Below are positions 1-64,000 of a stretch of DNA of 64,000 bases, one piece after another. How positions within the stretch are numbered: the first letter of the stretch is position 1; each line of letters starts with the position of its first letter. Made by a program: the position numbers and the translations under genes. This DNA is from an uncultured Lachnospiraceae bacterium. Its GTDB lineage: Bacteria; Bacillota; Clostridia; Lachnospirales; Lachnospiraceae. Under the pieces are notes generated by a model, which was not told the origin of the DNA, did no database searches, and was given only the letters and a program-made list of their open reading frames with translations. The stretch is from assembly GCA_900319245.1 (NCBI GenBank), contig ONNQ01000006.1, positions 1 to 64,000 on the forward strand, written 5' to 3'.

Positions 1-264
1 TTTCGCGTTGGGTGCCCATACAGCAAAGAATACGCCCTTCTCTCCGTTTTCCTCTGACGGATGCGCACCGAGCTTCTTATAGATCTGATAGTGCGTTCCG
101 TTTCCGAACCAGTAAGCATCATCATTGGAGATGAATACTCTCTTGTCCGCCGGCTGTACGGAGGCTTTCCTCACTGTCCTTGTTCCTGCCTTTGCCTTAG
201 CCGTCGTTTTTTTAGCAGCTGCTGTACTGCTCTTTTGGGTCGCTGCTGTTTTTCTGACTGCCAT
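1..264 (-). CDS. glgB: 1,4-alpha-glucan branching enzyme, N-terminal part
   Basis: This is the first 88 codons of a minus-strand gene that runs off the left edge of the window. The protein opens with a Lys/Ala/Thr-rich basic extension of about 38 residues, then a segment with the pattern [17 protein letters not shown] and [10 protein letters not shown]. That is the conserved start of the N-terminal carbohydrate-binding module of glycogen branching enzymes, which make alpha-1,6 branches in glycogen. The catalytic GH13 barrel lies outside the window. The ATG at 264 is preceded by GGAG six bases upstream. The basic Ala/Lys tail before the module is not needed for the family and may be an adaptor or disorder. 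The family call is firm; everything downstream is unseen. Confidence 0.88.
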
Positions 265-460
265 ACTATACTCCAATCCGGAACGCATTTGCTTTACAGG
301 AAACCGCATCCTTCCTTTTTGCTGCGTGCTCCTGTCCGGCCATTCTGCGGCGTCCCGGCGCAGAATGCCCTGCGAGTGACGCCCTTCGTAAAACGCCATT
401 CGCTGAACCTGTTCATTCGGTACTATGATATGTGTTCTTTCCCTAAACACATGCTATTCA

Positions 461-2815
461 TTAATAGTGCAGAAAATCCTTATCCCGCAGGATGATCCGG
501 TTGCTCGTACCGGACTTTCTGCGAGAGAACGAATCCACAAGACTTGAAAGCGACTTGCGGCTTGCGTAATAGATCGCCTCATCTACGATATCCCGGATAT
601 CCTCCAGCGTAACACTGTGGTTCACCGTCTGCGAGGAGAGGATTCTGCTCTGCAGCGCGTTGATTCCGTATTCATCGATCTCGCACTGCTGTTTGCCGGC
701 ATATTCTCTTGCATATCCAAGCAGTGTATCGACGCTCAGCGCCGCGATATCCACCCTGGCCGGGAACATGTCCCGCATTCTGGGATGGTCGTTCAGAAAC
801 GCGTCCATCACGCCTTTACGGTCGATCATAATGATCAAAATACTGCGTTCCGGCACCTTCAGGAGCTCGCATAAAGCGGCTGCCCCTTCCTCACTCATCA
901 TAGACGCTCTCTCTATGATCAGGGCGCCGAACGGCATTCTGGGAATGACGCGCAGCATATTCTCTCGTGTGATGTATCTGCCTTCCGACTTGGCGATCTG
1001 TCCCACAAAATTGGGATTGATCTGGCGGTATCTGCGAACCAGTTCCCGCGCAAGGCTCAGAGTTCCGGCGCCTTCGTCTCCCGTGATCACGACGTTCCCC
1101 GTACCGCCTTCAAGGAAGATCCTTCCGAGCGCATCGGTGAGCTGGCGGATGGAATCCTCTGAGTGAAGGTACATCTGACTGCTGCCTCTGCCTGCCTGCT
1201 CCGGATTGTTGATCGTCATCTTCTCGACGACAAACTCTCCCGGGAATTCTCCGCCTCCCTCTGTTACAAAAAGGCTGGTATCAAACCCGGCGCTGCCGCT
1301 GTCATCATCCTTGATCTGCAGGGCTTTATGTACTTCTCCCCGATCCCAGGACTTGGTATACATAGAACCGGTGTCCTGCTTCTTGTTCTTCGTCGTCCGC
1401 TGCGCCGGTTTCTGCGGCGCGTCGTCTTCAAGGCCGTTGGATTCATAGAAATCCCGCTTGACCTTCTCCCACTCCGACATGATCTCTTCCAGATTGAGCT
1501 GCCCCGTAATCTGCTTGTCGGGTCTCGTCTCTTCCTGGATCACCATCGCGTACTGTCCGTCTGTCTCCTGCCGCAGATAGGTGTCATAATTCTCGAGATC
1601 CCGGAGGCCCTTGGCGAGCATCTTCTGCATATTCTCCTGCGAGAACATCGCGTCTTCTGCCGGGCTGATCTCAAACGTATGGTCTTCAAATACAGAGTGA
1701 TCCGGCGCCGCCTTGGGCACTTCCTGCGATTTACGCGCCATGACAGGCTCCCGCAAATCGGTATCGCGGTTCGCCCCGGATTTCTTTCTGGCCGGTTTTT
1801 TCTTCAGTTCCCTGGCCTGGACCTCGTAGTCCTCATATTCCCAGGGAATCTCATCGGCTGACGGCACCTGATTGAGGTCCGGGATCCGTTCGGAGGAATC
1901 TGTATCCTGCGCCGCATCCGCTTCTGTCTGTCCGCCTGCGCGCTGCGTTTCCTCCGCCAGTTCATGCTGTTCATGAGACTCTGTGTTTTCCGGATCGGCA
2001 CCGCCTGCCGCCTGCGTTTCGGTTCCTTCTTCCGCTTCGTTCGGCTCTGTATATGCGCTGTCCGTATGCGTGCCGCTCTGCGCGGGTGCTTCCTCCGCCG
2101 CCACAGACTCGCTTTCCGGATCGGAAGAGACCTCTTCCGCTTCATTCGGCTCTGTAGATACGCTATTCTGTGCAGTCGGAACAGGCTCCTCCTCTTCCTC
2201 CTCGCCAGTCATCTTGCGATAGAGCGCCTTCTGCTTGACGGTCAGCTCCGTGAAGGAAGCCTTCAGTTCCAGCGCCTTTTGTACGTATCTTCCTCCGCCG
2301 AAAAAAGCAATGATCTCATCGCATTGAGAGGCGCACAGGTTTCTCTCTCCCGCTTCCAGATAGAGTCTTGCCAATTCATACGCCCAACGTTCCCGCATGT
2401 CATGCCTGGCCAGTTCTTCGAGGACAGCGATTCTCTCATTGATGCTTACGTTCTGTGCCTTGTACAGCTTGTACTGCAGTACAAAACGGTCTGCATCCCT
2501 TGGCGCTACATTGATATATTCGTTGTAGAGCTGAAGGGCTCTTACATAGTTTCCGAGCTTGAGCTCCAGCTCGCACATGGAGAATATGATCTGTCTGGCA
2601 TAGGGATCCTTTACATATGCAAGCTCCAGGATCTTTTTGCTGTCATCATATCGTTTATTAATTTTATAGACGTCGCTGACTCTGCACAGTGTCCTGACAT
2701 TCTTCACTCTGCGCCAGTCCACTGAGTCGGCCACCTCAGCCGCCTCTTTATAGCGACGTCGCCCGATCAGGGAGTCGATCTCCTCGACCGTAATCTTAAG
2801 TTCATATTTATTCAA
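461..2815 (-). CDS. TPR-repeat protein with acidic linker and degenerate AAA-like C-terminal domain
   Basis: The protein has 784 residues in three parts. Residues 1-200 are helical TPR-like repeats (for example YVRALQLYNEYINVAPRDADR). Residues about 205-400 are a low-complexity Glu/Ala/Gln/Thr-rich linker. Residues about 560-784 resemble an AAA/ATPase domain: a strand followed by GDEGAGTLSLA at the Walker A position, then GALIIERA at the Walker B position. The Walker A lysine is absent and the Walker B acid is a Glu in an unusual context, so ATP hydrolysis is doubtful. Translation starts at TTG (2815) with GAGG seven bases upstream and an in-frame stop just before it. The gene stands alone with its own consensus promoter. 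No named function is recognised; a scaffold or regulatory role is only a guess. Confidence 0.8.
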   Translation of the reverse strand: MNKYELKITVEEIDSLIGRRRYKEAAEVADSVDWRRVKNVRTLCRVSDVYKINKRYDDSKKILELAYVKDPYARQIIFSMCELELKLGNYVRALQLYNEYINVAPRDADRFVLQYKLYKAQNVSINERIAVLEELARHDMRERWAYELARLYLEAGERNLCASQCDEIIAFFGGGRYVQKALELKASFTELTVKQKALYRKMTGEEEEEEPVPTAQNSVSTEPNEAEEVSSDPESESVAAEEAPAQSGTHTDSAYTEPNEAEEGTETQAAGGADPENTESHEQHELAEETQRAGGQTEADAAQDTDSSERIPDLNQVPSADEIPWEYEDYEVQARELKKKPARKKSGANRDTDLREPVMARKSQEVPKAAPDHSVFEDHTFEISPAEDAMFSQENMQKMLAKGLRDLENYDTYLRQETDGQYAMVIQEETRPDKQITGQLNLEEIMSEWEKVKRDFYESNGLEDDAPQKPAQRTTKNKKQDTGSMYTKSWDRGEVHKALQIKDDDSGSAGFDTSLFVTEGGGEFPGEFVVEKMTINNPEQAGRGSSQMYLHSEDSIRQLTDALGRIFLEGGTGNVVITGDEGAGTLSLARELVRRYRQINPNFVGQIAKSEGRYITRENMLRVIPRMPFGALIIERASMMSEEGAAALCELLKVPERSILIIMIDRKGVMDAFLNDHPRMRDMFPARVDIAALSVDTLLGYAREYAGKQQCEIDEYGINALQSRILSSQTVNHSVTLEDIRDIVDEAIYYASRKSLSSLVDSFSRRKSGTSNRIILRDKDFLHY

Positions 2816-2899
2816 ATTCAGACCTCGGTCAGTTACTCGTCACAATTTACTACAAACCGGTCCTTCCCCATACAAAAACAGGGCAAAATCACTAATTTC

Positions 2900-2928
2900 A
2901 GTTTATCATACGCCTATAGCAATGTCAA
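2900..2928 (-). promoter_or_regulatory. Sigma-70-type promoter for the TPR gene
   Basis: On the minus strand TTGACA and TAAACT are separated by 17 bases, 85 bases upstream of the TTG start of the TPR protein. A near-perfect -35 with ideal spacing supports a housekeeping promoter. Confidence 0.65.
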
Positions 2929-2972
2929 AAACCAAAGGCCCCGGTTTCACGACTTGCACGTTTTCATCCATT

Positions 2973-3836
2973 TTATAGAAGCAAAGATAGCTGTGCGAAC
3001 TGCGCCAGCGAAAGTGCCTCGCCACGAACCGTAGGCGACAGATTCATCTTGGCGAGCGCCTCCGTCACATCCTCTCTCGTATACTGTTTTCCGTTCAGAC
3101 TAAATCCGTGGGACACCGCATTGGCGAGCGTCTTGCGCCTTTGGTTGAATGCGGCACGGATCAGCGCGAACATGACCGTTTCATCACACTCTACCGGCGG
3201 CTGCTCATATGCCTTAAGGCACAGCACACTGCTGTCGACGCCCGGTCTTGGTATAAAGGAAGCCGGCGAAACCGTCATCACGGCCTCCGGATCGGCAAAA
3301 TACTGCACAGCCAGTGACAGCGCGCCATATTCCTTACTGCCGGGCCCCGACCGGATCCTGTCCGCCACTTCTTTCTGCACCATGACCGTGATACTGGAAA
3401 AGACATGATCCTGCTCGAGAAGCTGCATAAGGATCGGCGTTGTCACATAATAGGGGAGATTGGCGACGACTTTCAGCGGCTTTCCGCCGTTGTACTCCTC
3501 ACAGATTTCTTTTAGATCCGTCTTCAGGATGTCCTGCCATAGGATGCGCACGTTGTCGCAGTCCTCCAGCGTCTCTTCCAGGACGGGCTGCAGGCTCTCA
3601 TCAATCTCCACGCAGATGACTTTGCCCGCCGCTCTCGACAAAAGCTGCGTCATGCTGCCGATCCCGGGACCGATTTCCAGCACGCAGTCATCTTCTGTGA
3701 TCTGCGCGGCGTCTATGATCCCCCGTATCACATTGGCATCGATCAAAAAGTTCTGTCCGTATTTCTTGCGGGCCCTGATGCCGTATTTTTCCAATATGTA
3801 CCGGGTCGCGCCCGGCGCTGCAAGAATTTCTCTCAT
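2973..3836 (-). CDS. rsmA: 16S rRNA (adenine1518/1519-N6) dimethyltransferase
   Basis: RsmA (KsgA) uses S-adenosylmethionine to dimethylate two adjacent adenines in the 3'-terminal hairpin of 16S rRNA during 30S maturation. The 287 residues match the family's length. Visible motifs: QNFL at 28-31, the SAM-binding loop EIGPGIGSM at 54-62, the acidic CVEID at 75-79, and the catalytic NLPYY at 126-130. The C-terminal helical domain carries the usual FNQRRKTL. The ATG at 3836 opens a typical RsmA N-terminus. It follows the tatD-type gene after 86 bases and is probably cotranscribed with it, a common pairing in Firmicutes. Nothing is missing. Confidence 0.95.
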   Translation of the reverse strand: MREILAAPGATRYILEKYGIRARKKYGQNFLIDANVIRGIIDAAQITEDDCVLEIGPGIGSMTQLLSRAAGKVICVEIDESLQPVLEETLEDCDNVRILWQDILKTDLKEICEEYNGGKPLKVVANLPYYVTTPILMQLLEQDHVFSSITVMVQKEVADRIRSGPGSKEYGALSLAVQYFADPEAVMTVSPASFIPRPGVDSSVLCLKAYEQPPVECDETVMFALIRAAFNQRRKTLANAVSHGFSLNGKQYTREDVTEALAKMNLSPTVRGEALSLAQFAQLSLLL

Positions 3837-3922
3837 TCCTACCTCTTTCGGTGACAGTGTATGCGCCTGTCACTATTTTGCCAAAATATACATGTCTGCG
3901 ATCGTATGCTCGTAAAGCGCCG

Positions 3923-4690
3923 TCATGACAGCCGATACATGTTCCTTGCATTCTGCTCTGTCACACGGATCACTTCTTCCTCTGTGACGCCCTTGATCTC
4001 GGCGATCCTGGCGACAACATACGGTAAATACAGGGAGCTGTTTCTCTTTCCTCTATAGGGGACCGGTGCCAGGTAGGGGCAGTCTGTCTCCAGAAGCAGA
4101 TGCTCCAGCGGGATTTTTTGGGTGACCTCTACAAGCTTTCTGGCGTTCTTGAATGTAACGACGCCGCCGACGCCGATATAGAATCCCATTTTCACAAACT
4201 CCGCTGCCATCTCTGCGCTGTAAGAATAACAGTGTACCACACCTCCGGACCTTTCTGCATGATTATCTTTCATGATCTTCATGGTGTCAGCAGCCGCTTC
4301 TCTGGAATGGATGACCACAGGAAGGTCCACCTCCTGCGCGAGCTGCAGCTGTCTCATAAACCAATATCGCTGGATTTCGGGATTGGGCTCCGGCCAATAG
4401 TAGTCCAGCCCGATTTCCCCCACCGCGACAGCCCTGGGGTCCTGCAGCTTAATACGGATCTCCTCCAAAAGCGCCTCTGTCATTTCGGCGCAGTGCTCGG
4501 GATGAATCCCCAGTGCGCAATATACATGATCATATGTATGCGCAAGTCCAAGACACGCATCGATGCTCTCGGGCGACGCCGCAATGTTTACCACTGTGCC
4601 AATCCCTGCCGCGGGAAGGCTCTCCAAAAGGCTCTCCCTGTCGCTGTCAAACGCGTCATCGTCGTAATGTGCATGTGTGTCAAAAATCAT
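3923..4690 (-). CDS. tatD: TatD-family metal-dependent hydrolase / DNase
   Basis: This is a 255-residue TIM-barrel metal hydrolase of the TatD/YcfH family, whose studied members act as 3'-5' exonucleases or D-aminoacyl-tRNA deacylases. Metal ligands are in place: FDTHAH (His6, His8), GEIGLD (Glu92), His128 in VVIHSR, His153 in VVHCYS, and Asp203 in LETDCPYL. The start ATG at 4690 has an AGAGAGG site. It lies directly upstream of rsmA on the same strand, which agrees with the common tatD-rsmA arrangement. The exact substrate cannot be told from sequence. Confidence 0.92.
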   Translation of the reverse strand: MIFDTHAHYDDDAFDSDRESLLESLPAAGIGTVVNIAASPESIDACLGLAHTYDHVYCALGIHPEHCAEMTEALLEEIRIKLQDPRAVAVGEIGLDYYWPEPNPEIQRYWFMRQLQLAQEVDLPVVIHSREAAADTMKIMKDNHAERSGGVVHCYSYSAEMAAEFVKMGFYIGVGGVVTFKNARKLVEVTQKIPLEHLLLETDCPYLAPVPYRGKRNSSLYLPYVVARIAEIKGVTEEEVIRVTEQNARNMYRLS

Positions 4691-4725
4691 TTTAAACCTC
4701 TCTAAAAATTTTTTTAAAAAAACAC

Positions 4726-4754
4726 TTGCATTTCAAATGCTCTTCCCCTATAAT
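4726..4754 (+). promoter_or_regulatory. Promoter of tRNA-Lys
   Basis: TTGCAT and a perfect TATAAT are separated by 17 bases, and the tRNA starts 50 bases downstream of the -10 element. It diverges from the tatD-type gene. Confidence 0.75.
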
Positions 4755-4803
4755 AACACTTGCGTCACGGATAAGAAACAAAAACCGAAACGCAAATGAA
4801 TAA

Positions 4804-4876
4804 GCGCTTCTAGCTCAGCTGGTAGAGCACCTGACTCTTAATCAGGGTGTCCAGGGTTCGAGTCCCTGGAGGCGCA
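4804..4876 (+). tRNA. tRNA-Lys (anticodon CUU)
   Basis: A complete 73-nt cloverleaf can be drawn. The 7-bp acceptor pairs GCGCTTC with GAGGCGC (one G-U), the D stem is GCTC/GAGC, and the anticodon stem CCTGA/TCAGG encloses the loop CTCTTAA with anticodon CTT. The T stem is CAGGG/CCCTG with the TTCGAGT loop. The discriminator base is A and the 3' CCA is not encoded. A promoter upstream and a terminator directly downstream make it a single-gene unit. Confidence 0.97.
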
Positions 4877-4882
4877 CGAATG

Positions 4883-4919
4883 AAATCACTTCCGGATATA
4901 GTCCGGAAGTGATTTTTTT
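4883..4919 (+). terminator. Rho-independent terminator of tRNA-Lys
   Basis: A perfect 14-bp stem (4883-4896 with 4902-4915) has a 5-base loop, and the T-run lies at its 3' end. It starts seven bases after the tRNA. Confidence 0.92.
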
Positions 4920-4920
4920 A

Positions 4921-5016
4921 TGCCCTTCTCATTTTTCATTTTCTTCTCATTTTTTGATTCCCTTCTCATTTTTATGTCCTTCTCATTTTTTGATTCCCTT
5001 CTCATTTTTATGCTCC
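4921..5016 (+). repeat. Pyrimidine-rich direct repeats (CCTTCTCATTTTT units)
   Basis: The motif CCTTCTCATTTTT recurs about six times, alternately followed by GATT or ATG, which builds a higher-order unit of roughly 36 bases seen nearly twice. The sequence has no reading frame with a ribosome binding site. It lies between the tRNA terminator and the promoter of the first glucosaminidase gene. C/T tracts continue to about 5090. Confidence 0.75.
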
Positions 5017-5146
5017 CTGCTCTTCTCCCCCATCCTGATTTTCCAATTCACCTGCTTTTCCCCTTCTTTTTCCCCCTTTGTTTCGCGCATTTTCGCAGCA
5101 ATTTAATATTTTCTTAATATTTCGAAATATTTTTGAATTATTTTAT

Positions 5147-5175
5147 TTGCGTTATCGTAATTTATTCGTTATAAT
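5147..5175 (+). promoter_or_regulatory. Promoter of the first glucosaminidase gene
   Basis: TTGCGT and TATAAT are separated by exactly 17 bases inside an AT-rich stretch, 40 bases upstream of the ATG, which has an AAAGGAG site. Confidence 0.7.
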
Positions 5176-5214
5176 TAGCGTAATTGTTGTTAACATTTCG
5201 AAAGGAGCCTTCTG

Positions 5215-6984
5215 ATGAATCGAAAATTGGTATTTCTTCTGACTGGTTTTTTAGCCATCTCATCCGCGTCTGTGGGGCTCCCCTCTTATCAGGCACTGGC
5301 AGCGGAGACCGACGCGAAAGAAGTGGAGGCGGTCGCCGAGACCGATGAAACCACGGAAGCGGCCCCCGAGACCGACGAAACCACGGAAGCGGCCCCCGAG
5401 ACCGACGAAACCGCGGAAGAAACCTCTAGCCCCGAACAAACGGCGGAGGAGACATCTGCACCTGCTGAGACCGACGAACCGGAAGAACCCGCAGTCGTTT
5501 CGGAAAGCGAACCGGCGGAGACCGGGGATGCACGCTCCACTGAACCGGAGACGGAGGACCCTATAGAAGATCCTGCAGAAGTAGATGCCGAACAGGACGT
5601 CACACCAGATGATGTAATTTCGGACGAGACGCTTGTCGCGGAGGCGTCAATCGACACCGCGAGCACCCCCGCGAAGGTCGCTGTCGGCGATGAAGAGCCG
5701 CCCACAATCCAGACCGGGTGGGTGAAGGACGGCGATCAGTACCGCTACTTTGACGAAAGCGGAAACGCGCTCACCGGCTGGCAGACCATTGATGGGTATC
5801 AGTACTATTTTGACCCCGAAACGAGCGTCCGCGCCACCGGCATCCAGAAAATCGATGGAACGCTCTATGTCTTCTCTGTACTGGGCAGACAGTATAAGGG
5901 ACCCAAATTCGTGAAAACGGAACAGGGTAACTGCTTTGTCAATCCGGACGGCACTCTGCTCAAGGGCTGGCGCAAATATTACGGCAACTGGTACTACTTC
6001 CAGGACAACGGCCTTATGAAAACCGGGAAGCTCATCCTGAACGGCAAGACCTACTTCCTCGATCAGGATGGAATCCGAAAGACCGGCTGGTACAAGACCA
6101 AACGTTACACCTATTACCTGAACAAAGACGGCGTCGCCGTGACAGGATGGCGGACGATCGATAATAAGCGCTATTTCTTCACGCACAACGGCGTTATGAA
6201 GACCGGATGGTACAAGACCAGCGGCCATATTTACTACCTTGGTCCCCAGGGTAATCAGAAGACCGGTTTCAGGACCATCGACGGCGCCAAATACTATCTC
6301 ATAAAAGACGGGACCGTCACGAAGGGATGGAGAAGGATTTCCAGAAAGTGGTACTACTTTAAGAGCTGCAAGGCACAGACCGGATGGCTGCAGCTGGGCA
6401 GCAAGCGGTATTACCTGGACAAGAACGGCATTATGGCGACAGGAAAGAGAACCATTGACGGCATTGTCTACCACTTCAATTCGCAGGGCGTCCTGATCCC
6501 CAGCACCAACAATTATCACAACACCGACGAGTTTATTACCTGCATCGCGCCGCTGATCAAGAAATACGCACCCAAATACGGCGTGAAGGTTTGCAGTCCC
6601 ATCATTGCCCAGGCCATTTTGGAGAGTGCCTCCGGCGAATCGAGCCTTGGCAAAAAATACAACAATTTCTTTGGCCTCAAGTGCGGTACCCTCTGGAACG
6701 GCAAAAGCGTCAATCTTTTGACCGGTGAGGAGTACACCGTCGGACAATATACGACGATCACCGCCGCATTCCGTGTCTATGACAACATGGAAGAAGGGGT
6801 AAAGGGATATTTTGAATTCCTGTTCCGCAACAGGACCAGATACAACAACCTGATCGGCGAGACCAGTCCCTACCGCTATCTGGAAAAGATCAAGGCAGAT
6901 GGATATGCGACGTCGAGCCGTTATGTCACCAACACCTACAATGTGCTCAAACGTTACAATTTGACCAGATTTGATAAGAAATGA
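5215..6984 (+). CDS. Secreted endo-beta-N-acetylglucosaminidase with cell-wall (choline-binding-like) repeats
   Basis: The 589-residue protein has a signal peptide (1-30, cut near ALAAET), an acidic Glu/Thr/Pro-rich stalk (31-165) with decapeptide repeats, and about eleven aromatic repeats (168-425) of the GW..ID...YYFD..G type seen in choline- and glucan-binding proteins. The C-terminal GH73 glucosaminidase domain (about 435-589) has AQAILES with the predicted catalytic Glu470, followed by NNFFGLKC. GH73 enzymes cut the glycan strand of peptidoglycan. The enzyme is predicted to act outside the cell, held to the envelope by the repeats. A close paralogue follows directly downstream. The ligand of the repeats (choline, teichoic acid or glucan) cannot be settled by eye; the choline genes elsewhere in the window make phosphocholine plausible. 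Confidence 0.9.
   Translation: MNRKLVFLLTGFLAISSASVGLPSYQALAAETDAKEVEAVAETDETTEAAPETDETTEAAPETDETAEETSSPEQTAEETSAPAETDEPEEPAVVSESEPAETGDARSTEPETEDPIEDPAEVDAEQDVTPDDVISDETLVAEASIDTASTPAKVAVGDEEPPTIQTGWVKDGDQYRYFDESGNALTGWQTIDGYQYYFDPETSVRATGIQKIDGTLYVFSVLGRQYKGPKFVKTEQGNCFVNPDGTLLKGWRKYYGNWYYFQDNGLMKTGKLILNGKTYFLDQDGIRKTGWYKTKRYTYYLNKDGVAVTGWRTIDNKRYFFTHNGVMKTGWYKTSGHIYYLGPQGNQKTGFRTIDGAKYYLIKDGTVTKGWRRISRKWYYFKSCKAQTGWLQLGSKRYYLDKNGIMATGKRTIDGIVYHFNSQGVLIPSTNNYHNTDEFITCIAPLIKKYAPKYGVKVCSPIIAQAILESASGESSLGKKYNNFFGLKCGTLWNGKSVNLLTGEEYTVGQYTTITAAFRVYDNMEEGVKGYFEFLFRNRTRYNNLIGETSPYRYLEKIKADGYATSSRYVTNTYNVLKRYNLTRFDKK
5341..5418 (+). repeat. 30-bp in-frame repeats in the acidic stalk
   Basis: A 30-base unit encoding TDETTEAAPE occurs twice in full (5341-5370, 5371-5400; near identical) and once in part. 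Copy number could vary by recombination without breaking the frame. Confidence 0.8.
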
Positions 6985-7027
6985 GTGTATGAAGCAGCAA
7001 TCGGCCGCTTTCGATATGGAGGTTCCT

Positions 7028-8338
7028 ATGTTCAAAAGAAAATGTGCGTTACTGATAACATCTATGATGCTGGCTGTCGCAGCACCGGCAGCATCTCCCG
7101 CCCTCTCTGTAGAGGCTGCATCATATGTAGAGACGCGTGAAGCAGTGTCCTCCACTTTAGCGGTTTCCGGTAGGTTCGTGGAAAAGAAAGGCGCCACCTA
7201 CTATTTCACTTCCAGCGGCGACATGAAGACCGGCTGGATCTATGAAAAGGGGCACTGGTACTATTTTTCCAAGAAAGACGGCCGCATGGTGACCGGCTGG
7301 CTCATGTACGGCAAAAAGAAATACTACCTGAAAAAGAACGGCACGATGATCGAGGGACCCCGCTGGGTCACACTCGCAGGCAAGAGATATTATTTCACCA
7401 AAGACGGCCATGTCCGCGCCGCATGGGAATTAACCGGCGGCAAATGGTATTACCGCGATACGGATGGAAATACCTATAAGAACAGATGGCTTTTATACGG
7501 CGGCAAATACTACTATCTGACCGCTAACGGCGCGGCCGCAACAGGCACCAGGACCATCCAGGGCAAAAAGTTCAAGTTCGGCAGCGGCTGTGAGCTGCTC
7601 GGCGCAGTCCCCTCCTATGTTGTCGCGGCTGCCAAGTCAGGCGGATCCATGGTTCTTTCGTCCTCTTCTACCGCGTCCAAAAACGTGACCAAAGAGAGCG
7701 ACGCCACCAAGGCCGACAAAACAACTTCAACAACGACGACAAAGACAACCTCTTCCGGCAGCAGCAAAACCACAGATTCTGAGGCAAAGACGGCATCCAC
7801 TACCAAGAAAACGACAAACACTGCCAAAACGACTACAAAAAAGTTCACAACCGTCACCGGTAAGCTCAATGACCTCCCTGCGTCAAAGAGAAACTTTGTC
7901 ATCAATATTGCCAACTATGTGCGCAAATATGCGCCCAAGTATGGCATCAAGGTCTACAGCCCGATCATTGCGCAGGCCATCCACGAGAGCGGTTGGGGCG
8001 AATCCTCTCTGTCGGCCAAATACCACAATTACTTTGGCCTTAAGTGCGGTACCCTCTGGACCGGCAAAAGCGTCAATCTCTCCACCAAGGAAGAGTACAG
8101 CGCCGGCTCTCTCACAACGATCCGCAGCAACTTCCGTGCCTATGACAACATGGAACAGGGCGTAAAGGGATACTTTGAATTCATTCAGCTTGCCAGATAC
8201 GCCAACCTCAAAGGCGTCACAAGCCCCAGACAGTACCTGACCAACATCAAGAACGACGGTTACGCAACCGGCTTCCTTTATGTCGACCACACAATGGCGC
8301 TCGTCAACATGTACAACCTGACGCAGTTCGATAAATGA
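7028..8338 (+). CDS. Second secreted glucosaminidase with cell-wall-binding repeats
   Basis: A 436-residue paralogue of the upstream enzyme. It has a signal peptide (1-31), about six aromatic GW/YYF repeats (50-190), a Ser/Thr/Lys linker (215-280), and a GH73 domain (about 290-436) with predicted catalytic Glu320 in AQAIHES and HNYFGLKC. I chose the ATG at 7028 because GGAGG lies five bases upstream and the protein then starts with a clean signal peptide (MFKRKC); the frame is open further upstream to 6971. The gap to the first gene is 43 bases, so the two are probably cotranscribed. Compared with its neighbour the stalk is basic Thr/Lys-rich rather than acidic, and it sits between the repeats and the enzyme instead of before the repeats. 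Confidence 0.9.
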   Translation: MFKRKCALLITSMMLAVAAPAASPALSVEAASYVETREAVSSTLAVSGRFVEKKGATYYFTSSGDMKTGWIYEKGHWYYFSKKDGRMVTGWLMYGKKKYYLKKNGTMIEGPRWVTLAGKRYYFTKDGHVRAAWELTGGKWYYRDTDGNTYKNRWLLYGGKYYYLTANGAAATGTRTIQGKKFKFGSGCELLGAVPSYVVAAAKSGGSMVLSSSSTASKNVTKESDATKADKTTSTTTTKTTSSGSSKTTDSEAKTASTTKKTTNTAKTTTKKFTTVTGKLNDLPASKRNFVINIANYVRKYAPKYGIKVYSPIIAQAIHESGWGESSLSAKYHNYFGLKCGTLWTGKSVNLSTKEEYSAGSLTTIRSNFRAYDNMEQGVKGYFEFIQLARYANLKGVTSPRQYLTNIKNDGYATGFLYVDHTMALVNMYNLTQFDK

Positions 8339-8402
8339 TCCAGTACGTGATTCCGCAGTTCGATCGCCGGTCGTTCCCCGGATGACGGGATGCCTTCGAT
8401 CC

Positions 8403-8840
8403 TCAGATCATGTAGTCGTTGCCGGCCAGCGAATTGGCGCTGTCTACAAGATCCTGCAGCGTAAAGCCGTCCACATAGTCGTTGATCACCTTCTCAAGAC
8501 CTCTCCAGAATGGAAGCGTCGCGCACGTATTGCTGCGCGGGCAGATATTGGGGTCGTCCAGAAGGCAGGTGACAGGCTCGAGGTTTCCCTCCATAGCCCG
8601 CAGGATATCGCCGACCTTGTATTCGTGAGGCGCTTTTGTGAGGCGATATCCCCCATTGTTGCCGCGCTGGCTGCGAAGATAGCCCGCTCTGGAGAGAGGA
8701 ATTACAATCTGTTCGAGATACTTGACCGTGATGTCCTGTCTTCCCGATACATCCTTGAGCGAAATGTATTCTCCGTTGTCATGCTGTGCGAGGTCGATCA
8801 TCATTCGAATGGCATATCTGCCCTTGGTTGAAATTTTCAT
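8403..8840 (-). CDS. Rrf2-family [2Fe-2S]-type transcriptional regulator
   Basis: The 145-residue protein has an N-terminal winged helix (KGRYAIRMMIDLA; wing GNNGGYRL near 60-67). Three cysteines (C92, C100, C106) have the spacing used by IscR/Rrf2 proteins to hold an iron-sulfur cluster. Such proteins control Fe-S assembly, cysteine synthesis or redox genes, depending on clade. No iscS/iscU or cysteine gene lies beside it, so the target cannot be inferred from context; it is a single-gene unit convergent with the second glucosaminidase gene. A GC-rich inverted repeat (8854-8874) lies in its 5' leader. Confidence 0.9.
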   Translation of the reverse strand: MKISTKGRYAIRMMIDLAQHDNGEYISLKDVSGRQDITVKYLEQIVIPLSRAGYLRSQRGNNGGYRLTKAPHEYKVGDILRAMEGNLEPVTCLLDDPNICPRSNTCATLPFWRGLEKVINDYVDGFTLQDLVDSANSLAGNDYMI

Positions 8841-9014
8841 ACTTCTCCCATTCCGGAGCGCGCCGCGAAGCGGGGCGCTCCTGTTTTGCTTGCAATTTGC
8901 GGGTTCTTTTTTTACTATGTTTGTACTAAATGGACGCCGGCAGCGCCGGCCTAATCCTATTTATCAAATATGATTATCTGTTTTTAAGTATATATTGAAA
9001 TGGAGACTTTGCAA

Positions 9015-9563
9015 GTGACTACGGACGGAATTTTTACTCCCGAGGACAGAAAGTTCATGAAAGAGGCCCTGAAGCAGGCCGAAAAGGCGATTGCGCTCGG
9101 AGAAGTGCCGATTGGCGCTGTGATCGTCGAAAACGGAAAAATCATTGGCCGCGGCTATAACCGCCGCAATACGGATCATACAACCCTGGCCCATGCGGAA
9201 ATCACTGCGATCCGCAAGGCCAACCGCAAAGTTGGCGACTGGCGGCTGGAAGGCTGTACGCTGTATGTGACACTGGAGCCCTGTCAGATGTGCGCCGGCG
9301 CTCTCGTGCAGTCCAGGATCGACAAGGTCGTGATCGGTGCATCCAGCTACAAATCGGGCTGTGGCGGTACGCTCCTCAATATTTTGCAAAACGAAGCCTT
9401 CAATCACCAGGTGGAAGTCGTCTCCGGCCTCATGCAGGAGGAATGCACCGAAATCCTGCAGCGTTTCTTTAAAGACCTTCGAAAGCGCAACAAAATGCGC
9501 AAAAAGAGCGAGGCAGCGGAATCTGCAGAACCGGCAGCGCCGGAAAGCACATCTTTTGATTGA
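9015..9563 (+). CDS. tadA: tRNA adenosine(34) deaminase
   Basis: TadA converts A34 of tRNA-Arg(ACG) to inosine, which is essential for decoding. The cytidine/deoxycytidylate deaminase fold is clear: HAEITAI supplies the zinc His and the catalytic Glu, and PCQMCAGAL supplies the two zinc cysteines. The start is a choice. An in-frame ATG at 9000 has no ribosome site, whereas GTG at 9015 has TGGAG nine bases upstream, so I prefer GTG. The tail is a 25-residue Lys/Glu/Ala-rich extension not needed for catalysis. The stop codon overlaps the promoter of the SRP RNA gene, a tadA-ffs order found in many Firmicutes. Confidence 0.94.
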   Translation: MTTDGIFTPEDRKFMKEALKQAEKAIALGEVPIGAVIVENGKIIGRGYNRRNTDHTTLAHAEITAIRKANRKVGDWRLEGCTLYVTLEPCQMCAGALVQSRIDKVVIGASSYKSGCGGTLLNILQNEAFNHQVEVVSGLMQEECTEILQRFFKDLRKRNKMRKKSEAAESAEPAAPESTSFD

Positions 9564-9588
9564 CTTTAGTGACTGAATCCTCTATATT
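9560..9588 (+). promoter_or_regulatory. Promoter of SRP RNA
   Basis: TTGACT and TATATT are separated by 17 bases. The -35 hexamer overlaps the tadA stop codon, so the RNA has its own promoter within the end of the deaminase gene. Confidence 0.8.
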
Positions 9589-9594
9589 TACACA

Positions 9595-9834
9595 TGTGGG
9601 TGCATGACAGTATGCCCCGCTATTTTTAGCCGTCCTGCTCTTTGGGACGGAGCCTTAACAGCTGCCTGCCGCTTGCTGTGATGAAGTTTGGGTCTTACGC
9701 AATGATTCCCCGCGAACCGTGTCAGATTGGGAACAAAGCAGCACTAAGTGGGCCCTATCATGTGCCGTGAGGGTGCCTGGCGGAGCAGTAAGCGCAGTAA
9801 CGGGTTAAGGTTCCGCCGCAAGGAGCAGTTTTTT
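9595..9834 (+). ncRNA. ffs: Signal recognition particle RNA, large bacterial type
   Basis: The Ffh-binding helix 8 is recognisable near 9731-9756: GTGTCAG, a TTG-GGAA-CAA tetraloop hairpin, then AGCAGCACTAAGTGG. Upstream GTTTGGGTC and downstream CATGTGCCGTGAGGGTGCCTGG match the conserved body of the B. subtilis scRNA type. The 5' Alu-like part is present, so this is the long form of about 240 nt. The 5' end is inferred from the promoter; the 3' end is placed at the T-run at 9829-9834. Both ends may shift by several bases. Confidence 0.92.
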
Positions 9835-9851
9835 AACGAATGGGGATTGCT

Positions 9852-10799
9852 ATGAGCCTTTATAATATCATGGATATGACGGACTGTACTCTCTGTCCCA
9901 GAAGCTGCCGCGTCAACCGCGCGGCGGGAGAAGTCGGGTACTGTAAAGAGTCCGCAGAACTGTACGCCGCGAGAGCGGCTCTATATTTTGACGAGGAGCC
10001 CGTGATCTCCGGGCACAGGGGAAGCGGCGCCGTCTTCTTCTCCGGCTGCAATATGGGCTGCGTTTACTGCCAGAATTACGCCATTGCCAAGGCCATGTCC
10101 GGTACGCGTATCGAGCCTTCGAGGCTCTCGGAGATCTTTCTGGAGCTGCAGGAGCAGGACGCCGAGAACATCAACCTGGTGACAGCCTCCCATTATCTGT
10201 ACCTGATCATTCCGGCGCTGGAAAAGGCGAAACGGCAGGGACTTCATATTCCCGTCGTCTACAATACAGGCGCTTATGAGCGCGTCGAGGCCATCAAGGC
10301 GCTCGAGGGACTTGTGGATATATGGCTGCCCGATTTTAAGTATATCTCGCCAAGAATCTCCCTTGCTTACTCCCACACGCCGGATTATTTCCAGTACGCC
10401 TCCAAGGCACTGGCTGAGATGGTCCGCCAGTGTCCCCGCCCTCTGTTTGCGGACGGCACTTCTTCCCTCGATGCAGAGGACGACGCAGACGATCCGGTCA
10501 TGGTGCGCGGCGTGATCGTGCGGCATTTGGCCCTGCCCGGCTGCGCGGAGGACTCCAAGGATATCCTGGACTACCTGCACAATACGTATGGCGACTCGAT
10601 TTTTATCAGTCTGATGAATCAGTATACGCCCATGCCGCAGGTCTGGGGCGATCCCAATCTGGGCCGCAAGCTTACGCCCGAGGAGTATGACGCCCTCGTG
10701 GAGTACGCGATCTCGATCGGCATCACAAATGGATTCATCCAGGATGGCGAGACCGCGTCACAGAGCTATATTCCGGCCTTTGACGGGACTGGCCTATAA
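9852..10799 (+). CDS. PflX-like radical SAM protein
   Basis: The 315-residue protein belongs to the radical SAM group related to pyruvate formate-lyase activases (COG1313/PflX type). The cluster motif is CNMGCVYC (C66, C70, C73). An N-terminal CTLCPRSC segment (C12, C15, C19, and C31) suggests a second metal site, as is usual in the group. The ATG at 9852 is preferred because TGGGGA precedes it; an in-frame ATG at 9840 has its AAGGAG 14 bases away. No glycyl-radical enzyme is adjacent, so the substrate is unknown. Its gene follows the SRP RNA by 18 bases and may be read from the same promoter. Confidence 0.85.
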   Translation: MSLYNIMDMTDCTLCPRSCRVNRAAGEVGYCKESAELYAARAALYFDEEPVISGHRGSGAVFFSGCNMGCVYCQNYAIAKAMSGTRIEPSRLSEIFLELQEQDAENINLVTASHYLYLIIPALEKAKRQGLHIPVVYNTGAYERVEAIKALEGLVDIWLPDFKYISPRISLAYSHTPDYFQYASKALAEMVRQCPRPLFADGTSSLDAEDDADDPVMVRGVIVRHLALPGCAEDSKDILDYLHNTYGDSIFISLMNQYTPMPQVWGDPNLGRKLTPEEYDALVEYAISIGITNGFIQDGETASQSYIPAFDGTGL

Positions 10800-10825
10800 C
10801 CACTAAGTATTCAAATCCAATCTCA

Positions 10826-10867
10826 AAAACGCCCTGACGGCCATTTTACAAGGCCGACAGGGCGTTA
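10826..10867 (-). terminator. Terminator of the PucR/CdaR-type gene
   Basis: An inverted repeat (AACGCCCTG and GGCC arms) with a 9-base loop is followed on the minus strand by TTTTTG. It lies between convergent genes and the hairpin could also serve the plus-strand gene. Confidence 0.75.
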
Positions 10868-10945
10868 ACTGCTTTCAATATCCTTTTAATATCCAAGTAG
10901 GCACCGGTCTGCTCGGACTTTCCGTTGTGATAAACACTTTTTCAT

Positions 10946-12028
10946 TCAACGGCGATCTAATTCCCGCATATAGGCGCTGACCATGAGCGCGATCTTGAGC
11001 GTCATCGCATCTTCAAAGGTCCGGATATCCAGCCCCGTACTCTTCTGCAACTTCTCAATACGGTATACAAGCGTATTTCTGTGCACAAAGAGCTGCCGTG
11101 CCGTCTCCGATACGTTCAGGTTGTTCTCAAAGAAGGTATCGATCGTGGTCAAAATCTCGTGATCAAATTCAATCAGTTCATCGCTGCCAAAAATCTCCTG
11201 GATAAACATTCTACACAGGCTCGGCGGAAGCTGGTAGATCAGTCTGCCGATCCCGAGCTCGTTGTAGGAGATCACTCTCTTACCTGCATAGAAGATCCGG
11301 CCCACATCCATCGCCATCTTGGCTTCCTTGTAGGAACGGGACAGATCCTTGAGTTCGTCGACGATCGTACCATAGGCGCTGCGCACCTTGACCATCGCTT
11401 CCATGTTCAGCATGTCGACAGCCGTCTTGGCGACTTCCTCCAGCGTATCGTACCCCTCCTGCTCTTCCAGCGCCTTGATCAGGATCACACTGTTCTCGTC
11501 AACTTCCGTCAGATAATCGCCGTTCTGAACGGTAAAGAGGCCCGACAGCATTTCCGCTGCGATCGGCTCCGACTCCGCTTCGATCTCAAAGACCATGATC
11601 GCTCTGCGCACGCTGTTCGCAATATGGAGTTTCTTGGACCGGTTGTGTATATCCACAAGAAGCAGGTTGTCGAGCAAAAGGTTCTGGAAGAAATTGTTGC
11701 GGTCGAACTTCTCTTTGTAAGCCACAATCAGATTCTCCAGCTCGCCGACCGCGACCTTCGCGATCATAAACGTGTACTCATAGTTCCCCTGTGCGATCAG
11801 AATAAAGGCAAGTTCTTCATCGTCTGTGACTTTGAGATAGTAGCTGCTCCCGACAATCTGACTGTCTATGGCAGACTGGGCAAAGCCAGTGACCATATGA
11901 ATGTCCGGTGCCGCAACGCCTTCCGTCTGGGCCACCATGTTGCCCGCAGGATCGAGTACACAGAATTCAATTCTTGTGATCGCCCGCAGTTGTTCGAGGC
12001 ATCCTCGTATAACCTGTGATGAAACCAT
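10946..12028 (-). CDS. PucR/CdaR-family transcriptional regulator
   Basis: A 360-residue regulator. The first 130 residues form a sensor-like region (IEFCVLDPAGNMVAQ, as in PAS/sugar-diacid modules). The middle is the GGDEF-like CdaR segment, and the C-terminus (about 300-355) is the PucR-type helix-turn-helix (NVSETARQLFVHRNTLVYRIEKLQ). The start ATG at 12028 has AGGAGG six bases upstream, so I do not use the open frame back to 12073. E. coli CdaR controls glucarate/galactarate genes, and a complete set of those genes lies at 40-53 kb here; a functional link is possible but not shown. Four 12-bp tandem repeats lie just upstream. Confidence 0.85.
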   Translation of the reverse strand: MVSSQVIRGCLEQLRAITRIEFCVLDPAGNMVAQTEGVAAPDIHMVTGFAQSAIDSQIVGSSYYLKVTDDEELAFILIAQGNYEYTFMIAKVAVGELENLIVAYKEKFDRNNFFQNLLLDNLLLVDIHNRSKKLHIANSVRRAIMVFEIEAESEPIAAEMLSGLFTVQNGDYLTEVDENSVILIKALEEQEGYDTLEEVAKTAVDMLNMEAMVKVRSAYGTIVDELKDLSRSYKEAKMAMDVGRIFYAGKRVISYNELGIGRLIYQLPPSLCRMFIQEIFGSDELIEFDHEILTTIDTFFENNLNVSETARQLFVHRNTLVYRIEKLQKSTGLDIRTFEDAMTLKIALMVSAYMRELDRR

Positions 12029-12076
12029 TTGTTTCCTCCTGATCGCTTTCCCGTCACATCGTCCGGTCCGCAATTT

Positions 12077-12124
12077 GATTCGTATTAAGATTCGTATTTT
12101 GACTCGTATTATGGTTCGTATGAT
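12077..12124. repeat. Four tandem 12-bp repeats upstream of the PucR/CdaR-type gene
   Basis: Four consecutive 12-base units (GATTCGTATTAA, GATTCGTATTTT, GACTCGTATTAT, GGTTCGTATGAT) share the core TCGTAT. They sit 49-96 bases upstream of the regulator's start, after the terminator of the ABC ATPase gene, so they fill its promoter region. They could be operator half-sites. Confidence 0.8.
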
Positions 12125-12132
12125 CGGACCTT

Positions 12133-12166
12133 AAAAAATGGGTGCCGCACTTTAGTGCGACACCCA
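12133..12166 (-). terminator. Terminator of the ABC ATPase gene
   Basis: Stem GGGTG-CGCACT paired with AGTGCG-CACCC and a 2-base loop, with TTTTTT on the minus strand. It lies 46 bases after the stop of the ATPase gene. Confidence 0.9.
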
Positions 12167-12211
12167 AATGATACCCTAATTGTATGCCGTCAGGCAAATG
12201 CCAATTGCGAA

Positions 12212-13318
12212 TTAGTTAGCGATTGTCTTCTCGGTCTCTTTGTCGAAGATGTGGATCTTCTTGGTATCGAAGGTATATTTAACTGTATCGCCAGGGCGAA
12301 CCTTTGTTGTGGGCTCCACTCTTGCTGTGATGTTAGCGCTGCCAAGATCGAAGTACAGGAATACTTCTGCGCCGAGCAGCTCATATACGTTAACCTTGGA
12401 CTCGAATGAGTAAGGAACCTCCTTGTTGCCCTTCACTTCGATGATGTTCTCAGGACGGATACCAAATGTAACCTTCTTGCCGTTGTAGTTGCCGTCGATG
12501 ATTGCCTTCGCCTTGTCAGCGGGAAGCTCGATGGACTGACCTTCTACGTCCAGATATGCCTTGCCGCCGGCTACTCTTGCAGTAGCGTCAACAAAGTTCA
12601 TCTGCGGGGATCCCATGAAGCCTGCTACGAACAGGTTGCAGGGCTTGTCATAGAGGTTCTGAGGGGAATCGATCTGCTGAACGATACCGTCCTTCATAAC
12701 AACGATTCTGGAACCAAGCGTCATAGCCTCGGTCTGATCGTGTGTAACGTAGATGATGGTGGTGCCCAGTCTCTGGTGCAGTTTCGCGATCTCCGTTCTC
12801 ATCTGCACACGCAGCTTAGCATCCAGGTTGGAAAGAGGCTCGTCCATAAGGAAGACCTTAGGATTACGAACGATTGCACGGCCCATAGCGACACGCTGTC
12901 TCTGACCACCGGAAAGAGCCTTCGGCTTACGATCAAGCAGGTGTGTCAGGTCGAGGATTCTTGCTGCCTCTTTTACTGCCTTGTCGATCTCATCCTTCGG
13001 AACCTTGCGAAGCTTAAGGCCGAATGCCATGTTATCATAAACGGTCATGTGAGGATACAGAGCGTAGTTCTGGAATACCATCGCAATATCTCTGTCCTTA
13101 GGCTCTACGTCGTTCATAACCTTGCCGTCGATCTTGAAAGTACCGGAAGAGATGTCTTCCAGACCTGCGATCATTCTCAGGGTTGTGGATTTTCCGCATC
13201 CGGAAGGGCCAACGAAGATGATGAACTCTTTGTCAGCGATTTCCATGTTGAAGTTCTGAACAGCCTGATAGCCGTTAGGATACACTTTGCATACATTTTC
13301 CAAAGATAAGCTTGCCAT
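12212..13318 (-). CDS. msmK: Sugar ABC transporter ATPase, MsmK/UgpC type
   Basis: The 368 residues match the carbohydrate-importer ATPase family. Walker A is GPSGCGKST (37-45), the Q-loop lies in FQNYALYP, the signature is LSGGQ (135-139), Walker B is VFLMDEP (155-161), and the switch His is in VTHDQTEAM. A C-terminal OB-like (TOBE) regulatory domain follows from about residue 240. No permease or binding-protein gene is adjacent and the gene has its own terminator, so it is an orphan ATPase. In many Firmicutes one such MsmK serves several sugar importers. The start ATG has AAGGAG seven bases upstream. Confidence 0.92.
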   Translation of the reverse strand: MASLSLENVCKVYPNGYQAVQNFNMEIADKEFIIFVGPSGCGKSTTLRMIAGLEDISSGTFKIDGKVMNDVEPKDRDIAMVFQNYALYPHMTVYDNMAFGLKLRKVPKDEIDKAVKEAARILDLTHLLDRKPKALSGGQRQRVAMGRAIVRNPKVFLMDEPLSNLDAKLRVQMRTEIAKLHQRLGTTIIYVTHDQTEAMTLGSRIVVMKDGIVQQIDSPQNLYDKPCNLFVAGFMGSPQMNFVDATARVAGGKAYLDVEGQSIELPADKAKAIIDGNYNGKKVTFGIRPENIIEVKGNKEVPYSFESKVNVYELLGAEVFLYFDLGSANITARVEPTTKVRPGDTVKYTFDTKKIHIFDKETEKTIAN

Positions 13319-13518
13319 TGTAAAACTCCTTCTTGTTCAAAATAAAGAATAATAATAGTTCAACGCTAAAGTTAGTATAGAGAAAAACCCGTTTTCCGAC
13401 CATGCCATTAATACACAAAGTTTTTGCGCAGTCTTGGTGATGATGTGCGGTCCCAAATAAGCAGATGCATGATTTTCGTAATTTTGTACAGAATTCACCT
13501 TGCTCTTTGGGCAATTTG
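13319..13518. other. 200-bp intergenic region
   Basis: AT-rich leader of the ABC ATPase gene. On the minus strand a TATACT box (around 13375) could be its -10, but no good -35 is seen. No terminator with a clear T-run was found for the YesL-like gene. Confidence 0.4.
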
Positions 13519-14175
13519 TCAGCCGTCCGAGTTTTCTTCTTCCGGGTGGGGCGTCTGCCCTGTGATCTTATTCTCTATGCGGGTAAAGATGGTATTATAC
13601 ACCATCGCACAGGCGTATCCCGGAACAGACAGGCCGAACAGGAGCAGAAGCGGCAGAAAAACTGTGACGCGAAGGCCCGCTCCCAGAGGGATCAGTGTGA
13701 TCAGCAGCATCTCGAACGACCTTGGAAGTTCACCGAAGGTGAGCATGACCGCGTTAGCCAGCGTCTGCAGAACCGTGTTGTCAAATCTTGACAGGATCGC
13801 AAACGTATAGATCATCAGGATCACTGTCAGCAGCGCTGTGAGCAGCAGCCCCCAGAGAATCCACAGGGGTCCTCTCTCCCTCCCTCTGATGAGCAGCATC
13901 AGGTTGGAGAGAATCAGGTACCAGAGAACCAGAAAGAACGCCCACAGGATCGTCGCCTGTCTCAAGTTTCGTTTAAAGGAGCGAAAAAAAGAGCGCACAA
14001 TATACCCTTCCTCTCCCCGCACCATTTTCAAAAGCACATAGTGCATACCCGTCAGAGCGGCGCCGGCCGTAATGACAGGTATGCACATGAGTAGTGTCAC
14101 GAGATTGAGGATCATCAGGTCTGCTGTTTTGCCCAAAAAACGCTGCAAAGCGCTGCCTTCTTCAAATAGATTCAC
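13519..14175 (-). CDS. YesL/DUF624-family membrane protein
   Basis: The 218-residue protein has five or six predicted membrane segments (for example 22-42, 70-95, 98-130, 160-200). The N-terminus MNLFEEGSALQRFLGKTADLMILNLVTLL has the pattern of YesL-like DUF624 proteins, which are often coded near carbohydrate-import genes and have no settled function. It overlaps the upstream secreted-protein gene by four bases (ATGA), so the two are translationally coupled. The ABC ATPase gene lies 200 bases downstream. Confidence 0.82.
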   Translation of the reverse strand: MNLFEEGSALQRFLGKTADLMILNLVTLLMCIPVITAGAALTGMHYVLLKMVRGEEGYIVRSFFRSFKRNLRQATILWAFFLVLWYLILSNLMLLIRGRERGPLWILWGLLLTALLTVILMIYTFAILSRFDNTVLQTLANAVMLTFGELPRSFEMLLITLIPLGAGLRVTVFLPLLLLFGLSVPGYACAMVYNTIFTRIENKITGQTPHPEEENSDG

Positions 14176-14726
14176 CTGGTGCTTCCCTTCTGACCGCTAA
14201 AGATCGTAAAGCCGGTCGTGATCATATTGCCCAGCGTGTCCAGAAAGCCGTCCCAGAGCACCGTAAAGAAGCCTTCCGTCTTCTTTCTGACCGTTCTCTG
14301 CGCCTCATCGATCAGCGTGTTCTCGGGCATTTTACCGCCGTTTGCAGAGGCAGAGCGGATCCCGAAGGTATTCTCAGCAATGACTGTCGGCGAGATGCCC
14401 ATCTCATCCATTTCCTCCAACGCGTCCCGGATCGCGCCGCGAAGCGACGCCTTGTCCACGCTGTCGACTGCCTCGTCCATTTTCTTGTAAAGCTCCTGTC
14501 CCAGCTCTGCGCCTTGCTGCAGAATTCCTCCCGCGCCTTCCGCCTTGGTAGTCCCGGAAGCACTGTTCTCCCCGCCCTCTTCCGCTATCGCCGCAGTCTC
14601 TGTGTCCTGCACAGTCTGCGCCGTCGCGCCTTCCGCCGCAGAAGCTGACGCATAAAAAGCAGGGCTCAGCACACCTGCAGAGCCCAGCATAAACGTTATC
14701 AAGATCACAAACGCTTTATTCTTCAT
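14172..14726 (-). CDS. Hypothetical secreted protein
   Basis: The 184-residue protein is not recognised. A signal peptide (1-30, ASASAAEG) is followed by an acidic Ala/Gly/Glu/Thr-rich stretch (31-75), then a helical region (75-150) and a short hydrophobic C-terminal segment (FFTVLWDGFLDTLGNMITTGFTIF) that may touch the membrane. The start has AAGGG nine bases upstream. It is 25 bases downstream of metG and overlaps the YesL-like gene by four bases, so it probably forms a unit with it. Confidence 0.7.
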   Translation of the reverse strand: MKNKAFVILITFMLGSAGVLSPAFYASASAAEGATAQTVQDTETAAIAEEGGENSASGTTKAEGAGGILQQGAELGQELYKKMDEAVDSVDKASLRGAIRDALEEMDEMGISPTVIAENTFGIRSASANGGKMPENTLIDEAQRTVRKKTEGFFTVLWDGFLDTLGNMITTGFTIFSGQKGSTR

Positions 14727-14751
14727 TCTTTGTAACCCTTATAAGGATGGA

Positions 14752-16779
14752 TCAGCCGATTTCAGATCCGTCCGGAATATTCTTGTCCGCTTCCGGCGTC
14801 ATTAGCGCCAGAGAGCCATCCGGTCCTTCCGCGCACAGGATCATGCCTTCGGACACAATGCCGGCAAGCTTGGCAGGTTTGAGGTTTGTGATCACCATGA
14901 CCTTCTTGCCAACCATTTCTTCCGCAGAGTAGTACTTGCGGATGCCGGAGACGATCTGACGGACTTCGCCGCCTACCTTGACCTTGGAGCAGAGAAGCTT
15001 TTTCGACTTGGGCACTTCGCTGCACTCCAGGATCTCGCCGACCTGGAACTGTACTTTGGCAAAGTCGTCGATGGATATCTCCGGCTTCTTTTCTACTGCT
15101 GCCTCTTCCTTCTTTTCCTCAGCCTTTGCAGCGGGCTTGAGCGCCTTCTCCTTGGCCTTCTCTTCCATCTTGGCCTGCTTAGCGGCTTCCTTGCGCTGCT
15201 TGGCCATGATCTTCTCCACTTCCTTCATGACGTCAGCTTCTTTGAGGCGGGCGAACAGGATCTCCGGCTTGTCAGTGACCTTATTTCCGGAAGGATAAAG
15301 GCCGAATGTACCGAGAGTTTCAAAGTCACGGATCTCAGTGTTCAGCATCTTTACGATCTTGTCGGCAGTCTCCGGCATGAAAGGCGCCATGAGAGCTGTA
15401 CCGATCGTGATGCCTTCGATCAGGTTGTAGAGTACTGTAGCGAGGCGGTCGGACTTGGCCTCGTCTCTCGCCAGTACCCACGGCTCTGTCTCATCGATAT
15501 ATTTATTGAGTCTCTTGAAGACCGCGAAGATCTCTGTCAGCGCGTCTGCGGCACGCAGCTCGTCCATCTTGGCCTCAACTTTGTCGTAAGCGGCTGTGAC
15601 GAATGCCTTGAGGTCCTCGTCGACAGGCTCTGCAACGCCCTTGTCCGCTACTACGCCGTCAAAATACTTGTTGCTCATCGCGATCGTGCGGTTGACAAGG
15701 TTGCCCATCGTATTGGCCAGATCAGAGTTGATCCTCTCAACAACAAGCTCCCATGTGATCACGCCGTCGTTCTCATAGGGCATCTCGTGCACGACAAAAT
15801 ACCGAACAGCGTCGACGCCGAAGATATCTACAAGGTCGTCCGCATAGATAACGTTGCCCTTGGTCTTACTCATCTTCTCGCCGCCCTGCAGGAGCCAGGG
15901 ATGGCCAAATACCTGCTTGGGAAGGGGCTCGCCGAGCGCCATCAAAAAGATGGGCCAATAAATCGTATGGAAGCGGATGATGTCCTTGCCGATCAGGTGA
16001 AGGTCAGCAGGCCAGTTCTTCTTGTACAGGTCGCTGCTGTTTCCGTCCGCGTCATAGCCGATGCCGGTGATATAGTTGCTGAGCGCATCAAGCCACACAT
16101 AGACAACGTGACCGGGCGCGAAGTCAACCGGAATGCCCCAGGTGAAGGAACTTCTGGATACGCACAGGTCCTGCAGGCCGGGCAGCAGGAAGTTGTTCAT
16201 CATCTCGTTCTTTCTCGATACGGGCTGGATGAACTCCGGATGGGTATTGATATGTTCGATCAGGCGGTCCGCATACTTCTTCATCTTAAAGAAATAGGCA
16301 TCTTCCTTGGCCTTGTGCACTTCACTGCCGCATACAGGACAGTGGTTTCCATCCACGACCTGCGAAGCAGTATAGAATGCCTCGCACTCTCTGCAGTACA
16401 GGCCGTCGTACTGTCCCAGATAAATATCGCCCTGATCATAGAGCTTCTTGAAGATCTTCTGTACCTGGCGCTCGTGGTCCTCATCCGTTGTGCGGATAAA
16501 GCGGTCATAGGAAGTGTTCACAAGGTCCCACAGCCTCTTGATCTCACCGGCCACATCGTCAACAAACTCCTTGGGCGTCTTGCCGGCAACAGCGGCTCTG
16601 GATTCGATCTTCTGTCCGTGCTCGTCGCTTCCTGTCTGGAAGTGCACATCATAGCCGTCTGCTCTCTTATATCTTGCGATACAGTCCGCCAGAATCACCT
16701 CATAGGTATTACCGATATGCGGTTTGCCGGAAGTGTAGGCGATCGCGGTTGTGATGTAATACTTTCCTTTGTTCTGCAT
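14752..16779 (-). CDS. metG: Methionyl-tRNA synthetase
   Basis: MetG charges tRNA-Met with methionine, using ATP. The 675-residue protein has the class I signatures HIGN (21-24) and KMSKTKGN, and a zinc knuckle CRECEA...CPVCG. A Lys/Ala/Glu-rich linker (about 530-570) leads to a C-terminal tRNA-binding OB domain (about 575-675, DFAKVQFQVGEI) that aids dimerisation and tRNA binding. Length and order are those of the dimeric bacterial form. The ATG at 16779 has AGGGG ten bases upstream. No T-box leader is visible in the 185 bases upstream, which hold a duplicated terminator instead. Confidence 0.97.
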   Translation of the reverse strand: MQNKGKYYITTAIAYTSGKPHIGNTYEVILADCIARYKRADGYDVHFQTGSDEHGQKIESRAAVAGKTPKEFVDDVAGEIKRLWDLVNTSYDRFIRTTDEDHERQVQKIFKKLYDQGDIYLGQYDGLYCRECEAFYTASQVVDGNHCPVCGSEVHKAKEDAYFFKMKKYADRLIEHINTHPEFIQPVSRKNEMMNNFLLPGLQDLCVSRSSFTWGIPVDFAPGHVVYVWLDALSNYITGIGYDADGNSSDLYKKNWPADLHLIGKDIIRFHTIYWPIFLMALGEPLPKQVFGHPWLLQGGEKMSKTKGNVIYADDLVDIFGVDAVRYFVVHEMPYENDGVITWELVVERINSDLANTMGNLVNRTIAMSNKYFDGVVADKGVAEPVDEDLKAFVTAAYDKVEAKMDELRAADALTEIFAVFKRLNKYIDETEPWVLARDEAKSDRLATVLYNLIEGITIGTALMAPFMPETADKIVKMLNTEIRDFETLGTFGLYPSGNKVTDKPEILFARLKEADVMKEVEKIMAKQRKEAAKQAKMEEKAKEKALKPAAKAEEKKEEAAVEKKPEISIDDFAKVQFQVGEILECSEVPKSKKLLCSKVKVGGEVRQIVSGIRKYYSAEEMVGKKVMVITNLKPAKLAGIVSEGMILCAEGPDGSLALMTPEADKNIPDGSEIG

Positions 16780-16827
16780 ATGTCAATGTCCCCTCTCGTT
16801 AACTATTGTGCAATCTAATATAATATG

Positions 16828-16958
16828 TGCCGCAGGCATTGCTTCCAAAAATGCGCTCCTCGTTGCGAGCGCATTATTTATCACTTCGGACTGCGATAAC
16901 ACTGAAGCCATGCCGCAGGCATTGCTTCCAAAAATGCGCTCCTCGTTGCGAGCGCATT
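16828..16958. repeat. Perfect 48-bp direct repeat, two copies
   Basis: Positions 16828-16875 and 16911-16958 are identical over 48 bases. Each copy contains the inverted repeat ATGCGCTC/GAGCGCAT with an 8-base loop. They are 35 bases apart, between metG and map. Confidence 0.92.
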
Positions 16959-16960
16959 TT
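16931..16960 (-). terminator. Terminator of map (repeat copy 2)
   Basis: An 11-bp stem (16931-16941 with 16950-16960) with an 8-base loop and T-runs on both strands. It lies five bases after the map stop. A second, identical hairpin at 16848-16875 forms a backup terminator. Confidence 0.85.
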
Positions 16961-16964
16961 TTAA

Positions 16965-17849
16965 TTACCAGCAAAGCACCTCATGCCCTGTCTCTGTCAC
17001 CAGCACCTGGATCTCCCATTGCGCGGAAGGCTTTCCGTCTCTGGTATAGATGGTCCAGCCATTCTTGTCGTCCTGGTAGATGTCGTCGGTTCCCATGTTG
17101 ACCATGGGCTCAATGGTAAAGACCATACCGGGCACCATCAGCATCTCCTCGCCGGGCTTTGACACATAGCTGACGAAGGGATCTTCATGGAATTCGAGCC
17201 CGCATCCATGGCCGCCGATCTCTCTGACAACTGTATAACCATTCTTGACAGCGTGCGCATGCACCTTGCTTCCCATATCGCCGAGGAAGGTCCACGGGAT
17301 GACGTTCTCAAGACCGATCTCTACGCACTCCTTGGTGACCTGCACCAGTTTCCGCTTTTCTTCCGAGACGTCGCCGATCATGAACATGCGGGAGGAATCC
17401 GAGAAATATCCTCTGTAGATCGTGGAGCAGTCGACGTTGATAATGTCGCCGTCCTTCAGGATATGCTTCTCATCCGGAATGCCGTGGCAGACTTCTTCGT
17501 TGATCGAAGTGCAGACGCTCTTGGGAAATCCTTCATAATGGAGCGGCGCCGGAATCGCATTCATAGAAACAGTCGTCTCATAGACGATCTTGTCAATTTC
17601 CTCGGTGCTCATACCGGCACAGATTTTCTCCGCCACGGCGTCCAGGCACGCCATATTGACCTTGGCGCTGTCTTTAATGCCCTGGATCTGCTCCGGCGTC
17701 TTGATGAGACTCCTGTCCGGCGTTATATGTCCCTTGAGCTGGAAGGTCTTGATCTTATCATCAAACCGCATGTGGCAGTTCTTGTACTTCTTTCCACTGC
17801 CGCACCAGCACGGATCGTTTCTTTCAATCTTAGCTGCAAAATGGATCAT
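16965..17849 (-). CDS. map: Methionine aminopeptidase type I with N-terminal SEC-C motif
   Basis: The enzyme removes the initiator methionine from nascent proteins. The 294-residue protein starts with a zinc-binding SEC-C motif (NDPCWCGSGKKYKNCH; C14, C16, C25, H26). The pita-bread aminopeptidase domain follows with its metal ligands: two Asp in INVDCSTIYRGYFSDSSR, His in GGHGCGLEFHE, and Glu in FTIEPMV and WEIQVLV. I use ATG at 17849 because this gives the usual SEC-C start; the AAGGA site is rather far (about 13 bases), and the frame is open upstream to 17930. The SEC-C form is typical of Clostridia. Confidence 0.92.
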   Translation of the reverse strand: MIHFAAKIERNDPCWCGSGKKYKNCHMRFDDKIKTFQLKGHITPDRSLIKTPEQIQGIKDSAKVNMACLDAVAEKICAGMSTEEIDKIVYETTVSMNAIPAPLHYEGFPKSVCTSINEEVCHGIPDEKHILKDGDIINVDCSTIYRGYFSDSSRMFMIGDVSEEKRKLVQVTKECVEIGLENVIPWTFLGDMGSKVHAHAVKNGYTVVREIGGHGCGLEFHEDPFVSYVSKPGEEMLMVPGMVFTIEPMVNMGTDDIYQDDKNGWTIYTRDGKPSAQWEIQVLVTETGHEVLCW

Positions 17850-17979
17850 AAATTTAGAAACTTCCTTTATTCTATATTGTTTGTTGTTTGGCGAATGCTC
17901 GCACAACAAGTATGAAAGCTTTTGGGACAATTGTCAAGCAAGGAGCGCACCGGCAGACAAAGGTGTGTCCATACAGGAC

Positions 17980-18022
17980 AAAAATTCCCGGCAGGCACGC
18001 TCATCCGTGACCGCCGGGAATA
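17980..18022 (-). terminator. Terminator of the transketolase pair
   Basis: Arms ATTCCCGGC/GCCGGGAAT with an inner CACG/CGTG pair, followed by TTTTT on the minus strand, 44 bases after the tktB-like stop. Confidence 0.88.
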
Positions 18023-18065
18023 TGACCCTTCTTCCCTTCTGTCCGATTGCAAAGAACAGAGGGTT

Positions 18066-19007
18066 TTATTTCTTGATGAACTCTATTGTCTCGGCAAAGA
18101 TGCCGTCCGCGTCAAGATGATAGAAAGCCAGTAGTTCATCCGCCTCGCCGGATTCTCCGAATGTGGAAAGGCCGACTCTCTTCACTCTTGTGGGAAGCTT
18201 GTCGCACAAAAGCTCTGTGACAGCGCTTCCGAGTCCGCCTACCGCAAATCCCTCTTCTACAACCAGCACCTTGCCGGTCTTTGCCGCAGAGCGCAGGATG
18301 ATCTCCTCGTCAAGGGGCTTGATCGTGCAGATATTGATCACGTCCGCCTTTACGCCGGCCGCACGCAGCATGACATCCGCCTTCAGGGCGCTGTCTACGC
18401 AGAGGCCTGTCGTCACGATCGTCACATCGCTGCCGCTTCGAAGGAGCTGGCCTTTGCCAAACTCAAATTTATACTCCGGGTAATCGTTGATGACCGGAAC
18501 AGCCAGTCTGCCCAGACGGATATAGACAGGTCCGTCGATCTCGACCGCCTTTCTGACGGCTGCCCTCGCCTCGACGTCATCGGAGGGAGACATGACGACC
18601 ATATTGGGCATCATGCGCATCAGTGCGATGTCTTCAAGGCACTGATGGCTGCCGCCGTCCGCGCCTACGCTCACGCCCGCGTGGCTTGCGCAGATCTTGA
18701 CGTTGAGACCGGGCAGGCAGATCGAATTGCGGATCTGCTCAAAAGCGCGCCCTACCGCGAACATAGCGAAAGAACTCATAAAGGGGATCTTTCCCGCTGC
18801 CGCAAGTCCGGCAGCTACTGCCGCCATATTTCCTTCCGCGATACCGCAGTTGATGAATCTGTCAGGGAATTTTTTAGCAAAAATCGATGTCTTGGTGGAA
18901 CCGGACAGGTCCGCGTCTAGGACAACGATGTTCTTGTTCTCTTCTCCGAGCTCCGCGAGTACCTCTCCGTAGCTCTGTCTGGTTGCGATCTTCTTTATCT
19001 GCGGCAT
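18066..19007 (-). CDS. tktB: Transketolase, C-terminal subunit
   Basis: The 313-residue protein covers the pyrimidine-binding and C-terminal domains of transketolase (DLSGSTKTSIFAKKFPDRFINCGIAEGNM; the catalytic-dimer Glu lies in GIAEGNM). With its partner it transfers two-carbon ketol groups in the non-oxidative pentose phosphate pathway. Split transketolases are common in Clostridia. It overlaps the N-terminal subunit gene by 13 bases, so expression is coupled. A terminator follows. Confidence 0.92.
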   Translation of the reverse strand: MPQIKKIATRQSYGEVLAELGEENKNIVVLDADLSGSTKTSIFAKKFPDRFINCGIAEGNMAAVAAGLAAAGKIPFMSSFAMFAVGRAFEQIRNSICLPGLNVKICASHAGVSVGADGGSHQCLEDIALMRMMPNMVVMSPSDDVEARAAVRKAVEIDGPVYIRLGRLAVPVINDYPEYKFEFGKGQLLRSGSDVTIVTTGLCVDSALKADVMLRAAGVKADVINICTIKPLDEEIILRSAAKTGKVLVVEEGFAVGGLGSAVTELLCDKLPTRVKRVGLSTFGESGEADELLAFYHLDADGIFAETIEFIKK

Positions 19008-19831
19008 AATTCTTCTCCTATCCTTTCCAGATCCTGCATGGCGACCTTGTATTCCTCAGCATTGGTGGATTTTCCGTGCCAGCCGACTTGGTTCTCCATA
19101 AAGGAGACGCCTTTGCCCTTCACCGTCTTGGCAACGATGCATACAGGTCTGTCCTTCACTTCGCGCGCTTCTTGATAGGCGGCCCGGATCTTGTCAAAAT
19201 CATGACCGTCGATATTGATGACGTGCCATCTGAAAGCCTTGAACTTCTCGTCGATGGGATACGGGCTGTTGACGTCCGTGATCGCGCCGTCGATCTGCAG
19301 ATTGTTGTTGTCCACCAGTGCGACCAGATTGTTAAGTCCATGGTTGGCTGCCAGCATAGCGGCTTCCCAGACCTCACCCTCTTCTATCTCTCCGTCTCCG
19401 AGAATGGTATAGACTCTCCAATCCGCCTTGTCCATTTTGGCGGCCAGCGCCATTCCAACTGCCGCGGAAAATCCCTGTCCCAGGGAGCCCGTGCTCATCT
19501 CAAGACCGGGCAGATGGTGCATGGAGGGATGTCCCTGCAGGTCAGAATGGAACTTTCTGAGCGTCTTTAACAGATCGACAGAGAAATACCCTCTCTGTGC
19601 CAAAACAGAGTACAGGGCCGGCGCCGCATGGCCCTTGGAGAGCACAAAGCGGTCCCTTTGCGGATCCTTGGGGTTTTCCGGATCCACATTCATCTCTTCA
19701 AAATAGAGATAGGTCAGGATATCTGTGCAGGAAAGCGATCCGCCGGGATGTCCCGATCCCGCCTCGTTCGTTGACGTAATCACGCCTTTTCTTACATCAT
19801 TTGCATGAATCTGTAGTTGCAAGTTGTTCAA
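18995..19831 (-). CDS. tktA: Transketolase, N-terminal (TPP-binding) subunit
   Basis: The 278-residue protein carries the thiamine diphosphate domain. SGHPGGSLS (26-34) and SKGHAAPALY (65-74) supply substrate-binding His residues, and GDGEIEEGEVWEAA (145-158) to NNNLQIDG (175-182) is the TPP/metal motif. It needs the C-terminal subunit encoded directly downstream. The start has AAGGAGG upstream. Confidence 0.92.
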   Translation of the reverse strand: MNNLQLQIHANDVRKGVITSTNEAGSGHPGGSLSCTDILTYLYFEEMNVDPENPKDPQRDRFVLSKGHAAPALYSVLAQRGYFSVDLLKTLRKFHSDLQGHPSMHHLPGLEMSTGSLGQGFSAAVGMALAAKMDKADWRVYTILGDGEIEEGEVWEAAMLAANHGLNNLVALVDNNNLQIDGAITDVNSPYPIDEKFKAFRWHVINIDGHDFDKIRAAYQEAREVKDRPVCIVAKTVKGKGVSFMENQVGWHGKSTNAEEYKVAMQDLERIGEELCRR

Positions 19832-19876
19832 ATCATACCTCCTTTTGGTATATGTGATGGCATGCCTTTTCGCCGC

Positions 19877-20689
19877 CTACCTTACATAGAATTCCTCCGC
19901 ATCCTCAAGACGAATGCAGGCCAGCTGTGCCCGCCCTGCCGCCGCGCGGATCCCGGGATCCGGATCATCGCCGCACGACAAAAGCTTAGCGCCGCAGTCC
20001 AGGTCTACAAACTTCTCTCCATGAAAGATCTTGTTTCGTTTGGTCTGCCGCGGCTTTCGAAACGGCCAGTTCTTCTCCGCCTTCATTCTGGTAAAAAAGT
20101 AGTCCGTGATCGTATGTCCGCAGAGCAGGCAGTGATATTTCTGTGCGCCCTTATATTCCGCAAACGGATTCTCCCGCAGGAGCAGCCGCCGCCAGACCGC
20201 GTCCTTGCGCCGCAGACGTGCCTCTAAGGGGCTGTATTCTATATCATAATAATACGGATAGGCGTGCGCCAGCATATAATGCTTGTCGCCATCCCTGACG
20301 TCAAAGCTGAGCGGCAGATCTGTGACCCATTTGCGGATCTCCCACTGCCTCAGTCTGTCCAGTTTCGAAAACTCCTTCCAGGTCCCTGCGCCGCGGTTAT
20401 TGACCAGCCAGTTGACCGCGATCGGATTGTCGTCAAGTCCCTTCCCGCTGATTTCCATCATCGCCTGAAACATCTCTTCGTGGTTGCCTTTCAGGCAATG
20501 CACCCTGTCGCTCGATCTGTCCAGGTGCATAACAAATAACAGGGTTTCAAGAGGATATGTGCCCCAATCAATATAATCGCCGAGCAGATACAGTTCATCC
20601 CCTTTTTCCGGGGCAAACCGGATCTTGGTCAGCATCTTTTGAAATTGCGGCAGTGCGCCATGTAAATCTCCGATCACATAGGTTGACAA
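19877..20689 (-). CDS. Metallophosphoesterase (PP1-like serine/threonine phosphatase fold)
   Basis: The 270-residue protein has the calcineurin-like metal motifs GDLHG (7-11), GDYIDWG (37-43, the usual GDxxDRG with Trp for Arg), and GNHE (68-71), plus His residues in LAHAYPY and CGHT. The closest group by pattern is the bacterial PrpA/ApaH-like phosphatases. The start is TTG at 20689, with GGAG upstream, and overlaps the cpsB-like stop by 16 bases. Coupling to a phosphotyrosine phosphatase suggests dephosphorylation linked to the polysaccharide locus, though the substrate is unknown. The Arg-to-Trp change may affect phosphate binding. Confidence 0.82.
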   Translation of the reverse strand: MSTYVIGDLHGALPQFQKMLTKIRFAPEKGDELYLLGDYIDWGTYPLETLLFVMHLDRSSDRVHCLKGNHEEMFQAMMEISGKGLDDNPIAVNWLVNNRGAGTWKEFSKLDRLRQWEIRKWVTDLPLSFDVRDGDKHYMLAHAYPYYYDIEYSPLEARLRRKDAVWRRLLLRENPFAEYKGAQKYHCLLCGHTITDYFFTRMKAEKNWPFRKPRQTKRNKIFHGEKFVDLDCGAKLLSCGDDPDPGIRAAAGRAQLACIRLEDAEEFYVR

Positions 20690-21387
20690 AACAATCTGTT
20701 CTCCGTTTCTTCTATCTTGCGGGCAATCTCTTCGCCTTCCTTTTGCCTGATAAACGCCATCGCCTGCGCCAGGTTGGGCGGCCGGCTCGTGAGATTGTGG
20801 CAGTCGCTGCCAATGATCACCCGGCCCGCTTCCTGTCTCAAAAGGGTTCTGCAGAAATGACGCGTCATGCCAAACTTCAAAAAGCTTCCCGCATTCATCT
20901 GGATCGTCACCGGAAGGTCCATGACCCGATCCCAGATTTCCCTGTCCTTCTGAAAGCCCGTATATCGCTCTACATGGGCAAGGATGACCTGCAGTCCCCG
21001 CCTCTGTATCAGATCCTTTGTATCTTTATACACTTCGTCCGTCCACTGTTCGAAGGGCATTTCAAGCAAGAGAATACTGGTGCCCTCCACACACAGTTTC
21101 GGCGTGTGTTCCGCCTTTCCCATGCCCCGGAAATAGTAAGCCTCCGCGCCGACACGCAGCGACGGCAGATCCTTTCTTTCATCCAGAAGTGCCTTCACCT
21201 TCCTGCAGCTGGCCTCTCTTCTCTCCAAAAAACCGCTGACCCCGGTCCTGTGCGCATAAAAATGGGGGGTGGCATAGACCAATGTCACTCCCGAAGCTGC
21301 TTCCTTTTCGAGCATTTGTTCAGTCATCTGTATATCTTTACTGCCGTCGTCAATGCCCGGCAGTATGTGGGTATGAAAGTCGATCAT
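20674..21387 (-). CDS. cpsB: CpsB/YwqE-type tyrosine-protein phosphatase (PHP fold)
   Basis: The 237-residue PHP-family protein has metal-binding motifs DFHTHILPGIDDGS (2-15), TPHFY, AHVERY and GSDCHN. CpsB homologues remove phosphate from the BY-kinase tyrosine cluster and so control capsule export. I use ATG at 21387 with GGAGG nine bases upstream; the open frame extends to 21468 without a ribosome site. It lies downstream of the kinase/co-polymerase pair, which fits this role, but a terminator separates it from the gene for the secreted protein. Confidence 0.88.
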   Translation of the reverse strand: MIDFHTHILPGIDDGSKDIQMTEQMLEKEAASGVTLVYATPHFYAHRTGVSGFLERREASCRKVKALLDERKDLPSLRVGAEAYYFRGMGKAEHTPKLCVEGTSILLLEMPFEQWTDEVYKDTKDLIQRRGLQVILAHVERYTGFQKDREIWDRVMDLPVTIQMNAGSFLKFGMTRHFCRTLLRQEAGRVIIGSDCHNLTSRPPNLAQAMAFIRQKEGEEIARKIEETENRLFCQPM

Positions 21388-21442
21388 AATCTGTCTCCTC
21401 CCCTTTATCTTACACGCACGATCGCTTCGAAGCAATAAGAAA

Positions 21443-21473
21443 GGCGGTACGGAAACGTATTTCCGCACCGCCG
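21443..21473 (-). terminator. Terminator of the secreted fibronectin-like gene
   Basis: Stem GGCGGT-CGGAAA with TTTCCG-ACCGCC, 4-base loop, followed by TTTCTT on the minus strand. Confidence 0.8.
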
Positions 21474-21518
21474 GTTCTATTCAGCTGTACAACTGCATAG
21501 TAACATAATCACTCGTGA

Positions 21519-22175
21519 TTATTTGGCTTTTACTGCTGTGACCGCAGAAGAAGCGCCCCAGTAAGTCTTTCCGTTCTTGACTGCATAAGGAACAACCTTG
21601 ATGTAGTAGGTCTTACCTTTTACAACAGAAATAGGCTTATTTGTGTAGTTCTTCTTGACGAGGATCTTCTTGGCATTGCTCATATTCTTACTGGTAGAAT
21701 AATAGATCGCATAACCGGTCACACCTGACGTCTTAGGTGTTTTTACCCTGATCGTCTTTGTAGTGGCTGTCGAATATGTAGGCTTTACAGCTCTTACATA
21801 ACGATAGTGCATGGTTGACCATGCGCTCTTCTTGCCATTCTTTCCGATCGCTCTGACACGGATGTCATACAGACCGTTGTGCTTCAGAGTCAGTGGATAG
21901 GAAGTAGAAGTCGTGGTTTTGGTTACCCAACCGCTCCTGCCACTTGCTCTGTACTGAATCTGGTACTGAACGGCATTCTTTCCCGTATACTTGACGGTTG
22001 TTTTGCCATTCCATCCATTCACAGTACTGCTGCGGCTTACTATAACCGGATCCGGATCAACGTCACCGCCGCCCGGGGACTTGTTGTCCGCTGCCATAAC
22101 AGCCATTGAGGATGCAACGATCATAACAACTGCCAGGCACAAAGCCAGAAGTCTCTTGATGTTTTTCATCTCCAT
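21519..22175 (-). CDS. Secreted protein with two fibronectin type III-like domains
   Basis: The 218-residue protein has a signal peptide (1-30, ASSMAVMAAD) and two beta-rich segments: KTTVKYTGKNAVQYQIQYRASGRSGW and VTGYAIYYSTSKNMSNAKKI with YYIKVVPYAV. These have the strand pattern of Fn3-like domains found in clostridial surface proteins. ATG at 22175 follows a perfect AAGGAGGTG. It sits between the BY-kinase and phosphatase genes of the polysaccharide locus. No catalytic motif is seen; a role in surface attachment is possible. Confidence 0.72.
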   Translation of the reverse strand: MEMKNIKRLLALCLAVVMIVASSMAVMAADNKSPGGGDVDPDPVIVSRSSTVNGWNGKTTVKYTGKNAVQYQIQYRASGRSGWVTKTTTSTSYPLTLKHNGLYDIRVRAIGKNGKKSAWSTMHYRYVRAVKPTYSTATTKTIRVKTPKTSGVTGYAIYYSTSKNMSNAKKILVKKNYTNKPISVVKGKTYYIKVVPYAVKNGKTYWGASSAVTAVKAK

Positions 22176-22247
22176 TGGTTTACGTTCACCTCCTTTCCCG
22201 ATTATTTGTATAGTAGCAGCCTGTTGACAGACTGTAACTATCATTCC

Positions 22248-22976
22248 TTATTCTCCGGTATAGTATTTGCCGGAGTAATATTTGCGATATCCATGAGAGT
22301 AATACTTGTTGTAATAGCCGCCCTTGGAATCGCTCACACGATTGAGCACAATGCCAAGCAGCGGACAGCCGGCTCTTTCGAGCTGATGCACCGCTTCCTT
22401 GACCAGCGCGCGAGGCGTTGAGCCGCCGCGCACACATAGGATTGCGCCGTCACACAGATTTCCAATTCGCTCTGCGTCCGATACCATTCCAAGCGGCGGG
22501 GCATCGACGAACACATAACGGTACTGTTCACCCATGGTCTTTAACAGTTCCTTGAACTTCTTGTTATCCAGAAGCATGGAGGGGTTAATGATATTCTCTG
22601 CATTGGGCAAAAGATCCCCGTTTTCAAGGTCTGTATGGAACAGGACTTCATCCAGTTCCTCATCGCCCGACAGATAGTGGGATAATCCCTTTACATCCTG
22701 TCCGTCGGACCTCTTGATGCCATATTTCTCTACCATCGTAGAGTTTCTCATATCACCGTCGATCAGAACCGTCTTCACGCCGGCTGCTGCCATCTGTTTC
22801 CACAGACTAAAAGAAATAAATGATTTTCCTTCATTGGGTTCGGAACTCACGATCATAATCTTCCGGACGTCTTTTCCGAGGAAATTGACGTTGATCCTAA
22901 GACGGTTGATCGCTTCCTCGATGGCGTAAGGGAGCTCCGGATTGACGCTCATAATGATTTTCTTATCTTCCTGCAT
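22248..22976 (-). CDS. cpsD: BY-kinase (CpsD/CapB-type tyrosine kinase)
   Basis: The 242-residue P-loop kinase has Walker A (SSEPNEGKSF), Walker A' (VLIDGDMRNS) and Walker B (YVFVDAPPLG). The C-terminal tail ends in a dense cluster of about eleven tyrosines in the last 27 residues, the autophosphorylation tail. These cytoplasmic kinases need the membrane protein CpsC for activity and control chain length and export of surface polysaccharide. ATG at 22976 has GAGG eight bases upstream. It follows cpsC after 10 bases. Confidence 0.92.
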   Translation of the reverse strand: MQEDKKIIMSVNPELPYAIEEAINRLRINVNFLGKDVRKIMIVSSEPNEGKSFISFSLWKQMAAAGVKTVLIDGDMRNSTMVEKYGIKRSDGQDVKGLSHYLSGDEELDEVLFHTDLENGDLLPNAENIINPSMLLDNKKFKELLKTMGEQYRYVFVDAPPLGMVSDAERIGNLCDGAILCVRGGSTPRALVKEAVHQLERAGCPLLGIVLNRVSDSKGGYYNKYYSHGYRKYYSGKYYTGE

Positions 22977-22986
22977 CCCGTACACC

Positions 22987-23754
22987 TCACTTCGATCCCT
23001 TTTTCCTGCGTTCCCGCTTTGTCTTCTCCGTCGACTCAAATCCGGCGATCTTGCCTTCCGGAATGACCGTGAGCGGGATCACGCCGAATTCTCTCTCGAT
23101 GTCGTCAGCTGACTTAAACGTATCGTCGAGCAGGAACTGCACTGTGTACAGGCCCAGAACCAGAATCATACCGATCAGGGCGCCCATCATCACATTTCTG
23201 CTCATACTGGGCGAACTGGGGTTGATGGGAATGATCGCGTATTCAGCGATATGCGGTTCCGGCGTCTCCATGAGCTTGGGAAGCTCCTTGACGCCCTTAT
23301 CGGCCAGTGCGTTCGCAATGACCATCGCCTCCTCCGGATCCTGGCTCGTCACCTTGATCGCGATGATTCGTGTGTCTGAGATGACCGAAAGCTGCAGCAT
23401 GCCGGTCAGCTCATTGTAATTATAGGGGAGGGATTGCTCCTCGATCACCGCTTCAATGATCGGCCTTGTCTTTAATAGTTCGACATAGTCCTTGGATAGA
23501 GACTGTCCAATATTGAGGTCTGTCAGATCCACGACGGACTGCGTGGAGGAAGAGACCATATACATCTTGGAGGTCGCTGTATAACTCGGTTTAATGGCGT
23601 AAAAGGTGATCAGTCCCGCAATCAGGGCACCCGCCAGAAAACCTAATACGATAACAATTGCATGTGCTCTAAAGTAATCCAACAGTTCAAGGAGATCGAT
23701 CTCCATCTCCTCGTTCTGCCGTCCCTTAACGTCTATCTCCGTTTGCTGATTCAT
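22987..23754 (-). CDS. cpsC: Wzz/CpsC-type polysaccharide co-polymerase
   Basis: The 255-residue protein has two membrane helices (about 30-55 and 187-207) around an extracytoplasmic region. The Pro-rich PINPSSPSMSRN lies before the second helix, as in chain-length determinants. The cytoplasmic tail is basic. It sets glycan chain length and activates the BY-kinase encoded next. It overlaps the LCP gene by four bases (ATGA). Confidence 0.9.
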   Translation of the reverse strand: MNQQTEIDVKGRQNEEMEIDLLELLDYFRAHAIVIVLGFLAGALIAGLITFYAIKPSYTATSKMYMVSSSTQSVVDLTDLNIGQSLSKDYVELLKTRPIIEAVIEEQSLPYNYNELTGMLQLSVISDTRIIAIKVTSQDPEEAMVIANALADKGVKELPKLMETPEPHIAEYAIIPINPSSPSMSRNVMMGALIGMILVLGLYTVQFLLDDTFKSADDIEREFGVIPLTVIPEGKIAGFESTEKTKRERRKKGSK

Positions 23755-24878
23755 TCCTCAACATTCTCCTCGTCATCCGTGAATTCTTCCTCTATGATCA
23801 TCTGCTCGTCTTCCGTGATCACGTCTTCTGTGATGTCCGAAAGAGCAACAATCTTTCCAAGCACCTCTGCGATCGATGCTTGATCGACATAGAATTCACT
23901 GTGTATCTCACCGTCATCCAGCTGGGTTCCTTCCGTTGACTCTCCGTCAGGCGTCAGGATTCCGACATATTCACAGTCGCGGATCTTCGCCGCGATCTCG
24001 GAAACTGTCTTATCCGGCTGATCTGTTTCCAGTACAGTCCTCAGTTCTTTGTACAAGTCATTGATATATCCCGCATTCTCAGAGATCCGTTCATGAATTT
24101 GCTTGTACATATTCTCCATGTACTGTCTCTGGCGCCGTAAACGGGACCTGTTGGTTCCATCTCCGACCGACATGCGCGCCCGCACAAATTTCTCAGCCTG
24201 CTCATCTGTCAGAAGGATCTGTGCGCCTTTACGCATTGCGGGGTCCAAACTTTGAAGGTCCTCTTCGATTGTGACGCTGACGCCTCCGACCGCATGATTG
24301 AGTGACGGTATATCGTTCATATTCATGCAGTAATAACCGTCAATCGGGAGCCCTCCGAGTAGTTCCGAAACGGTATATACTGTATTGATATTGCGTTCTT
24401 CCTCGTTTCGCCCATACCAATGTGCGGTACAGATCTGCTCCAGCGCAGTGCCAATCTCTTCACCCTTCTCATCGAGAATGGGAACATCCGTGATCGTATC
24501 ACGGTCGATTTGTACAAACCCATACCTGCCGGTATCCGGATTGACCATAAACAGGACCAGAAAATCTGCCAGATCTCCGTTAAACCCCTGCTTCGCCTCC
24601 GGGTTTGCGCCGCTATTATCCGTACCGATCAGCAAATATGTCTCCAGCTGATCTGTATAGGCATATACTCGTTCGTTAAGTGTGAGCTGTGTTTCCTGAC
24701 TCTCTACCTCTTCCTGCGCCTGCCCCCAGCTTCCGCTGTCACCGACGTCCTCCCTTTGCCGGGAGGATCTCTCAAGCATAAAGAGCACCGCGCCAAATAA
24801 GGCAATTGCGAGAGCCGCGGAGAAGCCGCCCATCAAGAGACGCTTCTTGGCACCTCTCCTTTTTCGTGCGTCTTTCAT
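23751..24878 (-). CDS. LytR-CpsA-Psr (LCP) family glycan ligase
   Basis: The 375-residue protein has a basic N-terminus and one membrane helix (13-34), followed by the LCP domain: LIGTDNSG (about 83-90), GDLADFLVLFMVN, DRDTITDVP, GGVSVTIEEDL and the arginines in SRLRRQRQYMENM. LCP enzymes move undecaprenyl-phosphate-linked glycans to peptidoglycan. The C-terminus is a Glu/Asp-rich tail. In this locus it would attach the surface polymer. The gene stands upstream of, and overlaps, cpsC. Confidence 0.9.
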   Translation of the reverse strand: MKDARKRRGAKKRLLMGGFSAALAIALFGAVLFMLERSSRQREDVGDSGSWGQAQEEVESQETQLTLNERVYAYTDQLETYLLIGTDNSGANPEAKQGFNGDLADFLVLFMVNPDTGRYGFVQIDRDTITDVPILDEKGEEIGTALEQICTAHWYGRNEEERNINTVYTVSELLGGLPIDGYYCMNMNDIPSLNHAVGGVSVTIEEDLQSLDPAMRKGAQILLTDEQAEKFVRARMSVGDGTNRSRLRRQRQYMENMYKQIHERISENAGYINDLYKELRTVLETDQPDKTVSEIAAKIRDCEYVGILTPDGESTEGTQLDDGEIHSEFYVDQASIAEVLGKIVALSDITEDVITEDEQMIIEEEFTDDEENVEE

Positions 24879-24985
24879 GATATAACTCCACAGTTTAGAA
24901 TTTACAATTTCGTTTGCATTTTGACAAGCCTATTCTTTTGGGGTTTCACTGCTTTGGTCTAAAAAAGCGCCAGACTCCCCTATAT

Positions 24986-25822
24986 TTAGTTCCATACAGG
25001 GACAAAATGATGGTGCGTGACCCTCTGTTCCACAGGAGGAAGCTGCATATAGTCCCCATATATTCTTGTCAGGAGCTTGTCATAAGCCGCCGGTATATAA
25101 ACTTTGATGTCTTCAAAGTCGGTCAGCACAAGATCTTCGATCTCATCCTCGTAGTAGTAGCTTTTCTCCCAGTTTGCAATATACGTGGCTTTGTAAAGTC
25201 TGGAATCGCTTCCGCGGTATCTCTGCATGATCTCCTCGCGTTCCTGACGGATCTTATTAAAACCGTGGAGAAGCCCCGCACGCATCCTCATCGGAAGATT
25301 GAATAGCATTTTGATCCTGCGCTTTGGAGGCAGCGTCCGATAATACCGCGCGGGAAGCATGTAGGTGATCTTACGATTCAGTGCCCTGACTTCTTTATTC
25401 TGGGCAGCCCGCTCTGCCAGATCCTCCGATGTCTTGTCCAGAATAAAAATATCAACAAAGGGGCCCAGATTGTCGACATCGGGTATGCCTTTGAGTTTGA
25501 GCGTCGCGGTCCGTGAACACACTCTGGAAAAATAGAAATAGTAATACGGAGAAGTATCGCCCGATAACACGTAATAATCGTCCGTCTCTTCGGGCATGAT
25601 CGCACAGAATTTCTCATATGCGTCTCTGGTCATAATAATATCGATATCATCGTCCCACGGAATAAATCCCTTGTGCCTTACTGCGCCGAGCAGGGTGCCG
25701 AATGCGACGAAATAAGGAATATTATGGCGGCCGCAGATATCATGGATCGCTGCCAGCACTTTTTTGACCTCTTCTTTGTATTCGTCTGGTGTGAGCGGAA
25801 CGCCGGTTTGTTTGGAAGCCAT
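24986..25822 (-). CDS. licD: LicD-family phosphotransferase
   Basis: The 278-residue protein has the LicD signature FGTLLGAVRHKGFIPWDDDIDI near the N-terminus. LicD enzymes transfer phosphocholine from CDP-choline (or, in some members, other phospho-groups) to surface glycans or teichoic acids. It starts one base after the wzx stop, in the same operon as TagD and a CDP-glycerol transferase. The choline activation genes lie at 59-63 kb, so phosphocholine is the likely donor group. Family members with other donors exist, so the exact group is inference. Confidence 0.88.
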   Translation of the reverse strand: MASKQTGVPLTPDEYKEEVKKVLAAIHDICGRHNIPYFVAFGTLLGAVRHKGFIPWDDDIDIIMTRDAYEKFCAIMPEETDDYYVLSGDTSPYYYFYFSRVCSRTATLKLKGIPDVDNLGPFVDIFILDKTSEDLAERAAQNKEVRALNRKITYMLPARYYRTLPPKRRIKMLFNLPMRMRAGLLHGFNKIRQEREEIMQRYRGSDSRLYKATYIANWEKSYYYEDEIEDLVLTDFEDIKVYIPAAYDKLLTRIYGDYMQLPPVEQRVTHHHFVPVWN

Positions 25823-25823
25823 C

Positions 25824-27257
25824 TTACTTTCTCCTTATAAAACGGTTGTACATTTTGCGCGTAAATGCTGTTCCTTTGACAAAGAATCCCTTGACAAGAT
25901 CTTTGTTGAGGACCAGGAAGATGATCGTTCCCAGTATGACATTGACGCAGTTAGTATAGAAAGAATTGATATAGCAGAGCGCCGATTCCACAATGAGAAA
26001 ACTCATTGTGAAGATCATCTGCCATACGTTATAGCGGATCGCTACGAGTTTTCTGACGTCGGCCATGCGGTAAGCGAACAGAAATGCGTAGCTGATCAGT
26101 GTAGAACCGGACGCCGCGTACAGGCCGATATAGCGGATCAGTGCAAGGTCTACCACAAAGTTGCACAGCGCAGCCAGCATGGTAGAAACACCAACGCTTT
26201 TGGTCGCTTTAAAGGCGATGTAGATGCCGCCAAGGAACGTGGACATACAGGAAAAGAACATGCCCAGGAACAGGACCGGCATCTGCTGATAGGCCTCTTC
26301 ATAGCTGCCTCTAATAAGAAGCGCGAACAGGATCGGCGTACATGCGATCAGAAGTCCGAGAAAACCTGCGTAAAGGTTGAGCATGACGGAAAACATCTTG
26401 GAGTAATATGCAGCCGCGTCCTTGTCCTTGGAGACGATACTCGCATTCTCCTGCCAAGCCAGCGTAAATGTGCTTTGCGCCAGAGACAGAAGCGACGGGA
26501 TCTTATTGGCAACCGCATACACAGCGTTCGCGGCGACGCCCATGAACAATGTGACCACAAAACGGTCGGATACTCTCATGACCCACATGGACATATTGTT
26601 GGGCACCATGGGCCAGGAATATGCCAGCATTTCCTTGAGGACCTGCGGATCAAAAAGGCTGAAGTCGATCAGCTCGTACATGCGTACTCTGACAAAAAGG
26701 TAAGCAAGCGAGAGCACAGGTGAGATCGCAAGTGCCACTATCGCGCCGGTCAGTTCGTAATGCAGCGCCTTGACGAGCAGGACTATAAAGACCATTCTGA
26801 CCATCGCGCTTACTATGGAGCTGATGGAATAGTCCAGATTCCTGGACAGGCCTCTGGTGATCTGTCTCGCTTCCGCGACCAGTATATCAAACAGGAAATA
26901 AATACAGACCCAGATCTTAAGGACAGGTGATTCTATCGGAAGCACCCAGTAGGTAATCAGCAGGATCACCAGGCTGACCGGCACAACAAAGGCCAATATG
27001 TTGGAAAAATACAGCTTAGCCTTTTCTCTGTCATGCTTATGATCGATCAGAAACCGGAAAGCTGCTGTGTGAATCTGCAGAGTTGCAACCGGGAGCAGGA
27101 GTGAAACAAGCAGTGAAACCAGATCCAGGGTACCGTACTGTTCCTTGGTCAGATATCCGGTCAGGATCGGAAGTGTCACATAGCCCGCAAGTCTTGGCAG
27201 AAATGTGCCGATTGACAGGATAAATGTATTTTTAATCAGTTTGTTTTCACGGTTCAT
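25824..27257 (-). CDS. wzx: Wzx-type polysaccharide flippase (MATE/MVF superfamily)
   Basis: The 477-residue hydrophobic protein has about 12-14 predicted membrane helices and starts NTFILSIGTFLPRLAGYVTLPILTG, typical of polysaccharide repeat-unit flippases. It would move the undecaprenyl-linked unit across the membrane. It lies one base before licD and 31 bases after the pyruvyltransferase fusion gene. Confidence 0.9.
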   Translation of the reverse strand: MNRENKLIKNTFILSIGTFLPRLAGYVTLPILTGYLTKEQYGTLDLVSLLVSLLLPVATLQIHTAAFRFLIDHKHDREKAKLYFSNILAFVVPVSLVILLITYWVLPIESPVLKIWVCIYFLFDILVAEARQITRGLSRNLDYSISSIVSAMVRMVFIVLLVKALHYELTGAIVALAISPVLSLAYLFVRVRMYELIDFSLFDPQVLKEMLAYSWPMVPNNMSMWVMRVSDRFVVTLFMGVAANAVYAVANKIPSLLSLAQSTFTLAWQENASIVSKDKDAAAYYSKMFSVMLNLYAGFLGLLIACTPILFALLIRGSYEEAYQQMPVLFLGMFFSCMSTFLGGIYIAFKATKSVGVSTMLAALCNFVVDLALIRYIGLYAASGSTLISYAFLFAYRMADVRKLVAIRYNVWQMIFTMSFLIVESALCYINSFYTNCVNVILGTIIFLVLNKDLVKGFFVKGTAFTRKMYNRFIRRK

Positions 27258-27288
27258 GAAAAATCTCCATTTTTAACATGAACGGCTC

Positions 27289-29595
27289 TCACTGTCTATG
27301 GATCAGAGACCGGAGTGCCTTCATCATCTTTCTCCCCATGACCCGAGGCATCGGGTCTTTGCCATATCTCTTTACTATATACCCAATGCCGCGTTTTTCA
27401 TAGTCACGCCAGAACTGCTGCCGCTTGTCCGATACAGGCGTAGGCCTGACAAGGTTGGGCTGCAGACAATCCTCTCTATTACTCTCAGCTGTGAACAGTG
27501 CCTCTTTGGCCCTTTCAAACAGCGCCTGTCCCTTCTTAGTATGAATCAGGAACAGGGACACGCCCTTCTCACTGTAAAACGATGGAAGCGCTTTTTCAAT
27601 CCCCCAGTAGTCCCCGATCGTCAGATCGCTGCCTCGGTCCACTGCGGCCCAGGGGCATTTGTGGCAGGAAGGACGAAGGGCCATCTTGCTGTAAAATATG
27701 TGTACATAGTCCTTCATAGACACTTCCCGACCGCCCGCTGTCGCCGCAGCCACAGGTGCTTTCCACCCGTTTCGCTTATCTTTGAAAGTGATATACTCTA
27801 TTTTGCCGTGTTTTGACTCCAAAAGGCCCATATAGTCCTTGAAGAGCCCTGGACTCATGGCGCCATGGCAGATGATATCTACTACTGTCACGCGATCCCG
27901 TAATCCTTTTGCTTTCGCATAGCTGATCATACCAGCCGCCTGACAGCCTACGCCAACAAACAACAGCGGCTTATCCGCGTTCTCTTTCAGCCAGATCTCC
28001 GCTTGCTTGAATACGGTACCGGGACTGCTCTGCACATATTTGGATCCCCGCGCACGGTCTCTGTCCGCCGGATCTGTCATGAGGGCAAAATATTCCCTGT
28101 GCGTCTCATAGTCATAGGTGCTGCAGATGACAGCGCCGCCCTCTTTTAAAAAGAGATCGGAAAGCGCCGTAAACGCGCCGCCGGAGGAACTGCGCAGCAG
28201 CTGTTTCTGATCCTTCAGCCTTCCGGCATAGACACGGACCGCAGGAAGGGCATCATCCGCGCTGTTGTTCTCCTCCAACCGGTCCTCTTTAAAAGGACAT
28301 ACGCTGACACATCTGCGGCAGTGCACGCATTTGTCAGCGTCGATCACCGGATAGAGAAATCCTTCCCTGTCCGGCTCCATTGTGATTGCCTTTACGGGAC
28401 AGATATTCATGCAGGCCATACATCCGCTGCAGTCTTCCCGATTGGCAGCCAGCCGTGGAACGCCTTTTTCCGCCTTTTTCAGAAGCGCCTCATCCGCTTT
28501 CCGATGTGCGGGTTCCGGGATCTCTCCCTTCGATACGCCTTCACAGGCTTCTAAAAGAAGCGCCTCGGAATACGCCCGCTCCTCCTGCAGTCTCTCCCGC
28601 GCTTTCTCGTGATCGACAGGCGCATCGCTCCAGCTCTCCGTCAGGATCCTGTCCGATAATCCCGCAAGATCCAAAAGAGACGACAGCCTGGAATTTCTGT
28701 TTCCGATCATGGCCTTCGTACACAGGAACTGCCGCTCAAACAAAAGAGAGAAAGAAAGCGTGTGGAAGGATCCCGTGATCACATAATCCGCAAAGCGGAC
28801 TAGATTGAGATACTCGAAGGGATCAGCCGAATAGATACAATGACAGCCCTTTCTCATCTTAATCTGATTGGTCAGAAAAACGATTTCCAAGCCTTTCTTC
28901 TTCGCGATTTTATGGATCATCTCCCATGTGCCCGCATCCTCTGCAGGAAAATGAACGAGCATATATTTCTTCTTGCGAATCGGCTTTTCGCCGGCAAGCT
29001 TTCGCCACTCGTCCGCTTCGATCAACTGCGTGGGATCCAGCACAAGGCCGATTTTTTTGTCCGGCAGCTTTTTCTCCAGATATTCCTTGAGATTCTTCTC
29101 CCTGACATTGATAAAAGGGATCTCACCAATGAGGGACAGGCACTTTTCTTCTGTTTCCGTAGAAAAGGATTCTGTACCCAGACTTGCTGCGTACGTCGCT
29201 TTCTTCTTAGAATCGATTCCCTCCAAAAAGAAATTATAGTCGCCGCCTGTTATCTCCTGGTTCCAGATTTGATCACTTCCCGCTATTATACGGTCATATT
29301 CTGAAAAGTCAATTGCGGATGTAAGCTTTTCTACGCCAAGATACTCTTTTTCAAAAGAGGCAAACTTGCGGTAGCGATCCCGGATCACCGGGTAACGCAT
29401 AAGCGCACCGGCCTTTTTTTTAAAGCTTCCCCTTGCAGAGGGAAGCCTTTTGTCCATCTCATTCTTCAGTTCCCCGCACTGATACGGAATGATCCGAGCG
29501 TCAAATCCCAGCTCTCTGATCTTTCTCTGGAGCGCGTATGCCTGCAGACATGCGCCGTGACTCTGTGTTCCTACAAATGTTATTATCCCTATCAT
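27289..29595 (-). CDS. Polysaccharide pyruvyltransferase fused to a 2x[4Fe-4S] ferredoxin and FrhB-like module
   Basis: The 768-residue protein joins two unrelated enzymes. Residues 1 to about 350 are a polysaccharide pyruvyltransferase-like domain (TFVGTQSHGACLQAYAL, AGSDQIWN, TGSFHTLSFSLLF), a group that puts ketal pyruvate on sugars. Residues 385-435 hold two [4Fe-4S] motifs: C389, C392, C395, C399 and C423, C426, C429, C433. Residues about 450-760 resemble the coenzyme F420 hydrogenase/dehydrogenase beta subunit family (SSGGAFTALSDLFL, GVGCQAAGM, CPWAAVDRGSDLTIGDYWG). Separate neighbouring genes for these two parts are known in surface-glycan loci; here they are one chain. It overlaps wzy by four bases. 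The redox substrate is unknown. Confidence 0.87.
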   Translation of the reverse strand: MIGIITFVGTQSHGACLQAYALQRKIRELGFDARIIPYQCGELKNEMDKRLPSARGSFKKKAGALMRYPVIRDRYRKFASFEKEYLGVEKLTSAIDFSEYDRIIAGSDQIWNQEITGGDYNFFLEGIDSKKKATYAASLGTESFSTETEEKCLSLIGEIPFINVREKNLKEYLEKKLPDKKIGLVLDPTQLIEADEWRKLAGEKPIRKKKYMLVHFPAEDAGTWEMIHKIAKKKGLEIVFLTNQIKMRKGCHCIYSADPFEYLNLVRFADYVITGSFHTLSFSLLFERQFLCTKAMIGNRNSRLSSLLDLAGLSDRILTESWSDAPVDHEKARERLQEERAYSEALLLEACEGVSKGEIPEPAHRKADEALLKKAEKGVPRLAANREDCSGCMACMNICPVKAITMEPDREGFLYPVIDADKCVHCRRCVSVCPFKEDRLEENNSADDALPAVRVYAGRLKDQKQLLRSSSGGAFTALSDLFLKEGGAVICSTYDYETHREYFALMTDPADRDRARGSKYVQSSPGTVFKQAEIWLKENADKPLLFVGVGCQAAGMISYAKAKGLRDRVTVVDIICHGAMSPGLFKDYMGLLESKHGKIEYITFKDKRNGWKAPVAAATAGGREVSMKDYVHIFYSKMALRPSCHKCPWAAVDRGSDLTIGDYWGIEKALPSFYSEKGVSLFLIHTKKGQALFERAKEALFTAESNREDCLQPNLVRPTPVSDKRQQFWRDYEKRGIGYIVKRYGKDPMPRVMGRKMMKALRSLIHRQ

Positions 29596-30950
29596 ACTTC
29601 TGACTCCGCTATCATAACATTCGGATATTCCTCTCCGGTGTGAATCGAACGGGCTTCTTCCCGAGACAACGCCTCACCCGCACATGGACCTCGCAGTACA
29701 GCAAGACCAGTCATAGCCGTAAAGCTGTACATAAAGATCGTATAATCGTAAAGCGTGTTGCCGGTAAAATTATATAACAGTACAAATACCTGACTCACAA
29801 CGGACACATAGAGTGCCTTTCTCCTCCATGCTTCCATAGACCGCCTATGCCTGAGTGCTTTGGAAGTCGTAATCAGAGTTCCGAGGGCCGCCCATATGTA
29901 AATAAGAAAACCGACTACGCCTGTTTCGCACAGAAGCTGCAGATATGTGTTGTGGGAATTGAGGTATTTTGCACCGGCAGACTGCCAATCCTGATACAAT
30001 TCCACAGCGTAGACCTGTTTATAACCGCCCCAGCCAATCCCCATGACCGGGTGTTTTCTGAACAGATCCAGCGCAAGCGCCCACATCTTAAATCTCGTAC
30101 GTGTCTGGCTGTCGTTGCCTGCTGTCATAAAGCGCATGAGGAGCATTCGGATCGCTGATACATGAAAACTCATCAGATACAGCGCCAGGGCACCCACCAA
30201 CACCGCCGCGAACAATTTGAACCCTCTGCCCAGGGTCTGACGAGGGTTTGTCACAAAATAAACCACACAGAAAGCAATAACTGTAAACAGAAAATGGGCG
30301 CGCTTGGATGTTAGTATGATCGCCACAAAGCTAAGGACTGTCATGATCAATGTCGGATAGTGCATTTTCCGAGCTTCTGTCACATAGTAAAGAAGACAAC
30401 CGCCAAAAATAAGGAGTACAAATGCGATCATCGTTCCGTTCTGTGAATAGTGATTCTGCAGGCCAGCGCGATACCCGGCTGCGCCGCCGCTGGTACCAAC
30501 GGGAATCTGTCCATACAGAGCGATCATGATCTTATAGAGTCCCGGCATGACCAGGAACACATACGTTGCAATTACATTTGGCATACCAATACAGGCCATT
30601 CCTGTCAGTGCATGTTTCTGCCACCGAAATCCGAACTGCGACATAAAGATGATCGATACACCCGCTAATGCTCTGACAAAAAACTGCACATAGCCGTGTG
30701 CCAAATCCTGGTTCCGGTTGAAGAGGATCTCACATATGAGCAGTGCCCAAGGGATCAGCACAGCGATCTGTTTCTTACTGAGCTTTCGATCCCTAAAAAA
30801 GAGAGGCGACAAACCCAGTACAACCAAAAAAGCCAGATAGAGATCCTTGATCATACCTGGCATAAATAGATTCATGATGGAGAAATAATTTGCGTAGGCA
30901 AGCAGAAAACCTGTTGCTATGATAATACAGAAGTCACTCTTACACTTCAT
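29592..30950 (-). CDS. wzy: O-antigen ligase/polymerase (Wzy-like) membrane protein
   Basis: The 452-residue protein has about 12 predicted membrane helices and a large extracytoplasmic loop near 300-345 (MGIGWGGYKQVYAVELYQDW, NSHNTYLQLLCETG). This is the Wzy_C/O-antigen ligase pattern with a conserved HN.YLQ..CE motif. It would link repeat units outside the membrane. It is coupled to the fusion gene by a four-base overlap. Confidence 0.88.
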   Translation of the reverse strand: MKCKSDFCIIIATGFLLAYANYFSIMNLFMPGMIKDLYLAFLVVLGLSPLFFRDRKLSKKQIAVLIPWALLICEILFNRNQDLAHGYVQFFVRALAGVSIIFMSQFGFRWQKHALTGMACIGMPNVIATYVFLVMPGLYKIMIALYGQIPVGTSGGAAGYRAGLQNHYSQNGTMIAFVLLIFGGCLLYYVTEARKMHYPTLIMTVLSFVAIILTSKRAHFLFTVIAFCVVYFVTNPRQTLGRGFKLFAAVLVGALALYLMSFHVSAIRMLLMRFMTAGNDSQTRTRFKMWALALDLFRKHPVMGIGWGGYKQVYAVELYQDWQSAGAKYLNSHNTYLQLLCETGVVGFLIYIWAALGTLITTSKALRHRRSMEAWRRKALYVSVVSQVFVLLYNFTGNTLYDYTIFMYSFTAMTGLAVLRGPCAGEALSREEARSIHTGEEYPNVMIAESEV

Positions 30951-30971
30951 TGCTGTCCTCCGTCAGAAAGG

Positions 30972-31910
30972 TCAGTAGGAAAAAGCCTTGGCCTTTACCC
31001 TGGCGTTTAGATATGGATTAAAAATCGCCCGAATCCTGTTCTTTCTTACATATTCCCTCATTCGATCGCATTCCGATACCTGTCCCCCGCATTTGGCAGC
31101 CTTCGTAAGAATCTTATTGGCAATCAGCATCTTCTTATAAATAAACACATCGCAGATCATTCGGCTGGCCTTCGGGAAATAGTCCTCTGCTCTGCATATC
31201 GACTCCCATTCGCTGAGCCACTTGGGTTCAAATTCCGTTTGTTCCACGATCTTCTTCATGGCGCCGCATGGATTGATCAGATAATTGTATAGAGGCGCTG
31301 CGACCAGATAAAACGTGTCGCATCTTTGGACATATTCGATGAGAAACAGCAGGTCCTCCCCAATTGTGATTGACTCATCAAAGGTCAGGCCCGTGATCAG
31401 CGCCGACCGAAACATCTTATTCCAGAGGCAAGAAGCAATGGATTCATGCAGCATGATCCCTGCAACAGTTTCCTCTCTTGCAAGATACCCGTCACCCGAG
31501 AGGTGAAGTGCTTCTCTTTTGTTGGGAAATCCGCCAATTTCCCGTTCTTCCACATCTATATACCGGTATCCGCACGCGACAAGGTCGCAGCTGTGCCTGT
31601 TCATAGCGTCCGCCATCTTCTCCACGTAATCCGGCTCCGGATAATCGTCCGCATCCACAAAGACAACGCATGTTCCGGAAACCCGCTGTAACCCGTCGTT
31701 GCGGGCTGCGGAGACGCCTCCGTTCTTCTTTTCAATTACAACCATTCTATCATCATCAAAGGAACGGATGATATCGCCCGATCTGTCCGTAGAGCCGTCG
31801 TTGATCAAAATGATCTCCAGATCCTTGTGGGTCTGCCCCAGAATAGCTCTAAGGCATCTCTCCAAATACTTTTCCGCGTTATAAACAGGGATGATCACAG
31901 AAACTTTCAA
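30972..31910 (-). CDS. Family 2 glycosyltransferase
   Basis: The 312-residue protein has a GT-A fold start: SVIIPVYNAEKYLERCL, then LINDGSTDRS and the metal-binding VDADDYPEPDY. It transfers a sugar from a nucleotide sugar to the lipid-linked glycan on the cytoplasmic side; donor and linkage cannot be read. The start codon is TTG at 31910, with GAGG nine bases upstream. Confidence 0.9.
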   Translation of the reverse strand: MKVSVIIPVYNAEKYLERCLRAILGQTHKDLEIILINDGSTDRSGDIIRSFDDDRMVVIEKKNGGVSAARNDGLQRVSGTCVVFVDADDYPEPDYVEKMADAMNRHSCDLVACGYRYIDVEEREIGGFPNKREALHLSGDGYLAREETVAGIMLHESIASCLWNKMFRSALITGLTFDESITIGEDLLFLIEYVQRCDTFYLVAAPLYNYLINPCGAMKKIVEQTEFEPKWLSEWESICRAEDYFPKASRMICDVFIYKKMLIANKILTKAAKCGGQVSECDRMREYVRKNRIRAIFNPYLNARVKAKAFSY

Positions 31911-31985
31911 ATTCTTCGTCCTCAGTCTGCAGATACCTGCCGTTTTGTCACAACACTGAACGCCGGTGCCGGCTGCAGTGCCTTC

Positions 31986-32519
31986 CTAAAACTCCTTAAT
32001 CTTAGCGGCAAGGGATGGCCCCCACACTGTTCGTGCAGGAATATTGCCCTTCACGACGCTCCCGGCAGCGATCACGCAGTTATGACCTATATGTGTATCC
32101 TTCAGGATCACACAATTTGCGCCAATCCAGACGTCGTCTTCGATCACTACGGAGCCTGTCTTGTATCCAATATTGTTATTCTTATAGTCATGATCATGAT
32201 CCACGATCACGACATTATTGGCAATCTTAACCCGGTTTCCAATTGTTATCCGGTTCATAGAAGTAACACTCACATTATAGCTCATAAAGGCGTACTCTCC
32301 GATCCGGATCACGCCGCCAGGCGTATGCAGGCGCACGCCTGATCGAAAATGACTGTTCTTTCCAATGTAGATCTCTCCGTCTTCGGGCTTTAAGCGGACA
32401 TTTGACTCCCACCTGGGAAACCCCGCCGCTTTGATGTGCCCCACCCCCAGGATCCCGCTCAGAATCCAGTGCGGTACCGTAACCAGTTTTTCAATGGAAC
32501 GTGTGATCTTTTTATTCAA
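31986..32519 (-). CDS. Left-handed beta-helix acyltransferase
   Basis: The 177-residue protein has hexapeptide repeats (IRIGEYAFMS, ITIGNRVKIANNV, VVIEDDVWIGANCVILK, HIGHNCVIAAGSVV). The VDHDHDY segment carries the usual catalytic His. Such enzymes (WcaF/MaoA type) acetylate sugars from acetyl-CoA. It overlaps the upstream glycosyltransferase gene by four bases. Confidence 0.9.
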   Translation of the reverse strand: MNKKITRSIEKLVTVPHWILSGILGVGHIKAAGFPRWESNVRLKPEDGEIYIGKNSHFRSGVRLHTPGGVIRIGEYAFMSYNVSVTSMNRITIGNRVKIANNVVIVDHDHDYKNNNIGYKTGSVVIEDDVWIGANCVILKDTHIGHNCVIAAGSVVKGNIPARTVWGPSLAAKIKEF

Positions 32520-33688
32520 AGCGCCAGACTCCCTTTATACATCTCTTTATACATCTCTTTATACATCTTGAACATCCCGTCAGCCACATCCCGGATTGCA
32601 TAGCCGGAACGGATTACACTTTCATAGCCGTCCATGTCCCGATGGCCTTTCCTTGCAAGAGCGGCTTGCGCCCATATTTCCGGGCTTTCCGTAAGGCTGA
32701 TGAACTGCATGCTATCCTCAATTTTAATCTCCTCTGTGATCGTATCAGATAGCACACAAGGAACGCCGGCTGCCTGGATTTCGACACAAGATACCGGCAA
32801 GCCTTCATGAAAGCTCGGCATCACAAATACGTCCATAGCCTGATACATTCTTTCAATATCCGGCACTTCTCCCATAAAGCGAACGTAAGGTGCCAACCCC
32901 AGTTCATTCACGAGATCCCTGACCTCCGTTTCCAGATCTCCCTTTCCGAACAAAAGGAGAACGCTCTCAGGTTCCTTTTCATGAATCTTTTCAAATATTC
33001 TAATCAAAAAGGCATGATTCTTTTGCTTGTAAAATCGTCCCACATGCCCCACGACAAACTTGTCAGCCAGCCCTAGTTCCCGCCTGACCGTTTTTCGTAT
33101 CTCAGGATCGAAACGAAAACGCTCTGCATTGATCCCGTTTTTGACGATCTGTACCCCGCCTTCTCTTACCGTCTTATCTGTAAACATATATGAGGCCGCT
33201 TTTCGGGAACAGGCAAGAAGCAGGGTCGCGTTTCGCTCGAGTTGCGGTTTAAGCGCTTTGAAAACTGCCTTCTTGATCCTGGAGCGGTTGGTGTCTCCGG
33301 CGTTATGCGAGTGGACAATTCTGCAAGGTACGCCGGCTTTTCGGACCGCCGTAACCGCAAACAGATTAAAGAAAAAATTGCCGGAATTGATATGTACGAT
33401 AGAATACCTGTGCTTTGTGAGAAATTGTCGCAGCCTCTTATAGAGTCCGGTCTTCCTGGTCAAGATGTTCCCCTTGATTCCCAGTTCATAGATACGGCCG
33501 CCTGCCTTTTCGATCTCCGCCCGGTGAATTCCATAAGTAGTCACATCGGGGGACAAAAAATCGAACTGCAGCTTCTCTTTGTCAATATTTGTATACACAT
33601 TATAAAGAAACGACGAAACGCCGCCAAAGGTCCCGCTGCCTGAATTGATCTGCAAAACTCTGATGGGCTCTTGTCTGTTTTGATCCAT
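32516..33688 (-). CDS. Family 4/1 glycosyltransferase (GT-B fold)
   Basis: The 390-residue protein has the Rossmann starts GSGTFGGVSSFLYN and VVGHVGRFYKQKNH, and the donor-binding region PSFHEGLPVSCVEIQAAGVP with the E(x)7E pattern. It adds a sugar to the lipid-linked glycan. The C-terminus contains the repeat MYKE three times, coded by exact 12-bp DNA repeats at 32533-32568. The ATG has GAGGAG upstream. Confidence 0.9.
   Translation of the reverse strand: MDQNRQEPIRVLQINSGSGTFGGVSSFLYNVYTNIDKEKLQFDFLSPDVTTYGIHRAEIEKAGGRIYELGIKGNILTRKTGLYKRLRQFLTKHRYSIVHINSGNFFFNLFAVTAVRKAGVPCRIVHSHNAGDTNRSRIKKAVFKALKPQLERNATLLLACSRKAASYMFTDKTVREGGVQIVKNGINAERFRFDPEIRKTVRRELGLADKFVVGHVGRFYKQKNHAFLIRIFEKIHEKEPESVLLLFGKGDLETEVRDLVNELGLAPYVRFMGEVPDIERMYQAMDVFVMPSFHEGLPVSCVEIQAAGVPCVLSDTITEEIKIEDSMQFISLTESPEIWAQAALARKGHRDMDGYESVIRSGYAIRDVADGMFKMYKEMYKEMYKGSLAL
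32533..32568. repeat. Three exact 12-bp tandem repeats inside a glycosyltransferase gene
   Basis: CTTTATACATCT occurs three times without a gap, coding the K-EM-Y repeat at the C-terminus of the GT-B enzyme. Because the unit is four codons, changes in copy number keep the frame. Confidence 0.92.
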
Positions 33689-33702
33689 GTTCCGGCTCCT
33701 CT

Positions 33703-34143
33703 TCAGTCGTCCTTAATAGCCTCGTTTTCGACGATCCTTAAACCCGTGGAACTGATTCCGGGCGTGTGGGGCAAAAAAACAACATCCACGCCTTTTCGAC
33801 CAAGATCTTCTCTGGTCTTCTCCCATCGGGGATTTCCTTTCCAGTCGTCTCCGATGAAGATCGCATCAAAATGATATTTGAGAAGGGCCTCTTCTTTGTC
33901 CAGCGTATCAGCGATGACACATTCATCAACCGCCTTGATATTCGCGACGATGGTCTGTCTCTCCTTCTCATGAACAACAGGCGTCTTGTGTTTATAAGAT
34001 TCCACAAGTGCGTCGGAATTGACACCTACGATCAGATGTTCACAATACGCTTTCGCGTTGTTGATCAGATTCAAATGTCCTATATGAAACATATCATATA
34101 CACCTTGTGTATAGCCGACTTTGTATTTTTTCATTTCCTTCAT
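33703..34143 (-). CDS. tagD: Glycerol-3-phosphate cytidylyltransferase-like protein
   Basis: The 146-residue protein has the cytidylyltransferase signature TQGVYDMFHIGHLNLI (H20, H23) and IGDDWKGNPRW, as in TagD. The C-terminal TPGISSTGLR corresponds to the family's second nucleotide-binding motif. It makes CDP-glycerol from CTP and glycerol 3-phosphate (other CDP-polyols are possible). The adjacent upstream gene encodes the matching CDP-glycerol transferase, which supports that use. Confidence 0.9.
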   Translation of the reverse strand: MKEMKKYKVGYTQGVYDMFHIGHLNLINNAKAYCEHLIVGVNSDALVESYKHKTPVVHEKERQTIVANIKAVDECVIADTLDKEEALLKYHFDAIFIGDDWKGNPRWEKTREDLGRKGVDVVFLPHTPGISSTGLRIVENEAIKDD

Positions 34144-34147
34144 TCTC

Positions 34148-35296
34148 TTAATTACTGCTAATCTTGCTTTTGATCAGTTGTACGACACGCTCTGTCGCAT
34201 TTCCGTCTTCCAATGATCCCATATCCTGATGATGTAGATCCATCTGCTTTCGAAATTCTTCCGGCGCATAACTGTCGATTTCGTCTAAGAGTGCATCCAT
34301 CGTCTCCGCAATCGGGAATCTCCACTTTTCGATCGGAAGGTCAAAACTCTTCTCCTGATAATATTCCTTTAAATCATAACAATACAGAAAGCAGGGACGA
34401 TACGTAAACGAATAATCCCAAATGCAGGAGGAATAGTCAGAGATCAGGATATCTGCTGTGTAGAGAAGGTCCTGCATTTCCGGATAATCCGTCGCATCCT
34501 TTACATATTCGAACGGAGTACGGATCCTGTCTCTTACGTTGGGATGAAGCCGCACCGCAATGATCCACCTTCCGCCGAACCTCTCCACCAGCTTATCATG
34601 CAGCCTCTTGTAATCCAGCGGGTATTCCCCCTCACTCTTTCTGCTGGTTCTCCAAGTAGGCGCATAGAGAAGAAGTCTTGCTCCATCCTCATAGCCGAGC
34701 CCCTCGCGGACACGGGCCGGAATCCTGTCGTCGTTCTGCCGGATCAAAACATCCATCCGGGGCGTACCGGGAATTACCTCCCCTGTAAAGCCCATGGATC
34801 CTCGAACTCTGCGCTCTGTCATACTTGCAGCTCCGCTGCATACATAGGAATAGTCCCTGTGCATCTGCTGATTCACTTTGCTGGCGATACCGGTAGAACT
34901 TCCGATTTTTTTATACCCATTGCTTGCGTGCCAGGTCTGGATAAAGGTCTGCCCCTTTCGTCTGGCAAGTTCTCCATACCCCTGCACGTTGAAGACCACG
35001 ACTCTTGATGTTTTGGCAAGATAATAATACTTTAGAGATCTATATCGCACTCTCCTGATCCCGGGTTCTGTGAGATCTGCAAACTTTTCCGGCTTTTTGA
35101 AAGCCCAGATGATCTCCACTCCACTTTCCTTACTGAGCCGGTCTGAGATACACCTTGGATTGCAGGAGTATTGCTTGCCGTTAAAGCTGTAAAACATGAC
35201 TCTGTTCGAGTGGATCGGACAGAGGTTGAATATATTGAGAATACACCGCAATAGGAGGATGCCCCAGTACTGTGCGTAGAGTTTCAATGTTTTCAT
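34148..35296 (-). CDS. CDP-glycerol glycerophosphotransferase (TagB/TagF type)
   Basis: The 382-residue protein shows the TagB/F pattern: QTWHASNGYKKIG (acceptor His), LYAPTWRTSRK, VRLHPNVRDR, and ISDYSSCIWDYSF. It transfers glycerol phosphate from CDP-glycerol to a glycan or teichoic acid primer at the membrane. Start choice: ATG at 35296 has GAGG four bases upstream; a longer open frame begins at a TTG at 35362 that has AAGGA, so a 404-residue form is possible. Four bases separate it from tagD. Confidence 0.9.
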   Translation of the reverse strand: MKTLKLYAQYWGILLLRCILNIFNLCPIHSNRVMFYSFNGKQYSCNPRCISDRLSKESGVEIIWAFKKPEKFADLTEPGIRRVRYRSLKYYYLAKTSRVVVFNVQGYGELARRKGQTFIQTWHASNGYKKIGSSTGIASKVNQQMHRDYSYVCSGAASMTERRVRGSMGFTGEVIPGTPRMDVLIRQNDDRIPARVREGLGYEDGARLLLYAPTWRTSRKSEGEYPLDYKRLHDKLVERFGGRWIIAVRLHPNVRDRIRTPFEYVKDATDYPEMQDLLYTADILISDYSSCIWDYSFTYRPCFLYCYDLKEYYQEKSFDLPIEKWRFPIAETMDALLDEIDSYAPEEFRKQMDLHHQDMGSLEDGNATERVVQLIKSKISSN

Positions 35297-35541
35297 TTTA
35301 CCTCGCTGTCTGTTCATATTATTTCGGGCATAACTAAATACCTCATCCAAACCGATCTCCAACTTATTTCCTTAGGGATTATAATTCATGGGATCGGAAA
35401 CTCTGAGGTAACAATAATAATTCACCGCGTAATTCTATTTTAACTAATAAATCGGTTCTTCTCTATAAAAGAGAAGTTGAAAGAAGCGCCGCAATAGCCG
35501 TCCGTTTCAGGTTATTCCACCGTTCTCCGAGATCATCCGCT
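35297..35541. other. 245-bp leader of the main polysaccharide operon
   Basis: AT-rich. It holds an inverted repeat CTTCTC...GAGAAG (35458-35476) and a TATAAT box on the minus strand around 35369-35374, but no clear -35 at correct spacing. It may carry the promoter of the tagB-to-cps operon. Confidence 0.4.
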
Positions 35542-36045
35542 CTATTTCTCTTTCATCAGTTCATCAACGATCCTGCCGAAGTTCTCACAGAACTTCGCGT
35601 TATTACTGTTGAGAACACTTGGCATCTTCGCCGCTATATTTTCATAGTCCTTGATGATTCCACCAAGTTCATTGATATCTTCCACTACAATGATATTGCC
35701 CTGTGCCTGCGATACTCTCTCACAGAATTCAAGCTGATGATTGTTGACATGCTCATCAAACTTTTTCTGTCTGGGAACAACCACAGGAATCTTGCCAATC
35801 TGCAGAGGCATTATAAAAGAACTGGGGCCTCCGTGTGTGATCACAATCCGCGCTTCATCCACATACTTGATCATATCCGGGTATGAAAAGAGCTTGCTCC
35901 ATTTACAATGCCTCGGCTTGTATGTGCTGAAGCCGGTCTGGATGATCACATCTTCCGTGATCTCACCGTTCCCTTTCAGCTTATCCATATACTCAACCAG
36001 CCTGTTGAATGGCTGTTCATGAGTTCCAACAGTCACAAATATCAT
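35542..36045 (-). CDS. pssE: Glycosyltransferase subunit PssE (Alg13-like)
   Basis: The 167-residue protein has the Alg13 pattern MIFVTVGTHEQPFNRL and ITHGGPSSFIMPL with PRQKKFDEHVNNHQ. It is the donor-binding half of a two-part GT28 glycosyltransferase and works with the PssD (Alg14-like) membrane subunit encoded just upstream. In capsule systems the pair often adds the second sugar (galactose or glucuronic acid in known cases). The donor here is unknown. Confidence 0.88.
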   Translation of the reverse strand: MIFVTVGTHEQPFNRLVEYMDKLKGNGEITEDVIIQTGFSTYKPRHCKWSKLFSYPDMIKYVDEARIVITHGGPSSFIMPLQIGKIPVVVPRQKKFDEHVNNHQLEFCERVSQAQGNIIVVEDINELGGIIKDYENIAAKMPSVLNSNNAKFCENFGRIVDELMKEK

Positions 36046-36072
36046 TGTTTCTCCAACCCTTGCTGCAGACAG

Positions 36073-36522
36073 TCAGAAGATGCTGCCCAGATTTATCGCC
36101 TTCGGATATACTTTCTTCATTTCCTCCCACTCGACAATGAACCGGTCTGTCACCGGATACACGATCTTACCTGTCATAGTAGGCTTGTCAATGCGGTCGA
36201 AAACCTCAATATAAATCGTCTTAGCTCCCATCATCTTTCCAAGATAGAAAAAAGGAACTGCAACTGCCGCACCCGCCGAGATGATCAGATCCGGCTTTTC
36301 TTTCTTAAGAATCCTAAGTGCTGTCTTTGTATTGAAGAGCAGTGCCTTGGCACTTCGGTTCGAAGGGAAATAGCAGGGATACACTTTTTCACCTTCCAAA
36401 AGGCTTCTGGCATCCTCCTTGTCAAAGGTAACCCAAAAGCGCTCTTTGTCTTGCCAAAAAGGCTTCAGCATATATAGATGGGTCAGGTGTCCGCCAGAGG
36501 ACCCCACAAAGCAAATCTTCAT
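36073..36522 (-). CDS. pssD: Glycosyltransferase subunit PssD (Alg14-like)
   Basis: The 149-residue protein has GSSGGHLTHLYML and the hydrophobic ISAGAAVAVPFFYLGKMMG with IYIEVFDRI, the Alg14 signature. It holds PssE at the membrane. I use ATG at 36522 (MKICFVGSSGG). The upstream open frame (to 36582) lacks a ribosome site, and AAGGA is about 12 bases away from the chosen start. A promoter lies at 36591-36620. Confidence 0.87.
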   Translation of the reverse strand: MKICFVGSSGGHLTHLYMLKPFWQDKERFWVTFDKEDARSLLEGEKVYPCYFPSNRSAKALLFNTKTALRILKKEKPDLIISAGAAVAVPFFYLGKMMGAKTIYIEVFDRIDKPTMTGKIVYPVTDRFIVEWEEMKKVYPKAINLGSIF

Positions 36523-36590
36523 AAACCGTATCAATCCTTCCGGAGATAGTAAAGGTATCCGGGGGAGTTTCCCCAGACACATTATTCTAT

Positions 36591-36620
36591 ATTATACTCC
36601 TTATATGTCTTTTCCCGCAA
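36591..36620 (-). promoter_or_regulatory. Promoter of pssD-pssE
   Basis: On the minus strand TTGCGG and TATAAT are 18 bases apart, about 70 bases upstream of the pssD start. The leader contains a small GGGGAA/TTCCCC-type hairpin. Confidence 0.6.
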
Positions 36621-36739
36621 CTATACATTAAAAACACAGAATATTTAAAGCACACTTCCGCTCTTATACAGCTTACAGTTTATAGGATTTTTTTCAAATA
36701 AGCAAACCTTAATTATCGATTGGGGCTCTTCCGGGCACA

Positions 36740-37636
36740 TTAACGGAGCTCATCGATATATTTTCCGTCCAGAACGTCCTTGAGATACTGTCCGTACTGG
36801 TTCTTTTTCATCGTCTCATAGGTCATAAGAACATCGTCCCGAGTAATCCATTTGTTCAGGTACGCAATTTCCTCCAGGCAGGCGATCTTGCGGTGCTGGT
36901 GCTGCTCCATGGTCTTGACAAAGTTGGTCGCGTCCACAAGGCTCTCATGCGTCCCTGTATCGAGCCATGTAAAGCCCTGGCCCAGGAGCTCCACGTGAAG
37001 CCTTTCCTCTTCGAGGTAGATCCTGTTGAGATCCGTGATCTCGTATTCGCCGCGCGCCGACGGCTTCAGTGCTTTGGCATATTCCACGACCTTCTCGTCG
37101 TAAAAATACAGGCCGGTCACGCAATAATTGCTCTTGGGATGCGCAGGCTTCTCCTCGATGCTGACAGCCTTGCCGTGCTTGTCAAACTCCACGATACCGA
37201 ACCGCTCCGGGTCGTCCACGTAATATCCAAAGATCGTTGCGCCATTTCCTTCCTGCGCGTTCTGCGCGGCCGCCCGCAATCTCTTCTTGAGCCCATGTCC
37301 GGCAAAAATATTGTCGCCAAGCACCATCGCTACGGCGTCGCCCCCGATGAACTCCTCACCGATCACAAACGCCTGGGCAAGTCCGTCGGGACTGGGCTGC
37401 GCCTTGTAGGAAAGATGGATCCCGAACTGGTGCCCGTTTCCTAACAGGAGTTCAAATCGAGGCAGATCCTGCGGCGTCGAGATAATCAAAATATCACGAA
37501 TTCCCGCATTCATTAAGACAGAAAGCGGATAATAGATCATCGGTTTATCATAAATGGGAAGCAGCTGCTTGGATGTCACCATCGTGAGCGGATATAATCT
37601 TGTGCCGGAACCGCCGGCCAGTACAATACCTTTCAT
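36740..37636 (-). CDS. rfbA: Glucose-1-phosphate thymidylyltransferase
   Basis: RmlA (RfbA) forms dTDP-glucose from dTTP and glucose 1-phosphate, the first step to dTDP-rhamnose and related sugars. The 298-residue protein has [29 protein letters not shown] cut here to its core GGSGTRL and [11 protein letters not shown], plus VLGDNIF and the dTDP-site EEKP. The later steps rmlB, rmlC and rmlD are not in this window, so the pathway needs genes elsewhere. The ATG has AGGAGG upstream. Confidence 0.95.
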
Positions 37637-37729
37637 AATGCCCTCCTATCAGTAGTCAAGGTCCTTACCAATCATTATAGAAAATCCTTGTTTGTAAGGC
37701 AAGACGGAGCATTCCCATACATGCATGAA

Positions 37730-37769
37730 AGCATCTGTCCGGCGCACACAGGGGCTCCGAACAGATGCT
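37730..37769 (-). terminator. Terminator of the PrpR-like regulator gene
   Basis: Stem AGCATCTGT-CGG with CCG-ACAGATGCT and a 14-base loop. The T-run is short (TTT) on the minus strand and TTTT on the plus strand. It starts ten bases after the stop. Confidence 0.65.
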
Positions 37770-37778
37770 TTTACGTTC

Positions 37779-39680
37779 TTAGAAGGAATAATCCTTTTCA
37801 ATTCCGTACTTTTTAATATGTCTCCAGAGCGTGGTCTTACTGATTCCCAGCTCTGCCGCCACTTTTTCCCGATTTCCGTTATGTTTCTTTAAAAGCTCTG
37901 CGATCCGCACCGCTTCTTTGTCCTTATACAGGACCACTTTTTCCGTTCCGGGGAGAAGATCCGGAAGGATCTGTTCCACCTGCTTGCGGATAAAGGCCTC
38001 GTCGATACTGCGCTGCTCTGTGAGAAGAATGATCCTCTCGCAGACGCTGGACATCTGTTCCAGATTGCCGGGCCACTCATACTCCTGTACAAATTTGAGC
38101 GCTCCCTGCGTCAGATTGACATACCGCTTGTATTCTTTCTGCCACTGATCGATATAATGGCGAAACCAGTGCAGCGCGTATTCTTTCTGATGCCTGATCG
38201 GGGGAATCTCGATGCTGAGTGTGCTGAGCGCGTAGTAGAGGTCCTGCCTGAACTCGCCCTTCTCTATTTTGGCAATCAGATTGACGGTCGTGGAGGCGAT
38301 CACGCGAACCTTGGTAAAGCTCACTCTGTGGGATCCGTTATGCATGAACTTGCCGCGGATCAGATTGAGCATCTTGTACTGACTCTCTCTGGAGAGCATC
38401 TCGATATTATTGAGAAACAGGGTTCCATCTGCCGCAAGTTCCGCAAGACACGGCGGCGCGCCGGGTCTTGTGGAGTAATTGCCGAACAGCATGTCATCGA
38501 GCGTCTCCGGCATCCATGCGTCACAGTCTACAGGCACAAACGCATTGTTCTTTAAGAGGCTGGCGTTATGGATCGCTTCCGCCATATACACGGCGCCGCC
38601 GCCCTTTTCACCGATGAGCAGAACAGGCGCCTGATAACGGGCGATCTTGCGCACATACTGCTCCATCCTTTTCGTCTCTTTGCTTCCTGTGTAGAACTGT
38701 TCCACCGTAAACTTGGCGATAAATCCTCTTTGATACAGCTCCTTATGAAGCTCTGTATCCATTTCAATGATACGGCGGCCCTCCTGGAAGGTGAGTACAG
38801 CTCCCTGGATCCTGTTGTCAATGCGGATCGGCGCAATATTGACAACAATCTCCATTTTGTGGCTGTTGACGAAAATAGAGTAGCTCTCTTTGCCATCCAC
38901 CAGCGCCTCGTCGAGCGCTTTCCTGCGCAGGCTCGGTATGACCTGCTGCACTCTTTTTCCAACCGGATCTCCCAGGTAGCGTTCCAGAAAATCGCCGCTG
39001 CTGCGGTTGATCCTGCGAATGATCCCGTCGTTATCCACCTGCATAATGCCTGTAAAGGTATTGTTGAGCATTACGTCGATCTCTGCATTATTGGTCTTCG
39101 AGAGCTCAATCGCATAAGAAACCCGCTCAGCCGACTCCAACGCTTCGCACAGGCTTTCTATTCCTGCCGGGATCTTATAATAAGAAAGGCCTAGCTCTGC
39201 GGCGCGTTTGCACGCAGTATCGCCTCCAATAATAGCGTCACAGCCGTCTGCAAGCGCCTCTTCAACGCCTCCTATGAGTTCATCCCTCTTCATCACAAGA
39301 TACTCTTTAAGCACAATGCCAAAAAGCTCATTGTAATGATCAGTATTACCGAACATGTTCTTATACCCAACAAGTCCGATCCTGGGACAATTAAGCGCGA
39401 TCGCATTCTTAAGCGCATAGATCACAACGCCCATTTCCTGCGTCGTGACTTTCATCTCAACCAGCGGGATCGTGACGTTCTCTCTGAGTAGCTGCGCATG
39501 AACGCCTCTGGCGATGATCAGTTCGCACCCTTTCTCTTCCAATTCTTTACCAAGCTGTACTACAGTATCTGTATGTGCATGCTCTACACAAATGATGTCA
39601 AGTGAATGGAAAGACTCCGCATATTCGAGAATCTGATTTGTCTGGACAGGATACGGAAGCAGGATTGCTGTCTTTGTCAT
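37779..39680 (-). CDS. PrpR-like regulator with degenerate bEBP AAA domain
   Basis: The 633-residue protein has a PrpR-N sensor domain (1-180), a PAS domain (about 200-300, IMQVDNDGIIRRINRSSGDFL), an AAA domain of the sigma-54 activator type (about 325-560) and a Fis-type HTH (NREKVAAELGISKTTLWRHIKKYG). Key AAA features are lost: GEKGGGAV (357-364) lacks the Walker A Lys, the GAFTGA loop is replaced by GNYSTRPGAP (400-409), and Walker B has Asn for Asp (GTLFLNNIE). Thus it probably does not activate sigma-54 polymerase by ATP hydrolysis. ATG at 39680 has AGGAGG. It follows the sugar-diacid operon and is its likely regulator. Confidence 0.85.
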   Translation of the reverse strand: MTKTAILLPYPVQTNQILEYAESFHSLDIICVEHAHTDTVVQLGKELEEKGCELIIARGVHAQLLRENVTIPLVEMKVTTQEMGVVIYALKNAIALNCPRIGLVGYKNMFGNTDHYNELFGIVLKEYLVMKRDELIGGVEEALADGCDAIIGGDTACKRAAELGLSYYKIPAGIESLCEALESAERVSYAIELSKTNNAEIDVMLNNTFTGIMQVDNDGIIRRINRSSGDFLERYLGDPVGKRVQQVIPSLRRKALDEALVDGKESYSIFVNSHKMEIVVNIAPIRIDNRIQGAVLTFQEGRRIIEMDTELHKELYQRGFIAKFTVEQFYTGSKETKRMEQYVRKIARYQAPVLLIGEKGGGAVYMAEAIHNASLLKNNAFVPVDCDAWMPETLDDMLFGNYSTRPGAPPCLAELAADGTLFLNNIEMLSRESQYKMLNLIRGKFMHNGSHRVSFTKVRVIASTTVNLIAKIEKGEFRQDLYYALSTLSIEIPPIRHQKEYALHWFRHYIDQWQKEYKRYVNLTQGALKFVQEYEWPGNLEQMSSVCERIILLTEQRSIDEAFIRKQVEQILPDLLPGTEKVVLYKDKEAVRIAELLKKHNGNREKVAAELGISKTTLWRHIKKYGIEKDYSF

Positions 39681-39826
39681 GACTCCTCCTATTCGTTTTT
39701 CCCAATCATACAATTTCATATAGTATCTTCCTTTTTGACTATAATCAGATTCGGCCGATCGCGACACAGCACTATTGAATAAAATCCAGCGGGTAATTTC
39801 AGTAACTCCGATATATGTTCACGAAT

Positions 39827-39844
39827 TGAAATGCACGCGTTTCA
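39827..39844. promoter_or_regulatory. Possible operator: 18-bp imperfect palindrome
   Basis: TGAAATGC-AC-GCGTTTCA is an inverted repeat with one mismatch per arm, centred 155 bases upstream of the PrpR-like regulator gene. It resembles LacI/CcpA-type sites in general shape but is longer than a cre box. No good -35/-10 pair was found nearby. Confidence 0.4.
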
Positions 39845-39925
39845 TTTATAGTAATTATTCTTTCATACCATGCCATTAAAAAGCCATTTGCATTTTGACG
39901 GTATTTTATATGCAATACTTCCAAA

Positions 39926-39962
39926 TAAAAAAGCGGTTTACTTCCACACAAAGTAAACCGCT
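39926..39962 (-). terminator. Terminator of the sugar-diacid operon
   Basis: A perfect 12-bp stem AGCGGTTTACTT/AAGTAAACCGCT, 7-base loop, followed by TTTTTT on the minus strand. It closes the operon after the glycerate kinase gene. Confidence 0.93.
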
Positions 39963-40000
39963 CTCTATAATAATAGGAAAGAATCAGCTGTATAGTAGTG

Positions 40001-41233
40001 TTAACCGATCAGTGCCACTGCCACGTCATTGACGTTTGTGCCGGTGGGACCGGTCATGATCAGTCCGTCCACTTCCTTGAGCGCATGATATGCGTCGTTG
40101 TCCTTAAGAACCGCAAATACATCGATTCCCTTCGCCGCAAATGCCTCCATGGTCTCCGCGTCAACATATCCGCCGGCCGCGTCGGTCGGTCCGTCCGTGC
40201 CATCGCTTCCGACAGAGAAAACGGCCGCGCCGGGCATGCCCGCAATACCGGGTGCCGCCGCGATGGCCAGCTCCTGGTTGCGTCCGCCAAGGCCTTTTCC
40301 TGTCAGGTGAACGACTGTCTCACCGCCTGCGATATAGGCCAGTTTCCGGCCGTCTCCTGCATGCGTTCTGAGAATTCCGGCGAGGAAACTGCCGGCCTCT
40401 CTCGCCTCGCATGTGAGCTGATCCGTGAGGAGGATCGGCTCATAGCCAAGTTCCTCACATTTGACGGCCGCTGCCGCACAGAGTTCCCTGACACTGCCGG
40501 TGATCATGGTGGTCACATTGTCAAGGCTCTTGGGCGTCTCGTTGTCAAGAAGCGTTTTCGCCTCCTCCGAGAACCGAAGTCCATATCGGGAGACGATTTC
40601 CTTGGCCTGTGCACAGGTAGAACTGTCGGGATAGGCGGGACCGCTGGCGATCATATCGAGAGGATCTCCAATAATATCGCTCAGCACAATGCTGCGGACA
40701 TGCGCAGGTGCGCAGGCCTGTGCAAATCGTCCGCCCTTGACAGCCGACAGGCGCTTGCGGATCGTGTTCATTTCCACGATGTCCGCGCCGCATGCCAGAA
40801 GCTGTTTGGTGATATCCTGCAGTTCTTCTCCGCTCACAAGCGGCTGCTCAAAGAGCGCGCTGCCGCCGCCGGACAGAAGGAACAGGACTGTATCATCCGC
40901 CGTGAGATCCTTTACAAGGTCGAGCGCCGCCGCCGTTGCTTTAAAGCTGTTCTCGTCCGGAACCGGATGGCCCGCCTCATAACAGACAACGCCGGGAATC
41001 TCTCCCATTACGTGCTCATACTTGGTCACAACGACGCCGCCGTCCACGCTGCCTATGGTGTCGACTGCTGCCTTCGCCATCTGCCACGCCGCTTTTCCAG
41101 CCGCGACAAGAAGTGTTTTGCCCTTTCCAGGCTTATAGTCTTTCAATGCTCTCTGGACGGCTTCGTCCGGCAGTACAGCCTGCAGGCTCGCCTTGACGAT
41201 CGCGTCCGCATTCTTACGTGTCAAAATATCCAT
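40001..41233 (-). CDS. Glycerate 2-kinase, MOFRL type
   Basis: The 410-residue protein matches the type-2 (GckA/TtuD-like) glycerate kinases: GKAAWQMAKAA near the start, LLSGGGSALFEQP, LSDIIGDPLDMIASGP, and the C-terminal MOFRL motif SVGSDGTDGPTDAAGG. It phosphorylates glycerate to 2-phosphoglycerate and so feeds the product of the reductase GarR into glycolysis. The ATG at 41233 has GAGG six bases upstream. It is the last gene of the operon. Confidence 0.92.
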   Translation of the reverse strand: MDILTRKNADAIVKASLQAVLPDEAVQRALKDYKPGKGKTLLVAAGKAAWQMAKAAVDTIGSVDGGVVVTKYEHVMGEIPGVVCYEAGHPVPDENSFKATAAALDLVKDLTADDTVLFLLSGGGSALFEQPLVSGEELQDITKQLLACGADIVEMNTIRKRLSAVKGGRFAQACAPAHVRSIVLSDIIGDPLDMIASGPAYPDSSTCAQAKEIVSRYGLRFSEEAKTLLDNETPKSLDNVTTMITGSVRELCAAAAVKCEELGYEPILLTDQLTCEAREAGSFLAGILRTHAGDGRKLAYIAGGETVVHLTGKGLGGRNQELAIAAAPGIAGMPGAAVFSVGSDGTDGPTDAAGGYVDAETMEAFAAKGIDVFAVLKDNDAYHALKEVDGLIMTGPTGTNVNDVAVALIG

Positions 41234-41301
41234 ACACAACCTCATTTCTTATTGCCGCAAGGCTCACATCACGAGCCGTTGCGCCATGGGTTTCTATGTC
41301 A

Positions 41302-42660
41302 TCAGCGCACAAGGCAGGGCTTCTTGTGATCATAGACCCAGTTCGGGATCAGATACTGCATTGCTTTGGCATCATCGCGGTCATGCGTGGGCAGGCTGTT
41401 ATAGAGTCTGTTGGCCTCCCATACACGCTCCATGTTCAGGTGCACGCCGAGACCGGGCGCATCCGGAACCTGCAGCTTGCCGCCGATGATCTGCGGCGTA
41501 TCGTCAAGCAGGTTCTGTCCGTCCTGCCAGATCCAGTGGGTATCCAGCGGTGCCGGATCGCCGACCGCTGCCGCACCGACCTGTGCAAAAGCAGCAAGTG
41601 TGATGTCAAAATGATTGTTGGAATGTACGCCCCAGGTAAGGCCCCAGGAATTGAGCAGCTGCGACATACGGATCGCTCCGTCAAAGCCCCAGAAGTGGGG
41701 ATCTGCCAAAATAATGTCGCAGGCGTTCAGGCTCACAGTGTGATAGAACTGCCGCCAGTCAGTCGCGATCATATTGGTGGCAACCTGGAACTGCGTGGCG
41801 TTCTTGAACTCACGCATGATCTCTCTGCTGGAATAGCCCGCCTCCGGCCCGCAAGGATCTTCCATATAGGTGATGATCCCGTGCATATCCTTGCAAAGTT
41901 CAATGGACTCGGCAAGACTCCACGCTCCGTTGGGATCGATATTGACCCTCGCCTCCGGGAAACGCTTCTTGAGCGCCTTCATGGCCTCCATCTCTTCCTC
42001 GCCTCTGAGCACGCCGCCCTTGAGCTTGAAATTGGAGAATCCGTATTTTTCTCTGACCGCTTCCGCCTCTTCCACGATCCGCTCCGGCGTCAGGATCTCC
42101 TCGCGCCGCAGCCTGAACCAGGGATCGCTGCTGTCAGACTCATCCAGATACTGCATGTCGCCTGCCGGCACTTTGTGTCTGTCAGATACATAGAAAAGAT
42201 AGCCGAGCATCTCCACTTCTTTTCTCTGCTGGCCTTCGCCCATCAGATCACACATAGGAACGCCCAGGAACTGTCCGAACAAATCCATCATGGCGCACTC
42301 TATGGCCCATTCACTCTTTACAACATATTTGAGCTTACTGATATCCAGCGTCTGGATGCCTTCGCCATCGTCATCCGCAGCCGGATTTGCCAGCTTATGG
42401 ATTTTCTGCAGCACTTTCCTGTATTGGGAAATCTGCTGTCCCTCAACCAGGGGCTTCATCGCGTTCAGGCAGTCGCAGGTGTAATCGCCGCCGTGAATCT
42501 CGCCGACGCCCGTATGGCCCGCCGAATCCTCCAGAATAACCAGATTTCTCGTAAACACAGGTGCATGCGCGCCGGACAGCGTCATCAGCATACTGTCATA
42601 TCCCGCAACGGGAACTACTGTCATCTTGGTAATGACCGGTGTCGTAGTAAATGCACTCAT
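41302..42660 (-). CDS. gudD: Glucarate dehydratase, paralogue 1
   Basis: The 452-residue enolase-superfamily enzyme has all catalytic residues in view: NFKLKGGV (KxK base), VNIDPNGAW and MEDPCGP (metal ligands), ATNM, and VHSNNH (catalytic His). It dehydrates D-glucarate (and L-idarate) to 5-keto-4-deoxyglucarate. A second paralogue lies directly upstream. Compared with it this copy has a longer loop (residues about 97-115). The ATG has AAGGGAG upstream. Confidence 0.93.
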   Translation of the reverse strand: MSAFTTTPVITKMTVVPVAGYDSMLMTLSGAHAPVFTRNLVILEDSAGHTGVGEIHGGDYTCDCLNAMKPLVEGQQISQYRKVLQKIHKLANPAADDDGEGIQTLDISKLKYVVKSEWAIECAMMDLFGQFLGVPMCDLMGEGQQRKEVEMLGYLFYVSDRHKVPAGDMQYLDESDSSDPWFRLRREEILTPERIVEEAEAVREKYGFSNFKLKGGVLRGEEEMEAMKALKKRFPEARVNIDPNGAWSLAESIELCKDMHGIITYMEDPCGPEAGYSSREIMREFKNATQFQVATNMIATDWRQFYHTVSLNACDIILADPHFWGFDGAIRMSQLLNSWGLTWGVHSNNHFDITLAAFAQVGAAAVGDPAPLDTHWIWQDGQNLLDDTPQIIGGKLQVPDAPGLGVHLNMERVWEANRLYNSLPTHDRDDAKAMQYLIPNWVYDHKKPCLVR

Positions 42661-42695
42661 CGTCAGCTCCCTTCTCGATTATAATCGATACCTAA

Positions 42696-42737
42696 TAAGG
42701 CAGCCGGCTGCTCAATGCTTCAGCCGGCTGTGCCTAA
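42696..42737 (-). other. Intercistronic hairpin between gudD paralogues
   Basis: CAGCCGGCTG occurs at 42701-42710 and 42721-42730 with matching AGGC/GCCT flanks. There is no T-run, so it looks more like an mRNA processing or stability element than a terminator. Confidence 0.6.
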
Positions 42738-42768
42738 TTACAATCAGAATTTCTTCAAGGCAGATTTC

Positions 42769-44097
42769 TTATCTCACCATGCAAGGGCGCTTGGGATCAA
42801 ACGTCCAGCCGGGGATCAGGTACTGCATGCCCTTTGCGTCATCACGCGCGCCGAGGCAGTTCTCAATATACAGTTTATTGGCCTTCATGATCTGGTCGCG
42901 GTCGATCTCGATACCAAGACCGCCCTTCTTGGGAAGGTCAATGCAGCCGTCAACGATCTGCATAGGCTCCTTGGTCAGGCGCTCACGGCCTTCCTGCCAG
43001 ATCCAGTGTGTGTCGATACCATTGAGCTTGCCGGGTACTGCTGCTGCGCACTGTACAACCATGGCAAGGCTGATGTCAAAGTGGTTATTGGAGTGGCATC
43101 CCCACATCAGGCCGAAGTCATTGCAGAGCTGGCCGACGCGAACGGAACCGTTCATGGTCCAGAAATGAGGATCTGCCAGAGGAATATCTACGCTGTTGAG
43201 AGCGATGCAATGTGCCATCTCTCTCCAGTCTGTGTCGATCATGTTGGTTGCGGTAGGCATACCGGAACCGCGCTTGAACTCAGCCATGATCTCGCGGCCG
43301 GAGAAACGACCTTCTGCTCCGCAGGGATCTTCGCAATACGCCAGGATCTTCTTGAACTCAGGCGCAAGCTCGAGTGCCTTGGCAAGAGACCAGCAGCCGT
43401 TGGGATCCAGGTCTACGCGCGCATTCGGGAATGCTTCCTTGATAGCACGGACAGCTTCCAGCTCCTGCTCGGGCTCCAGAACGCCGCCCTTGAGCTTGAA
43501 GTCTTCAAAACCATACTTCTCATAAGTAGCCTTTGCAAGTGCTACGATCGCTTCGGGAGTCATCGCCTCCTCGTGGCGAAGTCTGTACCAATCGCACTCT
43601 GCATCCGGCTCTTCCTCGTAAGGAAGATCTGTTTTCTTGCGGTCTCCAATATAGAACAGATAAGAAAGGAAGCGTACTCTCTCTCTCTGGATGCCGTCGC
43701 CCATAAGAGCTGCTGCGGGAACATCCAGGAATTTGCCCAGAAGGTCAAGAAGCGGAGCTTCAATGGCAGTTACTACATGTACGCCGGTACGAAGGTCAAA
43801 TGTCTGCAGGCCGCGAACGTCGTCCTTGATGTTCTCGTTCAGCCAATTTCTGACCTTGTTCAGTGTCTGCTTGTAATCGCCGATGCTGCTTCCGATGACC
43901 AGGTGCTCTACTGCTTCGAGGGCTGCCGTGATCTTCTGTCCGCCGGGCACTTCGCCAACGCCTTCTGCGCCGGTAGAGTCAGTCAGGATGACGATATTTC
44001 TGGTAAAATACGGTGCATGTGCACCGGAGAGATTCAATTCCATGCAGTCATGTCCGGCTACAGGATATACTTCCATCTTGGTAATAACAGGTACCAT
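42769..44097 (-). CDS. gudD: Glucarate dehydratase, paralogue 2
   Basis: The 442-residue enzyme is close to the E. coli GudD length (446). [27 protein letters not shown] and CHSNNH keep the full active site. I use ATG at 44097 because GGAGG lies seven bases upstream; the frame is open back to 44163. Both copies look active, so they may differ in substrate (glucarate, idarate) or expression. E. coli has a similar pair gudD/gudX, in which GudX is a weak partner. Confidence 0.93.
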
Positions 44098-44121
44098 TCC
44101 ATTACCTCCGTTTATGCAATA

Positions 44122-44146
44122 CGGTCCTCTCCCCTGAAGAGGACCG
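44122..44146 (-). other. Intercistronic hairpin
   Basis: A perfect 9-bp stem CGGTCCTCT/AGAGGACCG with a 7-base loop lies between garR and gudD paralogue 2 and is not followed by a T-run. Confidence 0.65.
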
Positions 44147-44171
44147 CGATGTGTAAGAGCCAATCGATCGA

Positions 44172-45056
44172 TTATCTGCCGATCTTGATATCTGTCAGGT
44201 ACTCATAGTACTGTGCGATCGCGCTGTGGTCCTTCTGGCCGCCTTCGTGGTTGTGCATCCACTGCAGGATTTCCTGAACAGCTGCAGTCATGGGAACGGG
44301 AGCGCCTACGCTGTGTGCGCAGTCAAGTGCATTGTTGAGATCCTTGATGTGCAGATCGATCTTGAAGCCGGGCTTGTCGTTGCCGGCGATCATCATCGGT
44401 CCCTTAGCATCCATAACGGTGGAACCTGCGAGGCCGCCTCTGATTGCCTCGAAGACCAGCTGAGGATCTACGCCCGCCTTCTGTGCCATTGTGAACGCCT
44501 CTGCGACCGCCTGGATGTTGCAAGCTACAATAATCTGGTTGGCAAGCTTTGTGGTATTGCCTGCGCCGACTTCGCCGCAGCGAACAATGGATGCGCCCAT
44601 GGTCTCCAGGAGGGGTTTGAACTTGTCAAATACTTCCTGCTTGCCGCCTACCATGAAGGAAAGGGTTCCGTCGATGGCCTTGGGCTCGCCGCCGGAAACA
44701 GGTGCGTCGAGCATCTCGATGCCCTTCTTGGCCAGCTCAGCTGCTACTTCCTTACTTGCAACGGGGTTGATGGAGCTCATGTCGATGAAGACCTGACCTT
44801 CTTTCATGTAGTTCGCAACACCGTTTGCGCCGAGCATGACAGATTTTACGTGAGGGGAGTTGGGAAGCATGGTCATGACTACGTCGCAGGTCTCGCCGAT
44901 TTCTTTGTTGGTAGCCTGCTTAGCGCCACATGCAACAACTTCATCTACTGCAGCCTGGTTGAGATCGCTGACGAGCAGCTCTGTATAACCACCCTTCATG
45001 ATGTTCTTTGCCATGGGCTTACCCATAATTCCAAGTCCGATTAAACCGATTTTCAA
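44172..45056 (-). CDS. garR: 2-hydroxy-3-oxopropionate (tartronate semialdehyde) reductase
   Basis: The 294-residue beta-hydroxyacid dehydrogenase has the NAD(P) loop [12 protein letters not shown] (5-16), the substrate loop [11 protein letters not shown], and the catalytic Lys in GNTTKLANQ. It reduces tartronate semialdehyde to D-glycerate, the step before glycerate kinase. The start is TTG at 45056 with AAGGAGG eight bases upstream. Confidence 0.93.
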
Positions 45057-45098
45057 TGTTTTGTCCTCCTTAAAGATAAATTGTCATTCCTACTGAAC

Positions 45099-46001
45099 TC
45101 AAAGCAGTCCAGCTGTTTCCATTGCTTTTCTGATCTTATCAAGCACCGGGCCTTCCGCTGTAGGAAGGTTGGGAAGATAAGGATCGCCGACATTCTGTCC
45201 GCGCAGGTTGGCCATATCCTTGGCCGCAACCGGGAAGGATGCCCCGTCCATGGAAAGACGGACAGGATTGAGCTTGAACTGTGCTTCGAGAGAGCCTTTG
45301 ATATCGCCAGCTACAAATTTCTCGTATACGTCTCCAATGAGACCGGGCATGAAGTTGCCGGCCGTGCAGACGCCGCCTACAGCGCCGACGCACATGGATG
45401 CATAGAGAAGCGTGTCCTTGCCGCCAAAGACTTTAAAGTTCACGTCACGGTTGCGTCTTACGCACTCCTCTGTGAGTGTGATATCGCCAGATGTATCCTT
45501 CATTCCGACGATGTTGGGAACTGTATGGGCCAGGCGGCAGATCATGTCTGCGGTTACGCCGTAGCCAACGCGTCCCGGATTGTTGTAGATGAGTACCGGT
45601 GTGTCCGGAATTGCCTCTGCAATGGTCTTGAAGTGAGTGTACAGTTCCTCTGCAGTGGGCTTTAAGAACATAGGCTGGAGAATGGATACGCATGCAGCGC
45701 CATTTGCAACGGCCATCTTGGCCAGGCGCACACACTTGCGCGTATTAATTGCTCCGATGCCAAAATACACAGGTACGCGACCGGCTGCCTGATCTACCAT
45801 GATCTTGAGCCCGCGCTCCATCTCATCCTCTTCAATCTGGTAGAATTCGCCATTTGATCCAAACGCCAGGATGCCGTGCATTCCGCCGTTTATGACAAAT
45901 TCCACCTGCCTGCGCATTCCCTCTTCGTCAATCTTCTCTTCTTTATCGATTACTGTGATGATCGGAACCACAACTCCCTTAATAAAATCCGTATTCATCA
46001 T
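45099..46001 (-). CDS. DapA-family aldolase, probably for 5-keto-4-deoxyglucarate
   Basis: The 300-residue TIM-barrel lyase of the DHDPS/NAL family has the Schiff-base Lys in GMKDTSGD and the Tyr in LIYNNPGR. In a glucarate operon the expected step is cleavage of 5-keto-4-deoxyglucarate to pyruvate and tartronate semialdehyde, done in E. coli by the unrelated metal-dependent GarL. No garL-type (HpcH) gene is present here. A DHDPS-family KDG dehydratase producing 2-oxoglutarate semialdehyde is the alternative, but the presence of garR and glycerate kinase favours cleavage. True DapA function is unlikely in this context. Confidence 0.85.
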   Translation of the reverse strand: MMNTDFIKGVVVPIITVIDKEEKIDEEGMRRQVEFVINGGMHGILAFGSNGEFYQIEEDEMERGLKIMVDQAAGRVPVYFGIGAINTRKCVRLAKMAVANGAACVSILQPMFLKPTAEELYTHFKTIAEAIPDTPVLIYNNPGRVGYGVTADMICRLAHTVPNIVGMKDTSGDITLTEECVRRNRDVNFKVFGGKDTLLYASMCVGAVGGVCTAGNFMPGLIGDVYEKFVAGDIKGSLEAQFKLNPVRLSMDGASFPVAAKDMANLRGQNVGDPYLPNLPTAEGPVLDKIRKAMETAGLL

Positions 46002-46011
46002 GTATCTCCTT

Positions 46012-46848
46012 TCATATCAGAGTCCACACCAGATCCAGTACTTTTTCCAGTTCAGGCATCGGATTCCAATCAATCATTTGCTTTGTCACTTCGCCTCTTG
46101 CGCTGAAATTTGCTGCAAGGAAGCGATCCTTTAAAAACACATCGACCATATCACCGTCGACCCTCATGGAGAGAATTCCTGTCGTATAGTCCTCCAGTTT
46201 CTCTAATTGTCTGTAGAAGCGCTCCGGCATCCCTGTGCCGTTTGCTGCTTCTTCATCTGAAATATCCCCTATATTCTCTTTTTCATTTTGTTGTACAAGG
46301 CTACGGAATTGTCCGTCCTTGACAGTAAAATGATAATTCGTATTCTCCGGCAGTGCGATGTGGATCCAGTTGCCGCAAAGTATCTCGGCGCTGATCTTGG
46401 TCCCCTCCTGATGATGTGCAATCGTCACATCGCAGCTAGTAACCTTCATTTTCTTGCTGTCCTTGCCGACATAGCCTGCCACCCCGGTAAAGAAGTTGAT
46501 CGCTCCGCTCTTGTCCATCACCGGAACAAGCGCCGCGTCGCGGATCACATCTTCGCCCATCAGCTCCTTTCCCTTCATCACTACCTGATCCGTGTGAAGG
46601 AGCTGTCCGATCGTTGCGCGTATGTTCTCTTCGACAGCGTGATTGACATAATCTTTCTGCATCTTTCGAAAGACAAAGAGTTGGATGAATACCGTCGCTG
46701 CAATGATGATCAGTGTCAGCCAGAACTTTCGAAGGGCTGACACAAGGATGACGCAGATCACCAGCCCGATCATGAAATACGCCGTATACCGGATCCTGTC
46801 AAATTCTTTCTTTAATTTCACAGCCGCTTTTTGTGAATCGTATTTCAT
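46012..46848 (-). CDS. Hypothetical membrane protein with two N-terminal helices
   Basis: The 278-residue protein is not firmly recognised. Two adjacent membrane helices (about 22-40 and 43-62) are followed by a cytoplasmic or surface domain of about 210 residues rich in beta strands (VTSCDVTIAHHQEGTKISAEILCGNWIHIALP, GILSMRVDGDMVDVFLKDRFLA). This layout resembles DUF3137-type proteins. It lies 10 bases after the aldolase gene in the direction of decreasing coordinate and so is cotranscribed with the sugar-diacid genes; its role there is unknown. Confidence 0.65.
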   Translation of the reverse strand: MKYDSQKAAVKLKKEFDRIRYTAYFMIGLVICVILVSALRKFWLTLIIIAATVFIQLFVFRKMQKDYVNHAVEENIRATIGQLLHTDQVVMKGKELMGEDVIRDAALVPVMDKSGAINFFTGVAGYVGKDSKKMKVTSCDVTIAHHQEGTKISAEILCGNWIHIALPENTNYHFTVKDGQFRSLVQQNEKENIGDISDEEAANGTGMPERFYRQLEKLEDYTTGILSMRVDGDMVDVFLKDRFLAANFSARGEVTKQMIDWNPMPELEKVLDLVWTLI

Positions 46849-46977
46849 ACAGTATCGTTCCCTCTATGATCTTTTCGATAGTTATGCATCCGACCAGGAC
46901 CTCACTCCGTCAGAGAAAATGGATATTCTCAATCCACTTGGGCGCCCGCTCATGAACTGCAGCCGCTTTGAAGCGGT

Positions 46978-47886
46978 TCAGACCAAAAGCATCAGGATCG
47001 GTGCCGTAAACAGTGACAACACGGTTGTTGAAACGACGAGCCTGGAGGCAAACTCCTCATCGGCTCCGTATTTTGCCGCAAGCAGAGCCGATGTACTGCC
47101 CGCCGGCATTCCCGTCATGACGATGGACACACCGGTCGTCAGCTCATCAAAGCCCATAAGCCTCGCCATGCCCAGTGCCATGAATGGCAGCAGGATCAGG
47201 CGAATGATGGAAAAGTAAAAGATCACCGGTTCAAACAGACCCTTCCAATCCACTCCCACGAGCATGGTCCCAATGATCATCATAGAGAGCGGCGATGTGA
47301 TGCCGCCGATCTTACTGATTCCGGTATCCAAAAATCCGGGAAGCGGTATATCCAGGATCCTGCGGATCATTCCCAGATAGACCGTGATGATGCAGGGATT
47401 GAGCAAGATGTTTTTGTATTGGGTCTTTCTGTCTGATTGGGTGAAGATGGACATTCCAGCCGTCCACATCATGATCCGGTTGGGGATCACATAAATCGAT
47501 GCGAACAGTAGTCCGACATCTCCGAACACCGACTGCACCAGTGGAAGGCCAAGGAATCCTGAGTTATTCACCAGCGTAGCATAGCGGAGAATACTGCCTT
47601 TGTTTTCAGGCCAACGCCTATATGCAAACTTACCAATGATCAGCGCGGTCAGCGAAACGCAAACAGATGCGATAAATACCATTGCTGTCTGCCGAAGGAT
47701 TGCCGGCGTAAGCGTCTGGCCAAAGGATTCAAAGATCATACAGGGAAGTGTGACCTTAAGGATCAGATCGATCAGCTTGACCTTGGTCTCGTCATCGATC
47801 AGCCCCTTTTTTCTGCAGTACATTCCACAAACGATGTAGATCAGCAGGATCAGCTGGGACTGCAGCATATTCATTAAACCGTCCAT
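46978..47886 (-). CDS. AEC-family transporter
   Basis: The 302-residue protein has ten predicted membrane helices in two similar halves (NNSGFLGLPLVQSVFG in the middle; MTGMPAGSTSALLAAKYG near the end). AEC proteins move small organic acids, such as malate, malonate or auxin. In this operon it could export or import a pathway intermediate. The ATG has AAAGGAG upstream. It is 91 bases downstream of the position where the hypothetical gene is separated by a 129-base gap. Confidence 0.87.
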   Translation of the reverse strand: MDGLMNMLQSQLILLIYIVCGMYCRKKGLIDDETKVKLIDLILKVTLPCMIFESFGQTLTPAILRQTAMVFIASVCVSLTALIIGKFAYRRWPENKGSILRYATLVNNSGFLGLPLVQSVFGDVGLLFASIYVIPNRIMMWTAGMSIFTQSDRKTQYKNILLNPCIITVYLGMIRRILDIPLPGFLDTGISKIGGITSPLSMMIIGTMLVGVDWKGLFEPVIFYFSIIRLILLPFMALGMARLMGFDELTTGVSIVMTGMPAGSTSALLAAKYGADEEFASRLVVSTTVLSLFTAPILMLLV

Positions 47887-47953
47887 AGATGCTCCTTTTG
47901 ATCTCTTATCTCCTGTCTTGTTCCCGCTTCTTCAGGTATAAAAGGGTTGGACC

Positions 47954-47991
47954 GGGGAGCCGGAGGAATTGTACGGGAACACCGGCTCCCC
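47954..47991 (-). other. Intercistronic hairpin after tctC
   Basis: A perfect 10-bp GC-rich stem GGGGAGCCGG/CCGGCTCCCC with an 18-base loop and no T-run, between tctC and the AEC gene. Confidence 0.55.
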
Positions 47992-48068
47992 CTGACCGTG
48001 ATCAGTCAGACACTACACATGAACCGTGAGCATGGTCCTCAGGGGTAGAAAAATAACAGAGTGACGAA

Positions 48069-49130
48069 TTACTTTACAGAATCAGCGATGCTCTGGAAGA
48101 ACTCTTTGTAAGCCTTGTCATTTGCCTCGGAATCAGCTGCGCTCAGATAATAAGGCATCATCTCAACGTTCTTGATTGCCTCAAGGCAAGCATCCTGGGA
48201 CTCCATCTCCTGAACGATCCACTCATACCATGCGATGACCTCATCGGGGGTCTCCTTAGGGAAGTAGAAGGAGAAGTCGCAGTCAGGATATACAAGGTCG
48301 ATGCCCTGCTCTTTCAGAGTCGGGATATCAGCGATGAGCTCATATCTCTCCTCTGTGGGAGCGCCGATGCATGCGAACTGACCAGACTCAAGGTAATCCT
48401 TGCAGTTGATATAAGCGCCGGGCATAAGGTCAACCTGCTCGGAAAGCATAGCTGTGATCTTATCTGCGTTGGAACCTACGTCAACGAGGTCAAGGTCGAT
48501 GCCTGCAAGGTTCTCGAAAGCAAGGAGCTCATAATAGGTGTAAGCACCAACCTCGGTGCAGGCCTTAAGCTGGCCGGGAGCAGCCTTAGCAGCTTCGATG
48601 AAAGCGTTGAGGTCTGCATACTTGTTGGGGTTAACATACAGCTGCTGTGCGGGATCCTTTGCGAAGGTGGGGCCCAGCTTGAATGCTGTATAGTCATAAT
48701 CTGTAACGCCTGCTACGTTGGCAACGTTTACAAGGTTGTGGCCATAGAGAACAGTCAGTCCGTCGGGAGCTGCAGACAGAACCTGGTTAGCTGCTACGGA
48801 ACCTGCTGCACCGTTTGCATTGACAACGATGAAGTCAACGCCGGAGATCTCTTTTGCATACTGTGCAAATACACGTGCGGAAAGGTCTGTGTTTCCGCCT
48901 GCGCTTGCCGGAACAACGATGGAAACGGTTCCGGTGGGCGCCCAGCCTGTGGGAGCCTCTGTGGAAGCTGCTGCGTCGCCTTCTGCTGCGGGCTCTTCTG
49001 CTGTCTCTTCAGCTGCTTCTGCTGCGGGCTCTTCTGCCGGAGCGCTGCTGGATGCGGAACTGCCGCCGCATGCGGCAAGACCCAGTACCATGGAGCATGC
49101 CAGTGCAAGTGCTACTACTTTCTTTTTCAT
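48069..49130 (-). CDS. tctC: Tripartite tricarboxylate transporter binding lipoprotein
   Basis: The 353-residue protein has a lipobox (LGLAACGG, Cys21), an Ala/Glu/Pro/Ser-rich tether (22-60), and a TctC/BugT-like periplasmic-binding fold: TVSIVVPASAGGNTDLSAR, GAAGSVAANQVLSAAPDG. TctC proteins bind carboxylates; in this setting glucarate or galactarate is the likely ligand. Its gene is separated from tctA by a 217-base structured gap. Confidence 0.9.
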   Translation of the reverse strand: MKKKVVALALACSMVLGLAACGGSSASSSAPAEEPAAEAAEETAEEPAAEGDAAASTEAPTGWAPTGTVSIVVPASAGGNTDLSARVFAQYAKEISGVDFIVVNANGAAGSVAANQVLSAAPDGLTVLYGHNLVNVANVAGVTDYDYTAFKLGPTFAKDPAQQLYVNPNKYADLNAFIEAAKAAPGQLKACTEVGAYTYYELLAFENLAGIDLDLVDVGSNADKITAMLSEQVDLMPGAYINCKDYLESGQFACIGAPTEERYELIADIPTLKEQGIDLVYPDCDFSFYFPKETPDEVIAWYEWIVQEMESQDACLEAIKNVEMMPYYLSAADSEANDKAYKEFFQSIADSVK

Positions 49131-49194
49131 AATTACCTCTCTTTCTGAATTTACTCTCCGCTGTTTTGCTAGATAATGTGGAGTGTATTTTCAA

Positions 49195-49219
49195 GGCCCA
49201 GCCGCATCGGCTGCGGCCC
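49195..49219 (-). other. Hairpin in the tctA-tctC gap
   Basis: GCCGCA-TCGGC-TGCGGC stem-loop, followed toward tctC by AT-rich sequence, in a 217-base untranslated gap. A second pyrimidine-rich inverted region covers 49242-49277. It may stabilise or separately regulate tctC mRNA. Confidence 0.5.
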
Positions 49220-49347
49220 TGGTTGCCGGCAGGACCTTCCCCTGCCTGTATATCAGGCCTTCCCCCTGAAGAAGGCTAATACTCTTTGTTCGTCAATAGG
49301 ATTGACGGCTGTGGGTTACACATAAAACGTTAGTCTCTTATAAAGAA

Positions 49348-50850
49348 TCAGTCCTGGGGCTCCTTCTTGGTGCCTTTGATCTCTTTATAGACGGACCAGA
49401 TCAGAACGCCGCATGCGATGAACCAGAATACGTCGAAGATCGGTCTTGTAAAGAAAGCGCCGAAAGACTTGTAGGACATGATGCCTCGACGGAGGTAGGT
49501 CTCTGTCATATTTCCGACCAGGAAGCAGAGAACGAAAGGTGTCGTGGCAAGTCCGAACTTGTGATACAGGTATCCGATCACACCGAACAGTACGATGGCC
49601 TGTGCGTCGAATACGCGGTTGTTGGTTGCATATGCGCCTACTGCGCAGAGAACCAGGATCAGAGGTAGCAGGATGTGCTTCGGAACCTTGAGGACCTGTA
49701 CAAAGCCCTTGATGCAGGTCCACTCTACAAGGAGCATGATCAGGTCGCAGACCATGCACGCTGCAAAGATGCCGTATACGACATCAGCGTTCTTGACGAA
49801 GAGGAGGGGTCCTGCGGACAGGCCGTGGATCAGGAATCCGCCGAGCATCATAGCGGTAACGCCGTCACCGGGGATACCCAGAACCAGCAGCGGGATCATC
49901 GCACCACCGATGGTCGCATTGTTTGCGCATTCTGTTGCGACGATACCTTCCGGTTCGCCATGACCGAAGGTCTCAGGATGCTTGGACATGTTCTTAGCTG
50001 TTACATAAGCCAACATACCGGATGTGGATCCGCCGATACCGGGGAGAATACCGATGCCGGTACCGATGATTGCCGCGCGCAGTGCGCCGGGAAGCCAACC
50101 GACGAATTCCTTCATGGAGAAGCCGAATCCCTTGACCTTGGTGACCGGGATGGTCTGAATGCCCTTGGCGTTCATCGACTCTGCCGATTTGAGGATATCC
50201 GCTACGGCGAAGATACCGATCAGGGTACTGAGCTGGTTGAAGCCTGCCATCAGCTCGGTGCTGCCGAATGTGAAACGAGGCGTACCATCGATGGGAGCCA
50301 TACCGACCATCGCGAATACGAGACCAAGCATACCGGCCAGCAGTCCTTTGATCATCTTGCCCGAAGAAAGGATCGCAACCATGGTCAGTGCGAAGAAGCA
50401 GATACCAAAGTTCTCAACGGGAGTGAACTTCAGTGCCACGTCTGCAAGCATCGGTGCAAAGAAGGACAGGATGAAGAAAGAAAACAGGGATCCCAGGAAG
50501 GAGAACACGATACCGATACCAAGTGCTCTCATCGCCTCGCCCTTCTGGGCCATGGGATAACCGTCAAATGTAGTTGCGATCGAAGATGCCGTACCGGGCA
50601 TGTTCAAGAGGATCGCGGAGATCAGACCACCGGAGATACCACCGATGTAGACGGCAACCAGGGTATTCATACCAAGACTTGCTTCCATACTGAAAGTCAG
50701 GGGAAGCATCAATGCAACCGCCATGGAAGCGGAAAGGCCGGGAATCGAGCCGAACACGATACCGATTGCTACGCCTGCCACCATGAAGAGGAGGGACTTA
50801 GGAGAACAAACCGCTATCAGGGCTGCTCCAAGTTGTGCTAATGCGCCCAT
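49348..50850 (-). CDS. tctA: Tripartite tricarboxylate transporter large membrane subunit
   Basis: The 500-residue protein has about 12 predicted membrane helices and the TctA motifs GSIPGLSASMAVALMLPLT (residues 33-51) and GILPGIGGSTSGMLAY. It forms the channel of the ion-driven TTT importer with TctB, using TctC as substrate receptor. AAGGAGG lies upstream of the ATG. It is 17 bases downstream of tctB. Confidence 0.93.
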   Translation of the reverse strand: MGALAQLGAALIAVCSPKSLLFMVAGVAIGIVFGSIPGLSASMAVALMLPLTFSMEASLGMNTLVAVYIGGISGGLISAILLNMPGTASSIATTFDGYPMAQKGEAMRALGIGIVFSFLGSLFSFFILSFFAPMLADVALKFTPVENFGICFFALTMVAILSSGKMIKGLLAGMLGLVFAMVGMAPIDGTPRFTFGSTELMAGFNQLSTLIGIFAVADILKSAESMNAKGIQTIPVTKVKGFGFSMKEFVGWLPGALRAAIIGTGIGILPGIGGSTSGMLAYVTAKNMSKHPETFGHGEPEGIVATECANNATIGGAMIPLLVLGIPGDGVTAMMLGGFLIHGLSAGPLLFVKNADVVYGIFAACMVCDLIMLLVEWTCIKGFVQVLKVPKHILLPLILVLCAVGAYATNNRVFDAQAIVLFGVIGYLYHKFGLATTPFVLCFLVGNMTETYLRRGIMSYKSFGAFFTRPIFDVFWFIACGVLIWSVYKEIKGTKKEPQD

Positions 50851-50867
50851 ATATTACCTCCTTATCC

Positions 50868-51353
50868 TTAAAGCGGGAGTATTCCTGCCGGAAGAACGAT
50901 CTTGAAACCGATTCGGAACAGGTAATACACGATTAATGTGAACACGACGTCGATGATCAGATACATAATCATGTCTTTCTTGGTCCTGTGACTGTCAGGA
51001 GCAAGGACATAAATCTGGCAGAACAGATACACCAGTGTACAAATAATGAATCCGATCGGCTTAAGAAGAAATACATAGAGGAGTGCCAGAATCAGGCTGA
51101 GCAACACGCGCTTGTAATCGCTCTCGTCTTTTCCGACCTCCTTATCAGGATTCTTCCTAAGCTCCTGAACTGCCTGCAACAGCAGGATGATCGATAGAAC
51201 CAGGATCAGAGTGCCTACGACTGTGGGCATGAAATCCGGTCCTATATCCATGACCTGTGACTTGGGAAGCATGCGGGCCGCTATGATCAGTGCAAGACCA
51301 AGCACTGCATATACGATTCCAACTATGATGTCCCCGTACTTTTTGATGAACAT
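50868..51353 (-). CDS. tctB: Tripartite tricarboxylate transporter small membrane subunit
   Basis: The 161-residue protein has four predicted membrane helices (about 8-27, 38-60, 83-115, 130-155), as in TctB. I use ATG at 51353 (MFIKKYGDIIVG) with GGGGG six bases upstream; the frame is open to 51446. The order tctB-tctA-tctC differs from the E. coli/Salmonella order tctCBA. Confidence 0.88.
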   Translation of the reverse strand: MFIKKYGDIIVGIVYAVLGLALIIAARMLPKSQVMDIGPDFMPTVVGTLILVLSIILLLQAVQELRKNPDKEVGKDESDYKRVLLSLILALLYVFLLKPIGFIICTLVYLFCQIYVLAPDSHRTKKDMIMYLIIDVVFTLIVYYLFRIGFKIVLPAGILPL

Positions 51354-51488
51354 ATGGTTCCCCCTTTCCTTGACCAGCACCCGCTGATCGTATTGCGTTT
51401 TATCTTCAAATCTCTGCCCGAACGAGCCTGATTGCGGATGCATCACACTGTGGTTTCCCTTAGACGCGCTGCATCTGCTCTGTTCCGA

Positions 51489-53063
51489 TCAGGTGATCGG
51501 CGCGGGATTGAAAATACAAAGGTCATTCGCGAATCCGTACTGCTCGGTATAAGGCTTCTTCACGCCACTCGCGATATCCAGAAGGTAGTCATACAGTTCG
51601 TGTCCCTGTTCAGCAATCGTCTTATCTCCCACTGCTGCAGGTCCTGCATTGAAATCGATAATGTCCGGCCACTGCTCCTTCATCTCGTTTCTGGAACAGA
51701 GCTTGACGACCGGTGCTGCTGCGAGCCCGTAAGGCGTTCCTCTTCCCGTCATGAATACCTGAAGTCCGATACCGGAAGCCAGCTGGGAAGGTCCGCAAAC
51801 AATATCGGACGCCGGTGTCGCCGCAAAGATCTCGCCGTGCTTGGTCGGTCTCTCACCGGGTGAAAGGACTTCCACGATCGGAGAAGAACCGGATTTGGCA
51901 ATGGATCCCATGGATTTTTCGATGATATTGGAAAGGCCGCCCTTCTTATTGCCGGGTGTCGTATTCGCGCCTCTGTCAACGCCTCCTGCGCGGAGATAGT
52001 TGTCATACCAGCGCATTTCTTCGACCAGTCTCTTTCCGACTTCTTCGTTCACGCAGCGCTCAGCGATGTACTGCACGCCGTCTCGCACTTCCGTCACTTC
52101 CGAGAACATGACCGTGCCACCCGCCGAGACCAGAAGGTCTGCCGCATATCCCGCTGTCGGGTTGGCGGTGATTCCAGAAAACGCATCCGAGCCGCCGCAC
52201 TGCATGCCGACCACCAGATCGGATACGGGAAGTTCCTCTCTTCTTCTCTCATTGAGGATCTTCAGCTTCTTCTCGGCCATTTCCAAGATGGCATTCATCA
52301 TGGCCTCATAGCCTTTGTGCTCCTGCAGAACGATGACGTTCTCAGGTGTATTGAGCTCCGGCCACCATTCGCAGAAGCGATCCACCGTGAACTTTTCACA
52401 CCCCAGCGCTACCAGCATGAACTGTCCGCCGAAGTTGGGATGCATCGCGATATTTCGAATGATCCTCTGCGGCACTTTTGCCTCCGGTGCGTCAATTGCT
52501 ACGCCGCAGCCATATGGATGATTGACTGCGATGACATCATCCACGTTGGGATACTTGGGCAGGATCTCCGACTTGATCCTTCGGATCGCTACGTTCAGAA
52601 CGCCCGTTACGCACTGTACTGTCGTATTAATAGCCAAAATATTGCGGGTTCCTGCAGGACAAAGCGTGCCGGCTCTTGCAGCAGCCTTTTCATCTCCCGC
52701 ATCCACAGCGTCCCTGAGCGGATTTCTGTAGCCCATCCAGGTTGTCCTTGCAGGCTTAGGCAGGTCTGTCACAATGTTCTGCATGAACTTGAGCGAATCC
52801 AGATCCGGCGCCGGTGCCATGACCAGATTCTTTTCATTGATCCAGCCGCCGATCGGAATGTCTTCGCTGACATGTCCCAGAAGGACGCCGTACCGGTAGA
52901 CCGGATCTCCTGTTTTCATTTCCTTTAACGCGATCTTATGGGCCTGCGGAATATCCACTGCCGTAACCACACCCGGGAGGACTTCCGTTCCCTTTTTCAG
53001 GTCATAGATCGCAACAGCAACGTTGTCCTTTTCACTGATTTTGATGCAGAGTCGTTTATCCAT
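51489..53063 (-). CDS. garD: Galactarate dehydratase
   Basis: The 524-residue UxaA/GarD-family enzyme matches the length of E. coli GarD (523). An N-terminal SAF-like domain (1-90) is followed by the dehydratase domain with VNHPYGCGVAIDAPE, GMQCGGSDAFSGITANPT and MTGRGTPYG. It dehydrates galactarate to 5-keto-4-deoxyglucarate, an iron-dependent step. It is the first gene of the sugar-diacid operon. Family members include altronate dehydratases; the presence of garR and gudD favours galactarate. Confidence 0.9.
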   Translation of the reverse strand: MDKRLCIKISEKDNVAVAIYDLKKGTEVLPGVVTAVDIPQAHKIALKEMKTGDPVYRYGVLLGHVSEDIPIGGWINEKNLVMAPAPDLDSLKFMQNIVTDLPKPARTTWMGYRNPLRDAVDAGDEKAAARAGTLCPAGTRNILAINTTVQCVTGVLNVAIRRIKSEILPKYPNVDDVIAVNHPYGCGVAIDAPEAKVPQRIIRNIAMHPNFGGQFMLVALGCEKFTVDRFCEWWPELNTPENVIVLQEHKGYEAMMNAILEMAEKKLKILNERRREELPVSDLVVGMQCGGSDAFSGITANPTAGYAADLLVSAGGTVMFSEVTEVRDGVQYIAERCVNEEVGKRLVEEMRWYDNYLRAGGVDRGANTTPGNKKGGLSNIIEKSMGSIAKSGSSPIVEVLSPGERPTKHGEIFAATPASDIVCGPSQLASGIGLQVFMTGRGTPYGLAAAPVVKLCSRNEMKEQWPDIIDFNAGPAAVGDKTIAEQGHELYDYLLDIASGVKKPYTEQYGFANDLCIFNPAPIT

Positions 53064-53160
53064 GGAAACCCTCCGTCCGGTTTATATGTGATCGAAATAA
53101 TGAACAAAATTCAATCCCGTTTTACGTTGCCTTTTGTGAATTCTTTCTGTAACTGTATGG

Positions 53161-53173
53161 TGCTAGGATAGCA
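53161..53173. promoter_or_regulatory. Possible operator before garD
   Basis: TGCTA-GGA-TAGCA is a perfect 5+3+5 palindrome about 100 bases upstream of garD. The position suits an upstream activator site. Support is limited to symmetry and position. Confidence 0.35.
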
Positions 53174-53211
53174 TCGAGGGAAAAATTGTACTATTTCCAA
53201 AACAACTAAAA

Positions 53212-53267
53212 TAAAAACCCCGATTTTTCACTATTTGATAATCGTTCAAATAGTGAAATCGGGGTTT
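53212..53267 (-). terminator. Terminator of the lactate-permease-family gene
   Basis: Long stem (AAACCCCGAT and TTCACTATTTGA with matching arms) with a 6-base loop and TTTTTATTTT on the minus strand. It separates the permease gene from the garD promoter. Confidence 0.9.
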
Positions 53268-53355
53268 CAGATTCCGTTTCAATTTTTACATGTTTTTTTG
53301 TAGATTTCTTATTGTATCGAGTTATAGATATCTATCTGATAGCTTTTTTCTTCCT

Positions 53356-54987
53356 TTATCCAAACAGACAGTAGACCAAAAGAACCAGCACCACATAAAT
53401 CGCACACGGCAGGATGTTCATCGAGATGATCTTGCCTTCGTTTCCGACTGCATCCGTTGTAGAAGAAACGGCCACAACGTTGTGGATGCAGATCATATTT
53501 CCAATTGCGCCTCCTGCCATCTGCAGCGCGATCATGGAAGCTGCCGGGAATCCCAGGATCATGGCTGTCTGGAATTCCAGAGGTCCGAACATGACGCCGG
53601 ACACTGTGCAGGAGCCCGATACAAACGCGCCGAATACGCCGAGCGGCGGCACGATGAAGGGGAATGCTTTTCCAATGCTGGCGACGATCGTTGTACTGAT
53701 CTGGGTGATCATTCCCTCCAGGCCGGAGTGATTGAGGCCGGAACCGAGCATAATCTGAACCATCGCAATGCCGCTCACAAGCGCCATCGCAATCGTAAGG
53801 ACCTGCTTGCCGGTTGCGCCAAAAACGTGCTCGACGTCTTCTTTACTGAGGTTCCTGCGACTTGCGAGCATGGTGCCGATCGCGACAAGGATGAAAGGCG
53901 TAAGGCCCGGATTGTAAATCAGTGCGAAATCGTAATTGAGTCCTTCTACGCCCAGAATATTCTTCAGATGGATCGCTACCGAATTGAGCCAGGCGCGCAG
54001 ACCGAAGGCGGGAATTCTGGTCAGAAGAAGGGCGGCCGCGATCACAAGATAAGGAAGCCACGCCTTGAGCAGTTTCCTGCGGCTGACAGATCCGAAGATC
54101 TCTTTGGGCATGATCACTTCGTCGTGCTCGATATCATAGAAGTACCATACGTGTCTGGGCACAAAGACCTTCTTACGGGCCGCGATCACAGTTACGACCA
54201 GTCCGATGCAGGCGCTGATGATGGATGCAAACTCAGGGCCGAGATAGGTGCCGAGGAAATAATACGGGATCACAAAGCTGCAGGAAGCCAGCAGACAAAA
54301 AGGGATCATTTCCACAATGCTCTTCACTCTTCTGCCGGTGGAGTAAAACATCACGAGTGTCACGACCAAAAGGATCGGAACGATAAAGCCGGCAAGTCCC
54401 AGATACAGGACTGTCTTGTGTGTCACTTCCGCCGTGAACTGGTCTAACGGAATGCCAAGCTGATCCGCGACCGCACTGGAGAGATTGGTCATATTGGTCA
54501 GCATCGGTGTGCCTACCGCTGCGAAGGGAACCGGCGTACTATTCGAGATCAATGCAACGGAGCATGCAGCCACAGGCGGGAAACCAAGACCTACCAGCAG
54601 AGGCGCCGCAAGGGCAGCCGGGGTCCCATAGCCCGCCGCGCCTTCGATGAAAGCACCAAACATATAGGCAATAATGATTGCCTGGATACGCGGGTCCGGG
54701 GTGATCCTCTGAAAGCCCTCGTTGATGACCTGCATGATGCCGGTCTGTTTGAGCGTATTCAGAAGAAGGATCGCGCCGCTGATGATGAGCAGCAGATCCA
54801 GGGATTTGAGCATGCCGTAAATGAAATAGGCGAATACGGTATGAACATCCATTTTCCACACGGTCAGCACCAGTAAAACTGTGACGCCCAGGGAGATAAT
54901 CAGCGATTTGCCCGAGGAGAACTTAAAGCCCACCATCAAGACGAGCGCTGTCAGAAATGGAATTGCTGCCAGTAACGCGTAAAACAT
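53356..54987 (-). CDS. Lactate permease (LctP)-family transporter
   Basis: The 543-residue protein has about 13-14 predicted membrane helices and the LctP motif [29 protein letters not shown] (core [11 protein letters not shown]), with [12 protein letters not shown] and [11 protein letters not shown]. LctP proteins take up lactate or glycolate with protons. As the gene sits next to the sugar-diacid operon but has its own terminator and operator pair, its substrate could be lactate, glycolate or another hydroxy acid. The ATG has GGAGG nine bases upstream. Confidence 0.9.
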
Positions 54988-55005
54988 AGAACATATCCTC
55001 CAATT

Positions 55006-55061
55006 ATCATAATGTCGTTTGATTAATCACACGATTGCGTTCTCCACTTAGTGATTAATCC
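55006..55061 (-). promoter_or_regulatory. Promoter/operator region of the LctP-family gene
   Basis: Two copies of TGATTAATC[A/C] (55020-55029, an exact palindrome, and 55052-55061) lie 32 bases apart, about three helical turns. On the minus strand TATGAT (55006-55011) may be the -10, so the nearer site would cover the -35 region. This is the layout of a repressor that binds two sites. Confidence 0.6.
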
Positions 55062-55202
55062 ACACATGTGGTATTATGGTTCATCTCGTCAGCGAACTCA
55101 ATTGCCAGTTTGGCTGTCACTGGGGATAATTCCACAGTTCTATGCGATTTGGGGCGCATATTCTGCTCTGCCTTTCTCCTTTTCCGTGTCTATATCCATC
55201 AA

Positions 55203-55234
55203 AAAGACCGCCGCACGTTTCCGTGCGGCGGTCT
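55203..55234 (-). terminator. Terminator of the GH3 gene
   Basis: A perfect 13-bp stem AGACCGCCGCACG/CGTGCGGCGGTCT with a 4-base loop and TTTTT on the minus strand, 69 bases after the GH3 stop. Confidence 0.93.
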
Positions 55235-55302
55235 CTCGCCATGTGCAGGATCACCCTGCATGCATCATTATGCGAAAAGTTCTGTTTTTAATCCGCAAGG
55301 GA

Positions 55303-58227
55303 TCAGTCCATCGTACCTGCTTTTCTCTTCTTGTAGTTGCTAAAGAACTTGGCAAGAAGGGCCAGGCAGATCACTGCAACGATTGCATCGACTGCATACA
55401 TCATGACTTTCCACTTAGCCATACCTTCGTTGAGGTTAACGGGATCATATGCACGGCTGTTGGCAACAACATAGAGAATGTTCTTGGCTGCGTCGCGCAT
55501 AGCCTTCTGGCCGCCGTTGGTGTCGCGGAATCTGACATCGTTGGTCTCTGTAGGATAGTTAACCAGCATCAGATCCGTGCCGTTACGGATTGCCTGGTCA
55601 GCGCTCATGTAACCGTAAACGCCGAAGTAGTCGGTCTCAACAAAACCTCTGAAGCCCCACTCATCGCGAAGGACCGTCTTGCACAGGGATGCGCTGCCGC
55701 CTGCCCAGCGGTTGCCGATGTAGTTGAAGGAGGACATTACTGCAAGGCAGTCCGCGTCCTTGACGCACTTCTCGAAAGGCTTGAGATAGATCTCACGGAT
55801 TGCCTGCTCATTGGACCATGTGCAGACCATGTCGCAGCGGTTGCCTTCCTGATCGTTCAGTGCAAAGTGCTTCATGTAGGCGTATACGCCGTTGTCCTGG
55901 GAACCCTTGACCGCATTGGATGCGATATAGCCGGACAGAACCGGATCTTCGGAGTAGTACTCGAAGTTACGTCCTGCGAAAGCCGTTCTGTGGTTGTTCA
56001 TAGCCGGTGCATACCAGCCGGATACATCCATCTCGTTAGCCATCTTGCCGATGCTGTCGCCGAACTGATATGCCAGATCCTTGTTCCATGTAGCAGCAAT
56101 GGTAACGCCTACAGGGAAGCCGATGGAACCGACGCCGGTGAAGTTGTTGTTGATGGAAGCAGGGCCGTCGCAGTCGTTGGTGCGGACCTTGCCGATGCTG
56201 TCGACAGAGTTGGTCTGATATCCGCCGAGGGAAATGACCGCGTTCATGTCGTCGAGGCTCATCTGATCCATGAGCTGGTCCCACTTGGGATCATCCTTGT
56301 CAAGACCGCGCATATCGACGAGCTTAAGGCCGTTGGAAGCGCCAGTCGTAATCGCTTCCGCATTGGGATCTTCATCCGCTGCCGTCGCTTCCGCCGTCAG
56401 ATAGTTGCTGATGTTGTAGAAGGTTGCCTTTGCGTCTGCAGGCATCTCATAGCTTGCAGGTTCAGCCACAGCTGTCGCATAGTTGGCGAATCCATCCGCA
56501 CGGGACAGATATTCCACTTCGCCTGCTGCGTAATCAAACTGGTTGGTCGCTGTGATCAGATCGCTTTCGCGCTTGTTGTCGCCGTTATAGGTCTCTGTTG
56601 CAGCTACCGTAAAGGTCTTGGAATCGATCTTGTTGTGAGAATCCGTGTTGATCGAGATCTCATAGTCGCCAGCCTCAAGAACATAGCCCTTGGCATTCTT
56701 GTAGTCATAGGACATCAGCTCTTCCTTGCTGATCTCAATGTTGACAGTCTCGGAAGCGCCGGGCTCCAGCATGCCGGTCTTCTCGAACTGTACGAGGTTT
56801 GCGGAAGCCTTCTCAATGCCGCCGTTGGTGTAAGGCGGATTGGAGTATACTTCGACGACATCCTTACCTGCTACGCTGCCGGTATTGGTGACGTCAACTG
56901 TGAAGGAGATGGAATCGCCGTTGTCGGTGATCTCGCTCATCTTCTGTGTGAAGGTCGTATAAGACAGACCATATCCGAAAGGATACTGTACGAAGCTGTC
57001 ATAGTCGAGGAAGCCTTCTGCCGCTGCTGTCTCATAGAAACGATAGCCGACATAGATGCCTTCCACATAGTTTACGAAGGACGGAATCGCTGTGGACTCT
57101 GTGCCTGTGAAGCCAACGGAAGTGTACTCGAACTCACTCATATTGGTGTAGTTGAAGTCACCGAAGTTGCTCCACCAGGGGGTCTCTTTGAGATTATAGA
57201 CCAGTGTATCCACGGTCTTCGCGGAAGGGTTGACCTTACCGGAAACAACCTCGCCGAGCGCTGTCATACCGATGTGTCCGCCGGGAGCCGCCCAGATGAG
57301 GCCCTTGATCTGCGGATACTGCTCAACGAAACCAAACTCGAATGCGTTGGAGCCGTTGTAAACGACAATGACGTTTTCGAAGTTTGCGCAAACCAGTTCC
57401 ATCATCTCTCTCTCACGGTTGTTGAGCATCAGATAGTGGTCGCCTGCGTTCCAGTCGTTGCCCTCGTTGAGGGTATCGTCATAGGTTGCTGCTCTGTAGG
57501 TTGTGCCGTCCTGATAGGTGCCGTCGATGATCGCCTGCACGTCAGTGGGAAGGTCTGCGCCTTCTCCGCCGGGACGGGAGATTACGACCATAGCGGTGTC
57601 GGAGAATGCCTTCGCATTCGCCATCATGTCATCGGTGTACGCGCTCACATTGGGCTCGGGCAGCGTCCAGTCCTGGGCCCACATACCGCATACCGGGCGA
57701 TCTGCCTTATACGTGGTATAGAAATCGCTCAGCTCGGTGTTGGTTTCGATTCCGGCATCGTTCAGACTCTGCAGTAAGCTTACGGAATCATAGGCCTCGT
57801 TCAGCGCGCCGGATCCGCCGCCGCCCAGCATCGGATTGGTGGAAGCCCAGCCAAAGACGTTCAGCTTGGAACCCTCCGCCATAGGAAGCACGCCCTCGTT
57901 CTCAAGAAGCATTGTGCCTTCCTCCGCGATCGCGATCGCCAGCTCGGAAGCCGATTTGGATGTTTCTTCGTCGATCGTGCCGCTGCCGCTTACAAGATCA
58001 AGCATTGTGCTCATGGGACCTGAACAGATCATGTTCACACAGATGCAGATGCCTGCGATCGCTGCGATAAACGCAGAACCCCGGATGAGCCTTTTCGCCG
58101 GCTTTGCCATCTTCATGACAGCAATCTGGATTACGATAGCTGCCGCAATAATGACGCCGATTGCGATCAAGTAAGTCTTGATCGAATTAATGACGTTCAT
58201 AACGTCACTCATGTTAATAGATAACAT
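55303..58227 (-). CDS. Membrane-anchored GH3 beta-glucosidase with permuted domain order
   Basis: The 974-residue protein has two N-terminal membrane helices (about 16-38 and 48-66), then the GH3 C-terminal-type domain (about 90-420; LLENEGVLPM, FGYGLSYTTF), an Fn3-like segment (about 430-560), and then the TIM-barrel domain (about 660-900; GFRGFVETDYFG with predicted nucleophile Asp866, KHFALNDQE). A last membrane helix (about 938-957) and a basic tail close it. The barrel normally comes first in GH3; the reversed order is known in a few rumen-type enzymes. The substrate is a beta-glucoside or xyloside by family. The ATG has GGGGAGG upstream. Confidence 0.88.
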   Translation of the reverse strand: MLSINMSDVMNVINSIKTYLIAIGVIIAAAIVIQIAVMKMAKPAKRLIRGSAFIAAIAGICICVNMICSGPMSTMLDLVSGSGTIDEETSKSASELAIAIAEEGTMLLENEGVLPMAEGSKLNVFGWASTNPMLGGGGSGALNEAYDSVSLLQSLNDAGIETNTELSDFYTTYKADRPVCGMWAQDWTLPEPNVSAYTDDMMANAKAFSDTAMVVISRPGGEGADLPTDVQAIIDGTYQDGTTYRAATYDDTLNEGNDWNAGDHYLMLNNREREMMELVCANFENVIVVYNGSNAFEFGFVEQYPQIKGLIWAAPGGHIGMTALGEVVSGKVNPSAKTVDTLVYNLKETPWWSNFGDFNYTNMSEFEYTSVGFTGTESTAIPSFVNYVEGIYVGYRFYETAAAEGFLDYDSFVQYPFGYGLSYTTFTQKMSEITDNGDSISFTVDVTNTGSVAGKDVVEVYSNPPYTNGGIEKASANLVQFEKTGMLEPGASETVNIEISKEELMSYDYKNAKGYVLEAGDYEISINTDSHNKIDSKTFTVAATETYNGDNKRESDLITATNQFDYAAGEVEYLSRADGFANYATAVAEPASYEMPADAKATFYNISNYLTAEATAADEDPNAEAITTGASNGLKLVDMRGLDKDDPKWDQLMDQMSLDDMNAVISLGGYQTNSVDSIGKVRTNDCDGPASINNNFTGVGSIGFPVGVTIAATWNKDLAYQFGDSIGKMANEMDVSGWYAPAMNNHRTAFAGRNFEYYSEDPVLSGYIASNAVKGSQDNGVYAYMKHFALNDQEGNRCDMVCTWSNEQAIREIYLKPFEKCVKDADCLAVMSSFNYIGNRWAGGSASLCKTVLRDEWGFRGFVETDYFGVYGYMSADQAIRNGTDLMLVNYPTETNDVRFRDTNGGQKAMRDAAKNILYVVANSRAYDPVNLNEGMAKWKVMMYAVDAIVAVICLALLAKFFSNYKKRKAGTMD

Positions 58228-58339
58228 ACTTTTCCTCCCCTTAAAGTTAAATACAACTACTAAGCAATTGTAGCAAAAATAGCTGTATTTTTATGCAGGC
58301 ATGGCACAAGCAGTAATCAAAATGGCATAAACTGAATCA

Positions 58340-59224
58340 TCAATTCACCGCTATGCTATACACAGCTTTAAAGGTTTCACCCGGCATCGCGCACTGCTCT
58401 TCATATTTCTCCGGAAGTTCTCCCGTAAATCCCTTATTGTCAACCCGGCCGATCCAGGGCTCCAGGCAGATGTAAGGCGCGTCCGTCTTGGGCTTGGACC
58501 AGACGCCGACCGACGGAAATCCCTTGCACTCGATCGTGACATAGGGCGTTTTGTCGGGATAGTGGATCGCCACTTTCTCTACCTGTCCTCCGTCAAAGAT
58601 AAAGGCGTCATTGTCAAACAGATCCATCGTGACCTTCATAAATCCGCCGTCCAGCTGCAAGGTATGAGGATGCTCCGCATCCGCGGCTTCCGCGACCGGA
58701 TCAAGGTATACGTATTCCAGCGTATCTTTCCCCTCGAACACGACGTAATAGTCATCCTTCTTCGTTCCGGCAAGAACCGGAACGTTGAACGCAGGGTGTG
58801 CGCCGATGGAGAAATACAACGGTTCGTCCTTGGAGGGATTGGTGACGCTCCACTCCACATACACCTTATTGCCCTCGATGCGGTGCGTGATCGTAAGTTC
58901 AAAATCGAAGGGATACTTCTTGCGGGTCTCCTCATCGGATGTAAGAACGTAGGTGATGGAATCTTCTGTGACGTCAACGAGCGTAAAGTCCATATCTCTG
59001 GCAAAACCGTGCTGTCCCATGGGATAGCTGACTCCCTTGTAACGGTACTGCCCGCCGCAAACCTTTCCTACGAAAGGAAAGAGAACGGGCGCATGGCGAT
59101 TCCAATATTTGGGATCTGCCTGCCAGACCACCTCGTGTTCCCTCTTCTTGTCATAAATGCCGCAGAGCTCGGCGCCGTGTGCGGCGACTGCGATCCGGAT
59201 CCTGTCATTTTCCAAATAGTGCAT
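58340..59224 (-). CDS. Aldose 1-epimerase-family protein (LacX-like)
   Basis: The 294-residue galactose-mutarotase-fold protein resembles LacX-type epimerases: HGAELCGIYDKKREHEVVWQ, PVLFPFVGKVCGG, QHGFARDMDF, SIGAHPAFNVP and CLEPWIGRVD. Such enzymes convert alpha and beta anomers of aldoses. ATG at 59224 has GGAG six bases upstream; the frame is open to 59251. It is 113 bases downstream of nothing on its strand except the choline operon, so it is probably a separate unit, near the GH3 gene that would release glucose. Confidence 0.87.
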   Translation of the reverse strand: MHYLENDRIRIAVAAHGAELCGIYDKKREHEVVWQADPKYWNRHAPVLFPFVGKVCGGQYRYKGVSYPMGQHGFARDMDFTLVDVTEDSITYVLTSDEETRKKYPFDFELTITHRIEGNKVYVEWSVTNPSKDEPLYFSIGAHPAFNVPVLAGTKKDDYYVVFEGKDTLEYVYLDPVAEAADAEHPHTLQLDGGFMKVTMDLFDNDAFIFDGGQVEKVAIHYPDKTPYVTIECKGFPSVGVWSKPKTDAPYICLEPWIGRVDNKGFTGELPEKYEEQCAMPGETFKAVYSIAVN

Positions 59225-59295
59225 GATCCTCTCCCCCTTTCCATAAAGCAAGAGTTAATTCTAATGTCGTATCTATTGTATCACAGAATCATTCC

Positions 59296-60840
59296 TCATT
59301 TTTCACCGATCTCTTCCAGATAGCTCTGTGCGTCCCGGATGAAGCTTGCGATGATCAGCATGATGACCAGCCCGATCGGAAAGGCCGCGATGATCGACAC
59401 GGTCTGCAGATTATTCATGGAGCCCTCGCTGAAGATCAGCGCGATAGGAAGCATGATCAGGAGGATGGCCCAGAAGAGCTTCATGCGAGTGCCGGCCTCC
59501 TGCCCTTCCCTCAGCTCCCGGTAGCTGTACTGCGAAGCAACCAGCGTGATGCTGTCAAAGCTCGTCGCGTAAAAGGCGATCATGGATGTGACCAGCACCA
59601 CCAGCACAATGCGCCACATGGGAAGCGTCTGGATCACCGCGATCACCGTCGCGTAGAGGTCACCGCCGGACTGCGCAAAGAACCCCAGTACGTCAAAGGT
59701 TCCATGCATCTGCAGGCCCAGTCCATAGTTGCCGAGTATGATAAAGGAAATGAGCGTGCTGGCCACGCCGAATATATACGTGCCAAGAATGACCTGCTTG
59801 ACCGTCCTGCCCCGGCTGATGCTGCCCATGAAAAAGGGCGACGCCACCGCCCAGACCATCCAGTAGGCCCAGAAGAAGATGGTCCAGTTCTGCGGAAAGT
59901 TGGTCTCACGCAGGGGATCGGTCCAGGTGCTCAGCACGATAAAGTTCTGCATCATGTTGCCAAGGGCAGAAAATCCCGTCTCAATGATATACACAGGCTG
60001 TCCGCCGAATATAAGGACATATCCCAGCAGCACTCCAAAGAGCGCCATGCAGGCGTTGGCCAGCCAGGATACTCCCTTGATTCCCTTCAGGACCGCAATG
60101 GTATAGACCAAGCAGATCACGATGAGAATAGCAATCGTCATAAACTTGGAGCCTGGGATTCCGAAGAGCGTCGTGAGCGCCAGTGACAACAGAGGGGTGG
60201 CCACAGAGAAGGTCGTAGCCGTCCCGGCGATCAGCGCAATCACAGCCAAAATATCGATCAGCTTTCCCTGCCATCTGTCCGTCCGGTCTCCCAGAATAGG
60301 CCGGCACGCCTCGGAATACTTCTGTTTGCTGCGCTTTCTGACATGCAGCATAAAGCCGAAGCAGGCCGCCAGCATGGCGTAAAAGCTCCAGGGAATAAAT
60401 CCCCAGTGAAAGAGCGGATAGGTGCTGGCCCAGTCCTGAATGGATCCCATCTTCGCGATGTGTGACTCCTGCGCATAGGAGATCCACTCGCAGAAGGAAT
60501 AGAACAGGATGTCCGCCGCCAGTCCGCAGGTGAACACCATGGCACCCCAGGTGAAGAACTTGTACTGCGGCTTCTCGCCCGGCTTTCCCAGTGTGATCTG
60601 TCCAATCGGCGAAAAGCTCACCCACAGCGACACGATCAGGACGCCGAGTCCCACGATCAGATAGTAAGTGCCCATCTCGTTGCCCAGAAAGCCGCGGATC
60701 GCGCTGAGCGCACTCGTCGATTGCTCGGGCTTTATAATAAAGAAGAGACACAGTGCAAAAATGGCGGCGAACGGATACAAGGTCGTTGCCGGGTCGATCA
60801 ATCTCCTGTTATTGCTCTCTGTATTTAATCCTTTGCTCAT
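59296..60840 (-). CDS. BCCT-family transporter (choline/betaine/carnitine type)
   Basis: The 514-residue protein has 12 predicted membrane helices with the BCCT pattern FFWAYWMVWAVASPFFMGSISRGRT. BCCT proteins take up quaternary ammonium compounds. Next to choline kinase and cytidylyltransferase genes, choline is the natural substrate; this would take the place of LicB. ATG at 60840 has GGAG seven bases upstream, so I do not use the open frame to 60999, which would overlap the licC-like gene in full. Confidence 0.92.
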   Translation of the reverse strand: MSKGLNTESNNRRLIDPATTLYPFAAIFALCLFFIIKPEQSTSALSAIRGFLGNEMGTYYLIVGLGVLIVSLWVSFSPIGQITLGKPGEKPQYKFFTWGAMVFTCGLAADILFYSFCEWISYAQESHIAKMGSIQDWASTYPLFHWGFIPWSFYAMLAACFGFMLHVRKRSKQKYSEACRPILGDRTDRWQGKLIDILAVIALIAGTATTFSVATPLLSLALTTLFGIPGSKFMTIAILIVICLVYTIAVLKGIKGVSWLANACMALFGVLLGYVLIFGGQPVYIIETGFSALGNMMQNFIVLSTWTDPLRETNFPQNWTIFFWAYWMVWAVASPFFMGSISRGRTVKQVILGTYIFGVASTLISFIILGNYGLGLQMHGTFDVLGFFAQSGGDLYATVIAVIQTLPMWRIVLVVLVTSMIAFYATSFDSITLVASQYSYRELREGQEAGTRMKLFWAILLIMLPIALIFSEGSMNNLQTVSIIAAFPIGLVIMLIIASFIRDAQSYLEEIGEK

Positions 60841-60860
60841 ATTCTTTCTCCAGATTGCTT

Positions 60861-61571
60861 TCAATGAATACCGGCGTAGGTCTGATCCACAGCGATGAGT
60901 TCTGCAAGACTGTCGATTTCTATGATGTCCTCTGCCCGCATGGGACGGATGCCGAGCTGATATTCCTCGGGATGACAGAACAGCGCCACGTCGTCCCAAT
61001 AGATCTGCCGGTTCTCCTTCTCTTCAAATTCCAGTTCCAAGTGCCCCTTGAGCCGCGCGCCGTCTTCTGCCGACCAGCGGCTGATGCTGTAGAGCTGCCA
61101 GCCATGACTGCCACCCGTTCTGGAGCAGTGCGTCACGATCCCGTCTTGCACCGTCATGAGCCATTCTCTGGTCTCCTCATCGGTCCACACTGCATTGTAG
61201 CCGGACCGCTCAAATTCTGGTGCCAGTATAGAAGGATCGTAAATGATCTGGTCTCCGTCCAGGATCATGCAGTCGCCGAGATGCTCTCTTGCCACATACA
61301 GCGACGAAATGTTGTTGCAGGTCTCAAAATAGGGATTCTCAATCAGCTCCACCCCCGGATACAGGGATCGCAGCTCCTCAAACTGCTCCTTGAGATAGCC
61401 GACGACAATGTAAATCTCCCGGATTCCGTTGGTATGAAGCCCCTCGATCACCGTTTCGATCATGCGCCGTCCGTTCACGCGGATCAGCGGCTTGGGCGTC
61501 TGTTCCGTGAGCGGATGCATCCGCTCTCCCTTTCCGGCCGCCATGATGATCGCTCTTGACACTTTATGCAT
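60861..61571 (-). CDS. licC: LicC-like choline-phosphate cytidylyltransferase
   Basis: The 236-residue nucleotidyltransferase has AIIMAAGKGERMHPLTEQTPKPL cut here to MAAGKGERMHPLT, MILDGDQII and IYWDDVALF, with a C-terminal EDIIEIDSLAEL, all close to the LicC pattern. It would form CDP-choline from CTP and phosphocholine. ATG at 61571 has GGAGG nine bases upstream. It overlaps the upstream fusion gene by eight bases and lies 20 bases before the transporter gene. Confidence 0.9.
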   Translation of the reverse strand: MHKVSRAIIMAAGKGERMHPLTEQTPKPLIRVNGRRMIETVIEGLHTNGIREIYIVVGYLKEQFEELRSLYPGVELIENPYFETCNNISSLYVAREHLGDCMILDGDQIIYDPSILAPEFERSGYNAVWTDEETREWLMTVQDGIVTHCSRTGGSHGWQLYSISRWSAEDGARLKGHLELEFEEKENRQIYWDDVALFCHPEEYQLGIRPMRAEDIIEIDSLAELIAVDQTYAGIH

Positions 61572-63405
61572 GTATATCTTCCTCCACTTCCTGTGCCATT
61601 TCACTCATCAATTCTCTGGTATATCGATAGTAGTCCTTGGCATAGCGGTACTGCCGCAGCGAATATTCGCCAAATTCTACGCCAAGAAGCAGTTTATATT
61701 CGCACCAATTGCTCCACAGAAGACCACAGGCTGCTATGTAGGCGTATATTTTGGCAACGGTCTGCAGTGGCACGCCGTCCAATACATGCTGTGCCTTTGC
61801 AGTTCGAATATCCTCTGCTTCGATCGCCCGATCCGGATCCCAATACAGCCCGATCAGCCGGTCCACACAGCTCTTGTCGTACATGCTGTAGATGCAGAAC
61901 ATGGCAATATCCACATGAGGATCCTGCATGCCGGCGTACTCCCAGTCTGTCAATTGCAGCTGTTCCCTGCCTTCCGCATCCTTGTAGAAAAGGAAATTAT
62001 CCGGCACCGCGTCTATATGTGTCAGCACCGGTGCACTCGCATACTTGTCAATAAAGGGCTTCAGGGACAATACGCGTTCCTTGGTCCTCTCGTAATCCCT
62101 ATAGACCGAAGGCTGTCCGCCTCGCAGGTTCTCGTAGAACTCGGTCTGCCCGAATATGTCAAAAACGTGCCCAACCTCGATCTTCATCTCGTGGAAGCTG
62201 CGCAGCTTCTTCATGCAGCGCCTCAGGTCGGAAATCGACTCCGCATCGCACACGCGCACGCCTTCCAGATAGCGGGTGATCTTATACCCGGTCACCGGAT
62301 CGATGTAGACGGGATCATCGCAGAGTCCCCTTCCTGAGATTGCTCTGTAGACGTCCGCCTCCTGGGCCCGATTAATCAACTTGTCCGTCCCCTCGCCGGG
62401 CACGCGCATGATGTATTTGCCGCCCCGACAGGTAAAGAGGAAGGATCGGTTGGTCATGCCCTTCTTGAGCACCTCGATCTCCCTGATCTCCTCCGCATCA
62501 CAGGAAAAGACCTGTTGAATGACACCAATGACCTCCGACTGGAGCTGACTGGATCCGCTGTCCAGATCCCGTAGCTGCTCGTAGGTATTGATCTCCACGG
62601 CATTTTCCGATGACACGATTCTGGCCGGGATGATCATCTTCCCACGATCGTACAGCGCCTCTTCCCAGAAAGCCCCATCCTTGCCAAATGTGCCGCAAAG
62701 CGTGCGGATTCGTTCTCGCACTGTCTCTGCCGTCTTCCCCTGCAGGTAGGCAATGCCGATCATGGCGTTGCCGGTCCCATCGGCCGCCACCAGCTCCCGC
62801 TTTCGGTTGACGCGGACATCGCTCTCCGGATCCTCACGGTCACTGACCATGTACCAGGAGTAGAGCTCGCAGGCGCTGAAGGGATTTTCTGCACACCAGA
62901 TGTCGCAGGGCACAATATAGGCATTATCGATGTGATCCAATACCAGTTTCATGGAATACAGGTTGTTCCTGGACGCATATTCCCGGTTCACGATCAGCTG
63001 CACGCCGTATTCATCGATCAGATAATCGAACTTCTCCTTCATGAAGCCCACGACCACATAGATTTCGTAGATGCCGGCCTCATGAAGCTGCAGGATCTGC
63101 CGCTCGATCAGTGTCTGTCCATTTACCTCCAGAAGTGCCTTGGGGGACTCCAGGTTGATAGGCACCATGCGCATGCCGAATCCCGCGGCCAGTATGATCG
63201 CCCTGCGCGGTCTGTGCTCCTCTCCCAGCGCTGCCGCCTTTTCCGTCAGCTGTATGTCCGCGTTCAGATAGCCCTCCTTCTCCAGGCTGCGCAGTGAACG
63301 GTTGACGACCCCCAGTGAGTGCCCCGAGTCTTCCGCCAGAATTCTCTGGCTGACGAAGGGCTTATTCATTAATATTTTCATGATATCAAGCTCTTGGATG
63401 TTCAC
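61564..63405 (-). CDS. licA: HTH-nucleotidyltransferase-choline kinase fusion (LicC/LicA-like)
   Basis: The 613-residue protein has three parts. Residues 1-60 are a winged-helix-like segment (QELDIMKILMNKPFVSQRIL, GVVNRSLRSLEKEGYL). Residues about 68-290 are a sugar-nucleotidyltransferase-like domain (IILAAGFGMRMVP, KALLEVNGQTLIERQI). Residues about 300-600 are a LicA-type choline kinase (MTNRSFLF, HIDAVPDNFLF as Brenner motif, LTDWEYAGMQDP). It would phosphorylate choline and perhaps also use it in nucleotidyl transfer. GTG at 63405 is the start: GGAGG is five bases upstream, while the ATG at 63417 has no site. The HTH may let the enzyme regulate its own operon. Confidence 0.88.
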   Translation of the reverse strand: MNIQELDIMKILMNKPFVSQRILAEDSGHSLGVVNRSLRSLEKEGYLNADIQLTEKAAALGEEHRPRRAIILAAGFGMRMVPINLESPKALLEVNGQTLIERQILQLHEAGIYEIYVVVGFMKEKFDYLIDEYGVQLIVNREYASRNNLYSMKLVLDHIDNAYIVPCDIWCAENPFSACELYSWYMVSDREDPESDVRVNRKRELVAADGTGNAMIGIAYLQGKTAETVRERIRTLCGTFGKDGAFWEEALYDRGKMIIPARIVSSENAVEINTYEQLRDLDSGSSQLQSEVIGVIQQVFSCDAEEIREIEVLKKGMTNRSFLFTCRGGKYIMRVPGEGTDKLINRAQEADVYRAISGRGLCDDPVYIDPVTGYKITRYLEGVRVCDAESISDLRRCMKKLRSFHEMKIEVGHVFDIFGQTEFYENLRGGQPSVYRDYERTKERVLSLKPFIDKYASAPVLTHIDAVPDNFLFYKDAEGREQLQLTDWEYAGMQDPHVDIAMFCIYSMYDKSCVDRLIGLYWDPDRAIEAEDIRTAKAQHVLDGVPLQTVAKIYAYIAACGLLWSNWCEYKLLLGVEFGEYSLRQYRYAKDYYRYTRELMSEMAQEVEEDIHA

Positions 63406-63434
63406 GAACACCTCCATTTACTATTTTGGTGAAC
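63400..63434. promoter_or_regulatory. Inverted repeat at the start of the choline operon
   Basis: GTTCAC (63400-63405) and GTGAAC (63429-63434) form an inverted repeat that spans the ribosome site and first codon of the fusion gene. It could be an operator or a translational control hairpin. Confidence 0.4.
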
Positions 63435-63442
63435 TTTCAATC

Positions 63443-63471
63443 ATCATATGACAAAGCGCCGACTCTGTCAA
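63443..63471 (-). promoter_or_regulatory. Promoter of the choline operon
   Basis: On the minus strand TTGACA and TATGAT are 17 bases apart, giving a near-consensus promoter 38 bases upstream of the GTG start. Confidence 0.85.
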
Positions 63472-63482
63472 TAAATCCCCTA

Positions 63483-63511
63483 TTGACAGTCCTCTCTGTC
63501 TGTGTTATTGT
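63483..63511 (+). promoter_or_regulatory. Promoter of the GntR-family gene
   Basis: TTGACA and TATTGT are separated by 17 bases. The -35 mirrors that of the divergent choline promoter; the two hexamers are 11 bases apart. Confidence 0.8.
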
Positions 63512-63517
63512 CGTATT

Positions 63518-63551
63518 GTATTAAGTAACTAATACAGTATTACAATAGTAC
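63518..63551. promoter_or_regulatory. Probable GntR operator
   Basis: GTATTA-AGTAAC-TAATAC is a perfect inverted repeat just after the -10 element, followed by GTATTACAATAGTAC with a second GTA...TAC pair. The GTxTA...TAxAC form is typical of YtrA-type GntR sites, so autorepression of the downstream gene is likely. Confidence 0.65.
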
Positions 63552-63577
63552 AACATACAAGTGAGTTGATCAGAATT

Positions 63578-63649
63578 GTAAGAAGTGCAGTACGAAGTAT
63601 AGTTAGAAGCACGACAAGACGTATTGCAAGAATTGTAGTAAGAAACGCA
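63578..63649. repeat. Six degenerate 12-bp tandem repeats in the GntR leader
   Basis: Six consecutive 12-base units share the core pattern NNAAGAANNNNA: GTAAGAAGTGCA, GTACGAAGTATA, GTTAGAAGCACG, ACAAGACGTATT, GCAAGAATTGTA, GTAAGAAACGCA. They fill most of the leader between promoter and start codon and have no ATG. Confidence 0.6.
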
Positions 63650-63679
63650 ACAGTAGACTCATAGGAAACGGAGGAACAC

Positions 63680-64000
63680 ATGGGATGGAACTTTAACGAC
63701 AATACTCCCATTTACCTGCAGATCATAAGCGGTCTGCAGAGAGAGATTGCAAGCGGAGCTTATCCGCCGGGGTCGCGGCTGCCGTCCGTCCGCGAATTGG
63801 CGCTGGAAGCAGGCGTCAACCCCAACACAATGCAGCGAGCGCTGGCAGAACTGGAAAGGCAAGGTCTTGTCAACAGTCAGCGCACCGCAGGACGGTTTGT
63901 AACGGAAGATACTGCCGCGCTCTCCGCGCTGCGCAGGTCCATGAGCGATACGATCATCGCCAACTTTTTTCGCAATATGCATGGCCTCGGCCTTGCGCAA
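63680..64000 (+). CDS. GntR-family regulator (YtrA-like), N-terminal part
   Basis: The first 107 codons of a plus-strand gene that leaves the window. The winged-helix domain is clear: NTPIYLQIISGLQREIASGAYPPGSRLPSVRELALEAGVNPNTMQRALAELERQGL has the standard GntR pattern (core GSRLPSVREL and NPNTMQRAL). The next segment (ALRRSMSDTIIANFF) is the usual YtrA-type dimerisation helix start. ATG at 63680 has GGAGG five bases upstream. It diverges from the choline operon and is a good candidate for its regulator. Confidence 0.92.
   Translation, partial: MGWNFNDNTPIYLQIISGLQREIASGAYPPGSRLPSVRELALEAGVNPNTMQRALAELERQGLVNSQRTAGRFVTEDTAALSALRRSMSDTIIANFFRNMHGLGLAQ

Follow-up and report, generated by a model that had tools for sequence, protein, structure and literature searches.

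The locus raises the question of whether a protein that joins a winged helix to two enzymes of choline activation also regulates the genes of its own pathway. It lies in the window, by which we mean the whole stretch of DNA analysed (64,000 nucleotides from an uncultured Lachnospiraceae bacterium), where an open reading frame at 61564-63417 on the minus strand holds the fusion gene; the GTG at 63405 is the probable start, as the start context is kept in relatives. The ATG of a separate LicC-like gene (61571) falls within the 3′ end of the fusion gene, and the gap between this gene and a BCCT-family transporter gene is only 20 bases, which together give an operon-type layout (Table 1). The three genes stand together in 52 of 65 loci, namely those of 80 genome-contig loci that have at least 3 kb of downstream DNA, and their grouping is therefore no product of chance. 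The first-pass annotation had described an HTH-nucleotidyltransferase-kinase fusion followed by a LicC-like gene and a BCCT gene, which was confirmed by Pfam, PDB-sequence matches, and AlphaFold. Its view that BCCT replaces LicB holds in the window, but some relatives carry a LicB-like or DMT transporter (judged by eye or from annotation). The BCCT gene of the operon is the single BCCT match in the window's genome, which is 87% complete and also encodes LicD.

Table 1. Features of the fusion locus and its promoter in the window.
Feature	Coordinates	Strand	Details or evidence
Fusion gene, 613 aa	61564..63405	-	Winged helix ~1-63, LicC-type nucleotidyltransferase ~68-282, LicA-type choline kinase ~300-612
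Winged-helix coding part, 66 aa; recognition-helix region SLGVVNRSL	63208..63405	-	Pfam, AlphaFold, Foldseek, conservation
Separate LicC-like CTP:phosphocholine cytidylyltransferase, W-D at second acidic position	60861..61571	-	Pfam, PDB-sequence match
BCCT-family (betaine/carnitine/choline) transporter	59296..60840	-	Pfam 1.4e-125
Putative operator AGTTCA-N25-TGAACA (consensus TGTTCA-N24/25-TGAACA)	63399..63435	-	Spans ribosome-binding site and GTG start of fusion gene
Predicted -10 element TATGAT, 7 bases upstream of operator	63443..63448	-	Sequence; inference
Predicted -35 element TTGACA, 17-base spacer	63466..63471	-	Sequence; inference

The N-terminal part of the fusion shows the features of a DNA-binding domain. 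Pfam, for which a 617-residue version of the protein was numbered, places HTH_24 at residues 6-51 (E = 9.7e-10; 38.3 bits against a cut-off of 21.9), and this family was matched in 40 of 40 HTH segments taken from the window and roughly every other locus of L005-L084. The HTH fold claimed earlier for residues 1-60 is also predicted by AlphaFold, whose model of the full-length fusion has helices at 3-14, 20-27, 31-43, and, after a wing, 55-63, in a block with pLDDT values of 92-96 (94 for the winged-helix domain). Foldseek aligned the winged helix with 3nrv and 2fa5 at a TM-score of 0.86 over the 66-residue query, the best Foldseek E-value being only 0.016, and TIGR04176 (MarR_EPS) gave a weak profile match. 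Regulators of the MarR and MarR_EPS families are small, stand-alone proteins; the fusion has their winged-helix DNA-binding fold in the predicted structure, but instead of being a stand-alone dimeric regulator the domain forms the N-terminal end of a 613-residue protein, joined to enzymes. The S, L, G, and N of the recognition helix are kept at 95-100% in the two groups of relatives that bear the operator described below and are broken in a group at 28-31% identity.

The remaining parts of the chain are of the LicC and LicA types. In the 617-residue numbering, NTP_transf_3 is found at 73-173 (E = 4.8e-15) and Choline_kinase at 315-510 (E = 1.5e-12), the latter together with APH; the top solved relatives by sequence are LicC 1jyk (1e-29) and LicA 4r77 (1.8e-24), and Foldseek relates the kinase part to the LicA structure 4r7b with a TMt of 0.82. 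The Brenner motif HxDxxxxN (H463, D465, and N470 in 613-residue numbering) and D487-W-E are invariant in 46 aligned sequences, so the APH/choline-kinase fold contains both the motif and the metal-binding aspartate of a LicA choline kinase. BCCT, LicD, and choline-binding proteins are encoded nearby, and the LicA domain is predicted to phosphorylate choline, its probable substrate. In the fused nucleotidyltransferase, R83, K93, D172, and W251-E252 (617-residue numbering) show 100% conservation across 120 sequences of at least 32% identity, R83 being at 75% in 8 more distant sequences. We take these residues to be the arginine and lysine of the nucleotide loop, the metal-binding aspartate, and the second acidic ligand of a LicC enzyme, at which glutamate replaces aspartate. 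A dead domain was rejected on the basis of this conservation.

The operon thus holds two nucleotidyltransferases. The separate LicC-like protein matches 1jyk at 3e-34, and its R17, K27, D105, D107, and W192-D193 are 98-100% conserved in 49 relatives of at least 50% identity, so conserved active-site residues of LicC are found in both proteins. It had been suggested that the fused copy acts on another substrate or is purely regulatory, for which the complete conservation of its R, K, D, and W-E and the relatives that have no adjoining LicC give no support. Eight of the 65 loci with enough downstream DNA have a BCCT gene but no separate LicC match (two of them, L033 and L079, carry additional nucleotidyltransferase sequence fused to a different ORF), and 0 of 22 loci of a divergent group have a LicC match in the 1.4-3.0 kb of downstream DNA to which the search was confined, a LicC elsewhere in those genomes being possible. 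These same findings weigh against a milder proposal, namely that the fused copy is mainly a sensor of CTP or CDP-choline with little catalysis and the separate LicC carries out the chemistry. This proposal, which could be combined with the enzyme-repressor reading given below, accounts for the two nucleotidyltransferases in one operon, the W-E of the fused enzyme as against the W-D of the separate one and of pneumococcal LicC, and one related operon that has kinase, LicC, and BCCT without the fused nucleotidyltransferase and HTH; we consider it rather unlikely.

When up to two mismatches were allowed, 116 of 120 sequences of at least 32% identity had a candidate operator, TGTTCA-N24/25-TGAACA, at the fusion gene's promoter or start (shuffles, 98/2400); the four without it are L047, L062, L073, and L121. 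With at most one mismatch, it is present in 76 of 98 sequences at 50% identity or more, the window included (shuffles, 3/1960), and in 21 of 22 at 32-50% (shuffles, 1/440), while arms in reversed order occur in 2/98 and 1/22, respectively. A half-site pair (core GTTCRYGAA twice, score of at least 15 of 18) lies in 74 of 81 upstream regions with a spacing of only 24 or 25, compared with 30 of 1620 shuffles over all spacings of 12-40. Conservation of the site extends from Lachnospiraceae to L. paracasei and Collinsella, and it is present in all three named loci that were retrieved once the motif had been settled, in one of them with two mismatches. It is present in 0 of 4 kinase-only relatives that lack the HTH-nucleotidyltransferase part (three relatives and L272). 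In the most distant Lachnospiraceae group (28-31% identity), 8 of 8 loci are without the site at one mismatch or fewer and a gap of 24/25, so that either the operator differs in this group or the protein is no regulator there; one member, L138, has AGTTCA-N26-TGAACA.

The half-sites are 30-31 bp apart, or about three helical turns. In the window, the candidate operator falls, except for one base, within the region 63400-63551 that had been proposed for binding. Among the divergent-group promoters that have the site, 18 of 21 share one T between the -10 hexamer, which it ends, and the operator, which it begins; a location immediately after the -10 box implies repression. Most close relatives have the two arms on either side of the ribosome-binding site, with the start codon inside the repeat. 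The second half-site overlaps conserved start codons in 64 of 80 upstream regions with the pair, the pair being clear of the start in 16, and part of its conservation could therefore be a coding constraint. The first operator candidate, a perfect repeat CTGTCAATA-N7-TATTGACAG (63465-63489) containing the -35 box, was dropped, as it could be seen neither in the final 150 upstream bases of L006-L009 nor among the best repeats listed for other relatives. A repeat partly similar to it occurs in L029. The palindrome TGTATTA-N6-TAATACA (63517-63536), which we take to resemble a YtrA-type GntR operator, was assigned to the divergent GntR gene and not to the fusion.

Copies of the site also precede BCCT genes that are unlinked to the fusion. 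In 20 of the 22 divergent-group genomes, 13 of 27 exact non-fusion sites lie directly upstream of a BCCT gene, as compared with 0 of 15 exact sites in 24 comparison genomes. Taking the BCCT genes of such genomes as the starting point, 14 of 20 are preceded by a site with at most one mismatch (shuffles, 6/2000); genome G476 has a BCCT gene without the site. An exact site is also upstream of 2 of 9 BCCT genes in genomes without a detected fusion (G361 and G346), where absence was judged at 1e-60 and the BCCT gene of L269, having no upstream DNA, was left out. A profile search for the fusion in these two genomes found none; since both are drafts of 250-270 contigs and 89-93% complete, the assemblies may lack the gene, and another regulator is also possible. 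The window's genome has only one further near-site (C38:157224), and so only autoregulation is indicated there. Four extra pairs were kept out of the regulon: one inside the LicC gene (L023), one inside the fusion (L048), one inside a cytidylyltransferase-like ORF as judged by eye (L040), and one ~290 bases upstream of a corrinoid-protein gene (L056).

Collectively, we consider it probable, at roughly 80%, that the fusion is a NadR-like enzyme-repressor of choline uptake and activation. The domains, the active-site conservation, the conservation and positions of the operator, and its absence in HTH-less relatives are established at the level of sequence; the own-pathway operator is a conserved site in comparative genomics, to which binding is predicted. 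The LicA domain would phosphorylate choline and the LicC-type domain would make CDP-choline, while the MarR-like winged helix would bind the inverted repeat directly, the distance between the half-sites being suited to a dimer of a large protein. Because the repeat begins at or shortly after the -10 box, bound protein would be expected to block initiation, so that the enzyme would repress its own operon and, where the transporter is unlinked, the distant BCCT (choline) transporter gene too. Occupancy of the catalytic domains by phosphocholine or CDP-choline, with CTP, would set the affinity for DNA, and plentiful activated product would stop both uptake and activation. The earlier idea that the HTH turns the enzyme into a DNA-binding regulator of the pathway gains support from the putative operator at its own promoter and before distant transporter genes.

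It is improbable that the site is the operator of another, separate choline-responsive regulator that co-occurs with the fusion and that the HTH does not bind it. The sites upstream of BCCT in G361 and G346 would agree with this, but the shared three-gene operon, the loss of the site with the HTH part (4/4) and with the changed recognition helix of the 28-31% group, and its retention as far as L. paracasei and Collinsella argue for the fusion itself. Treponema denticola LicCA is a fused LicC-LicA enzyme without a known regulatory role. With this precedent and the conserved catalytic residues, the protein could be an ordinary bifunctional enzyme whose winged helix is a protein-protein or dimerization module without DNA binding, but the conserved operator and its copies before unlinked BCCT genes would then be left without explanation, which makes this quite improbable. 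An RNA hairpin of TGTTCA and TGAACA around the ribosome-binding site, exerting translational control with the HTH as a relic or dimerization module, would suit the repeat's place in most close relatives but is hardly credible, as the first arm shares a T with the -10 hexamer in the divergent group and thus precedes the predicted transcript start, the BCCT promoters inspected look alike, all 74 pairs keep a spacing of 24/25, and relatives that lack the HTH-nucleotidyltransferase part lack the site too.

Other enzymes double as repressors, BirA being one. The trifunctional PutA, a metabolic enzyme, has a DNA-binding domain at its N-terminus and is an autogenous repressor (PMC5293562); the pathways and domains of PutA and BirA are unrelated to those of the fusion, which would combine two-step activation with a transporter regulon. 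NadR of Enterobacterales consists of an HTH, an NMN adenylyltransferase, and a ribosylnicotinamide kinase and represses synthesis and salvage genes, whereas its orthologues outside Enterobacterales mostly lack the HTH and are enzymes only, as described in PMC12421817. NadR and the fusion have in common the order of DNA-binding head, nucleotidyltransferase, and kinase, a role in nutrient salvage, and self-repression, which is proposed for the fusion. The fusion differs in its substrate, its LicC-type NTP_transf_3, its LicA/APH kinase, its MarR-like winged helix, the distance between its half-sites, and its host range of Firmicutes and Coriobacteria. Homologous NMN adenylyltransferase and ribosylnicotinamide kinase domains were not found, and no NadR enzyme is among its Pfam, PDB-sequence, and Foldseek matches, which are of the LicC and LicA types; judged by their domains, the two proteins are analogous, not homologous.

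The lic1 operon (LicA-LicB-LicC) of pneumococcus and Haemophilus has a homologous kinase and cytidylyltransferase, a transporter in the operon, and LicD in the genome (PMC10434233, PMC7368946, PMC8317062), but in the fusion operon an HTH, a LicC type, and a LicA type make up a single chain, a further LicC is encoded, and most loci have BCCT in place of LicB. In pneumococcus, CiaRH and not a fused HTH controls the lic operon (PMC8317062), so other regulatory solutions exist. Added choline lowers lic1 and lic2 expression in pneumococcus, which has ordinary lic genes (PMC13393172), the same direction as expected for the fusion operon; the passages on lic control in PMC8317062 and PMC13393172 name no choline sensor. 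If the enzyme-repressor reading is true, the fusion would be a choline-pathway sensor with a defined DNA site and a predicted regulon, and it would clearly exemplify convergent evolution towards the plan of NadR. We lean slightly towards a more far-reaching version, an independently evolved second NadR in which a single chain would phosphorylate choline and form CDP-choline and its winged helix, responding to active-site occupancy, would repress a regulon for choline uptake (its own operon, unlinked BCCT genes, and in single cases an SSF symporter and an ABC permease operon) through TGTTCA-N24/25-TGAACA from Firmicutes into Actinomycetota. The second LicC would then allow CDP-choline to be made, with the fused copy acting mainly as a gauge.

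The architecture occurs in 46 of 250 genomes of the window's own family and so is not rare, although full-length forms are sparse across the phylum, at 2 of 299 in an even sample. Whether it is a common, already described form of LicA, as the first-pass annotation had considered, can be answered in part: it is frequent in the family and carries generic names in four annotated records, and a literature search, whose coverage is thin for subscription journals, found no paper on an HTH-nucleotidyltransferase-choline kinase regulator. What is new here is the operator. How gut bacteria use choline determines surface phosphocholine and choline-binding proteins and, via demethylation, what becomes of dietary choline. 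LicD adjoins the fusion in L. paracasei, and choline-binding repeats are present in 3 of 3 downstream neighbours (picked by eye, then run against Pfam). The choline demethylation cluster of Eubacterium limosum (MthK, MthB) likewise has a choline kinase with a corrinoid protein and an MttB-family methyltransferase (PMC12155760); a term search of the main text of that paper gave no mention of helix-turn-helix, nucleotidyl, or BCCT. Corrinoid, MttB, and URO-D genes stand beside other fusion loci, and in L040, L044, and L056 the fusion lies beside corrinoid/MttB-type genes, as in the Eubacterium limosum cluster.

The operon consists of three minus-strand genes spanning 63405 down to 59296 of the window. 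Pfam and sequence matches bear out the first-pass annotation, which had described a fusion of a helix-turn-helix (HTH), an NTP-transferase and a LicA-type kinase, followed by a LicC-like gene and a BCCT transporter gene. The nearest solved proteins to the fusion, by PDB sequence and Foldseek comparison, are pneumococcal LicC and LicA. The AlphaFold model has a mean pLDDT of 89.2, and the HTH fold proposed for residues 1-60 is predicted as a winged helix over the first ~60 residues at pLDDT 92-96. Modelled by itself, this domain reaches pLDDT 94 and a TM-score of 0.86 to MarR-family structures, with a best Foldseek E-value of just 0.016, and HTH_24 is found in all 40 HTH segments scanned with Pfam (the window plus roughly every other one of the nearest fusion relatives, L005-L084). 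The BCCT gene of the operon is the sole BCCT match in the window's genome (87% complete), which carries four LicD genes, one of them within the window.

Features of the operon, its surroundings and related loci
Feature	Position	Strand	Details
Fusion gene (gene 1)	GTG start 63405	-	613 aa; Pfam HTH_24, NTP_transf_3, Choline_kinase/APH
LicC-like nucleotidyltransferase gene (gene 2)	after fusion gene	-	sequence match to solved LicC
BCCT transporter gene (gene 3)	after LicC-like gene	-	Pfam
Predicted operator	63399-63435	-	AGTTCACC...GTGAACA; one mismatch vs consensus
Perfect inverted repeat	63465-63489		CTGTCAATA-N7-TATTGACAG; -35-like TTGACA on both strands
Palindrome of divergent GntR-type gene	63517-63536		TGTATTA-N6-TAATACA
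GntR-type regulator gene	63680-64000	+	runs off window; family judged by eye
LicD-family gene	24986-25822	-	candidate phosphocholine transferase; Pfam 3.2e-41
Relative L033, fusion	8007-10505		832 aa
Relative L040, corrinoid, URO-D-type, MttB-family genes	4055-6466		by fusion operon
Relative L044, same genes	11342-15189		by fusion operon
Relative L056, same genes	3845-6457		by fusion operon
Locus L186 (genome G344), operators before ABC permease operon	2901-3013		two exact copies separated by 77 bases

The presence of two nucleotidyltransferases in one operon had suggested that the fused one acts on another substrate or is purely regulatory. This idea is not upheld, as both enzymes keep the metal-binding D together with R and K of the loop, and loci lacking a separate LicC match nearby occur. 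A kinase-LicC-BCCT operon lacking the fused domain also occurs. At one position the fused enzyme has W-E and the separate one W-D. The fused domain is taken to be a probable active enzyme, whose occupancy may also signal to the HTH.

From the LicA/LicC homology, BCCT, LicD and choline-binding repeats, the last present in all three divergent-group neighbours scanned with Pfam (hand-picked), we infer choline as the substrate; ethanolamine or another amine is a possible alternative. Corrinoid, URO-D and MttB genes adjoin the fusion in some relatives, consistent with the phosphocholine demethylation route of Eubacterium limosum as described in PMC12155760. One such locus, L056, carries a further operator-like pair ~290 bases 5' of the corrinoid gene.

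Comparison of the DNA 5' of 80 relatives revealed a recurrent TGTTCAYGAAAA...TGTTCATGAAC. A pair of half-sites, each scored against GTTCRYGAA, was detected in 74 of the 81 upstream regions (window counted), with a spacing of 24 (41) or 25 (33) and no other; of 1620 shuffles, 30 gave a pair with a spacing anywhere in the range 12-40. At a looser score, with spacing fixed at 24/25 and no shuffle control, the pair occurs in 80 of 81 regions, the second copy lying on the start codon in 64 and clear of it in 16. Same-family fusions at 32-41% identity keep mainly the outer arms, TGTTCA-N24/25-TGAACA, often exactly and away from the start codon. When gaps of 10 to 40 were scanned in 131 upstream regions, 79 showed gap 24 and 40 showed gap 25 (shuffles about 2 each), with smaller excesses at other gaps, such as 18 (26 regions) and 28 (19).

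Allowing at most one mismatch (at most two in brackets), the site is found in 76 (95) of 98 loci of the close group, at least 50% identical and including the window (shuffles 3 (80) of 1960), in 21 (21) of 22 of the divergent group at 32-50% (1 (18) of 440), in 0 (4) of 8 at 28-31% (0 (3) of 160) and in 0 (0) of 3 kinase-only loci (0 (0) of 60); the kinase-only gene of G318, a fourth case, has no site either. Conservation of S, L, G and N in the recognition helix is 95-100% in the close group and 100% in the divergent group, and the pattern is broken at 28-31%. The HTH-nucleotidyltransferase-kinase proteins of this last group (L138-L143, L145, L148), whose recognition helix differs and which have no such operator at one mismatch or fewer, may regulate a different pathway through a different site. 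In the window's 2.9 Mb genome the IUPAC half-site pair occurs once, at the fusion gene. Three of the four annotated records were examined once the motif was fixed, and all three have a site at the fusion gene: [Eubacterium] eligens (60% identity) with two mismatches, a level met by about 4% of shuffles, Lacticaseibacillus paracasei (46%) with an exact match, and Collinsella aerofaciens (30%) with one exact site and a second with one mismatch.

The window operator lies 7 bases downstream of a predicted TATGAT, with a predicted TTGACA 17 bases farther upstream. In 18 of 21 site-bearing fusion promoters of the divergent group, the first T of TGTTCA is the last base of a TANNNT hexamer, and most BCCT promoters inspected show the same overlap, so that the first arm falls downstream of the -10 box and ahead of the predicted transcription start. 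This disfavours the alternative that the repeat acts as a hairpin in the messenger, since its first arm precedes the predicted transcript. With promoter boxes that are themselves predicted, the placement is that expected of a repressor on DNA. The fusion promoter and that of the divergent GntR-type gene stand back to back; the inverted repeat at 63465-63489 was not seen in L006-L009, the nearest relatives.

The search for exact sites covered 37 fusion genomes, 17 from the close group and 20 from the divergent group of 22, and 24 family genomes for comparison, of which 3 are kinase-only and 21 gave no fusion match at 1e-60. The 20 divergent-group genomes hold 41 sites, 14 at fusion promoters and 27 elsewhere, of which 13, each in a separate genome, are directly upstream of a BCCT gene. 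In G344, two precede an ABC permease operon, possibly for a choline compound, and one a methyltransferase-like gene; 8 of the other 11 are within long ORFs. BCCT-linked sites number 0 of 14 extra sites in the close group, one of which overlaps the start of a gene for an SSF symporter, and 0 of 15 in the comparison genomes. Counted from the BCCT side over 260 upstream bases, 13 of 20 genes (21 rows minus one fragment, 16 of the 20 genomes) have an exact site and 14 one with at most one mismatch (shuffles 0 and 6 of 2000). Of these 16 genomes, 14 carry at least one site-bearing BCCT gene; in G429 the BCCT gene directly adjoins the fusion downstream, and G476 has neither arrangement. Sixty genomes with no fusion match at 1e-60 gave 12 BCCT rows, or 9 genes after exclusion of two fragments and L269, which has no upstream DNA. 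Two of these have an exact site (loci L263 and L265; genomes G361 and G346), and no fusion was found in either draft genome, profile search included, which is the strongest single result against the enzyme-repressor reading.

Autorepression of the NadR type is the best reading of these sequence data. The operator at the fusion promoter and the copies before unlinked BCCT genes favour the earlier proposal that the HTH would regulate its own pathway. NadR has the identical order of HTH, nucleotidyltransferase (an adenylyltransferase) and kinase, and bound ligands alter its grip on DNA (PMC12421817); a bound ligand would likewise alter the DNA affinity of the fusion, whether up or down. Pneumococcal lic genes fall after choline addition (PMC13393172) and are under CiaRH (PMC8317062), which gives only a hint of the direction of the ligand response here. 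Enzyme-repressors are a known kind. Within it, the pairing of the HTH-nucleotidyltransferase with choline kinase, the operator and the regulon did not turn up in the literature searches, which covered few subscription journals.

In total, 454 fusion relatives were confirmed by tblastn in genome_contigs, the best 80 of which entered the neighbourhood and upstream analyses and bear titles of Lachnospiraceae, Oscillospiraceae, Erysipelotrichaceae, Lactobacillus, Streptococcus, Trichococcus, Clostridium, Coriobacteriales and Atopobiaceae. The fusion is frequent within the family and scattered outside, because matches reaching into the N-terminal domain occur in 46 of 250 family genomes (49 match at 1e-60, and G222, G521 and G375 only in the kinase) and full-length matches in 2 of 299 genomes of an even phylum sample (the window's own and G246, among 12 matching at 1e-20). 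Of the best 80 relatives, 65 extend 3 kb or more downstream. The LicC-like and BCCT genes are both present in 52 of these, the nucleotidyltransferase being less than 50% identical to the window's in 13; another 8 have BCCT with no separate LicC match, 4 LicC with no BCCT and 1 neither. In L033, the second nucleotidyltransferase appears joined to the kinase end, judging from the length and the missing separate LicC. In Collinsella, a DMT transporter follows the fusion. The fusion is annotated in four plasmid records, among them a second one from L. eligens, as 'NTP transferase domain-containing protein' or 'phosphotransferase'. In L. paracasei, rfb genes are followed by LicD, the fusion, the nucleotidyltransferase and BCCT; in L284, on a mobilizable plasmid of this species, the module adjoins rhamnose genes and can therefore move between strains.
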